From: a virus
DNA: 64,000 nucleotides
Virus record (IMG/VR): IMGVR_UViG_3300027736_000041
Coordinates: 1 to 64,000 of that record
Direction: 5' to 3' (one strand)
Numbering within the stretch: position 1 is the first letter of the stretch; each line of letters begins with the position of its first letter. Made by a program: the position numbers and the translations under genes. The notes below the pieces were generated by a model. The model saw only the letters and a program-made list of their open reading frames with translations. It did not search any database and was not told where the DNA came from. Positions 1 through 64,000 of this stretch are shown here, piece by piece.

Positions 1-60
1 ATGATTGCAGTGTATGCATCATTATGGATAGCGCATAATCCAAAAAGATGAAGTTGTGTT

Positions 61-135
61 GCCACTGTGGCTCAGAGGTAGAGCAGATGTTTTGTAAACA
101 TCAGGTCATGGGTTCGAATCCCATCGGTGGCTCCA
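61..135 (+). tRNA. tRNA-Thr (anticodon UGU), CCA encoded
   Basis: A full cloverleaf can be drawn. The acceptor stem GCCACTG (61-67) pairs with CGGTGGC (125-131) with one G-T pair. The D arm is GCTC/GAGC, the anticodon stem is GATGT/ACATC around the loop TTTGTAA (anticodon TGT), and the T arm is ATGGG-TTCGAAT-CCCAT. The discriminator T and an encoded CCA follow. It reads ACA and other ACN codons and probably supplements the host pool. Confidence 0.95.
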
Positions 136-193
136 AGATAGCGCTAGTTGATGCTGGCGGATCATACGGGAATCACATGGAAACGGAGTACAC

Positions 194-631
194 ATGAACA
201 GTGAGTCGAACTCGTTTGCCGAGAAAAAAAGAGATGGAATACAAAAATATCTGGAGCAATATTTCCCAGATGACATTGAAGACATTCTTCTCGCCGATGG
301 ACTGGAAGAGGCCTTTATTGGAGTGTCCCGCTCATTTGCTGGGGCACATGTTGCAGTGTATGATATTGACATCATCATGCAGGTCTTGGTGAAGCAGGGA
401 ATGACTCTAGAAGAAGCGCATGAGTATTTCGAGTTCAATACATTAGGTTCGTATATGGGGCCACATACACCTATTTACTTGACGAGATATGATTCATGGG
501 CACATGAGGAACGTCCAGTATTTGATCCGTCCATATGGACAAACAGAAGGTCCGATTTTTTGTTTGGCCTCAAATTAGAAGATGATGATCATTCCGAGGA
601 GGGCACTGATGGCCGGTTACCACAGGTTTGA
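194..631 (+). CDS. Conserved phage protein of unknown function
   Basis: The product is 145 residues. The start at 194 follows GGAG seven bases upstream. The central part (about residues 33-95) has the pattern LADGLEEAFIGV, then AVYDIDIIMQVLV, then MTLEEAHEYFEFNTLGSYMG and TPIYL. I recognise this as a small cytoplasmic family common in large tailed phages, with no established role. The C-terminus is acidic and low in complexity. The gene overlaps the next one by 23 bases, so the two are probably translated from the same mRNA. No catalytic motif is visible. Confidence is high that it is a gene and low for any function. Confidence 0.85.
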   Translation: MNSESNSFAEKKRDGIQKYLEQYFPDDIEDILLADGLEEAFIGVSRSFAGAHVAVYDIDIIMQVLVKQGMTLEEAHEYFEFNTLGSYMGPHTPIYLTRYDSWAHEERPVFDPSIWTNRRSDFLFGLKLEDDDHSEEGTDGRLPQV

Positions 632-944
632 CGAAGAAGCAGCTTGGCGTGATACCTTCAAGGGTGTTGTGATTATCGACTCGAAGCCATGGATGGATGG
701 CCCACATGGCCTTGTGCCTGTTCGACGCAGTGCTGTCGAACGCTATCGTCGATCAGTTGACGACGCTTATGGACAAGGCTATCATGATGTTGACGCCGTC
801 ATTCAGGGCATTACGGAGCAAGCCTATTGGGAAGCAATCAAGATTGTTTCTGCATTGAAGGCAGACGGCTATAGTCACTTGATTCCCAGTTTGGACGATA
901 ACGATTTGCTTCCACCTCCTCCAGAAGAGCTGCATCTTGTTTAG
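609..944 (+). CDS. Hypothetical protein, 111 aa
   Basis: The reading frame is open from 582, but the ATG at 609 is preferred because GAGGAGGG sits at 596-603, five bases before it. The product (beginning MAGYHRFDEE) is mixed alpha/beta with a helical middle (VERYRRSVDDAYGQGYHDVD) and ends in a Pro-rich tail (PPPPEEL). I do not recognise the family. It overlaps the end of the upstream gene, which suggests coupled translation. No signal peptide or membrane segment is visible. Confidence 0.75.
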   Translation: MAGYHRFDEEAAWRDTFKGVVIIDSKPWMDGPHGLVPVRRSAVERYRRSVDDAYGQGYHDVDAVIQGITEQAYWEAIKIVSALKADGYSHLIPSLDDNDLLPPPPEELHLV

Positions 945-966
945 GTCACTGACGGCTCCATGAGCG

Positions 967-1031
967 CACACACTCCATGAAGATACAAAGCCCGTGTAAC
1001 GATAATTGTCGATCCAAAAATGGAGTGTGTG
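967..1031 (+). promoter_or_regulatory. 12-bp perfect inverted repeat over the DUF1289 start codon
   Basis: CACACACTCCAT (967-978) is the exact reverse complement of ATGGAGTGTGTG (1020-1031), with a 41-base loop. The left arm contains the first two bases of the ATG at 977, and no good Shine-Dalgarno lies upstream. In mRNA the stem would bury the start codon. A six-codon reading frame (959-980, MSAHTP) ends in an ATGA overlap with the same start. The structure is seen; regulation is inferred. Confidence 0.5.
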
Positions 1032-1138
1032 TCGGATGCAAGCGTACCGTTGAGGAAATCAAGCACTGGCGTGGGTACTCAAATGTCGAGAAACGTGCGG
1101 TGCTTGATCGCATACAAAAAGAGGGGAAACTATCATGA
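977..1138 (+). CDS. DUF1289-family Cys-motif protein
   Basis: The product is 53 residues. It carries SPC-x3-C-x6-C-x2-C (Cys7, 11, 18 and 21), then RTVEEIKHW and EKRAVLDRI, the hallmark layout of DUF1289 proteins. These are small proteins widespread in Proteobacteria, with four Cys that could bind a metal and no settled function. The length fits the family. The ATG lies inside an inverted repeat and overlaps the end of a tiny upstream reading frame (959-980). The end overlaps the next gene as ATGA. Because the family is mainly bacterial, it was probably acquired from a host. Family recognition is by motif only. Confidence 0.8.
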   Translation: MKIQSPCNDNCRSKNGVCVGCKRTVEEIKHWRGYSNVEKRAVLDRIQKEGKLS

Positions 1139-1215
1139 CTGATCCGCCCAAGCAGTTGACTCCCGGCAAGCCGTATCCGAAGCCGGAAAAAAAAGTCAAG
1201 AAAGGAAAGAAGTAA
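1135..1215 (+). CDS. Very small basic Pro/Lys-rich protein
   Basis: A 26-codon frame starts at the ATGA overlap with the DUF1289 gene; GAGGGGAAA upstream could act as ribosome binding site. The product begins MTDPPKQLTPGKPYP and ends in a run of lysines (KKVKKGKK), which suggests nucleic-acid contact or disorder. There is no homology I recognise. The overlap and good ribosome site support translation, but a frame this short could be spurious. Confidence 0.5.
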   Translation: MTDPPKQLTPGKPYPKPEKKVKKGKK

Positions 1216-1236
1216 ATAGTTGGAGCAACACAAGTG

Positions 1237-1380
1237 ATGTATGAATCTTGGACTGGCTCATGGTACATTTGGGTTGATGATGTGCCACGAATGCGCATGG
1301 ATCTCAATGAAGACCCCGCATTGTTTCATATGGACATCACCGGAATCAAGGATCGTTGTCATGCCTCATGCTTTTCCTGA
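1237..1380 (+). CDS. Small hypothetical protein, 47 aa
   Basis: The start is ATG at 1237, or GTG at 1234, behind GGAG at 1222-1225. The product begins MYESWTGSWYIWVDDVPRMR and is rich in Trp and Asp with no known motif. The same DNA also encodes a longer open frame that begins at 1241, but that frame has no ribosome site until ATG 1361. I therefore assign 1237-1380 to this small gene and start the next one at 1361. The two overlap by 20 bases. Confidence 0.5.
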   Translation: MYESWTGSWYIWVDDVPRMRMDLNEDPALFHMDITGIKDRCHASCFS

Positions 1381-1867
1381 AAACTTCTCTCCCCTTCCGG
1401 CCCACGTTGAAAATGACGTAACGTTTGATGTCCCTTCGCATAGGATCGAATGGGACAATCCGTTCTGGAATCGCAAAGTCACTCTTCAGCATTGCGGTTG
1501 TGAAGTGACTCTTCCCGCGAAAGCAGTCTTTTACGGTGTGACAGCCACATGGCATTTTATTTTTGCGGACATCGAACACAAGGATTGTCCGGTCAAGCGT
1601 GGCTACGCCGGATTTGCCACGATTGCGCCTGAAGCATTTATGCCCACCAAGGAGGAGATTGGACGCATGCTTCGGCATGACGATCCGTTTCAAGATTTGG
1701 TGCGTGATGAGTTTTCCCATCCGCTTCGTGCAATGGACGGCTGTGAGATCAAATATCTCGAATCTGTTTGTGAGCATGGCCTGCCCTCTTGGCCTTTGTA
1801 CTTGGACTACTTGCCCACAAAATGGAGCGATGTTCATTCATTGTTGCCAAAGGGGAAGTCAAAATGA
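1361..1867 (+). CDS. Hypothetical protein, 168 aa
   Basis: The start at 1361 is chosen because AAGGA lies eight bases upstream; the frame stays open back to 1241 without a ribosome site. The product has several Cys and His (LQHCGCEVTL, DIEHKDCPV, CEIKYLESVCEHG), which could reflect metal binding, but no family is recognised. It appears soluble. Its stop overlaps the start of the nucleotide kinase gene, so the two are likely co-translated. Confidence 0.7.
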   Translation: MPHAFPENFSPLPAHVENDVTFDVPSHRIEWDNPFWNRKVTLQHCGCEVTLPAKAVFYGVTATWHFIFADIEHKDCPVKRGYAGFATIAPEAFMPTKEEIGRMLRHDDPFQDLVRDEFSHPLRAMDGCEIKYLESVCEHGLPSWPLYLDYLPTKWSDVHSLLPKGKSK

Positions 1868-2511
1868 ATAACGGAGTGTTATCCATGAAGACCACGTATT
1901 CATTTCCCAATACTGGGATAAGAGTAGCACTGGTTGGTGGGGCAGGTTCTGGCAAAGACACGATGGCGTCTATGATTGTGCGTCATGTTGATAATTGCCA
2001 TCGGTTGGCCTTCGCTGATGCATTAAAGAAAGATTCGGATCGCGTCATTCATATGCTTGCTTCAGCATTGGGATTTGAATATCATCCTTTCATGGAACAG
2101 GTGCGTTCAAATGATCCGGACATCAAAAACGTATTGCGTCCTCTTTGGCAGTGGCTAGGAACAGACTTGATTCGGAATACCATTAATCGAAGATATTGGA
2201 TTAATGAACTAGAAGATTCAATGAATAAAATAATAGAATTATCTGAGAAATATATTGTGCCATCATTTGTAATAAGTGACTGCAGATTTGAAAATGAACA
2301 CTCATGGGCCAAGTCGCAGGGATTTGTCTCGATACATGTATCAGGTCTTTGGCAAGGAGACATGAAAAACTTGGATCATGAAAGCGAGAAAGAACACGAT
2401 AGATTTTCTTGCGACATGATTTATTATAATTATGGAACCATGGAAGACATGGAAGATTGGGTCAAGAATACATTGATACCAATGTGCAAAGAAAACTCCT
2501 TGCATGAATAA
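1864..2511 (+). CDS. Deoxynucleoside monophosphate kinase-like protein
   Basis: The protein would phosphorylate dNMPs to dNDPs in the infected cell for phage DNA synthesis. It has a P-loop GGAGSGKDT (Lys31 when counted from ATG 1864), FADALK shortly after, a central LWQWLGTDLIR, and VISDCRFENE, which matches the usual region of T4 gp1-type kinases. At 215 residues the length is typical. ATG 1864 follows GGGGA; ATG 1885 after GGAG is an alternative that removes seven residues. Substrate choice cannot be read from sequence. The nearby tRNA genes fit a metabolic accessory region. Confidence 0.8.
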   Translation: MNNGVLSMKTTYSFPNTGIRVALVGGAGSGKDTMASMIVRHVDNCHRLAFADALKKDSDRVIHMLASALGFEYHPFMEQVRSNDPDIKNVLRPLWQWLGTDLIRNTINRRYWINELEDSMNKIIELSEKYIVPSFVISDCRFENEHSWAKSQGFVSIHVSGLWQGDMKNLDHESEKEHDRFSCDMIYYNYGTMEDMEDWVKNTLIPMCKENSLHE

Positions 2512-2527
2512 TGGAGATATTATTGTT

Positions 2528-2617
2528 ATGAGCAATAATACTTTTGTTTACATGCTTTTTATGGCCATTGCGTATGCATTTATTGTGTTGTCGAGAAAGC
2601 CACCATCCTCATATTGA
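2528..2617 (+). CDS. Tiny single-pass membrane protein, 29 aa
   Basis: The frame begins MSNNTFVYMLFMAIAYAFIV, is followed by LSRKPPSSY, and stops at 2617, two bases into the tRNA-Lys gene. The hydrophobic stretch at residues 5-21 would cross the membrane once, with a basic end. GGAG lies about 11 bases upstream. The composition is unlikely for random DNA, but there is no family match, and overlap with a tRNA is unusual. Confidence 0.45.
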   Translation: MSNNTFVYMLFMAIAYAFIVLSRKPPSSY

Positions 2618-2690
2618 TCTCGTGGCTCAATGGTAGAGCAGCGGACTTTTAATCCGCTGGTTGTGGGTTCGATCCCCACCGAGATCACCA
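2616..2690 (+). tRNA. tRNA-Lys (anticodon UUU), CCA encoded
   Basis: The acceptor arms GATCTCG (2616-2622) and CGAGATC (2680-2686) pair perfectly. The anticodon stem GCGGA/TCCGC encloses CTTTTAA (anticodon TTT). The T arm is GTGGG-TTCGATC-CCCAC, and ACCA follows at 2687-2690. It reads AAA and AAG; AAA is frequent in the AT-rich baseplate genes of this window. Confidence 0.95.
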
Positions 2691-2727
2691 TTGACGCAGC
2701 AGTATAATCACATGGGAGGCAACCCGA

Positions 2728-3072
2728 ATGTATATGCGCAAATTCGCGATATCGGCACAGGTCGGTGGTTATGACGATCTGCTGAGGATTGAACGGGTTG
2801 AGACCAAACATTCCATTTCTATTGTGGGAAAACCCATGAAGACATGGGGTCGATTGATAGCAGAGATTCATCCTGATTACAAAGCGCGTGAGCAGATTTG
2901 CTCATTGTTCAGGATAGAAACTCCTGCGTGTGTGGATGAGCAAAAATATCGTGACGAGACTGTTCGTGCAATCCGTCAGGATCAGATTGCAGAATGGTTT
3001 TATGTGATTGCAACGCGCATCAATACGCTGGAAGAGATGCTCATGAACTCACGGCCTCCAGAAAATGATTAA
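2728..3072 (+). CDS. Hypothetical protein, 114 aa
   Basis: The start is ATG 2728, with GGGAGG 8-9 bases upstream. The product starts MYMRKFAISAQVGGYDDLLR, then has a probable beta-rich part and a helical C-terminal half (QDQIAEWFYVIATRINTLEEML). There is no recognised motif. The stop overlaps the start of the following gene by eight bases. It is the first gene after tRNA-Lys and leads the run of small genes before the kinase-like cassette. Confidence 0.7.
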   Translation: MYMRKFAISAQVGGYDDLLRIERVETKHSISIVGKPMKTWGRLIAEIHPDYKAREQICSLFRIETPACVDEQKYRDETVRAIRQDQIAEWFYVIATRINTLEEMLMNSRPPEND

Positions 3073-3310
3073 GGAATTGCGGCAACCTATTCCAGTGATT
3101 ACGCCCAGAGGCAAAGGCTGGGCGTTTTTTATTATAGACCGCTCACAAGAACATTATCTTGAATGGGTAGTCTTCTTGGATGATGGTGGATGTTGCTGGA
3201 CATTTGCAAATCCTGATATTCGTATTCAAGACAATTGGACGATGGGAAGAAAAAAGATATTTGACTTCAATTATCGTCCTAGTCCCGAAGGAAATGACTC
3301 AAATGATTGA
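3065..3310 (+). CDS. Small phage protein of unknown function, 81 aa
   Basis: The product contains IPVITPRGKGWAFFIID, then LEWVVFLDDGGCCWTFANPD and a final NYRPSP. The pattern of a Pro-x-Gly-Lys-Gly strand followed by a beta-hairpin with WTF resembles small phage proteins of unknown role. It overlaps both neighbours by eight bases. No membrane segment or catalytic motif is seen. Confidence 0.65.
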   Translation: MIKELRQPIPVITPRGKGWAFFIIDRSQEHYLEWVVFLDDGGCCWTFANPDIRIQDNWTMGRKKIFDFNYRPSPEGNDSND

Positions 3311-3593
3311 TTCGGAAAAATTCATCATGTCAAATAATCAATCAGAGTCTATACTAAAAGCTATAGACTCATTGATTCAAGTTGACATTGCACTGCGATC
3401 AGGAGAGATATATGATAATTTAGGAGGTATTGATGCAGATGATTTGGTTATATGTGTCATAAAACTGATAGAGTCGTTTTATGGAACCAATAAGATGTTT
3501 GATGAGATGCTTGAGAATTCAGGCACAAGAGATGCAGCCTTGCGTAAAAAACAAAAAATGCGATTGACTTTTAAGAGTGATATAATCAACTAA
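3303..3593 (+). CDS. Small helical protein upstream of the kinase-like cassette
   Basis: The open frame reaches back to 3180, but ATG 3303 is chosen because AAGGA lies ten bases before it and the upstream part overlaps another gene. The 96-residue product is helical and acidic, with SILKAIDSLIQVDIALRSGE and VICVIKLIESFYG. Its spacing of charged and aliphatic residues distantly resembles the tiny helical proteins that precede each enzyme in the next 4 kb; relatedness is not certain. Confidence 0.6.
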   Translation: MIDSEKFIMSNNQSESILKAIDSLIQVDIALRSGEIYDNLGGIDADDLVICVIKLIESFYGTNKMFDEMLENSGTRDAALRKKQKMRLTFKSDIIN

Positions 3594-3636
3594 TAAAAGG
3601 CACAGGGATTGTCGAGACACGCTGAAAGGGACGACT

Positions 3637-3855
3637 ATGGACAATAGGAGATCAAACGATGATGCATGGAAAAGCAAGATGATCATCGACATCTTAAAAG
3701 CAGTAAGTGCTCAAGATGAAGATCGAGCAGATAAATTGTTTTTGACGTTTGCATCAGCGTTTTTTCAAGATTATCATAAAGAAAAAGATCGAAAAATGGC
3801 AGAATATCATGCCACTGGAGCAGTAGATCGCTTGCAATCACAGGAGAAACAGTAA
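3637..3855 (+). CDS. Small helical protein paired with kinase-like gene 1
   Basis: The product is 72 residues, and AAAGGGA precedes the start. It is a predicted helical hairpin with KMIIDILKAVSAQDEDRADK followed by LFLTFASAFFQDYHKE. The layout 'helix, A-x-x-(D/E)D-x-x-A, helix ending in F' recurs at 5008, 5169 and 6597, each time just ahead of an enzyme-like gene. The next gene starts one base after the stop, so the two are certainly cotranscribed. A partner, inhibitor or adaptor role is inferred from position only. Confidence 0.65.
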   Translation: MDNRRSNDDAWKSKMIIDILKAVSAQDEDRADKLFLTFASAFFQDYHKEKDRKMAEYHATGAVDRLQSQEKQ

Positions 3856-3856
3856 C

Positions 3857-4993
3857 ATGAAGAAAAAGGAAAACTTTTTTTCATTTACTGTATGGCCTCA
3901 TGAAACGGGACGATTGCGCAAAGCAGGTGAGCCAGCAGAAATTGGAAAAGTTCCATTTAGTCCAGAACACATGTCTCCTCCACCAGCTAGCATGCGCCCC
4001 GAACATGTGACGTTTGAAGGAAGTCCCGGAGGTTCCCAATCATTCGGTTGGAATCAAAAAAGACATCCCTCGGGTACAGGAGGATTTGATGGACGAGGCA
4101 CCTATACGTCCGGTTATACCGCGCGACCCGCCGGTTTTTATAGCGATAATGCAACTGGAAAAAAGTGGGTGTTCAAGCCCGGTGTCGATACAGGTGATGT
4201 TGACGGAGCATGGAAGCCGAAGGGCAGTCCTAAAGACCCGCATGGCGCAGGATACGGTGCGAGGCTAGAACATGCAGCCGACAAATTAGTCTCATTTTTT
4301 GCTACTCCACGGAATGGATACCGACCACTACCATCATACTTATATAGTGACACGACAGGAGAAAGAATTCCTGATGGCACTCCAGCGAAAAAGGGAGAGC
4401 CTGTTTTTAGGGTAATACCTCATCTGGGTCCGAACAGTAGCGAGATGGAATATGACACTCCGCCAGAAATTGTGGATCGTTTAAAAAGAGGAAGTCTAGT
4501 CGATGCTTTTTTTGGATTGGGGGATCAACATGGCGGCAATGTCATGTACACAAATGACCCGGACGGCAAAACATCTGATGGCCCCTATCGCATTGACATG
4601 AACAATGGACTGGGAAGACGAGCAAGAGGATTCTTGTTGGTAAAACCCGGAATTATGGGACGGAACAGTCCGGAGCCTCACACATGGCACGACACAAGTT
4701 CCACTGATTTCCTCACGCCTCTTGCAAATCATTACCGATACAACTTTCGCGGAGTTCCTCCTCACTTTGATCCTGATCACGAATTGAAAGTTGCACAGGA
4801 CATGATTGATGCACGCACTGCAGACCCGGAAGGGTTTGAACGCATTTTCGAGCATCTTCCAAACAAGGACGAGCATTTAGAATCTGCAAATCTTAGATTC
4901 AAGTTATTAAAAGAAATGGTGGAAAAATACAAGGGAAATCCGGAAGCAATGAGACAAGATTTGACCAGAAAAATATCAGAGTCAGGCAGATAG
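3857..4993 (+). CDS. PI3K/PI4K-like (HipA/Fam20-type fold) kinase-like protein 1
   Basis: The product is 378 residues, and GGAGA lies upstream. Motifs in order are KKWVFKPG with Lys107, a likely ATP-binding lysine; GAGYGARLEHAADKL with an acidic helix; LPSYLY; then the catalytic loop GLGDQHGGNVM (Asp223, His225, Asn228); and YRIDMNNGLG (Asp247), which replaces a DFG-type metal site. This order and the loop match the PI3K/PI4K consensus G-x-GDRH-x-x-N-I-M and the related HipA and CotH folds. The substrate (lipid, protein or nucleotide) is unknown. The protein lacks a signal peptide. It is paralogous to 5392-6597. Kinase activity is inferred. Confidence 0.65.
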   Translation: MKKKENFFSFTVWPHETGRLRKAGEPAEIGKVPFSPEHMSPPPASMRPEHVTFEGSPGGSQSFGWNQKRHPSGTGGFDGRGTYTSGYTARPAGFYSDNATGKKWVFKPGVDTGDVDGAWKPKGSPKDPHGAGYGARLEHAADKLVSFFATPRNGYRPLPSYLYSDTTGERIPDGTPAKKGEPVFRVIPHLGPNSSEMEYDTPPEIVDRLKRGSLVDAFFGLGDQHGGNVMYTNDPDGKTSDGPYRIDMNNGLGRRARGFLLVKPGIMGRNSPEPHTWHDTSSTDFLTPLANHYRYNFRGVPPHFDPDHELKVAQDMIDARTADPEGFERIFEHLPNKDEHLESANLRFKLLKEMVEKYKGNPEAMRQDLTRKISESGR

Positions 4994-5007
4994 CCGGGAG
5001 ATTACGC

Positions 5008-5151
5008 ATGAACAGTGACATTCAGAAGATCGTAGCGCCAGTGCGTGAGCAATTGGCTGCCGCAGCACGAAGCGGTGACGTAAAAGCAGCGCAAAGAGTG
5101 CTGATGTCGGTTATGCTCGCATTTGAGAAGCATTCATTGGCTGACAAGTAG
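5008..5151 (+). CDS. Tiny helical protein (47 aa) of the kinase cassette
   Basis: The sequence reads DIQKIVAPVREQLAAAARSG, then DVKAAQRVLMSVMLAFEKH. It is Ala-rich and clearly helical. It shares the helix / GD-x-x-A-A / helix / F pattern with the products at 3637, 5169 and 6597. CGGGAG precedes the ATG at 5008. The gene lies alone between the first kinase-like gene and the second small gene. I infer a paralogue family; none of these has a known function. Confidence 0.6.
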   Translation: MNSDIQKIVAPVREQLAAAARSGDVKAAQRVLMSVMLAFEKHSLADK

Positions 5152-5168
5152 GATAGGAGAGCAACATC

Positions 5169-5405
5169 ATGGAGCAGCAGAGAAACGGTGTGATGCCAGT
5201 TCAGGCGTCACCAGATATTCTTGGATTAGTCCAGAAGATCATCGAGTGCGTCGAGGCAAGGGATGAGGATGCCGTCGATCATTATTTTGGTGAACTGGTA
5301 GATCATTTTTCTCATGATCATCATGCAGCGACAATTCAGCAATATGCAGAGCGCCAACGTGTGGCTCATGAAATAGCCATGGGGGGCGGCGATGAGCAGT
5401 ATTAA
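5169..5405 (+). CDS. Small helical protein paired with kinase-like gene 2
   Basis: The product is 78 residues, with AGGAGA upstream. Its core, ILGLVQKIIECVEARDEDAV followed by YFGELVDHFSHDHH, aligns by eye with the core of the 3637 product (ILKAVSAQDEDRAD...FASAFFQDYHKE): both have (Q/R)DED-x-A, an F near the end, and D/H residues after it. Its end overlaps the second kinase-like gene by 14 bases, so the two are translationally coupled. The shared layout in front of both kinase-like genes suggests a cognate partner role. Confidence 0.65.
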   Translation: MEQQRNGVMPVQASPDILGLVQKIIECVEARDEDAVDHYFGELVDHFSHDHHAATIQQYAERQRVAHEIAMGGGDEQY

Positions 5406-6597
5406 ATCAGGATGGTTCGCAAGGGCAATCTGGCCGCATAATGCGATGCTCTGGAAAGCGGGAGAGTGGTCTCCTCCGCCACATGGTGAACTAAGCGAAA
5501 GAGTTCCTATTCCAGATCATGCTGCTCCACCAGAACATCTTGATCATATGACCATTGATCCGAGCGCATCGACGCATGGAACATCATTTAGGTTGAACGA
5601 CAGAAAAAATAAGGTGAATCCATCTTCGACTGGGGGATTTGATGGATCAGGACTCCATAATTCGGGATATGGAAAGCGCATACCATCTTTTTACGACACC
5701 CCAGAAGGACACAAGTGGGTAGTCAAAAGCGCAGTTGATGGAAATACTTTTGAACCTACATGGACACTGGGAGGGCATGGAAAAATCCTTCCCAATGGGA
5801 TGCGTGATGATTCCGGTGGCGGACCAGACCGCTGGGGAGCAGGATACGGAGCGAGATGTGAGCATGCTTGCGACAAGATTTACAATTTTTTTGCCACTAA
5901 GAGAAACAATATTCTGCCAATGCCAACCTATCTCTATGATGATCGCACTGGAACACGGATAGACGGTCAACCATACGCACCGGGTCCAGCATATCGAGTA
6001 ACTCCCCATCTTGGGCGGGATGCAACGACCGGAGACGGCGTGTACGACACCACAAGAGATGATATTCAGCGAAAAGGCACTAACGGATTGATGGTTGATG
6101 CATTTGTCGGTGCCGGAGATTTGCAAGGCAGCAACTACATGATCAAGCCAAATCCATCTACAGGTGAATACGATGGAGTGTATCGCATTGACAATAATAA
6201 TGCGCTTGGAAGAAGAGCCAAAGGTATTGAATTGTATGAGCGAGATAGTCAAACTGGTGAATTAGGATGGGTGCCGGGAAGTTGGCATGATACGACTACA
6301 AAAGATTTTGTTGATAACTTGAGATATACAGGAATACTGAGTAAGTTAAATCGTGGAATGTATAACAAGGGCACATTCATTGATGGTCAGCACATTCTTG
6401 ATACTGCTAAAGACATGGTAAAACAATATGAAGAAAATCCTGAAGAATTTGCATCAATTTTTGATCATATGCCAAACAAGGAGGAACATGTGGCTGCCGC
6501 TGCACATCGGATCGGCTTGATCAGGAAGATGATCGCAGAGTATCATTCACAACCTGATTTGCTTAAAGAACACATTCTGAACGGAAAACCGAAATGA
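5392..6597 (+). CDS. PI3K/PI4K-like kinase-like protein 2 (catalytic His replaced)
   Basis: This 401-residue paralogue of 3857-4993 has the same N-terminal motif FARAIWPHNA, a matching STGGFDGSGLHNSGYG, HKWVVK with Lys112, GAGYGARCEHACDKI, and PMPTYLYDD. The catalytic loop is GAGDLQGSNYM: Asp243 and Asn248 are kept, but the usual His is Gln245. YRIDNNNALG keeps Asp267. The His-to-Gln change at the presumed base suggests an altered or inactive enzyme, possibly regulating its sister. It overlaps the small gene upstream and the next small gene downstream. Length and C-terminal helical region (LPNKDEHLES versus MPNKEEHVAA) match copy 1. Confidence 0.65.
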   Translation: MSSIKSGWFARAIWPHNAMLWKAGEWSPPPHGELSERVPIPDHAAPPEHLDHMTIDPSASTHGTSFRLNDRKNKVNPSSTGGFDGSGLHNSGYGKRIPSFYDTPEGHKWVVKSAVDGNTFEPTWTLGGHGKILPNGMRDDSGGGPDRWGAGYGARCEHACDKIYNFFATKRNNILPMPTYLYDDRTGTRIDGQPYAPGPAYRVTPHLGRDATTGDGVYDTTRDDIQRKGTNGLMVDAFVGAGDLQGSNYMIKPNPSTGEYDGVYRIDNNNALGRRAKGIELYERDSQTGELGWVPGSWHDTTTKDFVDNLRYTGILSKLNRGMYNKGTFIDGQHILDTAKDMVKQYEENPEEFASIFDHMPNKEEHVAAAAHRIGLIRKMIAEYHSQPDLLKEHILNGKPK

Positions 6598-6749
6598 TGA
6601 GTCCAGAAATGATCGACATGATCGGCCATGCACAACGCGACTTGGAAAAGGCGACTCGTGATGGAGACAAGGAAACCGCACGAGCAATCATCCTTCACAT
6701 TATTTCCATGTTTCGAGAAAATGGCATCAAGCCAAGGGCCATACGGTAA
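6597..6749 (+). CDS. Tiny helical protein (50 aa) coupled to the HD-domain gene
   Basis: The frame starts at ATG 6597, overlapping the stop of the kinase-like gene; ATG 6594 is also possible. The sequence has MIDMIGHAQRDLEKATRDGD followed by KETARAIILHIISMFRENG, again a helix / DGD-x-x-x-A / helix / F pattern like the other small genes of this cassette. It ends TAATG, sharing a base with the HD-domain start, so translation of the two is coupled. Function is unknown. Confidence 0.65.
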   Translation: MSPEMIDMIGHAQRDLEKATRDGDKETARAIILHIISMFRENGIKPRAIR

Positions 6750-7477
6750 TGGAAGGTTCGGGTGGTGAACCATTTTCCTTATCGGGAACAAAAGGAATAT
6801 GGACACCTGAACATTCGGCTCAAGTTGGACAGTACCTTGCTACGAGTGTGCCCGGACTTGTTGGTGTTCCACAAGGACGAGGACATCAGGGTAATGATCC
6901 TGTGGCTCATACCGTCATGGGGCTAAACTATTGCATGAATAATCCGTCAGATGCCACTCATGGATTGCCGAAAAGAGCCGCACAGTTGTTGCGTCTGGCT
7001 TTTTCGTTTCATGACTTGGGCAAGGTAAACGGCGGAAAGCGTAATTATACTCATCAAAAATCATCATATAAAATTGCTCTTCCATTTTTAAAGCAATTTT
7101 CTCTGACACCAGAAGAGCATGAAACAGTTAAAACACTAATTCATCACCACCACGCGTTTGGCGATTTGTTTGCCCACTTAAGAAGATCACAGGATGAAGT
7201 ATACAAAGACCCGTCTGATCATGGAGACGGAATTGTTGATGAGAAAAAATTTGTGCGCATTGCAAGAACACCGGAAATGGGAGACTTGTTGGCTCGAATG
7301 TGGCATGCTGATTACGGCGGAATGGGAAATGATGGACGCAAGTCTGGATTGCTCTTTAAAACCAGAAAGGCCATCATGAATCATGTTGCGCCGTTTTTTG
7401 AAGAAACTCAAAAATCCTTATGGGTGACGCAAGTACCATTTCCATTTGCTCGATGGATGATTGTTGCGGACGTATGA
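6749..7477 (+). CDS. HD-domain phosphohydrolase-like protein
   Basis: The product is 242 residues. The HD signature is visible: His54 (AHTVMGL), His88-Asp89 in SFHDLGK with Lys92, His102, and a run of four histidines at 132-135 (LIHHHHAFG), followed by a helical part with DYGGMGND. Such domains bind metal and hydrolyse phosphoester bonds of nucleotides or RNA ends; the substrate here is unknown. The gene is coupled to the small gene before it. The end is uncertain: after the stop at 7475-7477, the +1 frame continues with protein-like sequence to 7997, so the protein may be naturally or artefactually truncated. Confidence 0.7.
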   Translation: MEGSGGEPFSLSGTKGIWTPEHSAQVGQYLATSVPGLVGVPQGRGHQGNDPVAHTVMGLNYCMNNPSDATHGLPKRAAQLLRLAFSFHDLGKVNGGKRNYTHQKSSYKIALPFLKQFSLTPEEHETVKTLIHHHHAFGDLFAHLRRSQDEVYKDPSDHGDGIVDEKKFVRIARTPEMGDLLARMWHADYGGMGNDGRKSGLLFKTRKAIMNHVAPFFEETQKSLWVTQVPFPFARWMIVADV

Positions 7478-7575
7478 TGTTCTATGTCCCCGAGGTTATA
7501 CTAGTAATGTCGTGGTCACTGATGGTGTTGATACACTCAGTGCTTTACGAAAATCTATTTCTTTTTTCCATTTAA
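7477..7575 (+). CDS. Possible 32-aa hydrophobic peptide
   Basis: The frame starts as TGATG with the HD-gene stop and reads MFYVPEVILVMSWSLMVLIH and so on, strongly hydrophobic, ending at the TAA that belongs to TAAGGAGA, a ribosome site for the next gene. This layout is coherent as a small membrane protein. The +1 frame across the same bases also looks coding, so the two readings conflict. Only one can be right. Confidence 0.3.
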   Translation: MFYVPEVILVMSWSLMVLIHSVLYENLFLFSI

Positions 7576-7586
7576 GGAGATTTGTC

Positions 7587-7997
7587 TTGGACGAACCTAG
7601 TAAGTGGTTTCATTCAATGGTTGAGGAATACATTAATGAGATGTCAACACGAATCCTCAATCTTCCTCAAGTGAATACAAGAGTTAATTATCAAGAAATG
7701 GGAATATATGCCTCGATTTCTAGAGTAAAGCAAATTGCGGCAATTGTTATTGAGGCACAAAATGGCATCAACTCGTTTCCGTCCAACAGAGATTTTGCTG
7801 CATATCTTGAACAAAAAGTACTGGAGATACGCGAACAGAGCATAAGGAGTAAAGTTATTGCAGAAGGCCAGTTGATGGGTCACGAAGTCATTGGCGAAAT
7901 CATGAAGACGATTAACAAGGCTCTTGGAATAGAGGACGACGACTCCCAGAAACAGCAAGAAGACGATCAGGAACTTATTCCGTTTATCTTAAAATGA
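7587..7997 (+). CDS. Hypothetical protein with a helical core (TTG start)
   Basis: TTG at 7587 is the best start: AAGGAGA sits six bases upstream at 7574-7580. This gives 136 residues beginning with Leu-Asp-Glu-Pro-Ser-Lys-Trp. The frame is open back to 7461 and may originally have been the C-terminal half of the HD-domain protein. The visible protein is helical (VEEYINEMSTRILNL, AAYLEQKVLEIREQS) with a charged tail rich in Asp and Gln. No family is recognised. Confidence 0.55.
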   Translation: MDEPSKWFHSMVEEYINEMSTRILNLPQVNTRVNYQEMGIYASISRVKQIAAIVIEAQNGINSFPSNRDFAAYLEQKVLEIREQSIRSKVIAEGQLMGHEVIGEIMKTINKALGIEDDDSQKQQEDDQELIPFILK

Positions 7998-8006
7998 GAA
8001 AGCCAA

Positions 8007-8480
8007 ATGATAAGTAGCAGCAGGAAGTCCATAACGTGGCGTCCGGGAGGATTGCGTGCGGCATCAGACGGAGATCGTTGGATACCAGCAGAAGGCAGGA
8101 CTGGCTTTCTGAATGGCAACAGGGTTATTGAGGAGCCCAATCCATTCGGTCGTTTGATTAGGTCACTCTTCAGCAAAAATCTGTCACTTCAGATTGATGA
8201 AGAGCCAAACATGCTTAACACCCCTGATGAGGTTTATGACGCAATCATGACGAAATTCTTCAAAGAGAAGAGTTACGAATTAAAAAAATCCGGTATCAAG
8301 ATCAGTATTGCATTGTTCGTGATCGACAACAGTGGCGATCATCCAGCGTCATGCGGCTGGATCATACTGGTTCCGAATGGAACACCCGGACGTATGACTT
8401 CTCGTGAGACATGGATTGTAAATAGCGACATCCGACTTGAAGATCATCAGTCTTCCGTGGATGCTCTTGACATTCCCTAG
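8007..8480 (+). CDS. Hypothetical protein, 157 aa
   Basis: The start ATG at 8007 follows the upstream stop by ten bases. The N-terminus is basic and probably disordered (SSRKSITWRPGG). The remainder looks like a globular alpha/beta domain (VYDAIMTKFFKEKSYELK, then IKISIALFVIDN and CGWIILVPNG). No known motif is seen. It lies between the HD-domain region and a basic protein, on the same strand. Confidence 0.6.
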   Translation: MISSSRKSITWRPGGLRAASDGDRWIPAEGRTGFLNGNRVIEEPNPFGRLIRSLFSKNLSLQIDEEPNMLNTPDEVYDAIMTKFFKEKSYELKKSGIKISIALFVIDNSGDHPASCGWIILVPNGTPGRMTSRETWIVNSDIRLEDHQSSVDALDIP

Positions 8481-8555
8481 TGCATGCTGTATCGTTCCCT
8501 TGTGAGGCAATCAGTCGATGATTGGCCAGTCACCTACACTACAAGGAGGCAAGTG

Positions 8556-8999
8556 ATGCCCAATTTTCAGAAGGCAAAGATTGCTGATTCATCCGAATCG
8601 GTTGATCTGACGCCATATCTCAAGTTCCTTGAGACGATAGAGATCGGCTACAAGGTACAGGTTCCTCTTGAGAAGGGGGAAACCACTCGCAAGACCATGC
8701 GTCTCTTTAATCGGGCAGCCAAGAAGATTGGCAAGCGATTGGGTCGGGTCTCATCGGATAGTTCCACCGCAGCGTTCCGGGTTCTTCCCTTGGAGAAGCG
8801 TTCATCCAACATCACTGAGGATGCGCGTCGTGCGCGTGTTGAGAAGGCCAAGGCCACTCGGGATGCGCGACGTGCCACTATCTCGACTGTTGCTTCAGTT
8901 TCTGCTGTTGTTGACATGAAGGATGATCGGTACGCATCCGACAAGAACAATCCTCATATTGCTGAGGCGATTGCTGCTATCGAGGCGCTGGAGCGCTAA
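8556..8999 (+). CDS. Small basic protein, possibly nucleic-acid binding
   Basis: The frame extends back to 8484, but ATG 8556 has a near-perfect AAGGAGG at about 8543-8549. The product is 147 residues, very basic, with a helical Lys/Arg-rich stretch (ARRARVEKAKATRDARRAT) near residues 92-115 and RLFNRAAKKIGKRLGR near 50-65. Charge suggests binding to DNA or RNA, but there is no specific motif. The 76-base gap before it holds nothing clear beyond the ribosome site. Confidence 0.65.
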   Translation: MPNFQKAKIADSSESVDLTPYLKFLETIEIGYKVQVPLEKGETTRKTMRLFNRAAKKIGKRLGRVSSDSSTAAFRVLPLEKRSSNITEDARRARVEKAKATRDARRATISTVASVSAVVDMKDDRYASDKNNPHIAEAIAAIEALER

Positions 9000-9014
9000 G
9001 AGACCTTCTGCCGT

Positions 9015-9084
9015 ACTAGTTTAAGTTCTTAGGCTTCTAGTTCTTTTTTAATAGTTTTTATACTGTTATAAAGGGGCTAGAAGC
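9015..9084 (+). promoter_or_regulatory. Two mutually exclusive small hairpins before the holin-like gene
   Basis: ACTAG (9015-9019) can pair with CTAGT (9037-9041), which is followed by TTCTTTTTT. Alternatively CTTCTAG with its preceding G (9033-9040) pairs perfectly with CTAGAAGC (9077-9084), placing AAGGGG in the loop. The same bases 9037-9040 serve both. The stems are short, so switching is speculative. Confidence 0.25.
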
Positions 9085-9330
9085 ATGAGATTACATGATG
9101 ATCCTTCAATCATTGAATTAGTTGCATCAGTCATTGCTTTAATGGCAGTTGGTGCAATTATTTGGTCAGCAACATGGGATCAGTCTGCTGCGGCGCAGAC
9201 AGCATTGACGGGCCTTGTCGGGGCTGCTGCTAGCTTTTTCTTGACTCCCAAGGGCACCAATGGCTATGGAAACGGATCGTCCAAGGAATTGCCGAAAAAA
9301 GCAGAGCCTCCTTCTGCATCTCCCTTGTGA
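9085..9330 (+). CDS. Small two-TM membrane protein, holin-like
   Basis: The product is 81 residues with two hydrophobic segments (about 10-28, IIELVASVIALMAVGAIIW, and about 38-55, TALTGLVGAAASFFLT) and a hydrophilic charged tail (SKELPKKAEPP). AAGGGG precedes the start. The topology and size suit a class II holin, which would form membrane holes for lysis, but no endolysin gene is adjacent, so a different membrane role is possible. The gene is followed directly by tRNA-Leu. Confidence 0.45.
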   Translation: MRLHDDPSIIELVASVIALMAVGAIIWSATWDQSAAAQTALTGLVGAAASFFLTPKGTNGYGNGSSKELPKKAEPPSASPL

Positions 9331-9344
9331 TGCACACAAGTCTT

Positions 9345-9430
9345 GCCGGAATGATGAAATGGCAGACATACCTGACTTAAAATCAGGAGGCGGCTAATCC
9401 GCCGTGTGGGTTCGACTCCCACTTCCGGTA
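9345..9430 (+). tRNA. tRNA-Leu (anticodon UAA), type II, no encoded CCA
   Basis: The acceptor arms GCCGGAA (9345-9351) and TTCCGGT (9423-9429) pair with one G-T. The anticodon stem CCTGA/TCAGG encloses CTTAAAA (anticodon TAA). A long variable arm (AGGCGGCTAATCCGCCGT) marks a type II tRNA. The T arm is GTGGG-TTCGACT-CCCAC. The 3' end reads ACCG, not ACCA, so CCA must be added enzymatically. It reads UUA and UUG leucine codons. Confidence 0.92.
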
Positions 9431-9450
9431 CCGTGGGAGGCAATCTGTTG

Positions 9451-9479
9451 TTGACATGGCACTCGTTGCCGTGTATGCT
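9451..9479 (+). promoter_or_regulatory. Strong sigma70-like promoter
   Basis: TTGACA (9451-9456) is a perfect -35 and TATGCT (9474-9479) a good -10, separated by exactly 17 bases. Transcription would start near 9486. The region between tRNA-Leu and the GTG at 9592 is otherwise non-coding in my reading. A hairpin terminator lies only about 46 bases after the likely start. Confidence 0.75.
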
Positions 9480-9531
9480 TAGGATGACTCAGGAAACAGA
9501 GAGAGTATTTTTGCTTACTGTTTGCTGGTCA

Positions 9532-9576
9532 GAGGTCTCTGAGAAGTTGCCTCCCCTCAGAGACCTCACTTTTTTT
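9532..9576 (+). terminator. Rho-independent terminator or attenuator before the regulator gene
   Basis: GAGGTCTCTGA (9532-9542) pairs perfectly over 11 bases with TCAGAGACCTC (9557-9567), followed by ACTTTTTTT. It is downstream of the promoter at 9451-9479 and upstream of GTG 9592, so transcripts from that promoter would form a roughly 90-base RNA unless read through. It could be an attenuator, a small RNA terminator, or the terminator of the upstream operon. Confidence 0.7.
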
Positions 9577-9591
9577 CTGGAGAAAATAGTC

Positions 9592-10680
9592 GTGGAAAAT
9601 AGAGTCGGGCACGTGATTCAATCACAACACCAATTATCCAGCAGTGGTACCGGACAATTACCAGTACCGCGCGAGTTTGATTCGTACCAGCATGTGCGTC
9701 CTACCCTAAACATGGTGGTTGCTCCCGAGACTAGTGCCCCACGAGTGAAGATTACTCCTGCATTCATTTCGAAGACTTTGTCGCAGAAGCATCCGACACT
9801 TACTAGGCAGATGATTGTTTCAATGATCGCCATGGGTTTGCAGAAATGGCAAGATCATGAACCAGTTTTCACAATGATCGATACCGCCACGGTAATGTTG
9901 CGGTTGACTTCTGGTGAATATGGCGTCATCATTGAGATTGCCGATCTGCATTTTGGAGGCAATGTTCCATTGGCCATTGGTTGGCTCGCCAAGATTGGCG
10001 AGGAGATGATGCAATCCATGAACCAGCCAGTGCGGATTGTTGAACCAGAGGAAGTGCCTGAGGTAATTCCCGTCAAGGTTCTCGCTGATAATTGGCGAGT
10101 TGCCGATCCGGATTACATTTCAGTGATGGAGGCGTCACAGCGCCTAAAAGTTACTCCTGAGACAATTCGCAAGCGTTGCCGAGCCAATATCTATGTCTCC
10201 AAGACGATTTTGACTCCGCACGGACCCACTTGGTTGATTCATCGGGGTTCGATAAATAATCCTGTTGCCAAGAGAGAGCAGAGTGGGCGTTCTTCGCTCG
10301 AAACTGCAGCCGTGTTGACTTCTGACAGATGTTTGGATTTCTTGGAGGTTGCCATTCCTAGCGTCAAGTTGGGATGGAAAACAGAAGAGAATCAGGTTTT
10401 CTTGAAAAAGATGGATGCCTATTACAGTACAGATCGATTGAAGCGCATGCGTATTGCTCTTGGGCTTACGCAGCCAGACGCATCATGGGCCATAGGACGA
10501 ACTCGCGATTACATACTTCGGATGGAAGATCACGGCACTCGGGCATCATCAATTGGTCATCGTCTCATGATTGCCGCTCTTTACGGTGAGATGGCCATCG
10601 AGCGCAATGTTGAACTGGAGTGGTTGGATGGAGCGCCCATTAGAAGACTTCAAGATGGGAATTACGCGCATGAGCAATGA
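9592..10680 (+). CDS. Putative DNA-binding regulator with two helix-turn-helix regions
   Basis: The start is GTG 9592 behind GGAG (9580-9583); frames further upstream run through a terminator and tRNA-Leu. The 362-residue protein has an N-terminal domain with no match (ITPAFISKTLSQKHPTLTRQ region), then an excisionase/MerR-like HTH near residues 173-195 (SVMEASQRLKVTPETIRKRC), and a C-terminal XRE-like HTH near 284-335 (RMRIALGLTQPDASWAIGRT). It probably binds phage DNA to control late gene transcription. The promoter and terminator upstream suggest tight control of its own expression. Confidence 0.55.
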   Translation: MENRVGHVIQSQHQLSSSGTGQLPVPREFDSYQHVRPTLNMVVAPETSAPRVKITPAFISKTLSQKHPTLTRQMIVSMIAMGLQKWQDHEPVFTMIDTATVMLRLTSGEYGVIIEIADLHFGGNVPLAIGWLAKIGEEMMQSMNQPVRIVEPEEVPEVIPVKVLADNWRVADPDYISVMEASQRLKVTPETIRKRCRANIYVSKTILTPHGPTWLIHRGSINNPVAKREQSGRSSLETAAVLTSDRCLDFLEVAIPSVKLGWKTEENQVFLKKMDAYYSTDRLKRMRIALGLTQPDASWAIGRTRDYILRMEDHGTRASSIGHRLMIAALYGEMAIERNVELEWLDGAPIRRLQDGNYAHEQ

Positions 10681-10975
10681 ATTGAGCAACGTGTACTCGT
10701 TGAGACGTAACGGAGACGTTACAGTTTTTTCAAGTCGAGATGAATTCGAGGCATTTGTCTTCATGCACGTTCGTGCAATGGATCGAGATCATGATAAACT
10801 GTTCACGGATCACGAGACGAGTTCAACAGAAGTAATTCTCAAGAACGTCAAAGCGTGTTGCAACCGATATCCATATATCGTTATTGCAGTCTCTGGATTG
10901 TCTCGTGAAGTGTTGGTAAGCATTGTCCAGACGGCGTTTTACTCGCTGGCCAATGATGGCATAGGAGAAAAATGA
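10670..10975 (+). CDS. Hypothetical protein, 101 aa
   Basis: The start at ATG 10670 overlaps the stop of the regulator gene; GGGA lies upstream. The product begins MSNELSNVYSLRRNGDVTVF and shows alternating beta and helical parts (SSRDEFEAFVFMHVRAMDRD). No motif is known. It overlaps the next gene by four bases (ATGA), so it belongs to the same transcript. Confidence 0.65.
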   Translation: MSNELSNVYSLRRNGDVTVFSSRDEFEAFVFMHVRAMDRDHDKLFTDHETSSTEVILKNVKACCNRYPYIVIAVSGLSREVLVSIVQTAFYSLANDGIGEK

Positions 10976-11583
10976 TGGGCGGCAGTTCATACGGAAATCG
11001 TTCTCAGGGTTCTGGACGCGATGTTGGACCGTTGTATGGTGACTTGCTTGAGGACATTCGGGCAGCAGGAATGATCGAGACAGTAACAAGCATCGAAGTT
11101 GCCCCTATTGCTGCCAATGAATATCTCTGTGTTGTTCGTGCTGAGTGCATCATGCCGCCGTTGGGAGAGAATCGTCCGCCACGGCGTTTTGTTGGATTAG
11201 GCGCAGCTTATCCCAAAAAGGCTGGAGCCAATGTCATACATGGCGTCAGCAATCCCGTCTATTTCATTCACACTGCGGAGAGTCGGGCCAAAAAGCGAGC
11301 ATGGCAGGATGCGCTCGGACGTGGCGATGGTTTGGAAGAAGATGTGCGCGGACAAATCATGGATGAGCGGTCGCGAGTATCCGCACAGACAGTAGTTGCT
11401 GCACCTCCCGCGGTTCCTGCCGGACCATCAAATCCTGACGGCATTGTTACTGAAGAGATTGCGCAGCGTATTGCTCGCAATTCCAACAATGAAGTAGCTG
11501 TTGAAGATGCTCGACAGTACACTCGCGCTCAAGCAGCTCAGTTCTTTCGTGCATGGAACGAGCGAAATAGCACTTCACAATAA
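10972..11583 (+). CDS. Putative single-strand annealing (Rad52/Sak-like) or related protein
   Basis: The product is 203 residues, and AGGAGA precedes the start. The middle has FVGLGAAYPKKAG followed by HTAESRAKKRAWQDALGRGD, which resembles the G-x-G and 'AE-(S/T)-RA-x-x-RA-x-x-x-LG' motifs of Rad52/22-like and related phage annealing proteins. The C-terminal part is a Pro/Ala-rich linker followed by a helix (VEDARQYTRAQAAQFFRAW). If correct, it promotes DNA recombination by annealing. No exonuclease is adjacent. Identification rests on motif similarity only. Confidence 0.35.
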   Translation: MMGGSSYGNRSQGSGRDVGPLYGDLLEDIRAAGMIETVTSIEVAPIAANEYLCVVRAECIMPPLGENRPPRRFVGLGAAYPKKAGANVIHGVSNPVYFIHTAESRAKKRAWQDALGRGDGLEEDVRGQIMDERSRVSAQTVVAAPPAVPAGPSNPDGIVTEEIAQRIARNSNNEVAVEDARQYTRAQAAQFFRAWNERNSTSQ

Positions 11584-11592
11584 TCGTAAGGC

Positions 11593-11622
11593 TTGACAAT
11601 ATCGTTCCAATAGGTATATGAT
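11593..11622 (+). promoter_or_regulatory. Sigma70-like promoter for the head operon
   Basis: TTGACA (11593-11598) and TATGAT (11617-11622) are 18 bases apart. The start would lie near 11629, followed by a roughly 100-base leader that contains a nested hairpin terminator before the protease gene. Confidence 0.7.
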
Positions 11623-11665
11623 TATATCTGTGTAGCGATACAGGTCGAAAGCATCCGCTTTAAAG

Positions 11666-11725
11666 GGCCGCCATCGCTTTCTTTGACATGATAAAAATGT
11701 CAAGGGAAGAGTTGGCGGTCTTTTT
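11666..11725 (+). terminator. Nested-hairpin terminator in the leader of the head operon
   Basis: GGCCGCCA (11666-11673) pairs with TGGCGGTC (11713-11720) with one G-T, followed by TTTTT. Inside it is a perfect TTGACAT/ATGTCAA hairpin (about 11683-11702). It sits between the promoter at 11593-11622 and the protease start, so it may act as an attenuator or as a 5' structural element. Confidence 0.55.
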
Positions 11726-11731
11726 GTTTGT

Positions 11732-12754
11732 ATGATAAGAGTTATGAGTACAACGATTGAATCACTAAAAGAACATCGTAAATCGTTAGTCGCAGATGGT
11801 ATTAATGCCACCTTTGAGGTACCTCTGCGATTTACGAAGTCTTTCGTAGGCGAATATACAAACATCAATGGCGAAAAAAAGACCGGAAGAATTATTGAGG
11901 GCATTGCCTCTACGGAAGCAGAGGACCAGCAAGGCGAGATTGTTCTTCAGGAAAAAATGGATTGTTCGTATCTGCTAGAGAAAGGTTACCTGAATTGGAA
12001 CCATAGTCATGCCCCTGAAGATCAGATCGGCAAGCCACTTGAAGTCATCAAAATGGAAGGTGGACCGGAGACGCCAAATCAGCGTGCCTGCACGTTTTTT
12101 CGTGCCTTGTTGCTAGAAGGAGTACCTCGTGCAGAGGCCGTCTGGAACTTGGCGAAGTCCCTAGAAGACTCCCGAGGAATGGGCAATGAGCGTTCATTAG
12201 GATTTTCGGTTGAAGGAGGTGTGCGACTCAGACAGGGAAATATTCTCGTGGAGACAGTCGTGCGTCACATGGCTGCCACACATGAACCTGTCAATGCACA
12301 GAGTATTGCGCGATGTGTAATGGCAAAAAGTCAAGGATTTAAAGTTCCTGACAGTGTGCTTATTGACACCATGGATTCAAACATGCCTCACTTTATATTT
12401 AACTCTTACTCGCAAATGGTAAAATCCATTGTTCCGGCCATGGACAAAACCATGTCAGTTGGAGATGCAGGTGCAGGAGGACTGCTACTGGAAAACCTGC
12501 ATGGCATATCAGATCGAGATGGATTGCGCAAAAATGAAGGTGATGAATTAAGCCCTCAAATGATATTAAATGAACTTTATAATCCTTGCACAGACGGTAG
12601 AGAGTGTGTGAAAAACGATAAGTTCATTGGTGGTCATCACGGTGCGCTTGATCATCTGGTGCATTGCCGGGGAATGTCTCCGTCAAAAGCTTCAGATGCA
12701 ATGGTAATCGTCATTCATGATTTGCGTAATCAAAAGAAAAAGCGCGGAAATTAA
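11732..12754 (+). CDS. Prohead protease (HK97/U35-type)
   Basis: The product is 340 residues. It is the maturation protease that cleaves scaffold and capsid proteins inside the prohead. GIASTEAEDQQGEIVL (about 53-68) is the typical N-terminal motif, LNWNHSH (about 87-93) carries the likely catalytic His, and SLGFSVEG (about 155-162) the likely Ser. A C-terminal extension of about 130 residues follows the protease core. The start is ATG 11732 or 11744; neither has a strong ribosome site. It leads the head operon before scaffold and capsid genes, the usual position. Confidence 0.8.
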   Translation: MIRVMSTTIESLKEHRKSLVADGINATFEVPLRFTKSFVGEYTNINGEKKTGRIIEGIASTEAEDQQGEIVLQEKMDCSYLLEKGYLNWNHSHAPEDQIGKPLEVIKMEGGPETPNQRACTFFRALLLEGVPRAEAVWNLAKSLEDSRGMGNERSLGFSVEGGVRLRQGNILVETVVRHMAATHEPVNAQSIARCVMAKSQGFKVPDSVLIDTMDSNMPHFIFNSYSQMVKSIVPAMDKTMSVGDAGAGGLLLENLHGISDRDGLRKNEGDELSPQMILNELYNPCTDGRECVKNDKFIGGHHGALDHLVHCRGMSPSKASDAMVIVIHDLRNQKKKRGN

Positions 12755-12768
12755 GGAGGAGATAAGAA

Positions 12769-14493
12769 ATGGCTGTCGCAAACAACGAAATGGCGGATGC
12801 CCGTCAGCGCCTGAGCAAGACGCTAGAGGACAACAGCATTTCCGACGCACTGTCCGTACTGGACAAGGCTGTTGGAGGGCTGATCGATCTGGCGAAAGGC
12901 AAGATGGCAACTGAGGGTTTGAATGGCGATCAACTGAACAGCCCGTATGGGTCTGGGCCGGGTGGCGGTGCCTCCAGTCCCTTTGGTTCTATTGATGCAA
13001 GTATGGTCTTGAAGGCCGCTGAGGATATTCTGAGTAACGAGAACACAAAGAATAATCCCAAGATGAAGCGGAACAAGATCGAGGGCGGTCCCGGCAAGGG
13101 TCGTCAGCCCGATTTCAAAGGTTATGACGCCGGAAACACCAGCAAGTTCTTCAAGGCTGGTCAGATGGACGACGACATGGACATGAGCAAGGCTGAAGAT
13201 GAGGAAGAGGAAGCGGATGATTACAACGATCCTAATGATCCTCGTAATCGTGACTTGGCTCGTGGGTTTGATGAGCAAGGAGAAGGCGACATGGGTATGG
13301 ACAAGAATTGGTCTTGGCAGAAGGCCGAAGAAAGCGAAGATGACGAAGACGGTCAGGATGACGATGCCGTAGCCCCTCAGCGTCGTTCGAAGCGTTCGAA
13401 GCGCTCGGCAGATGACGATGATCGTCCATATGACCAAGAGAACACGTTGTATGGTGAAGCAAAGTCATGGCGCAAGGCTGCGGACGATGACGATGCTGAC
13501 GATGACGATGACGATGCTGACGATGACGATGCTCCCCCTGTTCGCAGGTCCAAGGCATCGAAGCGTTCTTCTGCGCGGTCTTCTGCACGTTCTGAGGATG
13601 CCGAAGAGAATGAAGATGGGCCATCGGGAAATCTTCCCCCATGGTTGCAGCGCAAGGGTTTCGGCGATCAGGACAATGCGGGTGGTCCTCCGTGGCAGCA
13701 GAGCGCACAAGACGATGATCAAGGCGACGACGATGATGCTCCCCCTGCTCGCAGGTCCAAGTCGTCGAAGCGTTCTTCTGCGCGGTCTTCTGCACGTTCT
13801 GAGGATGCCGAAGAAGATGCCATGAAGAGTGATGGCGCGTATGGTGATGAGGGATACATGGCTCGTTCGTTCCGTCGTGGCGATATTCACAAGTCGCTGG
13901 TCTCGGGACGCAATGGCGAGCGTGTTGCCGAAGTTGTCGAGGCGTCTCGCGAACTTGCGACGATGGTCAATGTTTTCGGATCGTATCTGGAGCAGTTGTC
14001 CAAGCAGGTCGATCAGGTTCGACGTGATCAATACAACACAGCCACGGTGCTTGCTGATGCAGTGAACACTGTTGTGAAGTCGCAGGCTGCGCTGGCACTG
14101 GGCCTTGAGCGCATGGCCAAGTCTGCAACAGTTCTGGCCGAGCAAGGCGTTGATCCCATGTCGAAGAGCATGGGTGACAGTCGTCCTAATCCGGGGGTTG
14201 TGATGAACGGTCGTGTGCTTACCGAAGGGGCTGCACTGCGTCGTTCGAATGCAATGGTAGACGAGACCGGACATGCTTTGGTGACAAGTGGCACGGTTGA
14301 GTCGAAGTTGACTAAGTCCCTGATGGGATCGATCATTCAGCAATCGGTCATTGACGGAGAGTTCTCCGCCAAGGAAGCGTTACGCTGGCTGACCGAAACA
14401 GATAGTCCCGCCAGTGGGCCGGTCGCGGTATTCCGGCAACTTCCCTCGAAGTTACAGGAACGTATTTCCCGTAAGGTCGAGGAAGAAAACTAA
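12769..14493 (+). CDS. Scaffold-like protein with acidic and Arg-Ser-rich repeats
   Basis: The product is 574 residues, and GGAGGAG precedes the start. It is highly charged: acidic runs (DDDDADDDDDDADDDDAPP) alternate with RRSKASKRSSARSSARSEDA blocks (two near-identical copies, about residues 255-280 and 324-349, and a weaker earlier one). The C-terminal third (from about residue 355) is helical (VEASRELATMVNVFGSYLEQ). Its place between protease and major capsid fits a scaffold that the protease removes. It was identified from position and charge, not homology. Confidence 0.6.
   Translation: MAVANNEMADARQRLSKTLEDNSISDALSVLDKAVGGLIDLAKGKMATEGLNGDQLNSPYGSGPGGGASSPFGSIDASMVLKAAEDILSNENTKNNPKMKRNKIEGGPGKGRQPDFKGYDAGNTSKFFKAGQMDDDMDMSKAEDEEEEADDYNDPNDPRNRDLARGFDEQGEGDMGMDKNWSWQKAEESEDDEDGQDDDAVAPQRRSKRSKRSADDDDRPYDQENTLYGEAKSWRKAADDDDADDDDDDADDDDAPPVRRSKASKRSSARSSARSEDAEENEDGPSGNLPPWLQRKGFGDQDNAGGPPWQQSAQDDDQGDDDDAPPARRSKSSKRSSARSSARSEDAEEDAMKSDGAYGDEGYMARSFRRGDIHKSLVSGRNGERVAEVVEASRELATMVNVFGSYLEQLSKQVDQVRRDQYNTATVLADAVNTVVKSQAALALGLERMAKSATVLAEQGVDPMSKSMGDSRPNPGVVMNGRVLTEGAALRRSNAMVDETGHALVTSGTVESKLTKSLMGSIIQQSVIDGEFSAKEALRWLTETDSPASGPVAVFRQLPSKLQERISRKVEEEN
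13531..13814 (+). repeat. Two 77-bp direct repeats in the scaffold-like gene
   Basis: 13531-13607 and 13738-13814 match with few changes (GTTCGCAGGTCCAAGGCATCG versus GCTCGCAGGTCCAAGTCGTCG). They encode the APP-RRSK-SKRSS-ARSSARSEDAEE blocks. The DNA-level similarity points to recent duplication. Confidence 0.8.
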
Positions 14494-14521
14494 GTAAAGC
14501 ACTAGTAGGAGGAGAAAGAAA

Positions 14522-16123
14522 ATGGCTCTGTTAACAGATTTTCCCACAGGATACAAGAAGCCGGAAGCGCTCAATAAGTCGTTCGACATGATTGTGCGGG
14601 ACTGGTCACGTCAGCAGTTTGGCGGAGACTCGGTTGTCGAGGAAATTCGCAAGGCTCTGAACACTGGTGTTTACAACCAGATCGCAGGCGTATCGGCAGC
14701 ACCGGGTGAGGCTACAGCGCTTCGTCTGGAAAACCTTGACAACACGATGACCTCGGTTCTTGCAACCGCGGAGCATCTCAAGATTTTCCGCTTTCTTCAC
14801 AAGGAGCCGTCGAAGCAGCCATTCTATCAGTGGAACCGTCGTGAGTCTTATGGTTCCACCCGTGGGTTCTTCGGATTTGCCGAAGGTGGACTCCCGCAGG
14901 GTGGCAAGGGCCAGTGGAGCCGTCAAGGGGCGTATGTCAAGTTTCTCGGAACGAAGGGTGGGGTTACTCATCCGGTTGTCCTGACGAATATCCTTGGCGG
15001 AATGTCGATGGACCCGGTCGCTGAGGATCAGCTTGGTCGTACCATGGACTTCATGCAGCGTATTGAAAGAGCCGTTCTGTACGGTGATGATGATATCCTT
15101 GATAATGGTGGTACCGATACGAACTATGACGGACTGTTGAAGTCCCTCACCCGGCAGCGGGCCAAGAATGTCATTGACCTTGCTGGCAAACCCCTCAACC
15201 TCGATACGATTGCTGGCGCTGCGACCAAATTGGTCACCGAAGGCAAGTTGCTTTCGTTTCAAGACCTGACACTGTTCATGTCGCCGCAGAATATCGAAGA
15301 CCTTGGCAAGTTGCGATACAACACCTACATTGGTTCTGGATCGATCACTGGGCCGGGTACCACGGTTGATCGTGCCGACCTGACCACAAGTGCCCGTAAC
15401 AACCTCATTGCTGGTTTGTCGGTGGTTGGTCAGTCCACATCGTTTGGTGTCATTCCTTTCGAGTGGTCGATTTTCACAGAGCCGGTCGAGAGTGGCCTGC
15501 CTCTGAACCTCACGTCCAATCAGGCTGATACTGGCGCTCCAGCCGCTCCTTCAGCGACCTTTGGCGGATTAACAGCCATTCGTGCCTCGACCAATACGTC
15601 GGCTACGTCGAACTTCGCGGGTGGAGCGAAGAACTATTGGTACATGATTTCTTCAGTCAATGACGTTGGAGAGTCCCTTGGTACGGTGATGACTGGAGTG
15701 AAGTCCATCAACACCAATCAGGAAGCGTATCTGCAGTTCAGTCGCGTTACGGGATCGGGCCTCACTCAGGCTCGTGCCTATCGTATCTATCGCGTACAGA
15801 AGACTGCTGAGCCGACAGCGACTGATCCCGGATGGCGGTTCGTTGGCTATGTCGCCGACCCTAACAGCGGCAGCGGTGTTGATTTTATCGACCGCAATGG
15901 CACAAGCGAACTCTACAACAACTTCATGCCGGACACCAATGTTGCGCCATTGATTTGTCGCAATCCGGCCGATCTTGTTGTGGCACAGATGTCGCCACTG
16001 CTCAAGATGCCGCTCGCTCCTGTTAGCACGACGTTTGAGTATCTGCTTCTCCTGTATCACACCCTTGTTCTCAAGGCACCGGAGCGCCAGATTATCTTCA
16101 AGAACGTTGGTGCTTTAACATAA
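14522..16123 (+). CDS. Major capsid protein
   Basis: The product is 533 residues, with AGGAGGAG upstream and codon use richer in G/C at third positions than the baseplate genes. Motifs such as QTYDALLKS-type NYDGLLKSL, the ALNTGVYNQIAGVSAAP N-terminal region and ERAVLYGDDD are consistent with an HK97-fold shell protein. Residues about 339-468 (from PAAPSATFGG to FIDRNGTSEL) look like an FN3/Ig-like insertion with a typical GAKNYWYMISSVNDVGES strand pair. Its position after protease and scaffold supports the call; the exact family is not recognised. Confidence 0.8.
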   Translation: MALLTDFPTGYKKPEALNKSFDMIVRDWSRQQFGGDSVVEEIRKALNTGVYNQIAGVSAAPGEATALRLENLDNTMTSVLATAEHLKIFRFLHKEPSKQPFYQWNRRESYGSTRGFFGFAEGGLPQGGKGQWSRQGAYVKFLGTKGGVTHPVVLTNILGGMSMDPVAEDQLGRTMDFMQRIERAVLYGDDDILDNGGTDTNYDGLLKSLTRQRAKNVIDLAGKPLNLDTIAGAATKLVTEGKLLSFQDLTLFMSPQNIEDLGKLRYNTYIGSGSITGPGTTVDRADLTTSARNNLIAGLSVVGQSTSFGVIPFEWSIFTEPVESGLPLNLTSNQADTGAPAAPSATFGGLTAIRASTNTSATSNFAGGAKNYWYMISSVNDVGESLGTVMTGVKSINTNQEAYLQFSRVTGSGLTQARAYRIYRVQKTAEPTATDPGWRFVGYVADPNSGSGVDFIDRNGTSELYNNFMPDTNVAPLICRNPADLVVAQMSPLLKMPLAPVSTTFEYLLLLYHTLVLKAPERQIIFKNVGALT

Positions 16124-16150
16124 ACAATACGGTATAATTCATACCGGGCG

Positions 16151-16192
16151 AGACGCCGATGCCCCTCAGGAACGAGGCGCGTCGGCGTTTTT
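16151..16192 (+). terminator. Terminator after the capsid gene
   Basis: ACGCCGATGC (16153-16162) pairs with GCGTCGGCGT (16179-16188), with one G-T, followed by TTTTT-GTTT. It closes the protease-scaffold-capsid unit. A TATAAT box (16133-16138) lies just before it without a clear -35. Confidence 0.8.
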
Positions 16193-16216
16193 GTTTAGAA
16201 AATCAAGGAGAATCAC

Positions 16217-16666
16217 ATGGGCAGAGGAAACGCAGTGGAGCGTGCAGCAAAAGCAAAGGAACGTCTTCAGGCTGTAGGAGAGGCTCAGGCAGAGATTGGC
16301 CGACAGGCTTTGGAGGCCATTGAAAAGGGCACTGATCCTGAATTGGCAGTTGCCTTGGCTACAGCAGCAGCCAAGGAATTTCCGGCCAACGAAGAAACAA
16401 CAGTTGTTCTTGAGGAGCAGAAACTAACGGCAAGGGCCACACAAATCAATGCGGAACACAAGGCAAAACAAGATGCAGAGCAACAGGTATCAATCCGTCT
16501 GATTGAGCGTGAGGATGTGAAGGCTCACTCGCTCATGGGATGCACGCTAGACGGAAAGCCCTTCAATATTCAGATTAACGCACATGGTGTGGCAATTGTT
16601 TCTCGTTCAATTGCAGAGTATTTGCTCAAGGAATCATCCGATGTGTTCGAGGAAGTTGAGCAATAA
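16217..16666 (+). CDS. Hypothetical protein downstream of the capsid gene, 149 aa
   Basis: AAGGAG lies upstream of the ATG. The N-terminal half is helical and Ala/Glu/Lys-rich (AVERAAKAKERLQAVGEAQA), like a coiled coil. The C-terminal half has a small beta domain (LDGKPFNIQINAHGVAIVSR). The product may be a decoration, minor capsid or head-assembly protein by position. No family is recognised. Confidence 0.6.
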   Translation: MGRGNAVERAAKAKERLQAVGEAQAEIGRQALEAIEKGTDPELAVALATAAAKEFPANEETTVVLEEQKLTARATQINAEHKAKQDAEQQVSIRLIEREDVKAHSLMGCTLDGKPFNIQINAHGVAIVSRSIAEYLLKESSDVFEEVEQ

Positions 16667-16690
16667 GGCATCATTAAAGTTCTGAAATGA

Positions 16691-16711
16691 TTATCCTTAT
16701 ATACAGGATAA
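16691..16711 (+). promoter_or_regulatory. Hairpin that buries the ribosome site of the next gene
   Basis: TTATCCT (16691-16697) pairs perfectly with AGGATAA (16705-16711). The right arm contains AGGA, the only ribosome site for ATG 16715. The 7-bp stem could reduce translation until unfolded. Confidence 0.35.
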
Positions 16712-16714
16712 AAA

Positions 16715-17854
16715 ATGTCAGTACCAGAATATGTTTTCTTGCATCGAATACAGGAATTTTATGACCAGTTGCGTGCTGGCAGAAACCTATGGAAAATAGA
16801 CGAGACGCTTGGATTCATTGACGAACGCGGTCGCCAGATGATCAAGAAATGGATTCAAGACGAACGATTTGCATGGACATTCGGACGCGGGTATGCACTT
16901 CTCATGCAGCCCGCGCCTGTAATCAGTTTGGTGGTTGACAGCGACTCTGATCGTCCAAATGGAAACATGATTGGCAACTACGCCCGTGATGGCATTGAGT
17001 TCGATGCAATTGGTAATGCCAATTATTACTGGGAACAAAATGCCAAATTGAAAATGGGTTCATTTCTTTTCGTGTTTACGGCACCAAATTCCGATATGCT
17101 CACGGCCATGTATTGTCTTACCGAACGAGCATTATATGAGGGAGAAACTCCTCCTGCAGGGGAGGAGGATATCATCACGTTCTCGGATTACGGAATCCAT
17201 GAGTTATCGTACAGGGGATCAGATGTTCGTCCTGATCAGAATTATGTTCCAACGGCAACATGGGCAAGGACTCTCAATGTATCGTGTTCCTACATGCAGA
17301 CGTGGACAGGCAAGATATGGGGCAAATCAGGATTCGCCTTGAGTATTGATATAGGTGACGTGTATTCCCCCGGTGATAATGATTTCATACAGAAAAATCC
17401 CGAGTATGTAAATGGTATCCCGGTGTTGCCGGTGAATGCTCCGGGGAGCAATCCTGCATTTGTTCCTGCACCCGGCATATCCTTGTCTTCCATATCAAAT
17501 AGCACTACTCCAGTATATTTAACTACTACTGGAGAAAATCCATCAATTGACAACTTATTGAGAGTTGCTGAAAATACAGCATTAAGTTTTGATGCCATCA
17601 TTGGTGCAAACATAGCTGGTCAGGCATCCGCACTATGGAAATTTTCGGGAATTATTCGAAGAGCAATTGAGGCATCATCTACTACCGTTGTTGGATTGAC
17701 TGCTCCGACGATTATCGCTGATCCTATTTTTGCGACAACATACATTGATGTGTATGCAGATACATCATTGGGCGCATTGATGATTTCGGTAACCGGAATA
17801 GCAAACACCGCCGTGTATTGGAGCGCATCAATCGTTGTGAAAGAACTCATCTAA
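16715..17854 (+). CDS. Putative neck/head-tail connector protein with a C-terminal appendage domain
   Basis: The product is 379 residues. The N-terminal 160 residues (YVFLHRIQEFYDQLRAG, then PAPVISLVVDSDSDRPN and MGSFLFVFTAPN) resemble head-tail joining (tail terminator/neck) proteins, which seal the connector. The C-terminal 120 residues (AENTALSFDAIIGANIAG, then GALMISVTGIANTAVYW) are similar in layout to the next protein and to the end of 18410-20773. The stop overlaps the next start as TAATG. Assignment of the N-terminal half is tentative. Confidence 0.45.
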   Translation: MSVPEYVFLHRIQEFYDQLRAGRNLWKIDETLGFIDERGRQMIKKWIQDERFAWTFGRGYALLMQPAPVISLVVDSDSDRPNGNMIGNYARDGIEFDAIGNANYYWEQNAKLKMGSFLFVFTAPNSDMLTAMYCLTERALYEGETPPAGEEDIITFSDYGIHELSYRGSDVRPDQNYVPTATWARTLNVSCSYMQTWTGKIWGKSGFALSIDIGDVYSPGDNDFIQKNPEYVNGIPVLPVNAPGSNPAFVPAPGISLSSISNSTTPVYLTTTGENPSIDNLLRVAENTALSFDAIIGANIAGQASALWKFSGIIRRAIEASSTTVVGLTAPTIIADPIFATTYIDVYADTSLGALMISVTGIANTAVYWSASIVVKELI

Positions 17855-18306
17855 TGGTTCGTTTGTATGGCATTACAAATGTTTCAACTTCAGGATCGGG
17901 CGGTGCAAACAATCAAGGCATTGTTCTGAAAGGAAGCACTACGTCTAACGGAACAACTTATTTAACAACGAATAGTGTGGGAATTGAAAATGAAGGCAAT
18001 ATGCTTATTGTTGCACAAAATACTTCAGTTCTAATGGACATATCAGTAGTTGCACGAACAGATACAACGCCAAGCTATGCGGCAGGATGGCTTCTGAGTG
18101 GAATGGCAAAACGAGGAGCAAACGCCAATACCGTATCGTTAATGGGTTTCAGCGTTGCTACTTGCACGGCAGATTCGCAATTGACAGCATTGCAAATTTT
18201 TGTCACTGAAAATTTGACGACTGGCGGAATAAGCATACAGTGCAAAGGAATTAGTCAGTATACTAGAGTAAACTGGATCGCAACGATTGGGTTGACGCAA
18301 GTGTAA
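17854..18306 (+). CDS. Virion appendage protein sharing a domain with its neighbours
   Basis: The start is ATG 17854, overlapping the upstream stop. The 150-residue product is beta-rich and Thr/Ser/Gly-rich (NVSTSGSGGANNQGIVLKGS). Its C-terminal domain (SVLMDISVVARTDTTPSYA, then GISIQCKGISQYTRVNW) parallels the C-terminal domain of the upstream protein. It is probably an exposed structural protein. Confidence 0.55.
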   Translation: MVRLYGITNVSTSGSGGANNQGIVLKGSTTSNGTTYLTTNSVGIENEGNMLIVAQNTSVLMDISVVARTDTTPSYAAGWLLSGMAKRGANANTVSLMGFSVATCTADSQLTALQIFVTENLTTGGISIQCKGISQYTRVNWIATIGLTQV

Positions 18307-18409
18307 CATCATTGCTGTTTATGAAATTTCGGCCTTTAATCAAATTAGTGAAATAATAAATATCACGCAAAGGTAATAGAACCGATACAATAGAGAAAAG
18401 GACACAAAA

Positions 18410-20773
18410 ATGGTAGCATTTAGCGCAAACAATAAAACGACATTCAATGTGCCCATAGAGGGTACCGCTACAGGCGGATTGACCGTAAACCGCACCGACC
18501 TAGCGGTAACGAATAGTGCATCCTTGACGGTTGTCGGACCTACGACGACTGGGGCAACGTCTCTATTGTATGGCGCAAAGATTAGCGGTCCCGTTTCCGG
18601 ATCGGGCCTTCTCACCACAAGTTACGGACTGTACATCGGCAATCCTACCAATAGTGGCGGAACCACTACAAATGCATATGGACTGTATGTTGAAAAACCT
18701 ACCGCTGGGGCGACTCTTAATTATTCCATTTATTCGGCTGGTTCCATTTTTGCAACCGATTCTATTGTAGCGGGTTCCGCTTCTTTTGATCTTCTCAATA
18801 CCACTGCAACTACGGTTAATTTTGCCGGTGCATCGACAACCCTGAGCATTGGCGCTGCTGGTGGAACTTCAACATTCAATGGGACGCTTAATATCGCGTC
18901 AGGAAAGACCCTCACCATTGCGGGCACTGCAGTCTTGTCGGCAACGACACTCGGATCAGGCGTCACTGGATCGTCCCTGACAAGCGTAGGCACGATTGGC
19001 ACTGGTACATGGCAAGGCACGGCAATCGCGGTCGGTTACGGGGGTACGGGAACGAACAGTGGTTCCATTACCGGCACGGGCGCGTTGACATTCACGGCGG
19101 GAGGAGCAAACGAAAACGTCACCCTTGCTCCGACCGGAACAGGAACCGTTGATGTTTCTTCCAAGCGCATCACGAACGTCGCCACTCCAACTGCTTCTAC
19201 TGATGCTACCAACAAGGGCTACGTGGATGCTCTTGTGCAGGGCATCGACGTTCACCCGTCGGTAAGAGCTGCAACTACTGCAAATATTTCTCTGAGTGCC
19301 CCGCAAACAATTGACGGCGTTGCAGTTGTTGCGGGAAATCGCGTTCTCGTCAAGAATCAGTCCACTCTGTCGCAAAACGGTGTCTACATCGTCAATGCAA
19401 GTGCGTGGGTGCGTGCCACTGACTTTGATAGCACGGCAAATGTTTCCGCTAATGCGTTCTTCTTTGTTGAAGAAGGAACCCTCTATGGCGATTCTGGATG
19501 GACACTAACCAATGACGGCACACCAGTAATCGGAACAGATGCACTGAATTTCACACAATTCAGTGGTGCCGGAATGGTTACTGCAGGAAACGGTTTGACC
19601 AAGACTGGCAACTCGCTTGATGTAGTCGGCACGGCAGATCGCATCAGTGTTGCCGCGGACAGCATTGATATTGCTTCCACGTATGCCGGACAAAATACAA
19701 TCACTACCGTTGGAACAATTGCAACAGGAACATGGAGTGGTTCATTTGGTTCTGTTTCCGGTGCAAACCTCACTAGTTTGACCGCCGGAAATCTTTCCGG
19801 AACGATTCCTTCCGGAGTGCTTGGAAACTCGACAGTCTACATTGGCACGACGGGGGTTGCACTCAATCGTACTAGCGGCGCTCTGACCCTAGCCGGATTG
19901 ACACTGACCACACCCGATATTGGTGTTGCGACTGCAACATCAGTAAACAAACTCACCATCACCGCTCCGGCATCAGGCTCAACACTTACCATTGCTGACG
20001 GCAAGACCCTCACGGTAAGCAATACGCTCACCTTCACGGGTTCGGACTCTGCTTCCGTGGCCTTTGGCAGTGGCGGAACGGTTGTCTACAGCGGAGGAAG
20101 CATCGGTGCGGCCAGTGCCACTTCCCTGAGTTCTTCGGGCCTTGTCACCGCAAGTGGTTTTGTCACTACAACCGGATCGCTAGGTATCAATTTCAAGGAT
20201 GGAACCGGTACAGCCGGTACTGCATCTGGTGATACCCGCCTCTACACCACGTCAGGCGATCTTTATCTTTTTGCTAATGCTGGATCGGCAAAGAAGATCC
20301 TCAATGTATCGAATATTGGTTCCTCTGCCCTTGCGTTTGGACAATCATCATTGAATAATAATACTGCAAATGGCGTAACAGTCAATGCAGGAATTTACAC
20401 AATGAGAATGTCCACCGGTTCGACTACTGCGACAAAAATGACAGTCAGTGGAGCAGCGTTTGTTGATAACGCTACCGATCAGATCATCATTCCCGTCAGC
20501 ACCACGTGGGCGGTAAGCGTCAAGGTTATTGCCTATAACGCTACCAACACTGCGTCCGCTTCGTGGGACATCATCACGACCTTTAGACGAGGATCAACCG
20601 GAAATGCAACGATGGTTTCTGATCCAATTGTGTCAGCATTCGGTGATGCGTCCCTTGATGCATCCATCATTGATATCACCACTGGAGCAAATAACATTCT
20701 TCTTACCGTGACTTGCGAAGCGGCCACAACAACATTGTGGGCTGCTTCGTTCACGACACTTGAAGTATCGTAA
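18410..20773 (+). CDS. Tail-fibre-like structural protein 1
   Basis: The product is 787 residues, low in complexity and rich in Gly, Thr and Ser, in the style of phage fibres: short repeats such as TLTIAGTAVLSATTLGSGV, GTGTWQGTAIAVGYGGTG and a KGYVDALVQG motif (about residue 268) of fibre hinge regions. The C-terminal part repeats the domain seen in the upstream proteins (DNATDQIIIPVSTTWAVSVK). It is probably a long exposed fibre that contacts the host. AAAAGGA lies upstream. Confidence 0.6.
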   Translation: MVAFSANNKTTFNVPIEGTATGGLTVNRTDLAVTNSASLTVVGPTTTGATSLLYGAKISGPVSGSGLLTTSYGLYIGNPTNSGGTTTNAYGLYVEKPTAGATLNYSIYSAGSIFATDSIVAGSASFDLLNTTATTVNFAGASTTLSIGAAGGTSTFNGTLNIASGKTLTIAGTAVLSATTLGSGVTGSSLTSVGTIGTGTWQGTAIAVGYGGTGTNSGSITGTGALTFTAGGANENVTLAPTGTGTVDVSSKRITNVATPTASTDATNKGYVDALVQGIDVHPSVRAATTANISLSAPQTIDGVAVVAGNRVLVKNQSTLSQNGVYIVNASAWVRATDFDSTANVSANAFFFVEEGTLYGDSGWTLTNDGTPVIGTDALNFTQFSGAGMVTAGNGLTKTGNSLDVVGTADRISVAADSIDIASTYAGQNTITTVGTIATGTWSGSFGSVSGANLTSLTAGNLSGTIPSGVLGNSTVYIGTTGVALNRTSGALTLAGLTLTTPDIGVATATSVNKLTITAPASGSTLTIADGKTLTVSNTLTFTGSDSASVAFGSGGTVVYSGGSIGAASATSLSSSGLVTASGFVTTTGSLGINFKDGTGTAGTASGDTRLYTTSGDLYLFANAGSAKKILNVSNIGSSALAFGQSSLNNNTANGVTVNAGIYTMRMSTGSTTATKMTVSGAAFVDNATDQIIIPVSTTWAVSVKVIAYNATNTASASWDIITTFRRGSTGNATMVSDPIVSAFGDASLDASIIDITTGANNILLTVTCEAATTTLWAASFTTLEVS

Positions 20774-20782
20774 GGATAAAAA

Positions 20783-22546
20783 ATGCCGGTAACAAGTTTT
20801 ACGGCTACCAATCGGTTCGATCTTATTGGTAGCCAAGTAGTCACCGGCGGTCTTGCCGTAGGAACCTCTTCGGAAGTCACCTACGGATTGACTGTTTATA
20901 CTAATCCCAAGGATAGTTTGTCCGCTGCTTCATTAACTGTTGCTGCATCAACAATCTATGTGGCAGCAATCAATGTTCCTGCATCAACATCGTCCATCAC
21001 TACGGCGCTACCCAGCCTGACCGTCTCGGCAATGCATGCCAACAGTTTCAAACCGACAAGCATCAGCGCGTTGGCTTCGGGAATGACGGTTACTCATGCG
21101 GCTACTCAGCATATCGGTGGTGTACCGACACGAACAGGCACACTGGCAAATCTTTCACTGACCAATGCCTATGGAGTGTTCGTAGACACGTCCGCAACCG
21201 ATTCCACGAATGCCTACGGTGTATATGTCAATGCGCCAACTGGCGCAACAAATAATTATGCATTGTATGTCGGTTCAGGAAGTTCTTCGCTTGGAAACAT
21301 CACGGGAGGTTCGTGGCTTGCGTCTGCAGTCGGTGTGAACTATGGAGGTACAGGACAGACCGCAACGCCAAGCAACGGCCAGTTGCTGATTGGTACGGGA
21401 TCAGGGTTCTCGCTAGCGACACTGACTGCGGGAACCAATGTCACCATCACGAATACCTCAGGAAGCATCACGATCAACGCATCCGGCACTGGCGGAGGTG
21501 GAAGTTCAGGCACCACCACCAATGCATTGACTATAGGAACAGGGCTGTCGGGAACAAGTTTCAATGGCTCTTCAGCAGTAACCATCGCCTTGGCAAGCAC
21601 TGCGGTCACTGCAGGTTCGTATACATCCGCAAATATCACCGTTGATGCTCAAGGAAGACTTACTGCTGCATCAAACGGAAGTGGTGGAGGGGGTGAAGGG
21701 GGTGGAGGAGCATCCCTTTCCGTCGCCAATACATGGACAGCAACGCAAACGCTTTCCAACAAGGCTGTCATCAGTGATTCAGCGTCTTCTCCTGCGCCAT
21801 TCTGGGGCAATGCTCTTACCAGTGGACTGGCACTGACAAGCGGTGATACCTCGACAAGTGTCTGGACGGTTGATCCTGAGTCGGGGATTGTGCTAGGTAT
21901 TTTTACTTCTTCCGCCGATTCCATTGGAATGCCAACAACAGACGGCATGGCAATTGCTGCGCCGTCCTATGACTACAGCCCCGTTGCAACGGTGGATAGC
22001 ACGTACAACGGAGCGTTTGAAGTTTCTTTGGGATTGCGACTGAAGGCATCTGCTGCATCAACCACGTTTGTCGAACTCCGCGCTCCCACTGGCTCGTCAT
22101 CCAGTGCGTCCTATGTATTGCCCAACAATCTTCCCGCCAAAGATGGATACATTCTCAATGCAACAACGCAGGGGCAGATGGCGTGGCAATACCAGAACGC
22201 GATTGAGCCGATCATCGCTGATGATATCTCTCCTTATTTCAATGGCTCTTCCGCCGTTTTTCCATTGACCAATAATCTTGTTAAAATTTCCAACATTATT
22301 GACTCAAAAGATGCTGAAGTTATTGTCAATGGAAGAAGACTCGTGCCGTATGTACAGGAATTACGGTATCCTTGGATTGTAGAATATGATGCATATCGAG
22401 GGTTTCGTGTGAGGGATGGAAAATTGATTCTTTTTAATGCGCCAAAATCTGGAGAGCAAGCAAGCGTGATGATCAAGACAATCAGTCAAAAAGTGGCGAC
22501 AAGAAAATATCCATTCTCTGCCTCGACGATTGCGCTGGGAGACTGA
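20783..22546 (+). CDS. Tail-fibre-like structural protein 2
   Basis: The product is 587 residues. It has a Gly/Thr-rich N-terminal part with repeats resembling its neighbour (NAYGVYVNAPTGATNNYALY and GVNYGGTGQTATPSNGQLLI), a poly-Gly hinge (GSGGGGEGGGGASLSV), and a compact C-terminal domain (VIVNGRRLVPYVQELRYPWI) of a kind found at the tips or joints of phage fibres. The ribosome site AAGGATAAAAA is the same 11 bases as that of 16715. It is probably part of the adsorption apparatus. Confidence 0.6.
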   Translation: MPVTSFTATNRFDLIGSQVVTGGLAVGTSSEVTYGLTVYTNPKDSLSAASLTVAASTIYVAAINVPASTSSITTALPSLTVSAMHANSFKPTSISALASGMTVTHAATQHIGGVPTRTGTLANLSLTNAYGVFVDTSATDSTNAYGVYVNAPTGATNNYALYVGSGSSSLGNITGGSWLASAVGVNYGGTGQTATPSNGQLLIGTGSGFSLATLTAGTNVTITNTSGSITINASGTGGGGSSGTTTNALTIGTGLSGTSFNGSSAVTIALASTAVTAGSYTSANITVDAQGRLTAASNGSGGGGEGGGGASLSVANTWTATQTLSNKAVISDSASSPAPFWGNALTSGLALTSGDTSTSVWTVDPESGIVLGIFTSSADSIGMPTTDGMAIAAPSYDYSPVATVDSTYNGAFEVSLGLRLKASAASTTFVELRAPTGSSSSASYVLPNNLPAKDGYILNATTQGQMAWQYQNAIEPIIADDISPYFNGSSAVFPLTNNLVKISNIIDSKDAEVIVNGRRLVPYVQELRYPWIVEYDAYRGFRVRDGKLILFNAPKSGEQASVMIKTISQKVATRKYPFSASTIALGD

Positions 22547-22547
22547 C

Positions 22548-25500
22548 ATGCCAACGAGAGAGGGTATCCAGCATTTTGTCGATACATCCGAGCCAAATGG
22601 TGTCCAACCCGGTGATGAGTGGTGGAACATTGGTACGGGAAGATATTACAAGCGTGTGGTATTCAGCAATGGCGGTGTAGGCTGGACGGAGATTGCACAG
22701 CCTTCCTTGATGCTTGGTGCTGCGAGTACATGGGCATTGACTCAGGCATTCAATGGAGGAATAACAGGAACAACAGCGGCGTTCAGTGGAGGAATAACAG
22801 GAACAACAGCGGCGTTCAGTGGTAGCGCAGCGTCTGATTTCATGATCATTGGATCTGGAAGAAGTTCTTCTGTTCAGGCGTCTTTGGATGTAAAGGGACA
22901 GGTACGCGCTCCACAATACATTATTGGCAATCCTGTCTCAGGATCGTCAATTACGTATGGGGCTGCAACAAGTAATAATCTTCTTCCTCCGCCCATGTTT
23001 CAAGGTGGAACTGGAGCATTGACCTCGGTAGGGACGGCAGCAACGGGGTCAAGTCCTTCTGGTGTTGTGATTGACCCTACTGGCAGATTTGTTTTTGTGA
23101 CGAATATATCTAGCATCACGGTGCAAACCTATACCATAAATCAATCCACCGGAGCATTGACCTCAGTAGGGACGGCAGCAACGGGGTCAAGTCCTAAAAG
23201 TGTTGCGGTTGATCCCACTGGCAGGTTTGCTTTTGTGGGAAATTTGAACGGCGCTACGGTGCAAGCCTATACCATCAATCAATCTACCGGAGCATTGACC
23301 TCAGTAGGTGCGGTAGCAACGGGGACAACTCCTCGGACTGTTGCGGTTGACCCAACTGGCAGATTTGTTTTTGTTGCGAATTATAGTAGCGATACCGTAC
23401 AAGCCTTCACCATCAATCAATCTACTGGAGCATTGACCTCGGTAGGCACGGCAGCAACGGGAACAAATCCTTATGGTGTTGCGGTTGATCCGACCGGCAG
23501 GTTTGCTTTTGTGACGAATTATAGTGTCAATACAGTACAAGCCTATACCATTAATCAATCGACGGGAGCATTGACCTCGGTAGGAGCGGTACCAACGGGG
23601 GCAGCTCCTCAGGGTGTTGCGGTTGACCCAACTGGCAGATTTGCTTTTGTCGCGAATCTTAGTAGCGCTACCGTGCAAGCCTATACCATCAATCAATCCA
23701 CCGGAGCATTGACTTCGGTAGGCACGACAGCAACGGGGACATTTCCCACTGGTGTTGCGGTTGATCCAACTGGCAGGTTTGCTTTTGTCCCGAATAGTAG
23801 TGGCGCTACCGTGCAGACCTATACCATTAATCAATCGACGGGAGCATTGACCTCGGTAGGCACGGCAGCAACGGGGACAACTCCTCAAGATGTTGCGGTT
23901 GACCCGACTGGCAGATTTGCTTTTGTGGTGAATTATAATAGCGACACGGTACAAACCTATCGTATTAATAATTTTGCGGCTAATAGTGGAACATTTCAGG
24001 ATCAGTTAATCATTGGCTCTGGAAGAAGTTCGTCTGGTCAAGCAGCACTTGATGTCAGTGGACAACTTCGCGCTCCACAATACATTATTGGAAATCCTGT
24101 CTCAGGATCATCCATTACATACGGGGCTGCAACAAGTAACAATCTTCTTCCTCCGCCAACTTTTCACGGAGGAACCGGAGTGTTGACATCTGTAGGGACG
24201 GCAGCAACTGGGACAAATCCTAACAGTGTTGCGGTTGATCCGACCGGCAGGTTTGCTTTTGTGGCGAATAATGGTGGCACTACCGTACAAGCCTATACCA
24301 TTAACCAATCCACCGGAGCATTGACTTCGGTAGGCACAGCAGCAACGGGAACAAGCCCTTATGGTGTTGCGGTTGACCCAACTGGCAGATTTGCTTTTGT
24401 GACGAATTATGGTAGCGCTACCGTGCAGGCCTATACCATTAACCAATCCACCGGAGCATTGACCTCGGTAGGGACGGTAGCAACGGGAACAAGTCCTCAG
24501 CTTGTTGCGGTTGACCCAACTGGCAGGTTTGCCTTTGTGACGAATTATAGCGGCTCTACAGTACAAGCCTATACCATTAACCAATCCACCGGAGCATTGA
24601 CTTCGGTAGGCACAGCAGCAACTGGGTCAAATCCTTATGGTGTTGCGGTTGACCCGACTGGCAGATTTGCTTTTGTGACGAATTATGGTAGCGCTACGGT
24701 ACAGGCCTATACCATCAATCAATCTACCGGAGCATTGACCTCGGTCGGAGCGGTAGCAGCGGGGAATAGTCCCTCCCTTGTTGCGGCTGACCCGACTGGA
24801 AGATTTGCTTTTGTCGCGAATCAGGGTGTTGCTACTGTACAGACGTATACGATTAATCAATCAACTGGAGCATTAACCTCGGTTGGGACAGTAGCAGCGG
24901 GGACATTTCCTAATGCTGTTGCGGTTGATCCAACTGGCAGATTTGCTTTTGTGACGAATTATGGTAGCGCTACGGTGCAAACCTATACCATTAACCAATT
25001 GACCGGAGCATTGACCTCGATAGGAACGGTAGCAACGGGAACAAGTCCTTTTGGTGTTGTGGTTGATCCAACTGGCAGGTTTGCTTTTGTGACGAATTAT
25101 AGTAGCAATACAGCACAGGCCTATCGTATTAATAATTTTACGGCCAATAGTGGAACATTCCAAGATGGTTTAACTATTGGAACAGGAAACATTGTTTCTA
25201 CTCTCGCCCCAAGTGCAGTGTATGTGAGTGGACAACTCCGCGCTCCACAATACATCATTGGAAACCCAGTTTCAGGATCGTCTATTACCTATGGAGCAGT
25301 AACGGCAAACAATCTTCTTCCTCCGCCCATGTTTCAAGGTGGAACTGGAGCATTGACCTCGGTAGGGACGGCAGCAACGGGGTCAAGTCCTAAAAGTGTT
25401 GCGGTTGACCCGACTGGAAGATTTGCTTTTGTGACAAATCTTAGTACCCCTACAGTACAAGCCTATACCATTAATCAATCAACCGGAGCATTGACCTCAG

Positions 25501-27845
25501 TAGGTGCGGTAGCAACGGGGTCAAGTCCGCAAAGTGTTGCGGTTGACCCAACTGGCAGGTTTGCTTTTGTGACAAATTATTCTAGCGCTACGGTGCAAAC
25601 CTATACCATTAACCAATTGACCGGAGCATTGACCTCGGTAGGAACGGCAGCAACGGGGACAAATCCGCAAAGTGTTGCGGTTGATCCAACTGGCAGATTT
25701 GTTTTTGTGGCGAATTACAATAGCATCACGGTACAGGCATATACCATCGATCAATCTACCGGAGCATTGACCTCGGTAGGAACGGTAGTAACGGGGAACA
25801 ATCCTAATATTGTTGCGGTTGACCCAACTGGCAGGTTTGTTTTTGTCTCGGATTATTATGACAACAAGGTATATGCCTGTACCATTAATCAATCAACCGG
25901 AGCATTGACCTCAGTAGGTGGGTTAGCAACGGGGTCACAGCCTCAGGGTGTTGCGGTTGACCGAACTGGCAGGTTTGTTTTTGTGGCGAATTATGGTAGC
26001 GCTACGGTACAGGCCTATACCATTAATCAATCCACCGGTGCATTGACTTCGGTAGGAGCGGTAGCAACAGGGACAACTCCTTATGGTGTTGCGGTTGACC
26101 CAACTGGCAGGTTTGCTTTTGTGACGAATTATGGTAGCGCTACGGTGCAAACCTATACCATTAACCAATCAACCGGAGCATTGACCTCGGTAGGAACGGT
26201 AGCAACTGGGACCGCTCCGCAAAATGTTGCGGTTGACCCAACTGGTAGATTTGCTTTTGTGACGAATTATGCTGGCGATACGGTACAGGCCTATCGTATT
26301 AATAATTTTGCCGCAAATAGTGGAACATTTCAGGATCAATTAACTATTGGAACAGGAAACATTGTTTCTACTCTCGCCCCAAGTGCAGTGTATGTAAGCG
26401 GACAACTCCGCGCTCCGCAATACATTATTGGAAATCCTCTGTCAGGATCTTCCATTACATATGGGGCCGTGACGAGCAATAATCTTCTTCCTCCGCCAAC
26501 TTTCCACGGAGGGACTGGAGCATTGACCTCGGTAGGAGCGGTAGCAGCGGGAACAAATTCGCGCATGGTTGCGATTGATTCGTCCGGACGATTTGCCATC
26601 GTTGCGAATTTTGGCTCCGCCACCGTACAGCCTTTCGTGATCAATCAATCGACCGGGGCACTTACCGCGGGGACGGCCGTGGCGTTCGGCAGTAGCGCAT
26701 ATAGCGTGGCAATTGATCCGACCGGGCGCTATGCCTACGTCTGCGGGGGCAGCGCCACCTACACCGTCCAGCCATACACGATCAACCAGTCCACTGGCGA
26801 TTTGACAGCGGGGACTGCGGTAACCACTGGAAATACTCCGAATGCCGTTACGGTTGATCCCACCGGACGGTTCGTCTACGTGACGAATCAGAATGATGCT
26901 ACGGTTCAATGTTTTTTGATCACTCAAAGCACTGGAGCGTTGACCTCAATGGGAGCGGTAGCAACAGGAACCGGTTGCTTTGCGGTTGTGGTAGATCCCT
27001 CCGGACGGTTTGTCTTTGTCGCGAATCAGGGTCTTGCTACTGTACAGACGTATACGATTAATCAATCAACTGGAGCATTGACCTCGGTAGGAACGGTAGC
27101 AACGGGGACAAATCCTCGCCAACTCGCTGTTGATCCCACTGGCAGGTTTCTTTTTGTGACGAATTATGGTAGCAGCACGGTGCAGCCCTTCACAATCAAC
27201 CAGTCAACTGGGACATTGACCGCGGGAACTGCCGTGGCAACCGGGACAACTCCTCATTGTGTTGCGGTAGACCCGACCGGACGACTTGTCTTCGTTGCAA
27301 ATAGTGTTGCTGGCACACTTCAGACTTACTCGATCAATCAATCTACCGGAGCATTGACCTCTGTGGGAACCGTGACGACAGGAACAACTCCTTGGGGTGT
27401 TGCGGTTGATCCAACTGGTCGATTTGTTGTTGTGGGAAACAATGGCGGAGCCACCGTGCAGTCCTTCCGAATTAATAATTTTGCGGCAAATAGTGGAACA
27501 TTTCAAGATCAACTCGGCATTGGGACGACTACTCCAAATTCTACCTTGCACGCATCCGGTTCTTTTAGCGTAGCAATTCTTTCAATTACTGGCGCAACAA
27601 CATTGGATGCGACTCATAACGTAGTGTTGTGCGGAGGAACGTCTTCGTATCAAGTTACCTTGCCAACTGCTGTGGGAATTGCCGGAAGAATGTATCAAAT
27701 AAAAAAGACAAGCATTTCTGACTATACATTGACCATTGGCACCACTTCGTCACAAACTATTGACGGAAGCACTTCATTAGGATTTGCAACACAGTATAAT
27801 AATTTTGTAGTTATTTCTGATGGCGCAAATTGGAGTTTGTTGTAA
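22548..27845 (+). CDS. Giant appendage protein with four 7-bladed YVTN-type beta-propellers
   Basis: The start is ATG 22548 (GGGAG upstream); 1765 residues. An N-terminal fibre-like region (GDEWWNIGTGRYYK, then a duplicated GGITGTTAAFS) leads to four arrays of seven 46-residue blades, with consensus VAVDPTGRFAFVTN then TVQAYTINQSTGALTSVG. Each array starts after SGQLRAPQYIIGNPVSG...NNLLPPPTFHGGTG and ends in YRINNFAANSG. The C-terminal domain is LCGGTSSYQVTLPTAVG. YVTN/lactonase-type repeats form 7-bladed propellers, which bind ligands or sugars on one face. The protein is likely a receptor-binding or carbohydrate-binding appendage. Confidence 0.8.
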   Translation: MPTREGIQHFVDTSEPNGVQPGDEWWNIGTGRYYKRVVFSNGGVGWTEIAQPSLMLGAASTWALTQAFNGGITGTTAAFSGGITGTTAAFSGSAASDFMIIGSGRSSSVQASLDVKGQVRAPQYIIGNPVSGSSITYGAATSNNLLPPPMFQGGTGALTSVGTAATGSSPSGVVIDPTGRFVFVTNISSITVQTYTINQSTGALTSVGTAATGSSPKSVAVDPTGRFAFVGNLNGATVQAYTINQSTGALTSVGAVATGTTPRTVAVDPTGRFVFVANYSSDTVQAFTINQSTGALTSVGTAATGTNPYGVAVDPTGRFAFVTNYSVNTVQAYTINQSTGALTSVGAVPTGAAPQGVAVDPTGRFAFVANLSSATVQAYTINQSTGALTSVGTTATGTFPTGVAVDPTGRFAFVPNSSGATVQTYTINQSTGALTSVGTAATGTTPQDVAVDPTGRFAFVVNYNSDTVQTYRINNFAANSGTFQDQLIIGSGRSSSGQAALDVSGQLRAPQYIIGNPVSGSSITYGAATSNNLLPPPTFHGGTGVLTSVGTAATGTNPNSVAVDPTGRFAFVANNGGTTVQAYTINQSTGALTSVGTAATGTSPYGVAVDPTGRFAFVTNYGSATVQAYTINQSTGALTSVGTVATGTSPQLVAVDPTGRFAFVTNYSGSTVQAYTINQSTGALTSVGTAATGSNPYGVAVDPTGRFAFVTNYGSATVQAYTINQSTGALTSVGAVAAGNSPSLVAADPTGRFAFVANQGVATVQTYTINQSTGALTSVGTVAAGTFPNAVAVDPTGRFAFVTNYGSATVQTYTINQLTGALTSIGTVATGTSPFGVVVDPTGRFAFVTNYSSNTAQAYRINNFTANSGTFQDGLTIGTGNIVSTLAPSAVYVSGQLRAPQYIIGNPVSGSSITYGAVTANNLLPPPMFQGGTGALTSVGTAATGSSPKSVAVDPTGRFAFVTNLSTPTVQAYTINQSTGALTSVGAVATGSSPQSVAVDPTGRFAFVTNYSSATVQTYTINQLTGALTSVGTAATGTNPQSVAVDPTGRFVFVANYNSITVQAYTIDQSTGALTSVGTVVTGNNPNIVAVDPTGRFVFVSDYYDNKVYACTINQSTGALTSVGGLATGSQPQGVAVDRTGRFVFVANYGSATVQAYTINQSTGALTSVGAVATGTTPYGVAVDPTGRFAFVTNYGSATVQTYTINQSTGALTSVGTVATGTAPQNVAVDPTGRFAFVTNYAGDTVQAYRINNFAANSGTFQDQLTIGTGNIVSTLAPSAVYVSGQLRAPQYIIGNPLSGSSITYGAVTSNNLLPPPTFHGGTGALTSVGAVAAGTNSRMVAIDSSGRFAIVANFGSATVQPFVINQSTGALTAGTAVAFGSSAYSVAIDPTGRYAYVCGGSATYTVQPYTINQSTGDLTAGTAVTTGNTPNAVTVDPTGRFVYVTNQNDATVQCFLITQSTGALTSMGAVATGTGCFAVVVDPSGRFVFVANQGLATVQTYTINQSTGALTSVGTVATGTNPRQLAVDPTGRFLFVTNYGSSTVQPFTINQSTGTLTAGTAVATGTTPHCVAVDPTGRLVFVANSVAGTLQTYSINQSTGALTSVGTVTTGTTPWGVAVDPTGRFVVVGNNGGATVQSFRINNFAANSGTFQDQLGIGTTTPNSTLHASGSFSVAILSITGATTLDATHNVVLCGGTSSYQVTLPTAVGIAGRMYQIKKTSISDYTLTIGTTSSQTIDGSTSLGFATQYNNFVVISDGANWSLL
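22755..22820 (+). repeat. 33-bp tandem duplication in propeller gene 1
   Basis: The unit GGAGGAATAACAGGAACAAC... occurs twice in a row (22755-22787 and 22788-22820) without visible change. It encodes GGITGTTAAFS twice. Confidence 0.85.
23016..27488 (+). repeat. Four arrays of seven 138-bp propeller-blade repeats (28 units)
   Basis: Arrays run about 23016-23981, 24180-25145, 25350-26315 and 26520-27488. Each unit encodes 46 residues. Units in arrays 1-3 are very similar at DNA level; array 4 is more diverged (TAGTAVAFGSSAYSVAID for example). Arrays are separated by conserved linkers of about 200 bp. Confidence 0.9.
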
Positions 27846-28354
27846 TGGCATTTAGAGCAGATGTCCCGGTGCTGCTGGCGTCAACCACGTTGGGGAGTGC
27901 GTCGGCGAGTGTGACGTTTTCTGGTTTTAGTTCCGCCTATAAGCACCTTATGATTCTTTTCATGGCACGAAGTTCGGCAACTGCTGGCGCTTACGATACG
28001 CTGGCATATCAATTCAACGGCGACACTGCTGCGAATTATCGGAGTATCGCGAATACAACGGCTACAACTCACGCAAGTGTAGCGATTATTCCCAATACAA
28101 CTACGTTTTTTCCAACTCAACCCGGCATCGGGCGAACGATTATTTTCTACTACAATGACACTTCATCTGGTTGGCAAAAGCGAACTCTTACCGATACGGA
28201 CTCAGATATTGGCACAAGTGCAACAAGCCCATTCACGACCGTGTGGGGCGGTACATGGACCACTGTCAATACTGCCATTACAAGCGTTCTAATGAAAACA
28301 TCGAACGGCAATTTCGTAGCAGGAAGCCGCTTTGACTTGTACGGAATACCCTAA
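27845..28354 (+). CDS. Small appendage protein, lectin-like, copy 1
   Basis: The start is ATG 27845, sharing a base with the propeller stop (TAATG); 169 residues. It is a beta-rich protein with SASASVTFSGFSSAYKHLMI at the start and a SRFDLYGIP end. The same plan appears in 36685-37185 (SASASVTFSNIPASINNL and IFKLYGYP), so the two are paralogues, each placed directly after a propeller gene. It is probably a trimeric tip or binding module; function is not known. Confidence 0.65.
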   Translation: MAFRADVPVLLASTTLGSASASVTFSGFSSAYKHLMILFMARSSATAGAYDTLAYQFNGDTAANYRSIANTTATTHASVAIIPNTTTFFPTQPGIGRTIIFYYNDTSSGWQKRTLTDTDSDIGTSATSPFTTVWGGTWTTVNTAITSVLMKTSNGNFVAGSRFDLYGIP

Positions 28355-28446
28355 TGAATACTGAACCACCCATCGCCATAGAGTTGAACTGCGAAACCGG
28401 CATCGAAACAAGTATAAAAAGGAATGATAAATGGCCAAGCATGTAA
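28354..28446 (+). pseudogene. 30-codon remnant of the gene at 37193
   Basis: The frame from ATG 28354 reads MNTEPPIAIELNCETGIETS and ends after ten more codons. The core IAIELNCETGIE matches IKIEVNCETGEE in the middle of the 155-residue product of 37193-37660. It occupies the same place after the lectin-like gene in copy 1. It looks like a decayed or shortened copy; it may still be translated. Confidence 0.5.
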
Positions 28447-31400
28447 TCCTTGAATCGTATTCGTTCACTCCAGCCACAAGAACGATTGTGGTTTATGGAA
28501 AGTGGATTCGGCGCGAGCAATTGTTGCTTATCACGAACGTGACAAAAAACACGGTCATTTACAATTTCAGCGATCCGTCGCTTGGGGTATCGGCATATAC
28601 GACTGGAATAAGTCAGCAAAGTCCGACAACTCAGCAGAATGAGATCACGACCGTCGTTGTGTCCTATGACACGACCAGTCATTCCGCTACAGACAAGTTA
28701 GCCATTCTTGTTGAAGAGACGTATGAATCTATTCTTCCCGCCGAAACAATGATGGACCCTGTGGGAAAAATGCGGACATCCATTCCGCAAAGTCTTATTG
28801 ATACTGACTTTGAATACGGACAGCAACCGACAAAGTGGGAACATCTGGCACTAGTGAATAACAGGCCGACATGTTTTTATGATCCATCGAGCAGTGCCGC
28901 ACAGTGGACTTACAACGTTGGTGTTGCTTCGCAAAGCACAACCACCGTTACTGGAACGGGCACTACATGGCATGGAGGTTTGATAGGAAGCAGGTTCACG
29001 TATCTTGATGGTACTGATGTGGGAACCATCACCGCGGTGGCAAGTGCCACATCATTGACGGTCTCCACATCTGCCACCGTTCCCTCACAGAGTTACACCA
29101 TTTTTGGATTTCCGTACAAGGGCGGCAGCACAAGTCCTTCACCAGTTGCTGATCCTTCGATCATGTTCAAGGATACAACAACCGACGCAACTGGATACAC
29201 AATTTCATTACTGCTGAATACAGGCGCATTTGGATTGTATGTTGGTCAGCCAATCTATGTCAGCAATTCCCTTGATCAAGCAAACGTTGACGGATGGTGG
29301 GTTGTGGATGCCATTGTGCCTCAGGCGTCCTATGCGGCCGCTGGTGCTAACGTCAATGATATCGTCAGGTTCAAAACCATCAATATTACATCAGCCACAA
29401 ACTTATTTGATCCTACAAAGACTATTGTGTATCCGGGATATTGGTACACGGGAGCTAATATTCCTGTGACATCAATCGCGTGTGCGTCAAATATCATCAC
29501 TGTTACCACTCCGTCGGCTCACGGACTGTCCGTTGGAGAGCAGGTACACATCAACAATACGGCTACGGCTGCATGCAATGGATCGTGGGCAATCACGACA
29601 ACGCCGACAAATACCACGTTTACGATTACCACTCCTGCAGGTGGTTCTCCGGGAACACTTACTCTTAACGGTGGAGTAAATGGAACATTATTCCCCAGAG
29701 CGCAGGGATATGTGATTCATCGTGCGTTTGACGGTGGTGTGCAATTTTCCAATCAGACTCCATATCACGGATTGCAAATGATCCGGCAAACCCGTCGGTA
29801 TTTCCGCTATCAAAGTGGAAAGGCCATTCAATTTTCTACTGGCTCAATTCTCAAGCCAGCTTTGACGGTAGATACAATTACCTCTTCGGGAACTACTGCG
29901 ACAATCACCACGAAATATCCGCACGGCATTACCTACTCTTCGGTAGGAACCAATGCCCAGATCAAAGTCATTGGAGCCTCTGACGTTGCTGGCGTTGCAT
30001 TTCCGGGAACCGCTTCACAGTCCGGAACAGTGATCACTGGCGTCAATACCTATTTCACTTCTGCGCTCACAGGACAGACATTTGTATTTTCAGATGGAAC
30101 TAACGCAGGCGTGATCACTTACGTCAGTGCAACTTCGTTAAATGTCACTGTTTCCCAAACTGTATCATCTCAAAAATATTATGTTCAATCAACTGCCTAC
30201 AATGGAATTTTTACCATTGCCAGTGTTCCATCACTATATACAATCACCTACACGATGTCATCCACTCCAACAAACAGCACGACGACAGCGTTCCCTATTG
30301 ATGGATACCCTTCTGGAATTCAAGTATCCCCTTGGGCATGGTATGGAGGCAAAAACCGTGTTGGAATGTTTGATCAACAAAACGGGTTCTTTTTTGAATA
30401 TGACGGACAAAATGTTTATGCCGTTCGACGAAGCAGCACTATGCAAATACCGGGAACATTTACGGTTACGAATGGTTCCCAATCAGTTGTGGCTTCGTCA
30501 GCAGTTGGATCAATCTCCAGTCACTTGAAACCCGGAGATACCGTAGCGATCCGTGGCGGATCATATACCGTAGGCTCGATTACTTCTGCTACACAAATGT
30601 ACATTTACCCAGAGTACCGTGGTGCTACTCCAGTGAACGCATCATATGTGGCACAAGCACAATCCAACGTTATTGTCAGCAAGACCGTTGACATCCGTAT
30701 TCCTCAAAGCGCTTGGAATATTGACAAGTGTGACGGAACAGGACATTCCGGATTCAACGTTGACCTGACAAAAATGCAAATGTTTTATATTGATTATGCG
30801 TGGTATGGGGCAGGAGCAATCCGCTGGGGGTTCAAAAATAACCGCGGAGAAGTTATTTATTGTCATAGAATGAACAACAACAACATCAATACCGAAGCAT
30901 ACATGAGATCCGGCAACATGTGTGCGAGGTATGAGACCAACACATTGGCTCCGACCACATGGGTGACCAACTGGAATTTAATTGCGGCAAGCACCGGTAC
31001 GATTTACGTTGCTGACGCCACGCAGTTTCCTCCGGCCGGAACACTTGTGGTCACAGCCGCTGGTGGACAAACGGGACAGTTGATCGAGTACATGAACTAC
31101 AGTTCCAGAACAGACTCGACATTCACGATCAGTGCCCGTGGACAGACTGGAGGCGGTGCGGCCGCAACGTTTTCTCCGACAACAACTGCGCCGGTGTCTG
31201 TTTCGTTATATCTGCCTTCTGTCGCCTCGACACTATCTCACTGGGGATCATCGATCATCATGGACGGCAGATACGACGACGACAAGTCGCTTATTTTCTC
31301 GGCCGGAATGAATGTCCCGACAGCGGCGTTGACGGCACGGCAGCAGTATCCATTGATTTCCATCCGCTCTGCGCCAAGTGTTGATAGTGGATTGACGGGA

Positions 31401-32051
31401 TCAATGGGCGCAAGGGAAATTGTCAATAGAATGCAGTTGGTTTTGCGCCAGATGGATGCATTCACTTCGGGAAACAGTTTCGCGGTTGACTTGTGGCTGA
31501 ACGCATCCATTGCGAGTGGCTACTACTACAATGCAACTGGGACTACCGCAAACAGCACGACACTCAATTTGACCGGAACTCTTGTCGGCACCGCCCCTGT
31601 TGCTGGTTCGTATGTGTGGGGACCGGGATTGCTTCCGGGATCGTTCTTCACGGTGTATTCCAATACAACAACAAATACGCTTAGCATTGCTGCTACAGCG
31701 ACAAAAGGCGGAACGTACTGGATCGGCAACAACCAGTTTCAGGCGGTTGGTGGTTCCTCGCTTTCTCAGCGAGTTCTTCATCCACTTACCGACCGGCTTA
31801 TTCCGGGCACTGGAGAGAAAATTTTCACGTTCTTCACTAATTCTTCTGGCGTAACTCAGCAAGATTTGTCGCAGGTTCGTGACATGGCTACTTCCATCGT
31901 AGGTGGTGCCTCCAATGCATACCTTACGCCGGGATATGCCAACAAATATCCGGATGGCCCAGACATCATCACCATGGTTGCAACACCAATCGGTACGGTG
32001 TCCAGTGCCACGATCATTGCGCGTCTGAGTTGGTCAGAAGCACAGGCGTAA
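28431..32051 (+). CDS. Large virion structural protein (tail/appendage)
   Basis: The product is 1206 residues. The segment MMDPVGKMRTSIPQSLIDTD followed by FEYGQQPTKWEHLALVNNRP (about residues 107-145) is a motif I recognise in large structural proteins of T4-like and other myoviruses. The rest is a series of beta-rich domains with short repeats such as SGTTATITTKYPHGITYSS and TVTGTGTTWHGGLIGSRFTY. AAGGA lies upstream of ATG 28431. Placement between the two propeller genes suggests an adsorption-structure component. Confidence 0.65.
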   Translation: MAKHVILESYSFTPATRTIVVYGKWIRREQLLLITNVTKNTVIYNFSDPSLGVSAYTTGISQQSPTTQQNEITTVVVSYDTTSHSATDKLAILVEETYESILPAETMMDPVGKMRTSIPQSLIDTDFEYGQQPTKWEHLALVNNRPTCFYDPSSSAAQWTYNVGVASQSTTTVTGTGTTWHGGLIGSRFTYLDGTDVGTITAVASATSLTVSTSATVPSQSYTIFGFPYKGGSTSPSPVADPSIMFKDTTTDATGYTISLLLNTGAFGLYVGQPIYVSNSLDQANVDGWWVVDAIVPQASYAAAGANVNDIVRFKTINITSATNLFDPTKTIVYPGYWYTGANIPVTSIACASNIITVTTPSAHGLSVGEQVHINNTATAACNGSWAITTTPTNTTFTITTPAGGSPGTLTLNGGVNGTLFPRAQGYVIHRAFDGGVQFSNQTPYHGLQMIRQTRRYFRYQSGKAIQFSTGSILKPALTVDTITSSGTTATITTKYPHGITYSSVGTNAQIKVIGASDVAGVAFPGTASQSGTVITGVNTYFTSALTGQTFVFSDGTNAGVITYVSATSLNVTVSQTVSSQKYYVQSTAYNGIFTIASVPSLYTITYTMSSTPTNSTTTAFPIDGYPSGIQVSPWAWYGGKNRVGMFDQQNGFFFEYDGQNVYAVRRSSTMQIPGTFTVTNGSQSVVASSAVGSISSHLKPGDTVAIRGGSYTVGSITSATQMYIYPEYRGATPVNASYVAQAQSNVIVSKTVDIRIPQSAWNIDKCDGTGHSGFNVDLTKMQMFYIDYAWYGAGAIRWGFKNNRGEVIYCHRMNNNNINTEAYMRSGNMCARYETNTLAPTTWVTNWNLIAASTGTIYVADATQFPPAGTLVVTAAGGQTGQLIEYMNYSSRTDSTFTISARGQTGGGAAATFSPTTTAPVSVSLYLPSVASTLSHWGSSIIMDGRYDDDKSLIFSAGMNVPTAALTARQQYPLISIRSAPSVDSGLTGSMGAREIVNRMQLVLRQMDAFTSGNSFAVDLWLNASIASGYYYNATGTTANSTTLNLTGTLVGTAPVAGSYVWGPGLLPGSFFTVYSNTTTNTLSIAATATKGGTYWIGNNQFQAVGGSSLSQRVLHPLTDRLIPGTGEKIFTFFTNSSGVTQQDLSQVRDMATSIVGGASNAYLTPGYANKYPDGPDIITMVATPIGTVSSATIIARLSWSEAQA

Positions 32052-32086
32052 AATCATCAAACCAATTTTTATGATAAACAGAAGTG

Positions 32087-32092
32087 TATAAT
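32087..32092 (+). promoter_or_regulatory. TATAAT box without clear -35, before 32118
   Basis: TATAAT (32087-32092) lies 26 bases before the gene. No convincing -35 can be found 16-19 bases upstream. Similar lone -10 boxes precede 16217 (TATAAT, 16133), 18410 (TACAAT, 18386) and 37703 (TAGAAT, 37666). Confidence 0.3.
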
Positions 32093-32117
32093 GGGTACAT
32101 AAGCACAGGAGACGAAA

Positions 32118-32474
32118 ATGCCGCAAAGTTATAAAAGATTGAACTCGATCATTTCCAATGCATCGCTTTCAACGCCACTGAATTTATATACCTGCACCAC
32201 AACTTCTGCCGTGGTTAGCACCATCTCTATTTGCAATACGTCAGCATCTGTCGTGACGTATCGCATTTGCGTGACAACGGCTGCCGCTTCGGCTACCGGC
32301 ACAACGTTTCCTGCTGACATCAATGGATACATCGTCTATGACGGAACGATACTAGGCAACGACACATCGTTCGTCACGGTGGGATTGACGCTTGATGCTA
32401 CCAACAAATATCTTCTTGCTTCTTCTAGCGCCGCTTCCTTGGCGATCAGCGCATTTGGAGTGGAGATTTCCTAA
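32118..32474 (+). CDS. Small virion protein
   Basis: The product is 118 residues, with AGGAGA upstream. The pattern TPLNLYTCTTTSAVVSTISI then CNTSASVVTYRICVTT and NKYLLAS resembles small structural proteins found in many tailed phages next to tail genes (beta-sandwich decoration or fibre-tip type). It ends TAATG with the second propeller gene, so the two are translationally coupled. Confidence 0.6.
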   Translation: MPQSYKRLNSIISNASLSTPLNLYTCTTTSAVVSTISICNTSASVVTYRICVTTAAASATGTTFPADINGYIVYDGTILGNDTSFVTVGLTLDATNKYLLASSSAASLAISAFGVEIS

Positions 32475-35400
32475 TGGCAATCAAGAGCCTCAAGGGATTG
32501 GGATCGAAGCCTAGTGCCGTGGCAGACACTGGCACAGCCCTGACCGTTTCAACGCCGCTGACCGCATCCTCAGGAGCAACCATCACTGGAAGTGCCTTGA
32601 CTGCTTCAAACGGATTCATAGTCGCTGGCGGGGCAAACATCGCGGGAGGATTGACCGTTACGAGTGGGTCGCTGTCTGCTCCCGGAGGATTGTCTACGAC
32701 CGCATTGTCTACGCCGACGCTATATCCATCTGGATTAACAGGTGCCGTTGCAGCATCGAGGTGGGTGGGAGGAACCGTTTCAGGTGCCCCTACCAGTGGC
32801 ACATTTGCCGTTGGAGACTATGTAGTAAGTCAAAATGGCTCATTCTATGTCTGTCAGGTAGCAGGCACTCCGGGAACATGGCAGCAAGCGGGAGGATCAA
32901 CGTTTGCGGGACCACTCGTGGTTGGAACTGGAAGAACACAATCCATACAAACAGCAGCAGATATTCAAGGACAATTGAGAGCCTCACAATACATCATTGG
33001 GAACCCAGTTTCAGGATCGTCCATTACATATGGGGCGGTCACGAGTAATAATCTTCTTCCTCCGCCGACTTTCCATGGAGGAACCGGAGTGTTGACCTCT
33101 GTAGGGACGGCAGCAACGGGGAATGGTGCTAACAGTGTTGCGACTGATCCCACTGGCAGGTTTGCTTTTGTCGCGAATAGTAATGGCAATACCGTTCAAG
33201 CCTATACCGTCAATCAATCTACCGGAGCATTGACCTCAGTAGGTGCGGTAGCAACGGGTACATATCCTCAGGGTAATGCGGTGGACCCCACCGGCAGATT
33301 CCTTTTTGTAACAAATTTTAACGGCAATACAGTACAGACCTATACCATCAATCAATCGACCGGAGCATTGACCTCAGTAGGCACGGCAGCAACGGGCACC
33401 AATCCTTATAATGTTGCAGTTGATCCAACTGGCAGGTTTGTATTTGTCCCGAATTTTAATGGCGCCACCGTGCAAGCCTATACCATCAATCAATCCACCG
33501 GAGCATTGACCTCGGTGGGGACAGCAGCAACGGGAACACAGCCTAGAGGTGTCGCGGTTGATCCCACCAGCAGGTTTCTTTTTGTGACAAATGCTTTTAA
33601 TGGAGCCGGAGGGAACACAGTACAGACCTATACCATAAATCAATCCACCGGAGCATTGACCTCGGTGGGGACAACAGCAACAGGGGCACTTCCTGTTAAT
33701 GTTGCGGTTGATCCCACTGGCAGATTTGTTTTTGTGACAAATTATAGTGGAAGTACCGTGCAAGCCTATACCATTGATCAATCTACCGGAATATTGACTT
33801 CCGTAGGTGCTTTATCAACGGGAGCAAATCCCACGAGTGTTGCGGTTGATCCAACCGGTAGGTTTGCTTTTGTTGTGAATAGTACTGACGGTACCGGTAT
33901 GATTTATACTATTAATCAATTCACTGGAGCATTAATTTTTATAGGTTCGGTTACAACAGGATCAAGCCCTAATTATGTTGCGGTTGATCCAACTGGTAGA
34001 TTTGTTTTTGTGTCAAATTATAGTAGCACCACCGTGCAGGCCTTCCGAATTAATAATTTCGCCGCAAATAGTGGAACATTTCAGGATCAATTGACCATTG
34101 GAACAGGAAACATTGTTTCTACTCTCGCCCCAAGTGCAGTGTATGTAAGCGGACAACTCCGCGCTCCACAGCACATCATCGGCAATCCTGTCTCAGGATC
34201 GTCCATTACGTATGGGGCGGCCACGAGTAATAATCTTCTTCCTCCGCCGACTTTTCACGGTGGAACCGGAGTGTTGACTTCGGTAGGTGCGGTCGCAACG
34301 GCGTATGGTTTGGGTGTTGCGATTGACCCAACTGGCAGATTTGCTTTTGTGACAAATACTAGTGGCGATACAGTACAGGCATATACCATTAATCAATCTA
34401 CCGGAGCATTGACCTCGGTAGGCACGGCAGCAACGGGGACAAATCCTAGAGGAGTTGCCGCTGACCCCACTGGCAGGTTTGCTTTTGTTACGAGTTATAG
34501 TAACACGGTGCAGGCCTATACCATCAATCAATCTACCGGAGCATTGACCTCGGTCGGAGCGGTAGCAACGGGGTCTGGTCCTCAAGGAGTTGCGATTGAC
34601 TCCACTGGCAGGTTTGCTTTTGTGACGAGTCAATCTGGCGATACAGTACAGGCATATACCATTAATCAATCTACCGGAGCATTAACCTCGGTAGGCACAG
34701 CAGCAACGGGATCAATGCCTTATGGTGTTGCGGTTGACCCGACTGGCAGGTTTGCTTTTGTGACGAATAATAATGCCTCTACGGTACAAGCCTATGCCAT
34801 TAATCAATCCACCGGAGCATTGACATCGGTAGGAGCGGTAGCAACGGGGACAAATCCCTTGGGTGTTGCGGTTGACCCAACTGGCAGGTTTGCTTTTGTG
34901 GCAAATTTTGGTGTCTCTACGGTACAAGCCTATACCATTAATCAATCGACTGGAGCATTAACCTCGGTCGGAACGGCAGCAACGGGAACATATCCTCGGG
35001 GTGTTGCGGTTGACCCAACTGGCAGATTTGTTTTTGTGACAAATAATAGTAGCGCTACGGTACAAACCTATACCATTAATCAATCCACCGGAGCATTGAC
35101 CTCGGTCGGAGCGGTAGCAACGGGATCAGGCCCTGAAATAATTGCGGTTGATCCGACTGGGAGATTTGTTTTTCTCACGAATTATGGTAGCACCACGGTA
35201 CAAGCCTATCGTATCAATAATTTTGCGGCAAATAGTGGAACATTTCAGGATCAGTTAATCATTGGATCTGGAAGAAGTTCGTCTGTTCAAGCATCGCTAG
35301 ATGTTAGCGGACAACTACGCGCTCCACAATACATCATCGGGAACCCAGTTTCAGGATCTTCTATTACATATGGGGCGTCCACGAGCAACAATCTTCTTCC

Positions 35401-36685
35401 TCCGCCAACTTTCCATGGAGGAACAGGGTCATTGACCTCGGTAGGCACGGCAGCAACGGGGACAAATCCTCAATTTGTTGCGGTTGACCCAACTGGCAGG
35501 TTTGCTTTTGTGACGAATAATGGTACCACCACCATACAGTCCTATACCATCGATCAAACCACCGGAGCATTGACCTCGGTAGGCACGACAGCAACGGGGT
35601 CAAGTCCTTATGCTGTTGCGGTTGATCCAACTGGCAGGTTTGCTTTTGTGGTGAATAATGGTACCACCACCATACAGGCATATACCATCAATCAATCCAC
35701 CGGAGCATTGACCTCAGTAGGTGCGGTAGCAACGGGGACAAACCCTCAATTTGTTGCGGTTGACCCTACCGGAAGATTTGCTTTTGTGACGAATTTTAAT
35801 GCCACCACGGTACAAGCCTATACCATCAATCAATCTACCGGAGCATTGATCTCGGTAGGTACGGCAGCAACCGGCAGTGGACCCACTGGTGTTGCGGTTG
35901 ACCCAACTGGCAGATTTGTTTTTGTGACGAATTATACTAGCACTACGGTACAAGCCTATACCATTAATCAATCCACCGGAGCATTGACCTCGGTAGGGGC
36001 GGTAGCAACGGGAACAACTCCTTATGCTGTTGCGGTTGATCCAACTGGCAGATTTGTTGTTGTTGCGAATTATGGTAGCACTACGGTGCAAGCCTATACC
36101 ATTAATCAATCTACTGGAGCATTGACCTCGGTAGGCACGGCAGCAACGGGGAACAATCCTCAGGGTGTTGCGGTTGATCCAACTGGCAGATTTGTTTTTG
36201 TGACGAATAGTGCTAGCACCACCGTTCAAGCCTATACCATCAATCAATCTACCGGAGCATTGACCTCGGTAGGCACGGCAGCAACTGGGTCAAATCCGTC
36301 TGCTGTTGCGGTTGATCCTACTGGCAAGTTTGTTTTTGTGTCAAATTATGGCAGCACCACCGTGCAGGCCTTCCGAATTAATAATTTTGCCGCGACCGGA
36401 ACACTCTTCTCTCAGGTCACCTCGATCACTGCCGCAACGACACTCGACTCCACACACGGAGTTGTCCTTTGCGGAGGAACCACATCCTATCAGGTCACCC
36501 TTCCCACCGCCGTAGGAATTACTGGGCGGCAATATCAAATAAAGAAGAACAGCACTTCTGCCTATACCTTGACTATCGGCACCACTTCCTCACAGACTAT
36601 TGATGGAGTGACCTCACTCGTATTGACAACGCAGTATAATAATATTGTAGTTATTTCTGATGGCGCAAATTGGAGTATTTTGTAA
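32474..36685 (+). CDS. Giant appendage protein with three 7-bladed YVTN-type beta-propellers
   Basis: The product is 1403 residues and is paralogous to 22548-27845. A fibre-like N-terminus (ASSGATITGSALTASNGFIV) and SGAPTSGTFAVGDYVVSQNG region precede three arrays of seven blades with the same consensus, linkers and C-terminal domain (LCGGTTSYQVTLPTAVG). Blade 4 of array 1 has a four-residue insertion (NAFNGAGGN), and the first two blades of array 2 are one residue short. It probably assembles with its sister as an adsorption structure. Overlap with the upstream gene is one base. Confidence 0.8.
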   Translation: MAIKSLKGLGSKPSAVADTGTALTVSTPLTASSGATITGSALTASNGFIVAGGANIAGGLTVTSGSLSAPGGLSTTALSTPTLYPSGLTGAVAASRWVGGTVSGAPTSGTFAVGDYVVSQNGSFYVCQVAGTPGTWQQAGGSTFAGPLVVGTGRTQSIQTAADIQGQLRASQYIIGNPVSGSSITYGAVTSNNLLPPPTFHGGTGVLTSVGTAATGNGANSVATDPTGRFAFVANSNGNTVQAYTVNQSTGALTSVGAVATGTYPQGNAVDPTGRFLFVTNFNGNTVQTYTINQSTGALTSVGTAATGTNPYNVAVDPTGRFVFVPNFNGATVQAYTINQSTGALTSVGTAATGTQPRGVAVDPTSRFLFVTNAFNGAGGNTVQTYTINQSTGALTSVGTTATGALPVNVAVDPTGRFVFVTNYSGSTVQAYTIDQSTGILTSVGALSTGANPTSVAVDPTGRFAFVVNSTDGTGMIYTINQFTGALIFIGSVTTGSSPNYVAVDPTGRFVFVSNYSSTTVQAFRINNFAANSGTFQDQLTIGTGNIVSTLAPSAVYVSGQLRAPQHIIGNPVSGSSITYGAATSNNLLPPPTFHGGTGVLTSVGAVATAYGLGVAIDPTGRFAFVTNTSGDTVQAYTINQSTGALTSVGTAATGTNPRGVAADPTGRFAFVTSYSNTVQAYTINQSTGALTSVGAVATGSGPQGVAIDSTGRFAFVTSQSGDTVQAYTINQSTGALTSVGTAATGSMPYGVAVDPTGRFAFVTNNNASTVQAYAINQSTGALTSVGAVATGTNPLGVAVDPTGRFAFVANFGVSTVQAYTINQSTGALTSVGTAATGTYPRGVAVDPTGRFVFVTNNSSATVQTYTINQSTGALTSVGAVATGSGPEIIAVDPTGRFVFLTNYGSTTVQAYRINNFAANSGTFQDQLIIGSGRSSSVQASLDVSGQLRAPQYIIGNPVSGSSITYGASTSNNLLPPPTFHGGTGSLTSVGTAATGTNPQFVAVDPTGRFAFVTNNGTTTIQSYTIDQTTGALTSVGTTATGSSPYAVAVDPTGRFAFVVNNGTTTIQAYTINQSTGALTSVGAVATGTNPQFVAVDPTGRFAFVTNFNATTVQAYTINQSTGALISVGTAATGSGPTGVAVDPTGRFVFVTNYTSTTVQAYTINQSTGALTSVGAVATGTTPYAVAVDPTGRFVVVANYGSTTVQAYTINQSTGALTSVGTAATGNNPQGVAVDPTGRFVFVTNSASTTVQAYTINQSTGALTSVGTAATGSNPSAVAVDPTGKFVFVSNYGSTTVQAFRINNFAATGTLFSQVTSITAATTLDSTHGVVLCGGTTSYQVTLPTAVGITGRQYQIKKNSTSAYTLTIGTTSSQTIDGVTSLVLTTQYNNIVVISDGANWSIL
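33089..36394 (+). repeat. Three arrays of seven 138-bp propeller-blade repeats (21 units)
   Basis: Arrays run about 33089-34066, 34271-35230 and 35429-36394. The inter-array segment at about 34066-34165 is almost the same as 26310-26415 in the other propeller gene, which suggests gene conversion between the two genes. Confidence 0.9.
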
Positions 36686-37185
36686 TGAGTTTTTTGACGG
36701 ATAGGCCATTTTTGCTCGGAACATCACTTCTGGCATCTGCTTCAGCCTCGGTGACTTTTTCTAATATTCCCGCCAGTATTAACAATTTGGTTTGTCACTA
36801 CACAGCTAAATCCACTGGAGGTCAGCCAACATACGATTTGTTGGGAATACGATTTAACGGATCATCGGCGGTTGCATACTATAGTACACAAGATGCCGGA
36901 TTAAATGCAGAAGGAAGAATCGCAATTATTCCTCCAAGTGGAATTTTTCCCACAGGTCAGCAAGGTGCTGGAACATTTCATATTTATGATATTCAGAATA
37001 CTGCTAGAGCCAAAGTTGCTTCAGCATTATATATTAATCAATATAGCACAACAGTGAGAAATTTAAACGCAGCGTTTTACGGTGCTGTGTGGGAAAATAC
37101 TGCAGCAATTACTTCTGTTACTTTTCTTGGAGTTATAGCAACTTTAGAAGCCGGAACTATATTTAAATTATATGGATATCCATAA
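36685..37185 (+). CDS. Small appendage protein, lectin-like, copy 2
   Basis: The start is ATG 36685, overlapping the propeller stop (TAATG); 166 residues. Beta-rich, with LASASASVTFSNIPASINNL near the N-terminus and TIFKLYGYP at the end, which parallels 27845-28354. Sequence identity is modest, so the duplication is older than the blade homogenisation. Function is unknown, probably a binding tip. Confidence 0.65.
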   Translation: MSFLTDRPFLLGTSLLASASASVTFSNIPASINNLVCHYTAKSTGGQPTYDLLGIRFNGSSAVAYYSTQDAGLNAEGRIAIIPPSGIFPTGQQGAGTFHIYDIQNTARAKVASALYINQYSTTVRNLNAAFYGAVWENTAAITSVTFLGVIATLEAGTIFKLYGYP

Positions 37186-37192
37186 GGAAAAA

Positions 37193-37660
37193 ATGATGAG
37201 TAATACTGAATCGCCAGAAGTCACAACACCCGAGATAGTTCCCTTGACTGCAGAGGAAATTGCCCAAGCAGTCTTGGCTGCACAGGAAGCCGAGAGGATT
37301 GCCAAGGAGGAGGCAGCAGTCTTGGCTGCACAGAAGAGAGCGGCGGCAATTTTGGCGGCAAAGAAAAAGGCATTGGCCGATGGCATCGCCGCAGGAAAGC
37401 CAATCAAGATCGAAGTCAATTGCGAAACCGGAGAGGAAATCGTAAGCCTTTTGACGAATGAGGAAGTGTCTGTTCGGGAAGTCGAAGTGGCACGGAATCT
37501 TGCGGAGCGTCAAGTCACCGAAGCAAAAAAGGCGCAAGAAGAAGAAGAAAGACAAGCCCTCCTCGCATGGATTTCTTCCCAGAACTCATTGCCACAAGCC
37601 GCCAAGAATGCCTTGGCTAGAGCAGCGGGAATTGATACAACCACATCATCTGCACCATAA
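37193..37660 (+). CDS. Ala/Glu-rich coiled-coil protein
   Basis: The start is ATG 37193 or 37196 behind AAGGAAAA; 155 residues. A long helix rich in Ala, Glu and Lys (AEEIAQAVLAAQEAERIAKE) is followed by IKIEVNCETGEEIVSLLTNE and a second helix (ARNLAERQVTEAKKAQEEEE). It could be a fibre-assembly chaperone or trimerising protein by position. A shortened relative is at 28354-28446. Confidence 0.6.
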   Translation: MMSNTESPEVTTPEIVPLTAEEIAQAVLAAQEAERIAKEEAAVLAAQKRAAAILAAKKKALADGIAAGKPIKIEVNCETGEEIVSLLTNEEVSVREVEVARNLAERQVTEAKKAQEEEERQALLAWISSQNSLPQAAKNALARAAGIDTTTSSAP

Positions 37661-37702
37661 AATGATAGAATACAAAAGTATTTGTTTGAGATAGGAATAA
37701 AC

Positions 37703-38143
37703 ATGGCCGGTGAAATTGCCCTGAAGAAATTGTATGCAAATCATCCCGATAAATATATCGTGGATGACATGCAAGAGGCACAGAGAAGATTTTATCTTCC
37801 CAAGACACTCATTGTCATTCCTGTTTGGGATAAATTGCTTACTGCAGATGGAGTCATCAATCTTACAAGTGAAACATTTGAATTATCGGGACGAAATCAA
37901 TTTGCACTTGAAATAACAGTGGCAGGAGCGATGAGCGCAGGGTCTGTACGTATGGAAGCATCAATCACTGGCTCTGCATGGACACCCGTTACAAACTCTA
38001 CCACTTCTCTTATTATGACAAACACCTCAGCATTCGCCTATTGGAACACGAGTTACCCATATAGATACCATAGATTAATATTTGCTACTGCACTTGCTGG
38101 CGGCACGTCGGCAACAATTACATTGGCTGCTATTGCAGGATAA
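37703..38143 (+). CDS. Hypothetical virion protein, 146 aa
   Basis: The start is ATG 37703, preceded by ATAGGAATAAAC. The product starts MAGEIALKKLYANHPDKYIV and contains a beta domain (RNQFALEITVAGAMSAGSVR). It shows no clear match. It follows the appendage block and precedes the sheath, so a structural role is likely. Confidence 0.55.
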   Translation: MAGEIALKKLYANHPDKYIVDDMQEAQRRFYLPKTLIVIPVWDKLLTADGVINLTSETFELSGRNQFALEITVAGAMSAGSVRMEASITGSAWTPVTNSTTSLIMTNTSAFAYWNTSYPYRYHRLIFATALAGGTSATITLAAIAG

Positions 38144-38151
38144 GGAGAAAC

Positions 38152-38478
38152 ATGATGCCCCCACGTAGTGTCGCAGGTCAGGATATCGCAACTCAAAACT
38201 CAGCAAATCCCCTTGCTGTTCTCGGTGGAGAAACAGGTATTGAGGACAATACCGCAGTCGTCGAGCCAGCAGAGCCAGTTGTGGAAGCACAACCTCCTGT
38301 TGCGGTAGTGTCCGCAGAAGAAGAAGTGTCGTTTGCAGACGTATGGGTGAAGTCTGTGCGCAATCAATACAACCATACACTTATTGATACATTCTTGTTT
38401 GAATGCAAGAGAAACGGATGGATTTCGAATACCCCTTCTGGATGGCTAAAGCGTTTTACAAGGTGGTGTGAAGAATAA
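38152..38478 (+). CDS. Hypothetical protein, 108 aa
   Basis: AAGGAG precedes the ATG at 38152 (38155 is also possible). The first 60 residues are Pro/Ala/Glu-rich and probably disordered; the last 45 form a small helical domain (DVWVKSVRNQYNHTLIDTFL, then GWLKRFTRWCEE). No family is recognised. It lies directly before the sheath gene. Confidence 0.6.
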   Translation: MMPPRSVAGQDIATQNSANPLAVLGGETGIEDNTAVVEPAEPVVEAQPPVAVVSAEEEVSFADVWVKSVRNQYNHTLIDTFLFECKRNGWISNTPSGWLKRFTRWCEE

Positions 38479-38539
38479 AGGCAAATGAGAAAATAAAGAC
38501 AACATGTACGCAATTGCGCAGAAGAAGGAGTAGCAATCA

Positions 38540-40261
38540 ATGCCTGTAGGATTTCGCGGAGCAGTGTTAGTAGCGCCCGGAGTGGCGTCTTATATCGATG
38601 ATTCTCAAGCGGCCGCTGCTGTAGCTCCAAGCCTGCAGTCAGTTGCCATCGTGGGAGAAGCAGAGCGGGGACAACCCAACACAGCCATTGCATTCAATGA
38701 TGCTGCAACAGCAAATGCGGTCTTTGGCAGTGGAGGCACGGCAACACCATTGATTGATGGAATTGTGCGTGCATTGGCGGCAGGTGCAGGGACAGTGTTT
38801 GCAGTGCGTGTTGGAGCGGCAACACAATCTACTGCTGCGATCACATCATCTGCCACGACAGCGATTACCCTCAAGGCCAATGAATGGGGCACATTGTCCA
38901 ATACGTGGTCCGTCAAGATCGCCAACGGAAGTGCCATCGGAAAGAAAGCAACACTAATCACGCACAGCGGAACAGAATATGTTGTTGACAATGTACAAAA
39001 AAACCTTATCCAGATCATTGGAACCGCAAACACTGGATCAGGATCCGTAACTATTTCTGCAACAAGTGTCTCGTTAACATGGGGGTCACCGGGCACGGCA
39101 GTCGAATATACATTTGCAGCATATCCACGACTGAATAATCTTATCTCCGCCATCAATAATGGCGGAGCGTTTGTCGCGTCCCTAACCACTGCCGCATCTG
39201 CTGCTGGAAGGCAAGCAAGCAATACATTAGACGCAGTGACTACAGTGGCTATTCTTGCCAGTGACGGTACAAATGCAGCAACGTTGCTGACTGGCAATGG
39301 AAAAGCCATGGTTGATGCGCTTAATGGCGAGATTACAGGCAACCTGCTGACGGCAACATTTGTGGCGAATACGGGAGCCCTGACTAATGGAACGTATGTG
39401 TTCAGTGGAGCGGTGTCTGGATTAACGTCCGGAGCTACAACTACTGCTGATTGGGCTACGGCTTTCACGGCGCTGGAAAATGTGAGAAGTTCAGTAGTCG
39501 TACCCATGACTTCAAGTCCAACAAAGCAGGCAACTGCATTCGCGCATGCCAAGAGCATGAGTTTGCCGCAAAACAGTTCCGAAAGAATTGCTGTTATCGG
39601 TGGAGATATTGGACAGACCGTAGCACAAGCAAAGACCCTTGCGGCCGCCTACAACGACAAGCGTGCGGTTGTTGTATGGCCCGGTATCAAGGATTATAAC
39701 GCGGACGGAGACTTGGTTACACTTCCCCCATATTATCTTGCCGCACAGATTGGCGGAATGTTGGCTGGACAAACCGATCAGGCCGAGCCGATGACCAACA
39801 AGCCAGTGAGCCTGTACGGACTGGAGACTATTGCGTCTCGGGCAGATATCGATAATCTCCTCAATGGCGGAGTATTCACGATCAAGAGTGATCCAAACAG
39901 GGGATTTCTTGTGGTGCAGTCGCTGACGACATGGACCGGAGATTTGAAGTTTGCACGACGGGAAATCAGTACCGTTCGGGCTGCTGATCAGACGGTGCGA
40001 ATTGTGCGGGAGTCTGTTGCAGAATTCATTGGAAACAAATCCACAACTCGTCTGCTACAAGTCATTACCATGAAAGTCAATGAAGCGTTACGTTTTTGTG
40101 CGAGTCGCGGATTAATTGTGGATGATCCAGCAAAACCAGCATTATATCCTGCGTTTAAGGATGTCATTATTCGACCGATTGGCGATGCATACTATATTGA
40201 TTTTTCAATTTCTCCCGCAAAACCACTGAACTACTTGCTTATCACTGCGTATGTAAACTAA
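38540..40261 (+). CDS. Tail sheath protein (contractile tail)
   Basis: The product is 573 residues, with AAGGAG upstream. It forms the contractile sheath around the tail tube. GAVLVAPGVASYIDDSQAAA at the N-terminus and the final domain with VNEALRFCASRGLIVDDPAK and DAYYIDFSISPAKPLNYLLI match myovirus sheath proteins. The middle is a variable, Ala/Thr-rich insertion. The gene directly precedes the tube gene, as usual. It fixes the phage as a myovirus type. Confidence 0.88.
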   Translation: MPVGFRGAVLVAPGVASYIDDSQAAAAVAPSLQSVAIVGEAERGQPNTAIAFNDAATANAVFGSGGTATPLIDGIVRALAAGAGTVFAVRVGAATQSTAAITSSATTAITLKANEWGTLSNTWSVKIANGSAIGKKATLITHSGTEYVVDNVQKNLIQIIGTANTGSGSVTISATSVSLTWGSPGTAVEYTFAAYPRLNNLISAINNGGAFVASLTTAASAAGRQASNTLDAVTTVAILASDGTNAATLLTGNGKAMVDALNGEITGNLLTATFVANTGALTNGTYVFSGAVSGLTSGATTTADWATAFTALENVRSSVVVPMTSSPTKQATAFAHAKSMSLPQNSSERIAVIGGDIGQTVAQAKTLAAAYNDKRAVVVWPGIKDYNADGDLVTLPPYYLAAQIGGMLAGQTDQAEPMTNKPVSLYGLETIASRADIDNLLNGGVFTIKSDPNRGFLVVQSLTTWTGDLKFARREISTVRAADQTVRIVRESVAEFIGNKSTTRLLQVITMKVNEALRFCASRGLIVDDPAKPALYPAFKDVIIRPIGDAYYIDFSISPAKPLNYLLITAYVN

Positions 40262-40288
40262 TAATAAAAACAAAAAAGGAGAAAAAGT

Positions 40289-40942
40289 ATGCCAAGTCAA
40301 GCAACTGTAGAGGCGCCAACATTAACGGGATCCAACGTTCTTGTTGGCGGAAAAGTATTGATCATGATGGACGGATATGTAGTCGGATTTGCGAATAGCG
40401 CTCAATGTTCTGACTCATACAATTTGGTTCCTGTTCATATTATTGGGCAACTCCAAGCAATTGAAATGGTTCCGACCAATGCGACGCATTCTATTACCTT
40501 ATCACTCATGGTAATGAGGAATGACGGTCTCACGAGGCATAACTTGGAGCCGGTTGGTGCTGGTAGTTACGGATATCTTGCTGATGGAAAGAACATTGGG
40601 GAAATTACGGGACTCAAATCAAGTTTTGGAGTGGACACGGAAAATGACCGGCAAGACCGGATCAAGACATCTAGCAAGCAGGGTGATGGGGGTGAATTGA
40701 TGGCTCTTGATGGCAAGGCATTCAATATTGCCATTATTGATGCCAAGACTGGAAAAGCTGTTGTTGAATATGTCAGGTGCTATTTTGCGCAAGGATCGTT
40801 CACTGTTTCTGCCAATCAGGTCATTGGGCATTCAGTCACATTCTTGGCATTGGACAAGCGTGGCCAGTGGGATGGAGAATCGGACAAGAACAATGCGGGC
40901 ACCAATATGGCGGCGTTCCCCACCTCAATACCCGCAACATAA
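40289..40942 (+). CDS. Tail tube protein
   Basis: The product is 217 residues, and AAAGGAGAAAAA precedes the start. It has a beta-rich build (VLIMMDGYVVGFANSAQCSD, then KAFNIAIIDAKTGKAVVEYV and GSFTVSANQVIGHSVTFLAL). Its size and place just after the sheath match tail tube proteins of myoviruses. A 105-base intergenic region with a promoter and terminator follows. Confidence 0.75.
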   Translation: MPSQATVEAPTLTGSNVLVGGKVLIMMDGYVVGFANSAQCSDSYNLVPVHIIGQLQAIEMVPTNATHSITLSLMVMRNDGLTRHNLEPVGAGSYGYLADGKNIGEITGLKSSFGVDTENDRQDRIKTSSKQGDGGELMALDGKAFNIAIIDAKTGKAVVEYVRCYFAQGSFTVSANQVIGHSVTFLALDKRGQWDGESDKNNAGTNMAAFPTSIPAT

Positions 40943-40962
40943 GCCCATTTCATACAATTTAC

Positions 40963-40992
40963 TTTACACAATGATCTGAATACTGGTATACT
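40963..40992 (+). promoter_or_regulatory. Promoter overlapping a terminator, before the chaperone gene
   Basis: TTTACA (40963-40968) and TATACT (40987-40992) are 18 bases apart. Transcription would begin near 40999, inside the left arm of the terminator hairpin (40994-41024). Confidence 0.65.
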
Positions 40993-40993
40993 G

Positions 40994-41033
40994 TACGGCG
41001 TGAGGAAGTCATTCTCACGCCGTATTAGTTTTT
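40994..41033 (+). terminator. Terminator hairpin between tube and chaperone genes
   Basis: TACGGCGTGAG (40994-41004) pairs with CTCACGCCGTA (41014-41024), 11 bp, then TTAGTTTTT. Transcripts arriving from the sheath and tube genes would meet the full stem. Confidence 0.8.
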
Positions 41034-41046
41034 CAAGGAGAAATGA

Positions 41047-41487
41047 ATGGTTACCAAGGCGGAAAAAGAAGCATTTGAGGCAAATGCTGATACCCTTACC
41101 GAAGCGGTTGAAGCAGCAAAGATTCCTCCGCGCATCAAGCCCGTTGGAGATGCCAAGACCTACGATCCTACAAGGCCATTCGAGATTGATGGGCCAGCAG
41201 GAAAGATCGGCGTCGTGCGCGGACACATGAATTTGCAGAGACTTGCAGGACGAGCAGTAGCCACTTCTTTGCAGGGATTGAGCGTTGATCAACGCACGTA
41301 TGAAATGACGTGGATGTCTGTCATGCTTCAATTTGTCACGCAATCACCGGGATATCTCCCTAGTTATTGCGACGGAAACATTGATACGTTCATTGAGAAC
41401 ATTTACGAATTTGAAGACTTAGCGTATTACTACCGGGAATGGGAGAACTGGCGAAACTCGTTTCGTGCAGCACGAACAGTTTCGTAA
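41047..41487 (+). CDS. Tail assembly chaperone, first reading frame
   Basis: The product is 146 residues. AAGGAG precedes ATG 41047. The position between tube and tape measure, helical content (EANADTLTEAVEAAKIPPRI) and an overlapping frame shifted by +1 are the hallmarks of the G/GT-type chaperone pair that binds the tape measure while the tail grows. The frame ends at 41487. In the overlap, the codons TCG TTT CGT (41458-41466) form a likely +1 slip site; the fusion product would be about 343 residues. Confidence 0.7.
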   Translation: MVTKAEKEAFEANADTLTEAVEAAKIPPRIKPVGDAKTYDPTRPFEIDGPAGKIGVVRGHMNLQRLAGRAVATSLQGLSVDQRTYEMTWMSVMLQFVTQSPGYLPSYCDGNIDTFIENIYEFEDLAYYYREWENWRNSFRAARTVS

Positions 41488-42079
41488 ACAAAGTCTTCAA
41501 AAACGCGCATTAAATGAACTGTATCAATCAGAAATACTTGAATGGTACAGAAACCAATATAACATTCCTCTTCAGGAATTTTATACCCAAAACATTGACG
41601 AAGATATTGCGTTTATCGATTTTTATCGTCGTCAGTATTGGAATGAGATTCGTTACGGCGTTCGCACATGGGGCGACAACGACAACGAACTCAAGATGCC
41701 TTCATTCTCGTTGTTCCGGCCATTTGGCGGAGCGTTACCTGTTGCCAATGGATTTGGATTGGATAACTCCTATACGGTAAAGAACGAGCATTATCAACCT
41801 AAAGCGCAGCCTTTGGAAGAAAATACGGATTATGAACCATCTCCCGAAAAAGTGGAGGATGGTTATACTTATATAAAAGCCAAGAATATTCCACAAGAAC
41901 TAAAAGGCGCAGATAGGTTGCGTAGCGTTGAAAATTGGTCGAGTGTCAACGAAACATATGAAACGGATAATTTCAAGGAAATGGTAGAGATGTCTCAAAA
42001 TACTGATAATTTTTGGGAATTGCTAGAAAGCATTACCTTGGAAAATTCCGGATCATCTAAAGAGGAGGGAGATGAATAA
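41465..42079 (+). CDS. Tail assembly chaperone, +1 frameshift extension
   Basis: The frame has no usable start near its beginning: it is open only from 41423, and the GTG at 41465 lacks a ribosome site at proper distance. It is helical and acidic (ALNELYQSEILEWYRNQYNI, then TDNFWELLESITLEN). A ribosome that slips from TTT to the next frame at 41461-41464 would join it to the upstream protein after Phe139. It is the 'GT' extension of tail chaperones. It ends one base before the tape measure. Confidence 0.65.
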   Translation: MQHEQFRKQSLQKRALNELYQSEILEWYRNQYNIPLQEFYTQNIDEDIAFIDFYRRQYWNEIRYGVRTWGDNDNELKMPSFSLFRPFGGALPVANGFGLDNSYTVKNEHYQPKAQPLEENTDYEPSPEKVEDGYTYIKAKNIPQELKGADRLRSVENWSSVNETYETDNFKEMVEMSQNTDNFWELLESITLENSGSSKEEGDE

Positions 42080-45000
42080 ATGACTAGTTCTTACACTCCC
42101 GCCGATTTTGAAAGAGCAATTGCAGAGGGATTAAAAAAAGGTGTTACAGAAGTAACAACTACACTTATTCCTGCCCAAGACAAATTAGACAAGTCAATAG
42201 CAGAACTTGGTAAAGAAGTCACTGCTCTTAACACTGCGGTAGCAGGCATTCCAGCGCAATTAACTGCTATAGCCACCTCTCTTGGCAACATGACGAAAGC
42301 ATTTACTGATTTTAAAGATGGAGCTGCTGATCTAGCAAAGACACTCAGCACGGGTGCCCCTACCAATTTGGCAACACAGATTGCTGCGGGAATTGCGGCC
42401 TCAATTGTTGCTTTGCAGGCTACCTTAAAAGCAGAGATGGCTACTGCCGTAAAAGACGGCATTGATGGAGGAATTGCTGCAAGCGGCGGCGGAGGCGGCG
42501 GAGGAGGCGGCGGAGGCGGCGGCGGAGGAGGCGGAGACCCAACTCGCGGGTATAGAAACCAGCCACAGCACGAAGGCATAATGCACAACATAGGCCAGCA
42601 ATTCATGTGGCAAGGAACTCATTTGCTCGAAGGTGGATTGAAAGCCTTTGCTCCCAGTGGTCTTGATTATCGCCAACAAGCGGAACAGCAGGGCGCATCA
42701 CTTGGTTCATTGTATCGTCAACAACAACGCACGTGGTCAGATTCTACAAGTACAGGTGAGTTCAAGACAAATACGCTAGGCATTGGAAAATATAATGGAG
42801 AAACCTTAGCAGGTGTAACTGATGAGGATCGATTCAGGTCTTTGAATGTTTCAACAAGATTTGCCGGAAGCTCAAGATTGACGCAAAAACAGATATCAGA
42901 TCAAGCCGATACATCGGTAAAGTCGGCATTTGCACTGGGTCTTGATCGAACAAACTATTCGGCAACATTGGAAAGTTTTGGTCGGGCAGGCGCGGTTGGC
43001 GGAGAAACAACAAGAACCGGCTCCGGTAGTGCCATGACCGCAGCAAACAGCGGCAATTTCAAACAGGATCAAAAAGAATTTGCACTTACCATTGCTGAGG
43101 CATTGGCAAATGGAAAATTATTTGATCGCATGGACGAAGTCATGAAAAGCATGGCTGGCATGGCAGATATGGTTGGAGGTCGCATGGGCGATCTTGATCC
43201 GCAAAAATTGGCATCTGCATTTGCCGAAGCTAATAAGGCCGCCGCTGGAGATCCCCGATTGCAAGAAGCCGTACCCGGCTTATTCGGCAAAGTCGATCAA
43301 CAAATGTCAACCATGGTTCGTGATCCAATGTTAGTGGCCGGATATGCCAAAAGCGACGCAGGAAAAGGACGAGGCGGCGCGGACATGCTCTATAACATTC
43401 AAAAGACACTTGAAGGAGGAGATGTTCTTGCAAAATTTGACATGATGGGAAGCGAGTTCAAGACTCGCACTGGATTGACAGCTAACAAATCAACCATGGA
43501 TGAACTAGATAAAATCACAGGATTAAAGGGCGAAGAAAGACGAAAGGCCATAGAAACAAGTGCAATTTTCGGCGTTGAAGGTGTAGGCGAAGCAGGCGTT
43601 GGAAGAGCCCAAGTCGCACTGATGTCAATGAAAGATCGTTATGGTCTTAGTTCGCTTAATGAAACTCGCGGAGCATTAAGTCTTTCAGATTTGAAAGTAT
43701 CAGGTTCAAAACTTACTGATGAGCAAAAAAGTGAAATACAAAAGCTGAAATCAACATCAAATCAGGTACAAACAGCGGTTATTATGGGGACAGAAAAAGC
43801 TGAAGATATTCAAAAATTGATGCAAAAAGAGTATGGAAATTTAAAAAATACCGCTCTAGATGCCTTTATTAATGAAGATGTGTCAAAACTGAAAACACCA
43901 GATGATATTGCCGACTATAAAAAGAGAGCCATTGCCACAGTCAGTACATATGACCAAACGGGAGGAGGTACAGGAGGTGTTGGGGGACCACAAGGAGGAA
44001 AAGACGGCAAGGGCGGGTTGCCTGATTTTGAAAAATTGACAGTTTCTAGCCAAGCATTGTTAGACTCACAAATAAAACTTGCGACTGCAACGGATAAAGT
44101 TGCTACAGGAATGGACGCTTTTAACATTTGGATGAACAAGTTGTTGGCCAATAATCCAACAATCGCCGGAATGGTGGCAAGTCCTGTCGGACAAGGGATA
44201 GTTTCAGGACTGGCGATTGCCGGAACCACCGCCGGAGTAATGGGCGTGGGAAAATACTTTCAACACGGAGGTGAATCAGCAACAAAGCCACATATAGAGG
44301 CTTTGGATGACGCTATCGAGAAAATCAAAGCCAACCCGACTGGTTTACCGCAACAGGACATTGATACAGCAATTGCGGAAGCGAGAAAGAAGGCGGCACC
44401 AAAAATTACCTCTGCAAGAAGATGGGGAAAAGGGAAAGCCGCCGGAGTAATCGCTGTCGGTGCTCTTGCTGTGGCCGGTGTCGCCGCAGCGATAAATCCA
44501 GCAGCTTTTGGATTTGCTGGAGGAGGAGGAGACGTTGGTACTGATGAAGACTACGAAGAAGAGGATGAGGGAAGAGGCGGGGGACTAGACACCAATATAC
44601 AGCAATCAAGTGTAGGAGTACCCACAGGTCCAGCGAGGACGGCAGGAACGCCCTCAGGCGCATCTACGACAAAACTAGGGGAGGATATTGCAAACTCAAC
44701 CGGCACAGCAAGTACCGCTGTCGATGTAATTGAAATGGGATTGGCTGGTGCCAGTAAACTGGGCCTAAAGGGCGCAGGTGCAGTAGCATCCAAATTTGCC
44801 AAGTTCATTCCGGGCATAGGCGGAATCATCGACGCGGTCGGTTCAAATAGCGAAGACATTGCCAAGGGATGGGAAAATTACCAGAAAACAGGAGAGATTT
44901 TTACGCGCGATAATGCGCGAACCCTGTTGTCCACTGGCGCAGGCGCATTGGCAAGTGGTGCATTGAGCCTGATCCCCGGTGTTGGTGCTATTGCGCAAGG

Positions 45001-48000
45001 ATTATTTGGCTCTACAGCGTCAGACCTTGCCTCGTCTGGCGTAAAGGGAATGTTCGATGCGCTCGTGCCGGGATCAAAGGGCACAGGCGGAGGAGGCGAG
45101 ATCAGTCCTCCGACTACTGGACAAATAGCACCCGGCGCTCCGATACAGCCCGGTGGACCCATGCAATTGAAAGATGCCACATTTCTTGGGAATGTGACCA
45201 TCGGCCGAATGACGGTTGTGCAGCAGGATGTACAACAATCTGCAAGCGCCAAGGATTTGCTGAATGCGCAGAATATTGCACCATCAGTACGGGTCACTGC
45301 ACCATCAAGTACCAGTGTTCCTACAGGAAACAGTCTCCCAGTAGCTGGTCGCCCCGGAGGAGTGGCATACGATGAGTCACTAAGTGGTTCGAAAACACCG
45401 TGGACTTCTGTAGTACGCAACAACAATGATCCAGAAAATAACGGCATCAGGAACAACCAAGCGTTTTATTCCATGGATGCAGATTACGCAAAAAATAATC
45501 CAAATTTGACTCCAGAAGTGCTGAGCAAAACTAATCAAGCATTAATCAATGCGGGACGAAATAACAATATTGCTCCTGAATTGCTCAAGGCACTTGCAAT
45601 ACAAGAAAGCGGACTTGATCCAAGCAAAACAAATGGAAATGCCAAAGGACTTCTCCAATTGATGCCAGAAGCTGCTAGACAGATGAATGGCGGTAAAGAT
45701 CCAACACAAGAAGAATTGCTCGATCCTAATTTCAATGCAAATTTGTCAGCAAAATATTTGAATTTTATTGCAAACAAAATGAAGGCCGATGGTAAAGACG
45801 TAACAGTCGCGGGAGTTGTGTCTCGATACTTCCAAGGACCAAGCGCCACTGATGAAACTGTAGCAAGACCTGACGTTGTAGCATATGCCGAACAAGTCGA
45901 AACGAGAGCATCGAAATTACAAGGTTTCGCGAGCAATCCTCATGGTGGCGGGAGAGACATTCTTAGTTTTAATGATGTTCTTGCCGATCTTACCAAAAAA
46001 GATGCTAATGGACGTTATTCGAGTACTGTGACTCCGACGATGACGCAACGACAATGGGAAACAACGCAAGCCGTAGGCTCCAACGAATGGACATCGAATG
46101 GAGTAAAAGTAAGGGCTCCCGGCGCACCGGCAGGAAGTGATCCAGATCATAGAGGCATTGACATTTCAGGCGGAGGAGGCCGACCTACTGGTGTAAGGAA
46201 TATTACTGAAGGGACTGTTGTAGGAAGAGGATTTGCCGGAGACAAAAAAGGTGATAAAACGGGTTTTGGCAATTACGTTCTTATTCGGCCCACTGCGGCA
46301 CCCGATACAACAATATTGTATGGACATTTGGCAAATCCAACTGAATGGGCAGTAAATGCCCACGTTGGTAAAGGAGCTGTTCTCGGCACGATGGGAAGTA
46401 CGGGCCATTCAAGCGGACCACATGTTCATATACAGGCATGGAAAGGCGCAAAAGTAGTTAAAGATTTCGAAGATACAACGAATTTTACTGATCAACAATA
46501 TAGTCAACACAAAGGAATCATTCAAGGCGTCGGATTGAAAGGCGGACAAACTGTAGATGTAGTAGATACATTACGGCAAATATCGGGCGGATCATCTAAG
46601 TCCGGCGGATGGGCAGGAGTTAATTCGACTACTTTCACTGGCGGACCAATAGGAAAAGGGGGCGGGATGGATACTGGCTCTCAAGTTGCCAATTTCAGTG
46701 GCTCTACAGCAACAGCCAATCCCATGTCGTTCCCCACAATCAATGGCGAGATCAACATTTCGGTTCGACCGGATGAGGCTAGCATGATAAAATTAATTAC
46801 CACAATATTGAATTCTTCCAATGTCAAATCTGAAGGATCAACCGCGACATTGACATTCCAGATTGACGGTCATGTTACAGGAACGGGTGGCGGTTCTGAT
46901 GAACCAGCAGAGACACATTCGGACGCTGGCGGAGGCAGCGGAGGAAGTGCGCCTGCGCCTGCTGCCACGAACACACCCGATATTGGCGGAGCAACCCCCA
47001 TAGCACCTCGTACTGGCACGCTTGATGCATTGAGAGGAACTGGACGTGGACCTGCAGTACCGACGGTAAAATCAGGCCCATCAACTTCTCCTCCTTCTCC
47101 TTCTGATCCTGTTGTGTCCACTGATCCCCTTAGAGAACAACGTCAGGGAGAGCAAACTACTGGTGGTAGAGGATCAGCACCCGGTTCCGGTGGACGTGCA
47201 CCCGTGATGATGGACGGTCAGCAACAAGATACGGGCATGGCTCCTGCGAGTCCTGCGGCTGCTACTCGGAACAATAATATGTGGTCGAATTTCGCTGCTC
47301 CACAGGCACCACCAGCACCACCAGCACCAGACCCGATGCAAAATGGCGAAACAGCACAGCAGTCGGTCCGGCCACCAGCACCACCAGCACCAGACCCGAT
47401 GCAAAATGGCGAAACAGCACAGCAGTCGATCCGGCCACCGGCACCACCAGCACCAGACCCGATGCAAAATGGCGAAACAGCACAGCAGTCGGTCCCAAGA
47501 TCGGCTCCAGTTGACTCTGGAGGTGGACGAGGTACTGTTACAGTGCCCGCAGGCAGACTGGGTGGTTCCGGTCCTTCGGATTACAGATTAAGCGCAACCG
47601 GAGAAAAAATATACAATGATCCCAACGCACCGCGGACAATGCAAGTACCGGCACCGCCGCCGCAAATCGATTTGGGCGCAGCGGCTCAAAGATTGGGAAA
47701 TGCTGCTGCAGATAGTTTTGGGGCAGGTGCGTCACAAGTTGCGGAACAAGTTGGAGCAAATCAGATGAGGGCGTCTCAGGCAGAAAATGAAGGTGCCTCC
47801 ATGATTGGCGACGCATTGCTCTCGGGCGCTTCCAGTGTCGCAGGCATGTTTGGTAATGCGGCCGCAGGAATTTCAAATGCATGGAATGCTCAACAAGAAG
47901 CTTCAGCAAAACATAAGGCGGAACAAGCGGCCAAGGAAAGGGAGGCATATGTTGCTCGTCAATCAGCAGGTATATTAGGATCAGATTACACAGTAGATGC

Positions 48001-48028
48001 AGCAGGCCGGAAAGTTCCCAAGAAATGA
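42080..48028 (+). CDS. Tape measure protein with lytic transglycosylase and M23 peptidase domains
   Basis: The product is 1982 residues and sets tail length; it is ejected early and can cut peptidoglycan during DNA entry. Coiled-coil N-terminus, poly-Gly run near residues 136-152, helical middle with hydrophobic segments (GKAAGVIAVGALAVAGVAAA), then an SLT-type domain (ELLKALAIQESGLDPSKTNG, catalytic Glu1176) and an M23 domain (HRGIDIS with His1357 and Asp1361; GHSSGPHVHIQ with His1448 and His1450). A C-terminal Pro/Ala repeat region follows. AGGAGGGAG lies upstream. Confidence 0.88.
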   Translation: MTSSYTPADFERAIAEGLKKGVTEVTTTLIPAQDKLDKSIAELGKEVTALNTAVAGIPAQLTAIATSLGNMTKAFTDFKDGAADLAKTLSTGAPTNLATQIAAGIAASIVALQATLKAEMATAVKDGIDGGIAASGGGGGGGGGGGGGGGGGDPTRGYRNQPQHEGIMHNIGQQFMWQGTHLLEGGLKAFAPSGLDYRQQAEQQGASLGSLYRQQQRTWSDSTSTGEFKTNTLGIGKYNGETLAGVTDEDRFRSLNVSTRFAGSSRLTQKQISDQADTSVKSAFALGLDRTNYSATLESFGRAGAVGGETTRTGSGSAMTAANSGNFKQDQKEFALTIAEALANGKLFDRMDEVMKSMAGMADMVGGRMGDLDPQKLASAFAEANKAAAGDPRLQEAVPGLFGKVDQQMSTMVRDPMLVAGYAKSDAGKGRGGADMLYNIQKTLEGGDVLAKFDMMGSEFKTRTGLTANKSTMDELDKITGLKGEERRKAIETSAIFGVEGVGEAGVGRAQVALMSMKDRYGLSSLNETRGALSLSDLKVSGSKLTDEQKSEIQKLKSTSNQVQTAVIMGTEKAEDIQKLMQKEYGNLKNTALDAFINEDVSKLKTPDDIADYKKRAIATVSTYDQTGGGTGGVGGPQGGKDGKGGLPDFEKLTVSSQALLDSQIKLATATDKVATGMDAFNIWMNKLLANNPTIAGMVASPVGQGIVSGLAIAGTTAGVMGVGKYFQHGGESATKPHIEALDDAIEKIKANPTGLPQQDIDTAIAEARKKAAPKITSARRWGKGKAAGVIAVGALAVAGVAAAINPAAFGFAGGGGDVGTDEDYEEEDEGRGGGLDTNIQQSSVGVPTGPARTAGTPSGASTTKLGEDIANSTGTASTAVDVIEMGLAGASKLGLKGAGAVASKFAKFIPGIGGIIDAVGSNSEDIAKGWENYQKTGEIFTRDNARTLLSTGAGALASGALSLIPGVGAIAQGLFGSTASDLASSGVKGMFDALVPGSKGTGGGGEISPPTTGQIAPGAPIQPGGPMQLKDATFLGNVTIGRMTVVQQDVQQSASAKDLLNAQNIAPSVRVTAPSSTSVPTGNSLPVAGRPGGVAYDESLSGSKTPWTSVVRNNNDPENNGIRNNQAFYSMDADYAKNNPNLTPEVLSKTNQALINAGRNNNIAPELLKALAIQESGLDPSKTNGNAKGLLQLMPEAARQMNGGKDPTQEELLDPNFNANLSAKYLNFIANKMKADGKDVTVAGVVSRYFQGPSATDETVARPDVVAYAEQVETRASKLQGFASNPHGGGRDILSFNDVLADLTKKDANGRYSSTVTPTMTQRQWETTQAVGSNEWTSNGVKVRAPGAPAGSDPDHRGIDISGGGGRPTGVRNITEGTVVGRGFAGDKKGDKTGFGNYVLIRPTAAPDTTILYGHLANPTEWAVNAHVGKGAVLGTMGSTGHSSGPHVHIQAWKGAKVVKDFEDTTNFTDQQYSQHKGIIQGVGLKGGQTVDVVDTLRQISGGSSKSGGWAGVNSTTFTGGPIGKGGGMDTGSQVANFSGSTATANPMSFPTINGEINISVRPDEASMIKLITTILNSSNVKSEGSTATLTFQIDGHVTGTGGGSDEPAETHSDAGGGSGGSAPAPAATNTPDIGGATPIAPRTGTLDALRGTGRGPAVPTVKSGPSTSPPSPSDPVVSTDPLREQRQGEQTTGGRGSAPGSGGRAPVMMDGQQQDTGMAPASPAAATRNNNMWSNFAAPQAPPAPPAPDPMQNGETAQQSVRPPAPPAPDPMQNGETAQQSIRPPAPPAPDPMQNGETAQQSVPRSAPVDSGGGRGTVTVPAGRLGGSGPSDYRLSATGEKIYNDPNAPRTMQVPAPPPQIDLGAAAQRLGNAAADSFGAGASQVAEQVGANQMRASQAENEGASMIGDALLSGASSVAGMFGNAAAGISNAWNAQQEASAKHKAEQAAKEREAYVARQSAGILGSDYTVDAAGRKVPKK
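42484..42534 (+). repeat. GGC/GGA run encoding poly-glycine
   Basis: About 17 consecutive Gly codons (GGC, GGA) in the tape measure gene, preceding DPTRGYR. It is a flexible linker between the N-terminal coil and the next domain. Confidence 0.85.
47307..47497 (+). repeat. Three 63-bp tandem repeats in the tape measure gene
   Basis: Three units encode PPAPPAPDPMQNGETAQQSV with few changes (one SIR instead of SVR). The units are nearly identical in DNA, so they were duplicated recently. Confidence 0.85.
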
Positions 48029-49584
48029 GAATTATAGAAATCAATCAGAATAAACAAGGTGGAGTATTCCAACAAATAATTGTGGGCGGATTTGATTTGA
48101 CGCAATTTGTATTGGGAGGAACAGTGCGGAGATCAATTGGCAATCCCGCCGGAGAATTTGAATTGAAATTGCGTCCTTTGGTAGACAAGAACGGAGCAAT
48201 ACTAGATATTCCGATTTTGCCAAATGATTATTGTGAAATACGTGTGGACAGGCAATATATTCCAAATGGACCCAGAGCAGGAATTAAATTGCTGATGCGA
48301 GGATTAGTGGATTCAGTCAAGTTGACGGAAGCAGCAGATCAAGGGCCACAAGGAGTTGTCAGTCGCGCAGTGTCTATTGGCGGATCAGATTTGGGAAAAA
48401 TATTTCAGCGTAAACAAATTCAGTTGCCTCCAGATGGCATTACCGATGAATTCAATACTTCATTTTTAGATTATGTGACAACATTATTAGGACAAGACGC
48501 AGGTGGATTTGAATTTGACATGCCCATGGAGGTATGGATAGATTTTTTCTTGACGAAAATTTATTCCGACGATAAAATTGCATTAGGATCAAAAAGATTA
48601 AATGACAATGCATTATGGATCAAATCAGAATTTAATCTTCCAAAAACACCGCAAGGAAAAACTCGTTTGAGAGTTATGAAAGCGCCGATTTTGAATAATT
48701 TTCAAGGAAGCTTGTGGGATTTTATAACGTTCTATTGCAGCAAGCCCTTTTTAGAGATTTTCTTGAATGATGAAGAGGACTACACGGTGTTGACGTGTCG
48801 ATGGGTTCCATGGCTGAATGCATTGGATCAGGTTCCTTTGCAACATTCTTTCACAGAGCAAGGCAGTTTTCCATGGTTTGACGAATCCAAGGTTGATATG
48901 TTGTATTTAAAAAATTATGATATTGTTACTGAAAAACAATTAACAAGAAATGATTTTGATAGGTACACGTATTTTTTGACAAAACCATATCAATCATGGT
49001 TTTCACAAGGATCGGGTGGATTAACCGAAGGAGCGTTGTTTGCAGATACACAGCCAACTCTTGATCCAGATGGAAAGATTAGTACATGGCGAAATCCGTA
49101 TTATGATATGGCAGGTCAAGATCAATTTGGATACAAGCCCATGGTAGTAAAAATGCCTTTTTATGGGCAAGTAGGACAAGGATCAAATGAAGTATCGTTT
49201 GAATTGCAATTCATTGCTAAGGATTGCAACAAATGGCTTGTCGATATTTTTACATTTACCGATTTGTTGTATACAGGATCAATTACAATAATTGGAACTC
49301 CAGACGTAAAATTAGGACAATGGATCAAAATTGGAGACGACAATGATCCCCGTCAACTTACAGGATACGTCCAAAGTATCGAACATTCATGGGTAGTGTC
49401 TCCTGCGCCGCAATTCTTGACCAGATTGGGATTGACACGTATTTCAAACGTCGATGGACAATTAAACAGGGACAGACTCAAGGGCGAATACATGCAGCAC
49501 GTAGATGGAGTTAATCGCCCGCAAAGCATCAGTGGTTATGCGTTAGCGGGACTTCAATCTAGGCCTGATCCTAATACACTTTAA
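48025..49584 (+). CDS. Baseplate hub-like protein
   Basis: The product is 519 residues; ATGA overlap with the tape measure stop. It begins with a beta-rich domain of hub type (GGFDLTQFVLGGTVRRSIGN, then AGEFELKLRPLVDKNG) and continues with GVVSRAVSIGGSDLGKIFQR, which fits the gp27/gpD-like fold that joins tail tube and spike. Its place between tape measure and spike supports this. There is no recognisable enzymatic motif. Confidence 0.65.
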   Translation: MRIIEINQNKQGGVFQQIIVGGFDLTQFVLGGTVRRSIGNPAGEFELKLRPLVDKNGAILDIPILPNDYCEIRVDRQYIPNGPRAGIKLLMRGLVDSVKLTEAADQGPQGVVSRAVSIGGSDLGKIFQRKQIQLPPDGITDEFNTSFLDYVTTLLGQDAGGFEFDMPMEVWIDFFLTKIYSDDKIALGSKRLNDNALWIKSEFNLPKTPQGKTRLRVMKAPILNNFQGSLWDFITFYCSKPFLEIFLNDEEDYTVLTCRWVPWLNALDQVPLQHSFTEQGSFPWFDESKVDMLYLKNYDIVTEKQLTRNDFDRYTYFLTKPYQSWFSQGSGGLTEGALFADTQPTLDPDGKISTWRNPYYDMAGQDQFGYKPMVVKMPFYGQVGQGSNEVSFELQFIAKDCNKWLVDIFTFTDLLYTGSITIIGTPDVKLGQWIKIGDDNDPRQLTGYVQSIEHSWVVSPAPQFLTRLGLTRISNVDGQLNRDRLKGEYMQHVDGVNRPQSISGYALAGLQSRPDPNTL

Positions 49585-49596
49585 AAAGGAAGAAAA

Positions 49597-50457
49597 ATGG
49601 GAACATATCCAACAACCATGAGGGGTTCTGCCGCAATGGCGGATGTGCGAAATGGCGTGGAAAGCGCGTATGGCACATCTCGTGGGCCGATGCTTGGTCG
49701 TGTGTTGGGCATCAACTGGGCCAAGAGGACGTTGAAGTGTGTTGGCATGCACATGGACGAGGGGTCAGGACCATGGATCGACGTGCCAATTGCATCGAGT
49801 GTATTTACGCAATCGGAAGCATCTCATTGGATTCCCAGTGTTGCTCCACCAGTGGATACGTCGTTTTCCGGATTGTCGGCTTTGGACGGAGTTGATGATG
49901 CCATTGCGATTATTGTATTTGCCAACAATAATCCAATATTTCCTATTTGTGTCGGTTTTCTTCCGCCCCTTTATCATGAATTTTCATTTGATGAGCCGGG
50001 AACAAAAATAGATCGTCATGCTAGTGATGTGTATAGCAGGATGACAAGCAATGGAACGTATGAATTTGCGTTCCCTGATGGAACGTATTTCAAGGTAGCT
50101 CCCATTACGGAAAACATAGGGTTGACGGATTTATCCAGTGGCAATGTTCATGAAAGTCGTCCATGGACCATTGTCAAGGACGATCCACGGTTTGTGACCA
50201 TGATGCATTCCAGTGGCGCATCGGTTGTGATTGATCCTTTTGGAAATATGTCGGTATCTACTCCAACAAATTTAAACGTCAATGCGGTTGGATCAACCAC
50301 AATTCAAAGCACAGGATCACTTACAATAAATACATCTTCTACTATAAGTATTAATAGTTCTGGTGGAAATATCACGGTAAATGGAGTAAATCTTGTTACT
50401 CATAATCATGTGGTATCTGTAAATGGCTCGAATCAATCAACAAGTGGACCACAATAG
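49597..50457 (+). CDS. Baseplate spike (gpV/gp5-like)
   Basis: The product is 286 residues, with AAAGGAAGAA upstream. It has an OB-fold-like N-terminal half (GRVLGINWAKRTLKCVGMHM) followed by Thr/Ser-rich beta-helix repeats (SVSTPTNLNVNAVGSTTIQS, then TSSTISINSSGG) and an ending with HNH (VTHNHVV). In P2 gpV the spike tip carries a HxH metal-binding motif; this sequence has the same layout. It pierces the outer membrane. Confidence 0.75.
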   Translation: MGTYPTTMRGSAAMADVRNGVESAYGTSRGPMLGRVLGINWAKRTLKCVGMHMDEGSGPWIDVPIASSVFTQSEASHWIPSVAPPVDTSFSGLSALDGVDDAIAIIVFANNNPIFPICVGFLPPLYHEFSFDEPGTKIDRHASDVYSRMTSNGTYEFAFPDGTYFKVAPITENIGLTDLSSGNVHESRPWTIVKDDPRFVTMMHSSGASVVIDPFGNMSVSTPTNLNVNAVGSTTIQSTGSLTINTSSTISINSSGGNITVNGVNLVTHNHVVSVNGSNQSTSGPQ

Positions 50458-50472
50458 TCCGGGGAGTCTTTC

Positions 50473-51642
50473 ATGGACATAAACAACAGCATGTTTTCGC
50501 TGAGACTAAATGAAGAAGGCGAAAACTATTCCGAATACGTATTTTATGTGTTGCCTGAACAAGTTGATATTTCAACTCCGGCTCGTCTTGCGCTGTATCA
50601 ATCGATTAATGGGCAGACTCATGCAGATCACATGGGTGATGGAACCACCACGATCAATTTGCAAGGAGTTACTGGATGGAGGCTAGGAGGATTGATGAAT
50701 AGTGGGTTTGCCTATGCGTCGTATGTGCTTTTAAGGGAAATGATTTTTCGATATTACAAAAAATGCAAAGAAGGTGAGTCAAAATCAACTTCGTTAAAGT
50801 TAACCATTTCCTTCCCTGATGCTCCTGATTACGGACAATGGGATGTGGCCATTAGGGAATTGACATTGCGCAGAAGTGCAAGCGCTCCGTTGATGTTTAA
50901 TTATCAATTATCAATGGTTTGTTTGAGCGGAAATTATTTATCAAACAACGCAAACGAAAAATATCCAAATCAGGAACAAGTTATGAAAGATTTGAAATCA
51001 AATCTTATCCCAGATTCAGTAAGGCATATATTTCCGGTCAGAAAACAAATGTCGTCTGCAATTAAAGAGGCAATGCCGGGAGGATCAATTCCAATAAATG
51101 TTGACCTTACAGAGATGATAAAAGTAGCAGAAGCAAGATTTTCAGATACTACGTGGACATTAGGTGGCTCTAGTATTGTGACACAAACAGAACAAGAACG
51201 ATTATCTGGATCAGGGACAATACAGAAATACTGGAGTTTGCGTCAACTTGCAGGAGTAATATTTGGCACTAGCACCACTACTCCGGAACAATACGCAGCA
51301 TGGATGCAAAATCCCGATGGCAAAACTATGGCTGCACCACTTGCAGATAATGATCCGCGATTATTATTTTTGGCCAGAGAAAATCCTACTATTTCTCTTA
51401 ATGGTATACCGTCAAAATCTATTGTAAAAAGAGCAGTATTGGGTACTGGAGATTCCATTCTTACAAGTGTTCAAGAAAATGCCACTATTACCGTTCCAAC
51501 AATTAGTTTTGACAATAATTATAAATTAAACGAGACAGTTATGGTCAAAGGCGTTAAAACAAAACGATTTAATAGGTATGGATCTACTTTTGCAGATGAA
51601 TTGGCACGCACATACACCGGTCAGGGCCGCGGTGGCGAATAA
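50473..51642 (+). CDS. Baseplate/tail-associated protein
   Basis: The product is 389 residues, with GGGGAG upstream. The N-terminus (FSLRLNEEGENYSEYVFYVL, then PEQVDISTPARLALYQSING) resembles phage baseplate proteins that contain a 'VDTPRR..ALSQTLGG'-like element, usually between spike and wedge genes. The C-terminus has no match. Its role is structural by position. Confidence 0.55.
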   Translation: MDINNSMFSLRLNEEGENYSEYVFYVLPEQVDISTPARLALYQSINGQTHADHMGDGTTTINLQGVTGWRLGGLMNSGFAYASYVLLREMIFRYYKKCKEGESKSTSLKLTISFPDAPDYGQWDVAIRELTLRRSASAPLMFNYQLSMVCLSGNYLSNNANEKYPNQEQVMKDLKSNLIPDSVRHIFPVRKQMSSAIKEAMPGGSIPINVDLTEMIKVAEARFSDTTWTLGGSSIVTQTEQERLSGSGTIQKYWSLRQLAGVIFGTSTTTPEQYAAWMQNPDGKTMAAPLADNDPRLLFLARENPTISLNGIPSKSIVKRAVLGTGDSILTSVQENATITVPTISFDNNYKLNETVMVKGVKTKRFNRYGSTFADELARTYTGQGRGGE

Positions 51643-51653
51643 GGAGGCAACAC

Positions 51654-52202
51654 ATGTCTATTCAAGTTGCTTTTGGTAGCACATTAAATGAAAATAACAA
51701 TGAAATTGAAACAATAAATTCTGAAACAATGACCGCAAAACGACATAGATTGTTGCCAGAAATTAAAACATTATTTAAATTGTATCCTTCTTTAGAATAT
51801 GTGTCATTTTTTTTGCAACAATCGTATGAAACAATGCCGGAACATACTCCAGAAGCAAGGGTGATATGCGCTCAAATATCAGAGGCAATAGCAAAATGCA
51901 TTTCAGGATTGATGTATGAAATTCCCATTTTAAATGTTGAAACAGAATTATTTTTGGCAAAAGTAAAAATTTTTGCCACTGACACAGAAGCAAACATGAT
52001 GAGATTTAAAAATGCCATTTTGTTTGATAATGTGGCATCTGGAGGGACGGCAATTCAATTGACACCTGCTGGTCTGCAAGCACTAAAAGAACTTCAACAA
52101 TGGAAATTAGCAGATAATATCATACACAACGATAATTCAAGTGCAGATTTTAACATTAATAATAAATTAAAAGAATTACTTGTAAATGTAATATTTGTAT
52201 AA
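51654..52202 (+). CDS. Hypothetical baseplate-region protein, 182 aa
   Basis: A perfect AAGGAGG precedes the start. It is a helical, Leu/Glu/Lys-rich protein (LLPEIKTLFKLYPSLEYVSF, then ARVICAQISEAIAKCISGLM). There is no family match. It is on the same operon as spike and wedge genes and overlaps no neighbour. It may be an assembly factor. Confidence 0.6.
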   Translation: MSIQVAFGSTLNENNNEIETINSETMTAKRHRLLPEIKTLFKLYPSLEYVSFFLQQSYETMPEHTPEARVICAQISEAIAKCISGLMYEIPILNVETELFLAKVKIFATDTEANMMRFKNAILFDNVASGGTAIQLTPAGLQALKELQQWKLADNIIHNDNSSADFNINNKLKELLVNVIFV

Positions 52203-52216
52203 AATAAGGAAAAAAA

Positions 52217-53596
52217 ATGTCAACATATAAAAATTATGTAGTCAAACAAAGTGATACGTTAGAAACAATAGCGCAACGACAATTAGGAGATACATCTGCG
52301 TGGCCGTCACTTATTCCGCTTAATAAATTAAGATACCCTTATATTTCTGACGACATAAGAGATCAATATGGAACACCTCATGCAGAATTAATGCTTCCGG
52401 CATCAGTTGATGCCGGTGATATTTCCATTAATTTAAAAACGTATGTTGATTCAGGAATGTTGCCAGAATCGTTATTAACTAGTAAATCAATATTTTTTGT
52501 CAGAAGATACGATGGAAACGGAGATTATGTTCATGATGCTTTGACAATTGATACGTATTATCCATCGGCGTATGCAATTAAAAAGCCAGATAATACGTAT
52601 CAATCAGTTGCTGCAGGAACTGTGGTGTTTGATGCATTGACATTAGAAAATCCTACAACATTGGCACTGCAATATGTGTCTACAATTAACGGAGGATCAT
52701 TGCCTGCTAGAACATATTATGTGAAATATACATACATCACACATAATGGCGAAACAATGACATCACCGGACAACATTGATTCAGACAGTGGAGCAAGAAT
52801 TGGAATAGCAATACCTCAAAATGAATTAATGTCTATGTCTTCTCCAATTATTTGGCCAGATAACGTCATTGGCGTGAATGTGTATGTCGGAACAAATCCT
52901 GAATTATTGTACAAACAACAAAATGGATTATTTGCAACAACATTTACTGCAAAAAATCAAACATATGTTGAGCCAACAAATGGAATTACGCTAAACACAC
53001 AAAAAGCGCCTGTATCAAATACCGCAAAAATTGGATTTTTACATTCATACGAAATCGGAATTATTTTTAGCATTCATAGCGATCCCAACACATTTGACAC
53101 GCAAGTATTAAAAACAGGAGACATCATTCATCTTGAAACAAGTCAGGAACAAACATCTAGATTAATAATTAATAAACATGTAAACACTCAAGCAATAAAC
53201 ACATTTGGAACAGATATAAAAATAAATGAATTAGGATTTTTGACGTTTGATAGTCAAGAGTATCCCGGAGATACGACAACAGTAACTGGATTGAGCAACG
53301 TGCGGCAGGCAATTAGAAGCAGGTTGCTCACAAAATATGGGGCTTTGACAACAAGACCTACATTTGGAAATACTGCGCTCACCTTACTTGGAGAACGATA
53401 TCGCGTAGGATTTTTACTGAAAGTACGTGGAGAATTGCAAAAAACAATTCTTAGCGAACAAAGAATACAATCGGTAGACAATATCGTATTGAACTATGAC
53501 GCAACAACAGGAGCATGTACTGTTACAAATTTATCGGCAACGGTTGCTGAAAACGGCGTTCAATTAAATTTTAATCCAATTGTCTTGCCGATCTAA
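52217..53596 (+). CDS. LysM and gp25-like baseplate wedge fusion
   Basis: The product is 459 residues. The N-terminus (YVVKQSDTLETIAQRQLGDT) is a LysM domain, which binds peptidoglycan or acts as a baseplate fold. The centre (TYYVKYTYITHNGETMTSPD) looks like an FN3/Ig-like insertion. The C-terminus (SNVRQAIRSRLLTKYGALTT, then GERYRVGFLLKVRGELQ) fits the gp25/W-like wedge, the core of myovirus baseplates. It is unusual that LysM and gp25-like domains sit in one protein. Confidence 0.65.
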   Translation: MSTYKNYVVKQSDTLETIAQRQLGDTSAWPSLIPLNKLRYPYISDDIRDQYGTPHAELMLPASVDAGDISINLKTYVDSGMLPESLLTSKSIFFVRRYDGNGDYVHDALTIDTYYPSAYAIKKPDNTYQSVAAGTVVFDALTLENPTTLALQYVSTINGGSLPARTYYVKYTYITHNGETMTSPDNIDSDSGARIGIAIPQNELMSMSSPIIWPDNVIGVNVYVGTNPELLYKQQNGLFATTFTAKNQTYVEPTNGITLNTQKAPVSNTAKIGFLHSYEIGIIFSIHSDPNTFDTQVLKTGDIIHLETSQEQTSRLIINKHVNTQAINTFGTDIKINELGFLTFDSQEYPGDTTTVTGLSNVRQAIRSRLLTKYGALTTRPTFGNTALTLLGERYRVGFLLKVRGELQKTILSEQRIQSVDNIVLNYDATTGACTVTNLSATVAENGVQLNFNPIVLPI

Positions 53597-53638
53597 AGCC
53601 AGCAAGTCAATAACGAAGAATTTTGGTAAAATGAAAAT

Positions 53639-56170
53639 ATGGCAATGACAATGGCAAATGATGGAATATTCAAACTAAGGAAACAAGAAGACCTTGTTGC
53701 CTCAATGGTTAACTACATGGCGTCACATACCACAAGAATTAATGACTTTAATCAAGGAAGCATAGTGCGGTCATTAATCGAAGCGGTATCACAAGAAATT
53801 TTTAGACAAAATGTCAGTTTTGCTCAAGGCATAACAGATAGTGTGCGCACGTCTATCAAGCAAGCGTTTGGACTTCCCCTACTTGACGCAGTACGTGCGT
53901 ATGGACAATTCACATTTTATCGCAAAATGCTGGATGCGCCATCAAACGTGGCAGTGACGTATGCCGCTGTTAATGGAAACAGGTTGGTCAGAGCAACGTT
54001 TTCAGGCAAAACGTCAAGCGGTACAAGCGGATTAAGTGCGGGAACTTATTATTACAGTATTACTCCAGTGTTCTCCACAGGAGAGCAACTCGGCAGCGAT
54101 CCTGTGAGTGGAAAAATGATTCTTGTGAGTCCGCAAACGATAACACTCACATGGGTGGCTGTGACTAATGCAACGGGATACAAGATATACAGAGCCGACA
54201 ACGCATACATGATGAATGCAGTTTCTGTATCCATTGGCAGTGGAGCGACAGTAACATTTACTGATTCGGGTTCCAATTTTACAACGTATCGTATTTGGCC
54301 GGGAACTGAGTACACATGGGGCGTAACAGCGAGAAATCTGACCAATAGTGCAGCAGCAGAGACACTTGGCGGATATGTACGCTCGACTCCCACATTAAAC
54401 ACCGCATATATTACGTGGTCACCATCAGTATCTGGAGATACAGCATCGAGACCTTTGGCCTATAAGATTTATCGCAGCGTAATTAATTATTCACTGACTA
54501 TTCCATCTGGGGCAACTGTTGTGCAAACCAGCAATAGTGCTAGCACTGGACTTACTATAGAAACAACATATTATTACAGCATTTCTTGTTTGACAAATAG
54601 CGGCGAAAGTCTAGGATCAATTCCAGTGTCTGTCACGGCTGCATCCACCCTGCGTAGCGCGACAATTGGCTGGGACTCAATGACCAATAATATTGGATTT
54701 AGGATTTATCGTGCTACAAATAGTGCCATGACCGCGAATCTCGTCTATAAAGACATAATTGACCCGACGACAGTTTCATTTGTCGATACAAATTTGACAA
54801 TTGTTAATGTTGCAAATAGATGGACCGAATCATTCTATATTGGAGAAGTATCCAGTCAGACACAAGTAGGCACACAATTTGTGTGGCAAGCAGTTGATTC
54901 GGGCATTGGCGGTGCTTCATCTGATCAGGGAACTGGAGGCACTATTGGGACGTGGCCGAGACTTGCGACTGCTTTTGGAGTGCAGGGAGATATTTCAATT
55001 GGTGCCGGAACAAGAGTAGGAGTGTTCGGAACGTCTCGGACGTATGAGGTTCCGTATCAACAGGTATTGCCTGAAGCGTCAAACGAGGCAACAACGACAA
55101 TTATTTCAACCTCATATGGAACAGTTGGAAATACTCCTGCAAATACCATACAAAATTTATTGACAACGATTTATGGAATTTCTTCTGGAAATAATCCTCA
55201 AGCAATTGTTAATGGAGCAGAAATAGAAACTGAAGAAGAGTGGAGAATTCGATTTGGAAAAATCATTCGCGATTTGGCACGAGGAACCGCATACTCAATT
55301 GGTGCGGGAGCGCAAACAGTTCGATTATATGATGGCAATGGATTTATTGTTGAACAAGTGACAAAAGCCATTCCAATAGAAACATCGGCGCAAGTTGTTA
55401 CACTATATATTCATAACGGCACATCAACTGGAAGCAGTCAAACATTAATTGACAAAACACAGAACACTATTGATGGGTATGTAGACGAACAGGGAAACAA
55501 ATATCCGGGATATAAGCCTGCAGGAATTCCCGTCACTGTTGCAGGGGCAACTACGCAAACACAAGATGTGTATGTTTATGCAACTACATTGTCGGGATAT
55601 TCATTGTTAATTGTTAGAACATCTATTAAATACGCTATTGCAAATTATTTTGACTCATTAGATATTAGCGACGGATTTCAAGTTCCAGCAATTCAAACGG
55701 TATCGGCTAACGCCCCCACTGGAAACGTCTATTATCAATATCAAATTGTTGCAACTGACTCAAATGGAAACAAATCAATTCCTTCTGCTCCATATTCAAT
55801 TACCAATGGAGCAGCAATTGCCAATAATACTATAACTTGGACAAGAAATACCACTGGCCCAACAATTGTTTCGTATGATATATTGCGATGGGACGAAGCA
55901 GCTTCTTCATGGGGATATTTGGAGACTGTCAAATATTCTGGGTCAAATTCCATGAGTTACATAGACACAAAAAGTTCGACATTGTATTATACGTTTACGT
56001 CGCCAATTACAAAAGCATTTAACAAATCGTCTCTTATTCAGGCAATCATGGCCACACCGGGAATGGCGTCCGTAAAAATAAATGTCTTTGATTCAAATAA
56101 CGCAGATCAAGAAATTATTGTTCCATTAACAGGAAAAATTCTTGTTTGTGGATCAATTATATTGAGATAA
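53639..56170 (+). CDS. Baseplate J-like wedge protein with Ig-like insertions
   Basis: The product is 843 residues. The J-like core is split: N-terminal DFNQGSIVRSLIEAVSQEIF and, later, VNGAEIETEEEWRIRFGKII followed by RDLARGTAYSIGAGAQTV. Between and after these are FN3/Ig-like domains marked by ATGYKIYRA, LAYKIYRS, IGFRIYRATN and VYYQYQIVATDSNGNKSIPS. This enlarges J far beyond its usual 300-400 residues. ATG 53639 is used, but 53645 or 53651 are possible since no strong ribosome site is seen. Confidence 0.78.
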   Translation: MAMTMANDGIFKLRKQEDLVASMVNYMASHTTRINDFNQGSIVRSLIEAVSQEIFRQNVSFAQGITDSVRTSIKQAFGLPLLDAVRAYGQFTFYRKMLDAPSNVAVTYAAVNGNRLVRATFSGKTSSGTSGLSAGTYYYSITPVFSTGEQLGSDPVSGKMILVSPQTITLTWVAVTNATGYKIYRADNAYMMNAVSVSIGSGATVTFTDSGSNFTTYRIWPGTEYTWGVTARNLTNSAAAETLGGYVRSTPTLNTAYITWSPSVSGDTASRPLAYKIYRSVINYSLTIPSGATVVQTSNSASTGLTIETTYYYSISCLTNSGESLGSIPVSVTAASTLRSATIGWDSMTNNIGFRIYRATNSAMTANLVYKDIIDPTTVSFVDTNLTIVNVANRWTESFYIGEVSSQTQVGTQFVWQAVDSGIGGASSDQGTGGTIGTWPRLATAFGVQGDISIGAGTRVGVFGTSRTYEVPYQQVLPEASNEATTTIISTSYGTVGNTPANTIQNLLTTIYGISSGNNPQAIVNGAEIETEEEWRIRFGKIIRDLARGTAYSIGAGAQTVRLYDGNGFIVEQVTKAIPIETSAQVVTLYIHNGTSTGSSQTLIDKTQNTIDGYVDEQGNKYPGYKPAGIPVTVAGATTQTQDVYVYATTLSGYSLLIVRTSIKYAIANYFDSLDISDGFQVPAIQTVSANAPTGNVYYQYQIVATDSNGNKSIPSAPYSITNGAAIANNTITWTRNTTGPTIVSYDILRWDEAASSWGYLETVKYSGSNSMSYIDTKSSTLYYTFTSPITKAFNKSSLIQAIMATPGMASVKINVFDSNNADQEIIVPLTGKILVCGSIILR

Positions 56171-56182
56171 AAGGGGTGTGCC

Positions 56183-57628
56183 TTGAATACGATTACGGCA
56201 CTTCCGCCAAACACTAGCATATTGCAAAGATTATTGGATCAAATGCCAGATTCTTTTAATAAAGAACCTCTGGAGACTTCTGCAATAGTTTTTTACATTG
56301 ATAGTTCAAAATGGAATGAAGCATTATCTGTTTCAATAATGATTTCCGATGGGAAATTATACGTATACTCTACAATTACCGATATTTTTTCTGAAATTAT
56401 AGAATTAAAACAACACACCATATTGTCGTTATGTACATATTTTATGGTCAAATATGACAACAAGGGCATTATGGCATATCCTTATGGAGAATTGCCAACG
56501 TCTGATCGCTCATTAATCTCCACAAGTCTTATTGAAGGTGTTGCGGAACTTACAAATAGCGTCACCATATGGCCCAAATTCAATAGTGTTAATTATGCAT
56601 TCCTAATGCCTTTTGCTACGGCGCTTGCTGATTCACGACAAAATATGGAGTATTCATTGCGTCAGACTGATCAGCGACTGGCAGGTGGACAATGGGCTGA
56701 TTTCTGGGGACATCTTCTTAATGTTGATCGATTAACTTCAGAAATTTTGGATGATATTGCGTACAGAAATCGCGTGCAAAGGCAAGTTGTTTATCCCAAA
56801 GTAAACAACGTAGCACTATCGTCATTGTTAAGTGGCTCGTTGTCAACAGACATTAACGTTCTGGACGGTGGATCGCCATTGGGACTTGCCAATTTGTCAG
56901 CAGACAAGGGGTTTGCCAGTACCGCATCGGCGATAAGCGCGGCATCGACAATTAGTCAGGGTTCAACCTCACTGGTGATTTCGGCTTCATCAGTAACAGG
57001 AACTCTTAAAACAGGACAAGTCATTGTTGCAACAGGCATTCCGACAGGAACTGTTCTGTTGACCGTTGGATCAAATGTGTCGGGCAATATTACTTGTCTT
57101 ATTAGTCAGCCAGCATTGACAACACAATCAAATATCGCAGCGTCATTTTATGCACAGTCATATCCAATTACATTGCCAATTGTAGGAAATGCGTTTGGAT
57201 ACGGAACCGTTGCAAATAATTCCAATCAATTGGTTATTGGAACATCCCCTTCTGTGCCGCAAGGATATTTCCGTTCGCTTGGCGCATCAGTGTTAAAAAT
57301 ATCAGGCACAAATATTCCTGACAATACAACAATTACAGTAAATGCAGGAAATAACGCAGAAGGCAAAAATGGCACGTATGTCTTGAGCCAGACAATTTCC
57401 CCTCAAGTATCATCAACCCTTATAAAGGCCGTCGCGAATGGGTATACTATCGATGATCCGAATTTGGCATTTACATTAGGACCAAGTACAGGAGCAGGAT
57501 CATTCGTGGTGTATGTCAATACACCTGATGGATCGTACACATTAACGCAACAAGAATATTCTCTTTTATACTCGTTAATAAATCAATGGAAACCAGCAGG
57601 AATATCATTTACTGTTCAAGTACAGTAG
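56183..57628 (+). CDS. Tail protein I/gp-like baseplate protein (TTG start)
   Basis: TTG 56183 is selected, with AAGGGG at 56171-56176, six bases upstream; 481 residues. The centre (GGQWADFWGHLLNVDRLTSE, then DDIAYRNRVQRQVVYPKVNN) matches a motif of tail protein I-like proteins that connect the wedge with fibres. The C-terminal half is a Thr/Gly-rich beta domain. Its position after J supports the call. Confidence 0.6.
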   Translation: MNTITALPPNTSILQRLLDQMPDSFNKEPLETSAIVFYIDSSKWNEALSVSIMISDGKLYVYSTITDIFSEIIELKQHTILSLCTYFMVKYDNKGIMAYPYGELPTSDRSLISTSLIEGVAELTNSVTIWPKFNSVNYAFLMPFATALADSRQNMEYSLRQTDQRLAGGQWADFWGHLLNVDRLTSEILDDIAYRNRVQRQVVYPKVNNVALSSLLSGSLSTDINVLDGGSPLGLANLSADKGFASTASAISAASTISQGSTSLVISASSVTGTLKTGQVIVATGIPTGTVLLTVGSNVSGNITCLISQPALTTQSNIAASFYAQSYPITLPIVGNAFGYGTVANNSNQLVIGTSPSVPQGYFRSLGASVLKISGTNIPDNTTITVNAGNNAEGKNGTYVLSQTISPQVSSTLIKAVANGYTIDDPNLAFTLGPSTGAGSFVVYVNTPDGSYTLTQQEYSLLYSLINQWKPAGISFTVQVQ

Positions 57629-57643
57629 TAATGGAGCAAGAGA

Positions 57644-60600
57644 GTGAAGCCAGTTAATCCGACATTGGGAGCAACGCCGTTACGGATCAGTAGAATTTCT
57701 TCAATTGACATTGGGAATAAGTCTTGGGATTCTGTGCTATTCCAGCAAGGAAAAAGCATTCTGGATTTTGACTTAAATGTCATGCAAAGAATTTCAAGAG
57801 AAAACGTGACGCAGCTATCTCGCTTGTTGGTGCGATCTGGATTTTTTACTATCAATAACATTTCTGTTGACGCAACAACGGCAATTATTCCCGACTCTCG
57901 TGTGAATTTTTTTGGTTCCTACGTCAGAGTGGCGAGTCCGACTAATAGTCCAACGTATGCGACCAATGTGTCTATTTCGCCAGCAGGCACTTCAACAACC
58001 AATGCTATTTTTCTTTGGTTGGAAATTTGGTTTCAAGAAGTTGTTCCAGATGGAATTGCTGAAACAGCAGATGGTTCAGCCGATCCAACTGCACAACAAA
58101 AAGCCTCCGATGTCCGTTATTATGGAGGAGAAACCAATGCCACACTTGTCAATGAGTTAAAAGACACGAGTTTTGGTGCTGAAACAACTCGACGTATCCA
58201 AGCTCGATGGAGAATACGGCAAACCACAGGTGTCAATACGACGCTTCATAGCAAAGGGTTTGCAGACGTTTCTGGCTCAACTGTCACTCCAAATCTATCG
58301 GTCCTTGCTCAAGGAGGAAAAACTGCTTCACAAAGCGGACGTTATTTCAGGCGTGCCGATCAAACCAATGTTGTGAACTCGATAAATCTTAACTTGGAGT
58401 TCAACATTGAAGGCGATACAAATCTTTTTATTGCCGGAGACGGCACTGCTGCAGACGCATTGCTACTCAACACCGTTGATGGTCGCGTGTATGGCATTCC
58501 CATTGGATACGTGTATCTGGATGCAGGCAATGCGTTTTTTGCGGATTTGCGAGATGCTGTATCTTCAGTGGCGTCACCAACCGCATTGACAACGGGTGGA
58601 GCGGCAACGATTGGAGCTGGCCTAGCACGCGCCGTGGTGATCGCTGGCGGAGCAACAGATGCGTCGATTGCCACGACATCACCCAATAGTGGCCAGAGTT
58701 CAGTGCCGTTGTATATACGCACGCTTGGTAATGCGCCAATCATTACCAAGACCATTCAGCAAGACTCGGCAGGCACATCAGCAAATCCAGTTTATTCATG
58801 GTCTGGTGATACCAACACTGGTTTGTATCAATACGGAACAGGTGTTCTGGGAATTACCGCCGGAGGTACTGGTGCAGCAGCTATCAGTTCGACCATTGCG
58901 CGATTTGTGTCTGACCTCGGCGCAGGAGGAGACCTTGGTGCAGGGCTTCCAGTTGGAGTATTGCCAACTGCCGGGTTAGATGTATTTGCGGGCGGAGCCA
59001 CAATTCGGGCATTGTCCAATCCGACCATTTCTACCGTAACGAATGCCGCTACTTCTACATCGACATCGTATTCGTACCGCGTTGTTGCTGTTGACCGTAA
59101 TGGAAACAAGACTGCTCCTTCTGCGGTGTTTACTTTAAGTACCGGACCAACTACTCTGAGTAACACTGTCTATAATGTCATCACTTGGGCCTCAGTAACC
59201 AATGCGTATACGTATGATGTGCTGAAGTATGATTCAAGCACCAGTTCTTACAAACAGTTGGCCACAGGAATTACTGCCACAACATACAATGACACTGGCA
59301 CGGCCCTGTCCAACTACACCATTCCAACGCAGAATGGCACCGCAAATCTCAATGTTGATGGAGCCGTCACAATTGGTCTGGGAACAACGATCACTGCTGG
59401 AGGATTGATCGTCACAGCGGGTGGTGCAACAATTTCGGCAGGTGGTGCAACAATTACCGGAAATTCCGCTATTACGGGATCATTGGGAATTAGTGCCGGA
59501 TTATCCGTGACCAACACAGGGGCGACCATTATTGGAAACAACGCAGACACCTCCGTCTTGACGCTGAAGCCTTACGCCGCGAATGCGGATGGACGCATGG
59601 ATATTGTTGCGTGGTCTTCTGCTCCGGGAACGACCAATCATTCCGCCGTTCTTCGTTTGCTCAAGAACAACAATGGGACAACATCTGAACGGTGGCGATT
59701 GTCATCGACAACAACCGTTGAAGGCGGAACAAATGCAGGTTCCAATTTCTCCATTGATGCATATGGAGACACCGGGACACTGATTGGCAATGCGCTTACC
59801 ATTACGAGATCAAGTCGAGCGATCACCATTCCCGGAGCGCTTACCGCATCTGGAGGTGGCACGCTTAATGGAACATTTGCGGTTACCGCATCAACGGGAA
59901 ATATCACTGGAACTATAGATGCCTTGGCTCGACACACGGTCATGGTCAGTGGTACATCGTATGGCACTCGACGATCCATCAACCTCATTCCGAGCGGAAT
60001 GACGATTGTTGCAGTAGACAATTCATCAACCGAGTCGGTTGATGTCACCTTGACAGTCACGCCATTGACGTACAGCGATACCGAATCCAGTCCTGCTGCG
60101 CCATCTTCCACTCCCGGTGATAGCGTAGCTGCGGGAACAAGCACATATCCGGCTCGACGAGATCACAAGCATGCACGAGCCGATGCGTATTCCACAACAG
60201 TGACAAACGTGTCTTCTACGGCAGTTGTTGGTACTGCGTCAGCCGTCTCCAGAGGAGATCATACGCACGGATATGGCGGATATTTACCTGCAATCGGTGT
60301 CACTGCGGCAATTCAGACCGCAGAAGCAATCAGTCTTGATGTCTATGGTGCCAATAGCAATGCAGGATTGGCTGGTGTATTGGCTGTTCGTGACACTACG
60401 GCAATGGCCGCAGGTGTCGGAGGGCGAATTGTCTTTGGGGGATACGCTGGAGCCACAACTGCGTATACAGCATGGGCGGGCATCAGCGGGCAAAAACTCA
60501 ACGGTACTGCTGCCAACAATGCGGGATACCTGAGCCTCTGGTCGAGGGTTTCCGGTGGCGCGACCATGACAGAATTTTTCCGCGGATATGATACCGGTGG

Positions 60601-63600
60601 AGTCTACATCGGTGTAAGTGCGTACACTGATCCCGGAGCGAATAATCTCAAGGTAAGCGGCAATATTGTTGCAACCAAATACAACAATGTGACCATCACT
60701 ACTCCGGCGACTGGATCCACCATCACTATTGATGAGGGCAAGACATTCCGCGTCAGCAATACCATGACGTTTACGGCCGGAGCGGAGTCGCAATCGTTTG
60801 CCTTTCCTGCCGCTGGAGATACGGTTGTCACTCTTGGGGCAACGCAAACCTTGACTGCAAAGACCCTCACGAGCCCGACTATCAACGGTGGGACGCATAC
60901 GGCTGTCACAGGGTTTTCATTGCGCTCAACCAATGCGGCTCCTTACAACCTGACTTTTGCCACTTCTGATGCAATGGGTGCCGATAGGACAATTACTTTT
61001 GCGGCCGGGGGAGCAGACCGGACCATTACACTTGCTGGAAATGTCACGACAACAGGAGCATTCAGCACAAGCGGAACATTTGCGATCACGCTTACCTCTA
61101 CAGCAACGACAAATGTTACGTTACCTACGACAGGGACGCTTGCCACGCTCGCGGGTACCGAAACATTCACGAACAAGACGTTTACGTCACCCACGCTTAC
61201 CGCTCCCGCACTCGGTGTTGCTACGGCAACGTCGATCAATGGACTGGCAATCACCACAACTACTGGAACGTTGACCATTACCAATGCCAAAACGCTCTCG
61301 GTTAGTAACTCCATAACGCTTGCAGCCACAACGGATGCAAAAACATTTACGTTTCCGGGTTCCATCAACGATGAGGTAGTGCTTCTGACAGCCACACAGA
61401 CGTTGTCGAACAAGACGTTCACAACACCATCTCTTGGCGCAGCGACTGCAACAACCGTCAATGGAGTGTATGTAGGCACAGGAGGAAATGCTACCAATGG
61501 CACCGCCTTGGGCAAGACCTCTGGAAACTTGACGGGCGCAAACAACACTGCAATTGGTTTTGAATCTCAGTTGCAAGGCACAGGCGCAACAGGAGAGAAG
61601 AATACGTCCGTTGGTTCAGTTACTTTGCGATCACTTCTGATTGGCTCAAACAACACTGCAATTGGGTATTCTGCGGCGACTTCTCACACTGCATCAAATG
61701 CAACAGCGGTTGGATCACAAGCACTATTGAGCAGCACAACGGGAGATGCAAACACTGCCGTTGGTACAAATAGTCTTCGAAGTGTTACTACAGCAGCAAA
61801 TAATACTTCTATTGGTTTTCAAGCATTGTATTCTGCAGTTACAACAGGGACAAATACCGCAGTAGGATCAAATGCCTTGTATGCCACTACTGGAGCAGGA
61901 AATGTTGCTCTGGGATATTTTGCCGGAAAATATGAAACGGCAAGCAATTCATTCTATGTAGACAATCAAGATCGCACAGATACAGCGGGAGATAAAGCAA
62001 AAGCATTATTGTATGGAATATTTGATGCAACTGCGGCAAATCAAACACTCAAAATTAACGCAGGAACAGTTACTGTTCTTGGAACAATCAACGGTTTGAC
62101 ATTGACTGCTGCAAGCACAGGATTCACCATTGCTGGTGGAACCACATCCAAGACCCTCACTGTTTCAAATACCATGACGTTTACGGCTGGAGCAGATGCG
62201 CAAACTTTTGCGTTCCCTGCCGCTGGAGATACGGTGGTAACTCTTGGGGCAACGCAAACCCTTACTGGAAAGACATTGACTTCTCCAGTAATCAATACTG
62301 GCATTACGCTGAATGCAACGACAACACCGGGAGCTGGTCCCGGAGCAAACAAGATATTCCTGTATGTCAAGTCAGATGGAAATCTGTACTATCAAGCAGG
62401 AACTAGCTCTGGTGAAATTGCGCTCACTTCGTCCACGCCCGGATTTACTGCAACCGACGAAGGGTTGGTATTAACAGGATCGGGCGGCGGCGGCGGAGGA
62501 GGAGGCGGCGCAACCTCATCGTCGGCGAATACATGGACTGCTCCGCAAACATTTTCTCAAAATGCACCAATCATATTAACTGATATGACGGCAGCACCCA
62601 CACCTCCGGGTACTGGCTTGACAGAAATCTATGCTATTGGCGGGGCTGTCTACTATCGCTCAGGAACAACCGGAAACTCTACAGTGATCGGTGGGGGAAC
62701 TGGCGCAAATACAGGCGTTGCGAATACATTCAGTGCATTACAGACTTTCGGCGCTGCCATTGCAGTCACTGGCAACTCTACAGTAGTGGGAACGCTTACC
62801 GGATTGACTGGACTGACCGTTGCTTCTGGAGGAGCGTCCATTACGGGCAATTCAACAATAACTGGCACGTTGAGTGGGTTGACGGGATTGACCGTTGGTA
62901 GCGGCGGATCATCAGTAATTGGAGATAGCAGTCATCAGACAAATGTTGCAAGAACAACTGCGTTTACTTCTTTGATTGTAAATGTAACCGACACAAGTTC
63001 AACTGCTAGCATCATGAAAACTGGTGTGTCAATTAACAGTACTGGCACTTGGAATGGATCAAGTGCAGTCAATCGGGCCTTGTATGTCACCGCAACTGGT
63101 GGAACTACTAATTATGCGGCAATTTTTGAAGCAGGATCAGTTGGTATCGGTACAACAACGCCGACTGCCTCGTTGCATTTGGCATCTGGAGTTTCTAAAT
63201 TTGGCAGCACAAACACTTATACAAGCACTACTTCTCATGTATTTGCCAATTCAATAGCAATTGAAGCATCTGCTGGCGGAACATTTGCCATTAATTCATA
63301 CTATGACTCTACGGCATGGAAATATGCCGGAAACGGTTTTGCGTGGCTTATTCAGGAAAATAGCGGAAGCCTTGTCTTTACCACGGCGGCAAGCAATGCT
63401 GGCGGTCACGGTGCGGCAACGAGTTTTTCAGAACGCATGCGCATTTATTCAGATGGAACAGTAGGTATCGGTGTCGCCCTTCCTACCGTCAAATTGGATG
63501 TTGCGGGTGCAGGAAAATTTTCCACAGGAATGACGGTGTCTGCCAATGGGATTACGGTTACAGGTAACTCCACAATCACCGGAACGCTTGGCGGTCTCAC

Positions 63601-64000
63601 TGGATTAACGGTAGCCAGTGGTGGCATTACCGTCACAGGGAACTCCACAATCACGGGAACACTTGGCGGTCTCACTGGATTAACGGTAGCCAGTGGTGGC
63701 ATTACCGTCACAGGTAACTCCACAATCACCGGAACGCTTGGCGGTCTTACTGGACTAACGGTCGCAAGCGGTGGAATTACGGTTACCACAGGAGGCGCTA
63801 CAGTCAGCGCAGGCGGAATTACCGTCACGGGCAACTCCACAATCACCGGAACGCTTGGCGGTCTCACTGGATTAACGGTAGCCAGTGGTGGCATTACCGT
63901 CACAGGGAACTCCACAATCACGGGAACACTTGGCGGTCTCACTGGGCTCACGGTTGCCAGTGGTGGCATTACCGTCACAGGGAACTCCACAATCACGGGA
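57644..64000 (+). CDS. Giant tail fibre protein, partial (continues beyond the window)
   Basis: GTG 57644 follows GGAG seven bases upstream; the frame is open to the last base (over 2100 residues seen). The N-terminus (WDSVLFQQGKSILDFDLNVM) is a typical baseplate attachment domain of fibres. Then come Gly/Thr repeats, an FN3/Ig-like domain (SYSYRVVAVDRNGNKTAPSA), YadA-head-like GxNTAIG repeats (about 61545-61915), a poly-Gly hinge near 62480, and near-identical 75-bp repeats to the end. It probably forms the long host-recognition fibre. Confidence 0.75.
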   Translation, partial: MKPVNPTLGATPLRISRISSIDIGNKSWDSVLFQQGKSILDFDLNVMQRISRENVTQLSRLLVRSGFFTINNISVDATTAIIPDSRVNFFGSYVRVASPTNSPTYATNVSISPAGTSTTNAIFLWLEIWFQEVVPDGIAETADGSADPTAQQKASDVRYYGGETNATLVNELKDTSFGAETTRRIQARWRIRQTTGVNTTLHSKGFADVSGSTVTPNLSVLAQGGKTASQSGRYFRRADQTNVVNSINLNLEFNIEGDTNLFIAGDGTAADALLLNTVDGRVYGIPIGYVYLDAGNAFFADLRDAVSSVASPTALTTGGAATIGAGLARAVVIAGGATDASIATTSPNSGQSSVPLYIRTLGNAPIITKTIQQDSAGTSANPVYSWSGDTNTGLYQYGTGVLGITAGGTGAAAISSTIARFVSDLGAGGDLGAGLPVGVLPTAGLDVFAGGATIRALSNPTISTVTNAATSTSTSYSYRVVAVDRNGNKTAPSAVFTLSTGPTTLSNTVYNVITWASVTNAYTYDVLKYDSSTSSYKQLATGITATTYNDTGTALSNYTIPTQNGTANLNVDGAVTIGLGTTITAGGLIVTAGGATISAGGATITGNSAITGSLGISAGLSVTNTGATIIGNNADTSVLTLKPYAANADGRMDIVAWSSAPGTTNHSAVLRLLKNNNGTTSERWRLSSTTTVEGGTNAGSNFSIDAYGDTGTLIGNALTITRSSRAITIPGALTASGGGTLNGTFAVTASTGNITGTIDALARHTVMVSGTSYGTRRSINLIPSGMTIVAVDNSSTESVDVTLTVTPLTYSDTESSPAAPSSTPGDSVAAGTSTYPARRDHKHARADAYSTTVTNVSSTAVVGTASAVSRGDHTHGYGGYLPAIGVTAAIQTAEAISLDVYGANSNAGLAGVLAVRDTTAMAAGVGGRIVFGGYAGATTAYTAWAGISGQKLNGTAANNAGYLSLWSRVSGGATMTEFFRGYDTGGVYIGVSAYTDPGANNLKVSGNIVATKYNNVTITTPATGSTITIDEGKTFRVSNTMTFTAGAESQSFAFPAAGDTVVTLGATQTLTAKTLTSPTINGGTHTAVTGFSLRSTNAAPYNLTFATSDAMGADRTITFAAGGADRTITLAGNVTTTGAFSTSGTFAITLTSTATTNVTLPTTGTLATLAGTETFTNKTFTSPTLTAPALGVATATSINGLAITTTTGTLTITNAKTLSVSNSITLAATTDAKTFTFPGSINDEVVLLTATQTLSNKTFTTPSLGAATATTVNGVYVGTGGNATNGTALGKTSGNLTGANNTAIGFESQLQGTGATGEKNTSVGSVTLRSLLIGSNNTAIGYSAATSHTASNATAVGSQALLSSTTGDANTAVGTNSLRSVTTAANNTSIGFQALYSAVTTGTNTAVGSNALYATTGAGNVALGYFAGKYETASNSFYVDNQDRTDTAGDKAKALLYGIFDATAANQTLKINAGTVTVLGTINGLTLTAASTGFTIAGGTTSKTLTVSNTMTFTAGADAQTFAFPAAGDTVVTLGATQTLTGKTLTSPVINTGITLNATTTPGAGPGANKIFLYVKSDGNLYYQAGTSSGEIALTSSTPGFTATDEGLVLTGSGGGGGGGGGATSSSANTWTAPQTFSQNAPIILTDMTAAPTPPGTGLTEIYAIGGAVYYRSGTTGNSTVIGGGTGANTGVANTFSALQTFGAAIAVTGNSTVVGTLTGLTGLTVASGGASITGNSTITGTLSGLTGLTVGSGGSSVIGDSSHQTNVARTTAFTSLIVNVTDTSSTASIMKTGVSINSTGTWNGSSAVNRALYVTATGGTTNYAAIFEAGSVGIGTTTPTASLHLASGVSKFGSTNTYTSTTSHVFANSIAIEASAGGTFAINSYYDSTAWKYAGNGFAWLIQENSGSLVFTTAASNAGGHGAATSFSERMRIYSDGTVGIGVALPTVKLDVAGAGKFSTGMTVSANGITVTGNSTITGTLGGLTGLTVASGGITVTGNSTITGTLGGLTGLTVASGGITVTGNSTITGTLGGLTGLTVASGGITVTTGGATVSAGGITVTGNSTITGTLGGLTGLTVASGGITVTGNSTITGTLGGLTGLTVASGGITVTGNSTITG
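63525..64000 (+). repeat. 75-bp tandem repeats in the fibre gene
   Basis: At least five near-identical units encode TVASGGITVTGNSTITGTLG followed by GLTGL; a short spacer (VTTGGATVSAGG) interrupts them near 63780. More diverged copies lie at about 62740-62920. They run off the window end. Confidence 0.9.

What the first reader, a model, noticed from the sequence alone, without database searches (positions are those of the whole stretch)
22548..36685. Seven beta-propellers of exactly seven blades each in two adjacent phage appendage genes
Counted blade by blade, every array (four in the first gene, three in the second) has exactly seven 46-residue YVTN-type units, 49 in total, ending with the same capping sequence. 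Tandem repeats this similar normally gain and lose units, so keeping exactly seven indicates strong selection for closed 7-bladed propellers. YVTN/lactonase-type propellers strung as beads in a tail appendage are not something I know as a described phage receptor-binding design.
Basis: partly seen in the sequence, partly recalled or inferred. Interest (0 to 1): 0.88.

Follow-up and report, generated by a model that had tools for sequence, protein, structure and literature searches.

The report
Beaded seven-bladed propellers on phage fibres
A contractile-tailed environmental phage carries two long fibre-like genes that string together seven ring-shaped protein domains, each built of exactly seven near-identical blades that vary on only one face, which looks like a modular set of outward-facing binding heads for host recognition.

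Summary
The count is right: gene A (22548-27845) has four arrays and gene E (32474-36685) three, each of exactly seven ~46-residue YVTN/lactonase-type blades (49; 45 are exactly 46 aa). A model of one array closes as a 7x4-strand propeller (blades pLDDT ~94). In other viral contigs, 12 more delimited arrays (blade identity 28-80%) also have seven. One linker-less gene has a run of 14 and a second, unresolved run. The number of whole propellers per fibre changes (1, 3, 4); the blade number does not.

Beyond the original finding: (1) variation sits almost only on one face. dN/dS is ~1.5 at the variable D-A/B-C positions and ~0.05-0.2 on the opposite loops, repeated in two other genomes and one close pair. 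(2) The chain enters and leaves on the conserved face, so the variable face should point away from the shaft. (3) The linker+propeller+cap module recurs in unrelated phages inside fibres with a Peptidase_S74 chaperone, so it is mobile. (4) Blades are exchanged between arrays without changing the count.

Most likely these are multivalent receptor-binding fibres. Ligand, host and virion position were not tested. Single-propeller phage adhesins are known (phi11, phiKZ gp131C, endosialidases), so this is a new variant, not a new kind.

The parts
22548..27845 (+). Gene A: fibre-like protein with four seven-bladed propellers
   Evidence: ORF (ATG at 22548 in the sequence); PF10282 Lactonase 2e-183; 28 blades
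22548..22829 (+). N-terminal anchor-like region of A; 87% and 77% identical at the N terminus of the propeller fibres in G002 and L052
22830..22994 (+). Shaft/linker before propeller A1 (IGSG..LDVxGQVRAPQYIIGNPVSGSSITYG..NNLLPPP)
   Evidence: low pLDDT in the equivalent part of the E3 model
22995..23960 (+). Propeller A1, seven blades
23976..24158 (+). Shaft/linker A1-A2
24159..25124 (+). Propeller A2, seven blades
25140..25328 (+). Shaft/linker A2-A3
25329..26294 (+). Propeller A3, seven blades
26310..26498 (+). Shaft/linker A3-A4
26499..27467 (+). Propeller A4, seven blades (most divergent in A, one 47-aa blade)
27483..27842 (+). C-terminal cap domain of A (shaft motif GIGTTTPNSTLHASG then ..IDGSTSL..VISDGANW); 80% identical to a stand-alone 136-aa ORF in G012
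27830..28354 (+). Gene B, 174 aa; relative next to the cap ORF in G012; gene F after E matches the same ORF
28431..32051 (+). Gene C, virion structural protein, phrog_5838 (E 2.8e-240); directly follows the propeller fibre gene in G002 and L052
32118..32474 (+). Gene D, 118 aa; 65% relative precedes the one-propeller fibre gene in G007
32474..36685 (+). Gene E: fibre-like protein with three seven-bladed propellers
32903..33067 (+). Shaft/linker before propeller E1
33068..34045 (+). Propeller E1, seven blades (one 50-aa blade)
34061..34249 (+). Shaft/linker E1-E2
34250..35209 (+). Propeller E2, seven blades (two 45-aa blades)
35225..35407 (+). Shaft/linker E2-E3
35408..36373 (+). Propeller E3, seven blades; AlphaFold2 model closes as 28 strands
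36389..36682 (+). C-terminal cap domain of E, related to that of A
36670..37185 (+). Gene F after E; hits the same G012 ORF as B

Best explanation
Genes A and E encode long virion fibres whose shaft is interrupted by three or four closed seven-bladed beta-propellers. Each propeller is entered by strand D and left by strand C of its closing blade. Both termini therefore lie on the face formed by the C-D and A-B loops, which is almost invariant, and the opposite face (D-A and B-C loops) points away from the shaft. That face carries nearly all amino-acid variation and all four blade-length changes of the window, so it is most likely a lectin-like receptor-binding face, repeated as beads along the fibre for multivalent binding. 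Diversity is made by point change and by exchange of blade segments between arrays, while arrays without exactly seven blades are removed because they do not close. Whole linker+propeller modules are gained, lost and moved between fibre genes and between phages. Shown: counts, fold of one array, one-sided variation, module mobility, blade exchange. Inferred: ligand binding, trimeric shaft, virion location, purging of other blade numbers.
For: Exact seven in all 19 delimited arrays: 7 in the window, 4 in G002, 3 in L052, 2 in G007, and 1 each in L055, L060 and L072, across median blade identities of 28-80% for the 18 in which it was computed. Module number varies instead: gene E has 3 propellers while the G007 gene after the D relative has 1, and A-type genes have 4, 4 and 3. 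AF2 ring with 28 strands and PDB matches to YVTN/lactonase propellers. Entropy above 2 bits only at blade positions 20, 22, 23, 38-41. dN/dS 1.55 (bootstrap 1.23-1.98) at the variable set, against 0.11 for the opposite loops; the same positions give 1.25 in G002 and 1.42 in G007. Between the close pair L055/L060, 12 of 16 amino-acid changes fall in the same loops and none in the opposite loops or the S74 region, with 16 synonymous changes spread through the stretch. Blade 3 of L060 is identical to its blade 4 over its last 66 nt, where L055 differs. Nearest relatives of blades lie mostly in other arrays and positions. The module sits in S74-chaperone fibres with collagen-like and repeat shaft parts. 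Propeller RBPs are known (PMC4901313).
Against: No virion proteomics, host, ligand or binding data. The linker/shaft is not modelled with confidence. The dN/dS values are pairwise, on highly diverged and recombining paralogues, and values near 1 also fit relaxed constraint; with loops defined only by DSSP the window value is 0.91. The gene position between head and sheath genes does not prove a tail location. The 14-blade run of G007 gave a low-confidence model (pLDDT 62.6).
Confidence: 0.7

Rival explanations
1. The propellers are only spacers or decoration of a fibre: any stable ring would do, and the one-sided variation is relaxed constraint on exposed loops, with host recognition done elsewhere (for example by the C-terminal cap).
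For: dN/dS is near 1 rather than far above it; with loops set by DSSP alone it is 0.91 in the window. The caps resemble those of other fibre genes in the same genome.
Against: The opposite loops, also exposed by topology, are at 0.11. Positions 22 and 23 at the rim of the ring are also diverse. In the close pair L055/L060 the amino-acid changes concentrate on the same face. One-sided relaxation needs a reason.
Confidence: 0.17
2. The fibres are head or collar fibres (capsid-attached adhesins), not tail fibres.
For: A to F lie between major head protein (14522-16123) and sheath (38540-40261); neighbour 18410-20773 matches head-decoration families and C matches a head-and-packaging virion protein family.
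Against: Other fibre-like genes lie after the baseplate genes; module relatives in other phages are in S74 fibres, which are mostly tail fibres in known phages (established knowledge).
Confidence: 0.25
3. Seven is inherited, not maintained: whole seven-blade modules were duplicated, and too little time or no blade-level recombination has passed for counts to change.
For: Linkers are highly similar between arrays, and some blades (first blades above all) match the same position in another array more often than chance (14 against 6 expected).
Against: 35 of 49 blades have their nearest relative at another position or in the same array. A blade-to-blade transfer is seen between L055 and L060. Arrays with median blade identity down to 28% still have seven.
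Confidence: 0.25
4. The propellers are enzymes (lactonases or glycan-cleaving) used to pass surface polymers.
For: Best Pfam family is Lactonase PF10282, and NCBIfam 6-phosphogluconolactonase PRK11028 scores above cut-off for A. K1F endosialidase is a propeller enzyme in a phage tail.
Against: Each ~330-aa propeller has 0-1 Glu, 0-1 His and 0-2 Lys, so a conserved catalytic Glu or His is absent. Rim positions are variable, not conserved. The family score is inflated by repeated blade matches.
Confidence: 0.05

Closest known systems
Staphylococcus phage phi11 receptor-binding protein Gp45 (five-bladed propeller platform in a trimer; PMC4901313)
   Same: Propeller inserted in a trimeric phage adhesin between stem and C-terminal domains, proposed to bind host glycan (GlcNAc of teichoic acid)
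   Different: Five blades, one propeller per chain, coiled-coil stem; no tandem beads of near-identical blades
Pseudomonas phage phiKZ gp131C (seven-bladed propeller at the baseplate edge, PDB 4GBF; described in PMC4901313 and PMC6115969)
   Same: Seven-bladed propeller in a contractile-tailed phage, suspected receptor-binding domain
   Different: Single propeller; not known to be built of near-identical YVTN blades; function unconfirmed
Endosialidases of phages K1F and phi92 (propeller tailspikes; PMC4901313, PMC12632334)
   Same: Propeller in a phage tailspike ending in an intramolecular chaperone, like the L055/L060/L072 fibres
   Different: Enzyme of the sialidase type (six blades, from memory), single propeller with an active-site channel; here almost no Glu or His
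Highly repetitive beta-propellers of cellular organisms (PMC9218822, PMC6805158)
   Same: Closed rings amplified from near-identical blades; a few viral members were collected
   Different: There blade numbers scatter and blades resemble those of their own ring most; here every delimited ring has seven and blades are shared between rings; the word 'phage' does not occur in the main text of PMC9218822
YVTN propeller of archaeal surface-layer protein (PDB 1L0Q) and 6-phosphogluconolactonase family (PF10282)
   Same: Best structural and sequence matches to one propeller
   Different: At most 24% identity in Foldseek; single propeller, cell-surface or enzymatic context
Phage propellers in databases: phrog_19989 and BFVD A0A6J5R6I7, A0A6J5SZJ1 (uncultured Caudovirales)
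   Same: Lactonase-type propellers in phage proteins; the BFVD models are 28-32% identical
   Different: Function unknown; I found no described tandem-bead architecture

Membership tests
YVTN/lactonase-type seven-bladed beta-propeller fold | Seven four-stranded blades closed in a ring | tested here: met
   AF2 model of E3: 28 strands, propeller pLDDT ~94; Foldseek E 1.6e-19 to 1L0Q
YVTN/lactonase-type seven-bladed beta-propeller fold | Sequence match above curated cut-off | tested here: met
   PF10282 609.8 and 488 bits against 21.7
6-phosphogluconolactonase enzyme | Conserved catalytic residues | tested here: not met
   0-1 Glu and 0-1 His per ~330-aa propeller, none conserved; catalytic set recalled from memory, so the test is on composition only
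Phage receptor-binding fibre protein | Domain occurs in fibre architecture (shaft motifs, C-terminal chaperone or cap) | tested here: met
   Same module in S74-chaperone fibres, PF13884 29.1 and 29.0 bits against 22; shaft motifs in A
Phage receptor-binding fibre protein | Present in virion | not testable with these tools
   No proteomics
Phage receptor-binding fibre protein | Binds host surface | not testable with these tools
   Host unknown
Phage receptor-binding fibre protein | Trimeric shaft | not testable with these tools
   Only monomer prediction available; linker pLDDT below 50
Diversity-generating retroelement target | Reverse transcriptase in the genome | tested here: not met
   No PF00078 match in 18 records, all possibly incomplete
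Highly repetitive propellers (PMC9218822) | Median blade identity above 60% | tested here: met
   Six of seven window arrays 0.63-0.78; A4 just below at 0.59
Highly repetitive propellers (PMC9218822) | Blades most similar within the same ring | tested here: not met
   Nearest neighbour in the same array for 10 of 49, 6 expected

The most novel reading that the evidence does not exclude
A mobile, modular receptor-recognition system in environmental phages in which a closed seven-bladed ring is a fixed scaffold with a hypervariable outward face, diversified by swapping near-identical blades between tandem rings (a recombination-based counterpart of DGR or variable-lymphocyte-receptor display), with ring closure acting as the counting device that keeps seven.
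Probability: 0.4. Interest if true: 0.82.

Novelty: new variant of a known kind. Interest (0 to 1): 0.64.

Why it matters
Propeller evolution studies say there is no counting system in blade amplification and find scattered blade numbers (PMC9218822). Here is a natural set of near-identical arrays in which blades are exchanged yet every delimited ring has seven, so selection for ring closure can be measured directly. If the variable face binds receptors, phages have a multivalent, swappable recognition scaffold that needs no retroelement, and its faces could be read from metagenomes to follow host-phage arms races.

Tried and rejected
Single-protein scans of viral contigs and genome contigs with gene E found no phage relative, because the peptides chosen were poor; the deltaproteobacterial hit L016 is a 30%-identical cellular-type YVTN protein and was left out. 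tblastn hits in named Listeria and Enterococcus phage records are 21-29% matches in unannotated fragments, perhaps host lactonases, and were not used. Reverse transcriptase (DGR) was not found. psbA was not found, so no cyanobacterial sign; host left open. The AF2 run of the 14-blade array is too weak to decide two rings or one; its Foldseek search was not run. Hits L062-L065 to the TINA pattern show no propeller by the blade HMM (L065 gave only weak fragments). My first dN/dS used positions chosen by entropy on the same data; it was repeated with structure-defined loops and in other genomes. The second run of G007_1772 has 14 clear blades plus weak ones; 21 by eye, 19 grouped by the HMM, so it is not counted as evidence.
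Full report
What is there. The window belongs to a 72-kb virus record, a contractile-tailed phage with a major head protein at 14522-16123, a sheath at 38540-40261 and baseplate genes after 48 kb. Its nearest named relatives are remote: head protein 26% to Bacteroides phage DAC and about 25% to SPO1-like phages, sheath 32% to Aeromonas phage ST4. Between head and sheath lie two very long genes, A (22548-27845) and E (32474-36685), separated by three genes, one of which (C) belongs to a virion structural protein family also found in cyanophages.

Observation. Motif counting and a blade HMM agree: A = 7+7+7+7, E = 7+7+7 blades. 45 of 49 blades are exactly 46 residues. Blade scores (53-94 bits) are far above shuffled proteins (maximum 6.1). 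Every array is preceded by the same ~55-residue linker and followed by the same RINNF cap. Median nucleotide identity between blades is 75% and the best pair 94%; the longest exact block shared between two arrays is 81 nt, so collapse by short-read assembly is unlikely. The G007 and G009 contigs, held as separate records, are identical over 17 kb of such arrays.

Fold. A model of linker plus E3 has mean pLDDT 84, ~94 over the propeller and under 50 over the linker, with 28 strands. Best solved matches are the YVTN propeller of an archaeal surface-layer protein and 6-phosphogluconolactonases. The best viral models are propellers of uncultured phages without a tested function.

Is seven maintained? 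Head-protein relatives and module searches gave other carriers. G002 has a four-propeller A-type fibre, L052 a three-propeller one with strongly diverged blades (median identity 49, 28 and 40%), G007 a one-propeller E-type fibre and a stand-alone 408-aa propeller, and L055, L060 and L072 one each: 12 further delimited arrays, all seven. The weakest blades, in L052 array 2, score 6.6 and 12.5 bits and rest partly on spacing. L055 and L060 are close relatives and not independent. G007 also has a linker-less gene with a run of 14 and a further run that I could not resolve; a model of the 14-run is inconclusive. So the unit that changes is the whole propeller, not the blade. This contrasts with cellular repetitive propellers, where larger and smaller numbers are common and no counting system is assumed (PMC9218822).

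Inheritance or selection? If modules had only been duplicated whole, each blade should resemble the same position elsewhere; if each ring had been amplified separately, it should resemble its own ring. Neither holds: 14 of 49 nearest neighbours are at the same position of another array (6 expected) and 10 of 49 in the same array (6 expected). In the pair L055/L060 a segment of blade 4 has replaced that of blade 3 with no change in number. Blades thus move between places while seven is kept, which favours removal of other numbers, or exchange by conversion only.

One-sided variation. In the blade unit TINQSTGALTSVGTVATGTNPQGVAVDPTGRFAFVTNYGSATVQAY only positions 20, 22, 23 and 38-41 exceed 2 bits of entropy. 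By the DSSP of the model these are the D-A loop with the start of strand A, and the B-C loop, which in an antiparallel four-strand meander lie on one face. The loops of the other face (3-8, 27-31) are nearly fixed. Pairwise dN/dS is 1.55 against 0.11 in the window, 1.25 against 0.19 in G002 and 1.42 against 0.21 in G007; with loops set only by DSSP the first figures are 0.91, 1.06 and 1.48. In L055 against L060, 12 of 16 amino-acid changes fall in these loops and none in the opposite loops or the chaperone region, while 16 synonymous changes are scattered. Several of the 12 lie together in one transferred tract, so the binomial p of about 1e-5 overstates the evidence. All four blade-length changes of the window are also in the D-A or B-C loops.

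Orientation. The first strand of the ring is a D strand (LTSVG) and the last a C strand (TVQAFRI). Both connections to the shaft therefore leave from the C-D side, the conserved face, and the variable face lies opposite. This follows from topology and is not a modelled complex.

Fibre context. In L055, L060 and L072 the same linker (SGSSITYAPITANNL) and propeller are followed by a C-terminal region that scores as Peptidase_S74 above cut-off in L055 and L060 and is similar by eye in L072. L055 and L060 carry collagen-like GPxGP and repeat-rich shaft stretches before the module. No head-protein or other window relative was seen in these contigs, which are short, so they appear to be other phages and the module mobile. 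In the window, the linkers and the end of A carry IGTG..LDVxGxxRA / GIGTTTPNSTLHASG shaft motifs. N termini of A, G002 and L052 are shared while C termini differ, and in G012 the cap of A exists as a 136-aa ORF without any propeller, as expected for modular fibres.

Mechanism proposed. Long, probably trimeric fibres present three or four rings per chain as beads, each with a variable outward face of about seven variable residues from each of seven blades, for multivalent, probably glycan-type recognition. An enzyme is unlikely: almost no Glu, His or Lys. A DGR is not supported: no reverse transcriptase in 18 records, all possibly incomplete.

Known and new. Propellers in phage receptor-binding proteins are established: phi11 Gp45, PRD1 P2, phiKZ gp131C, K1F/phi92 endosialidases (PMC4901313; PMC6115969; PMC12632334). 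Propeller lectins on collagen shafts are also reported in extracellular contractile injection systems (PMC12923769). I found no description of tandem near-identical propellers in phage fibres in the papers searched. The verdict is a new variant of a known kind.

Noticed in passing
L039:13360-18675 (-): G007 gene with 14 blades in one uninterrupted run, then a second run of 14 clear plus several weak blades (about 21 by eye), with no fibre linkers; a stand-alone 408-aa seven-blade gene lies next to it. Nearly every blade carries a Cys in a CDPTGK motif.
   Followed up: partly
60002-64204 (continues past the window, L002:2-4204): Another long fibre-like reading frame with 75-nt (25-aa) GITVTGNSTITGTLGGLTGLTVASG repeats; further fibre-like genes with related caps or D-type neighbours follow to 70 kb.
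   Followed up: partly
42080-48028: 1982-aa probable tape-measure protein carrying both an SLT transglycosylase (PF01464) and an M23 peptidase (PF01551) domain, plus a 63-nt x3 proline/alanine-rich tandem repeat at 47309-47495.
   Followed up: no
38540-40261 and 14522-16123: Sheath and head proteins of relatives are often much longer (sheath 745-1107 aa against 573; head 550-660 against 533), suggesting inserted extra domains in relatives.
   Followed up: no
64558-67164 and 69675-70598 of the record (L002:4558-7164, 9675-10598): Glycine-rich proteins (GGGGAGG runs) of a kind seen in some phage adhesins, next to the fibre-like genes.
   Followed up: no
L037:3-3572 (-) and 6161-9772 (-): G002 carries two relatives of the C virion protein (58% and 87% to C) near the propeller fibre gene; L052 likewise.
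   Followed up: no
13483-13531: Short GACGAT (Asp-rich) tandem repeat inside the 574-aa gene before the major head protein.
   Followed up: no
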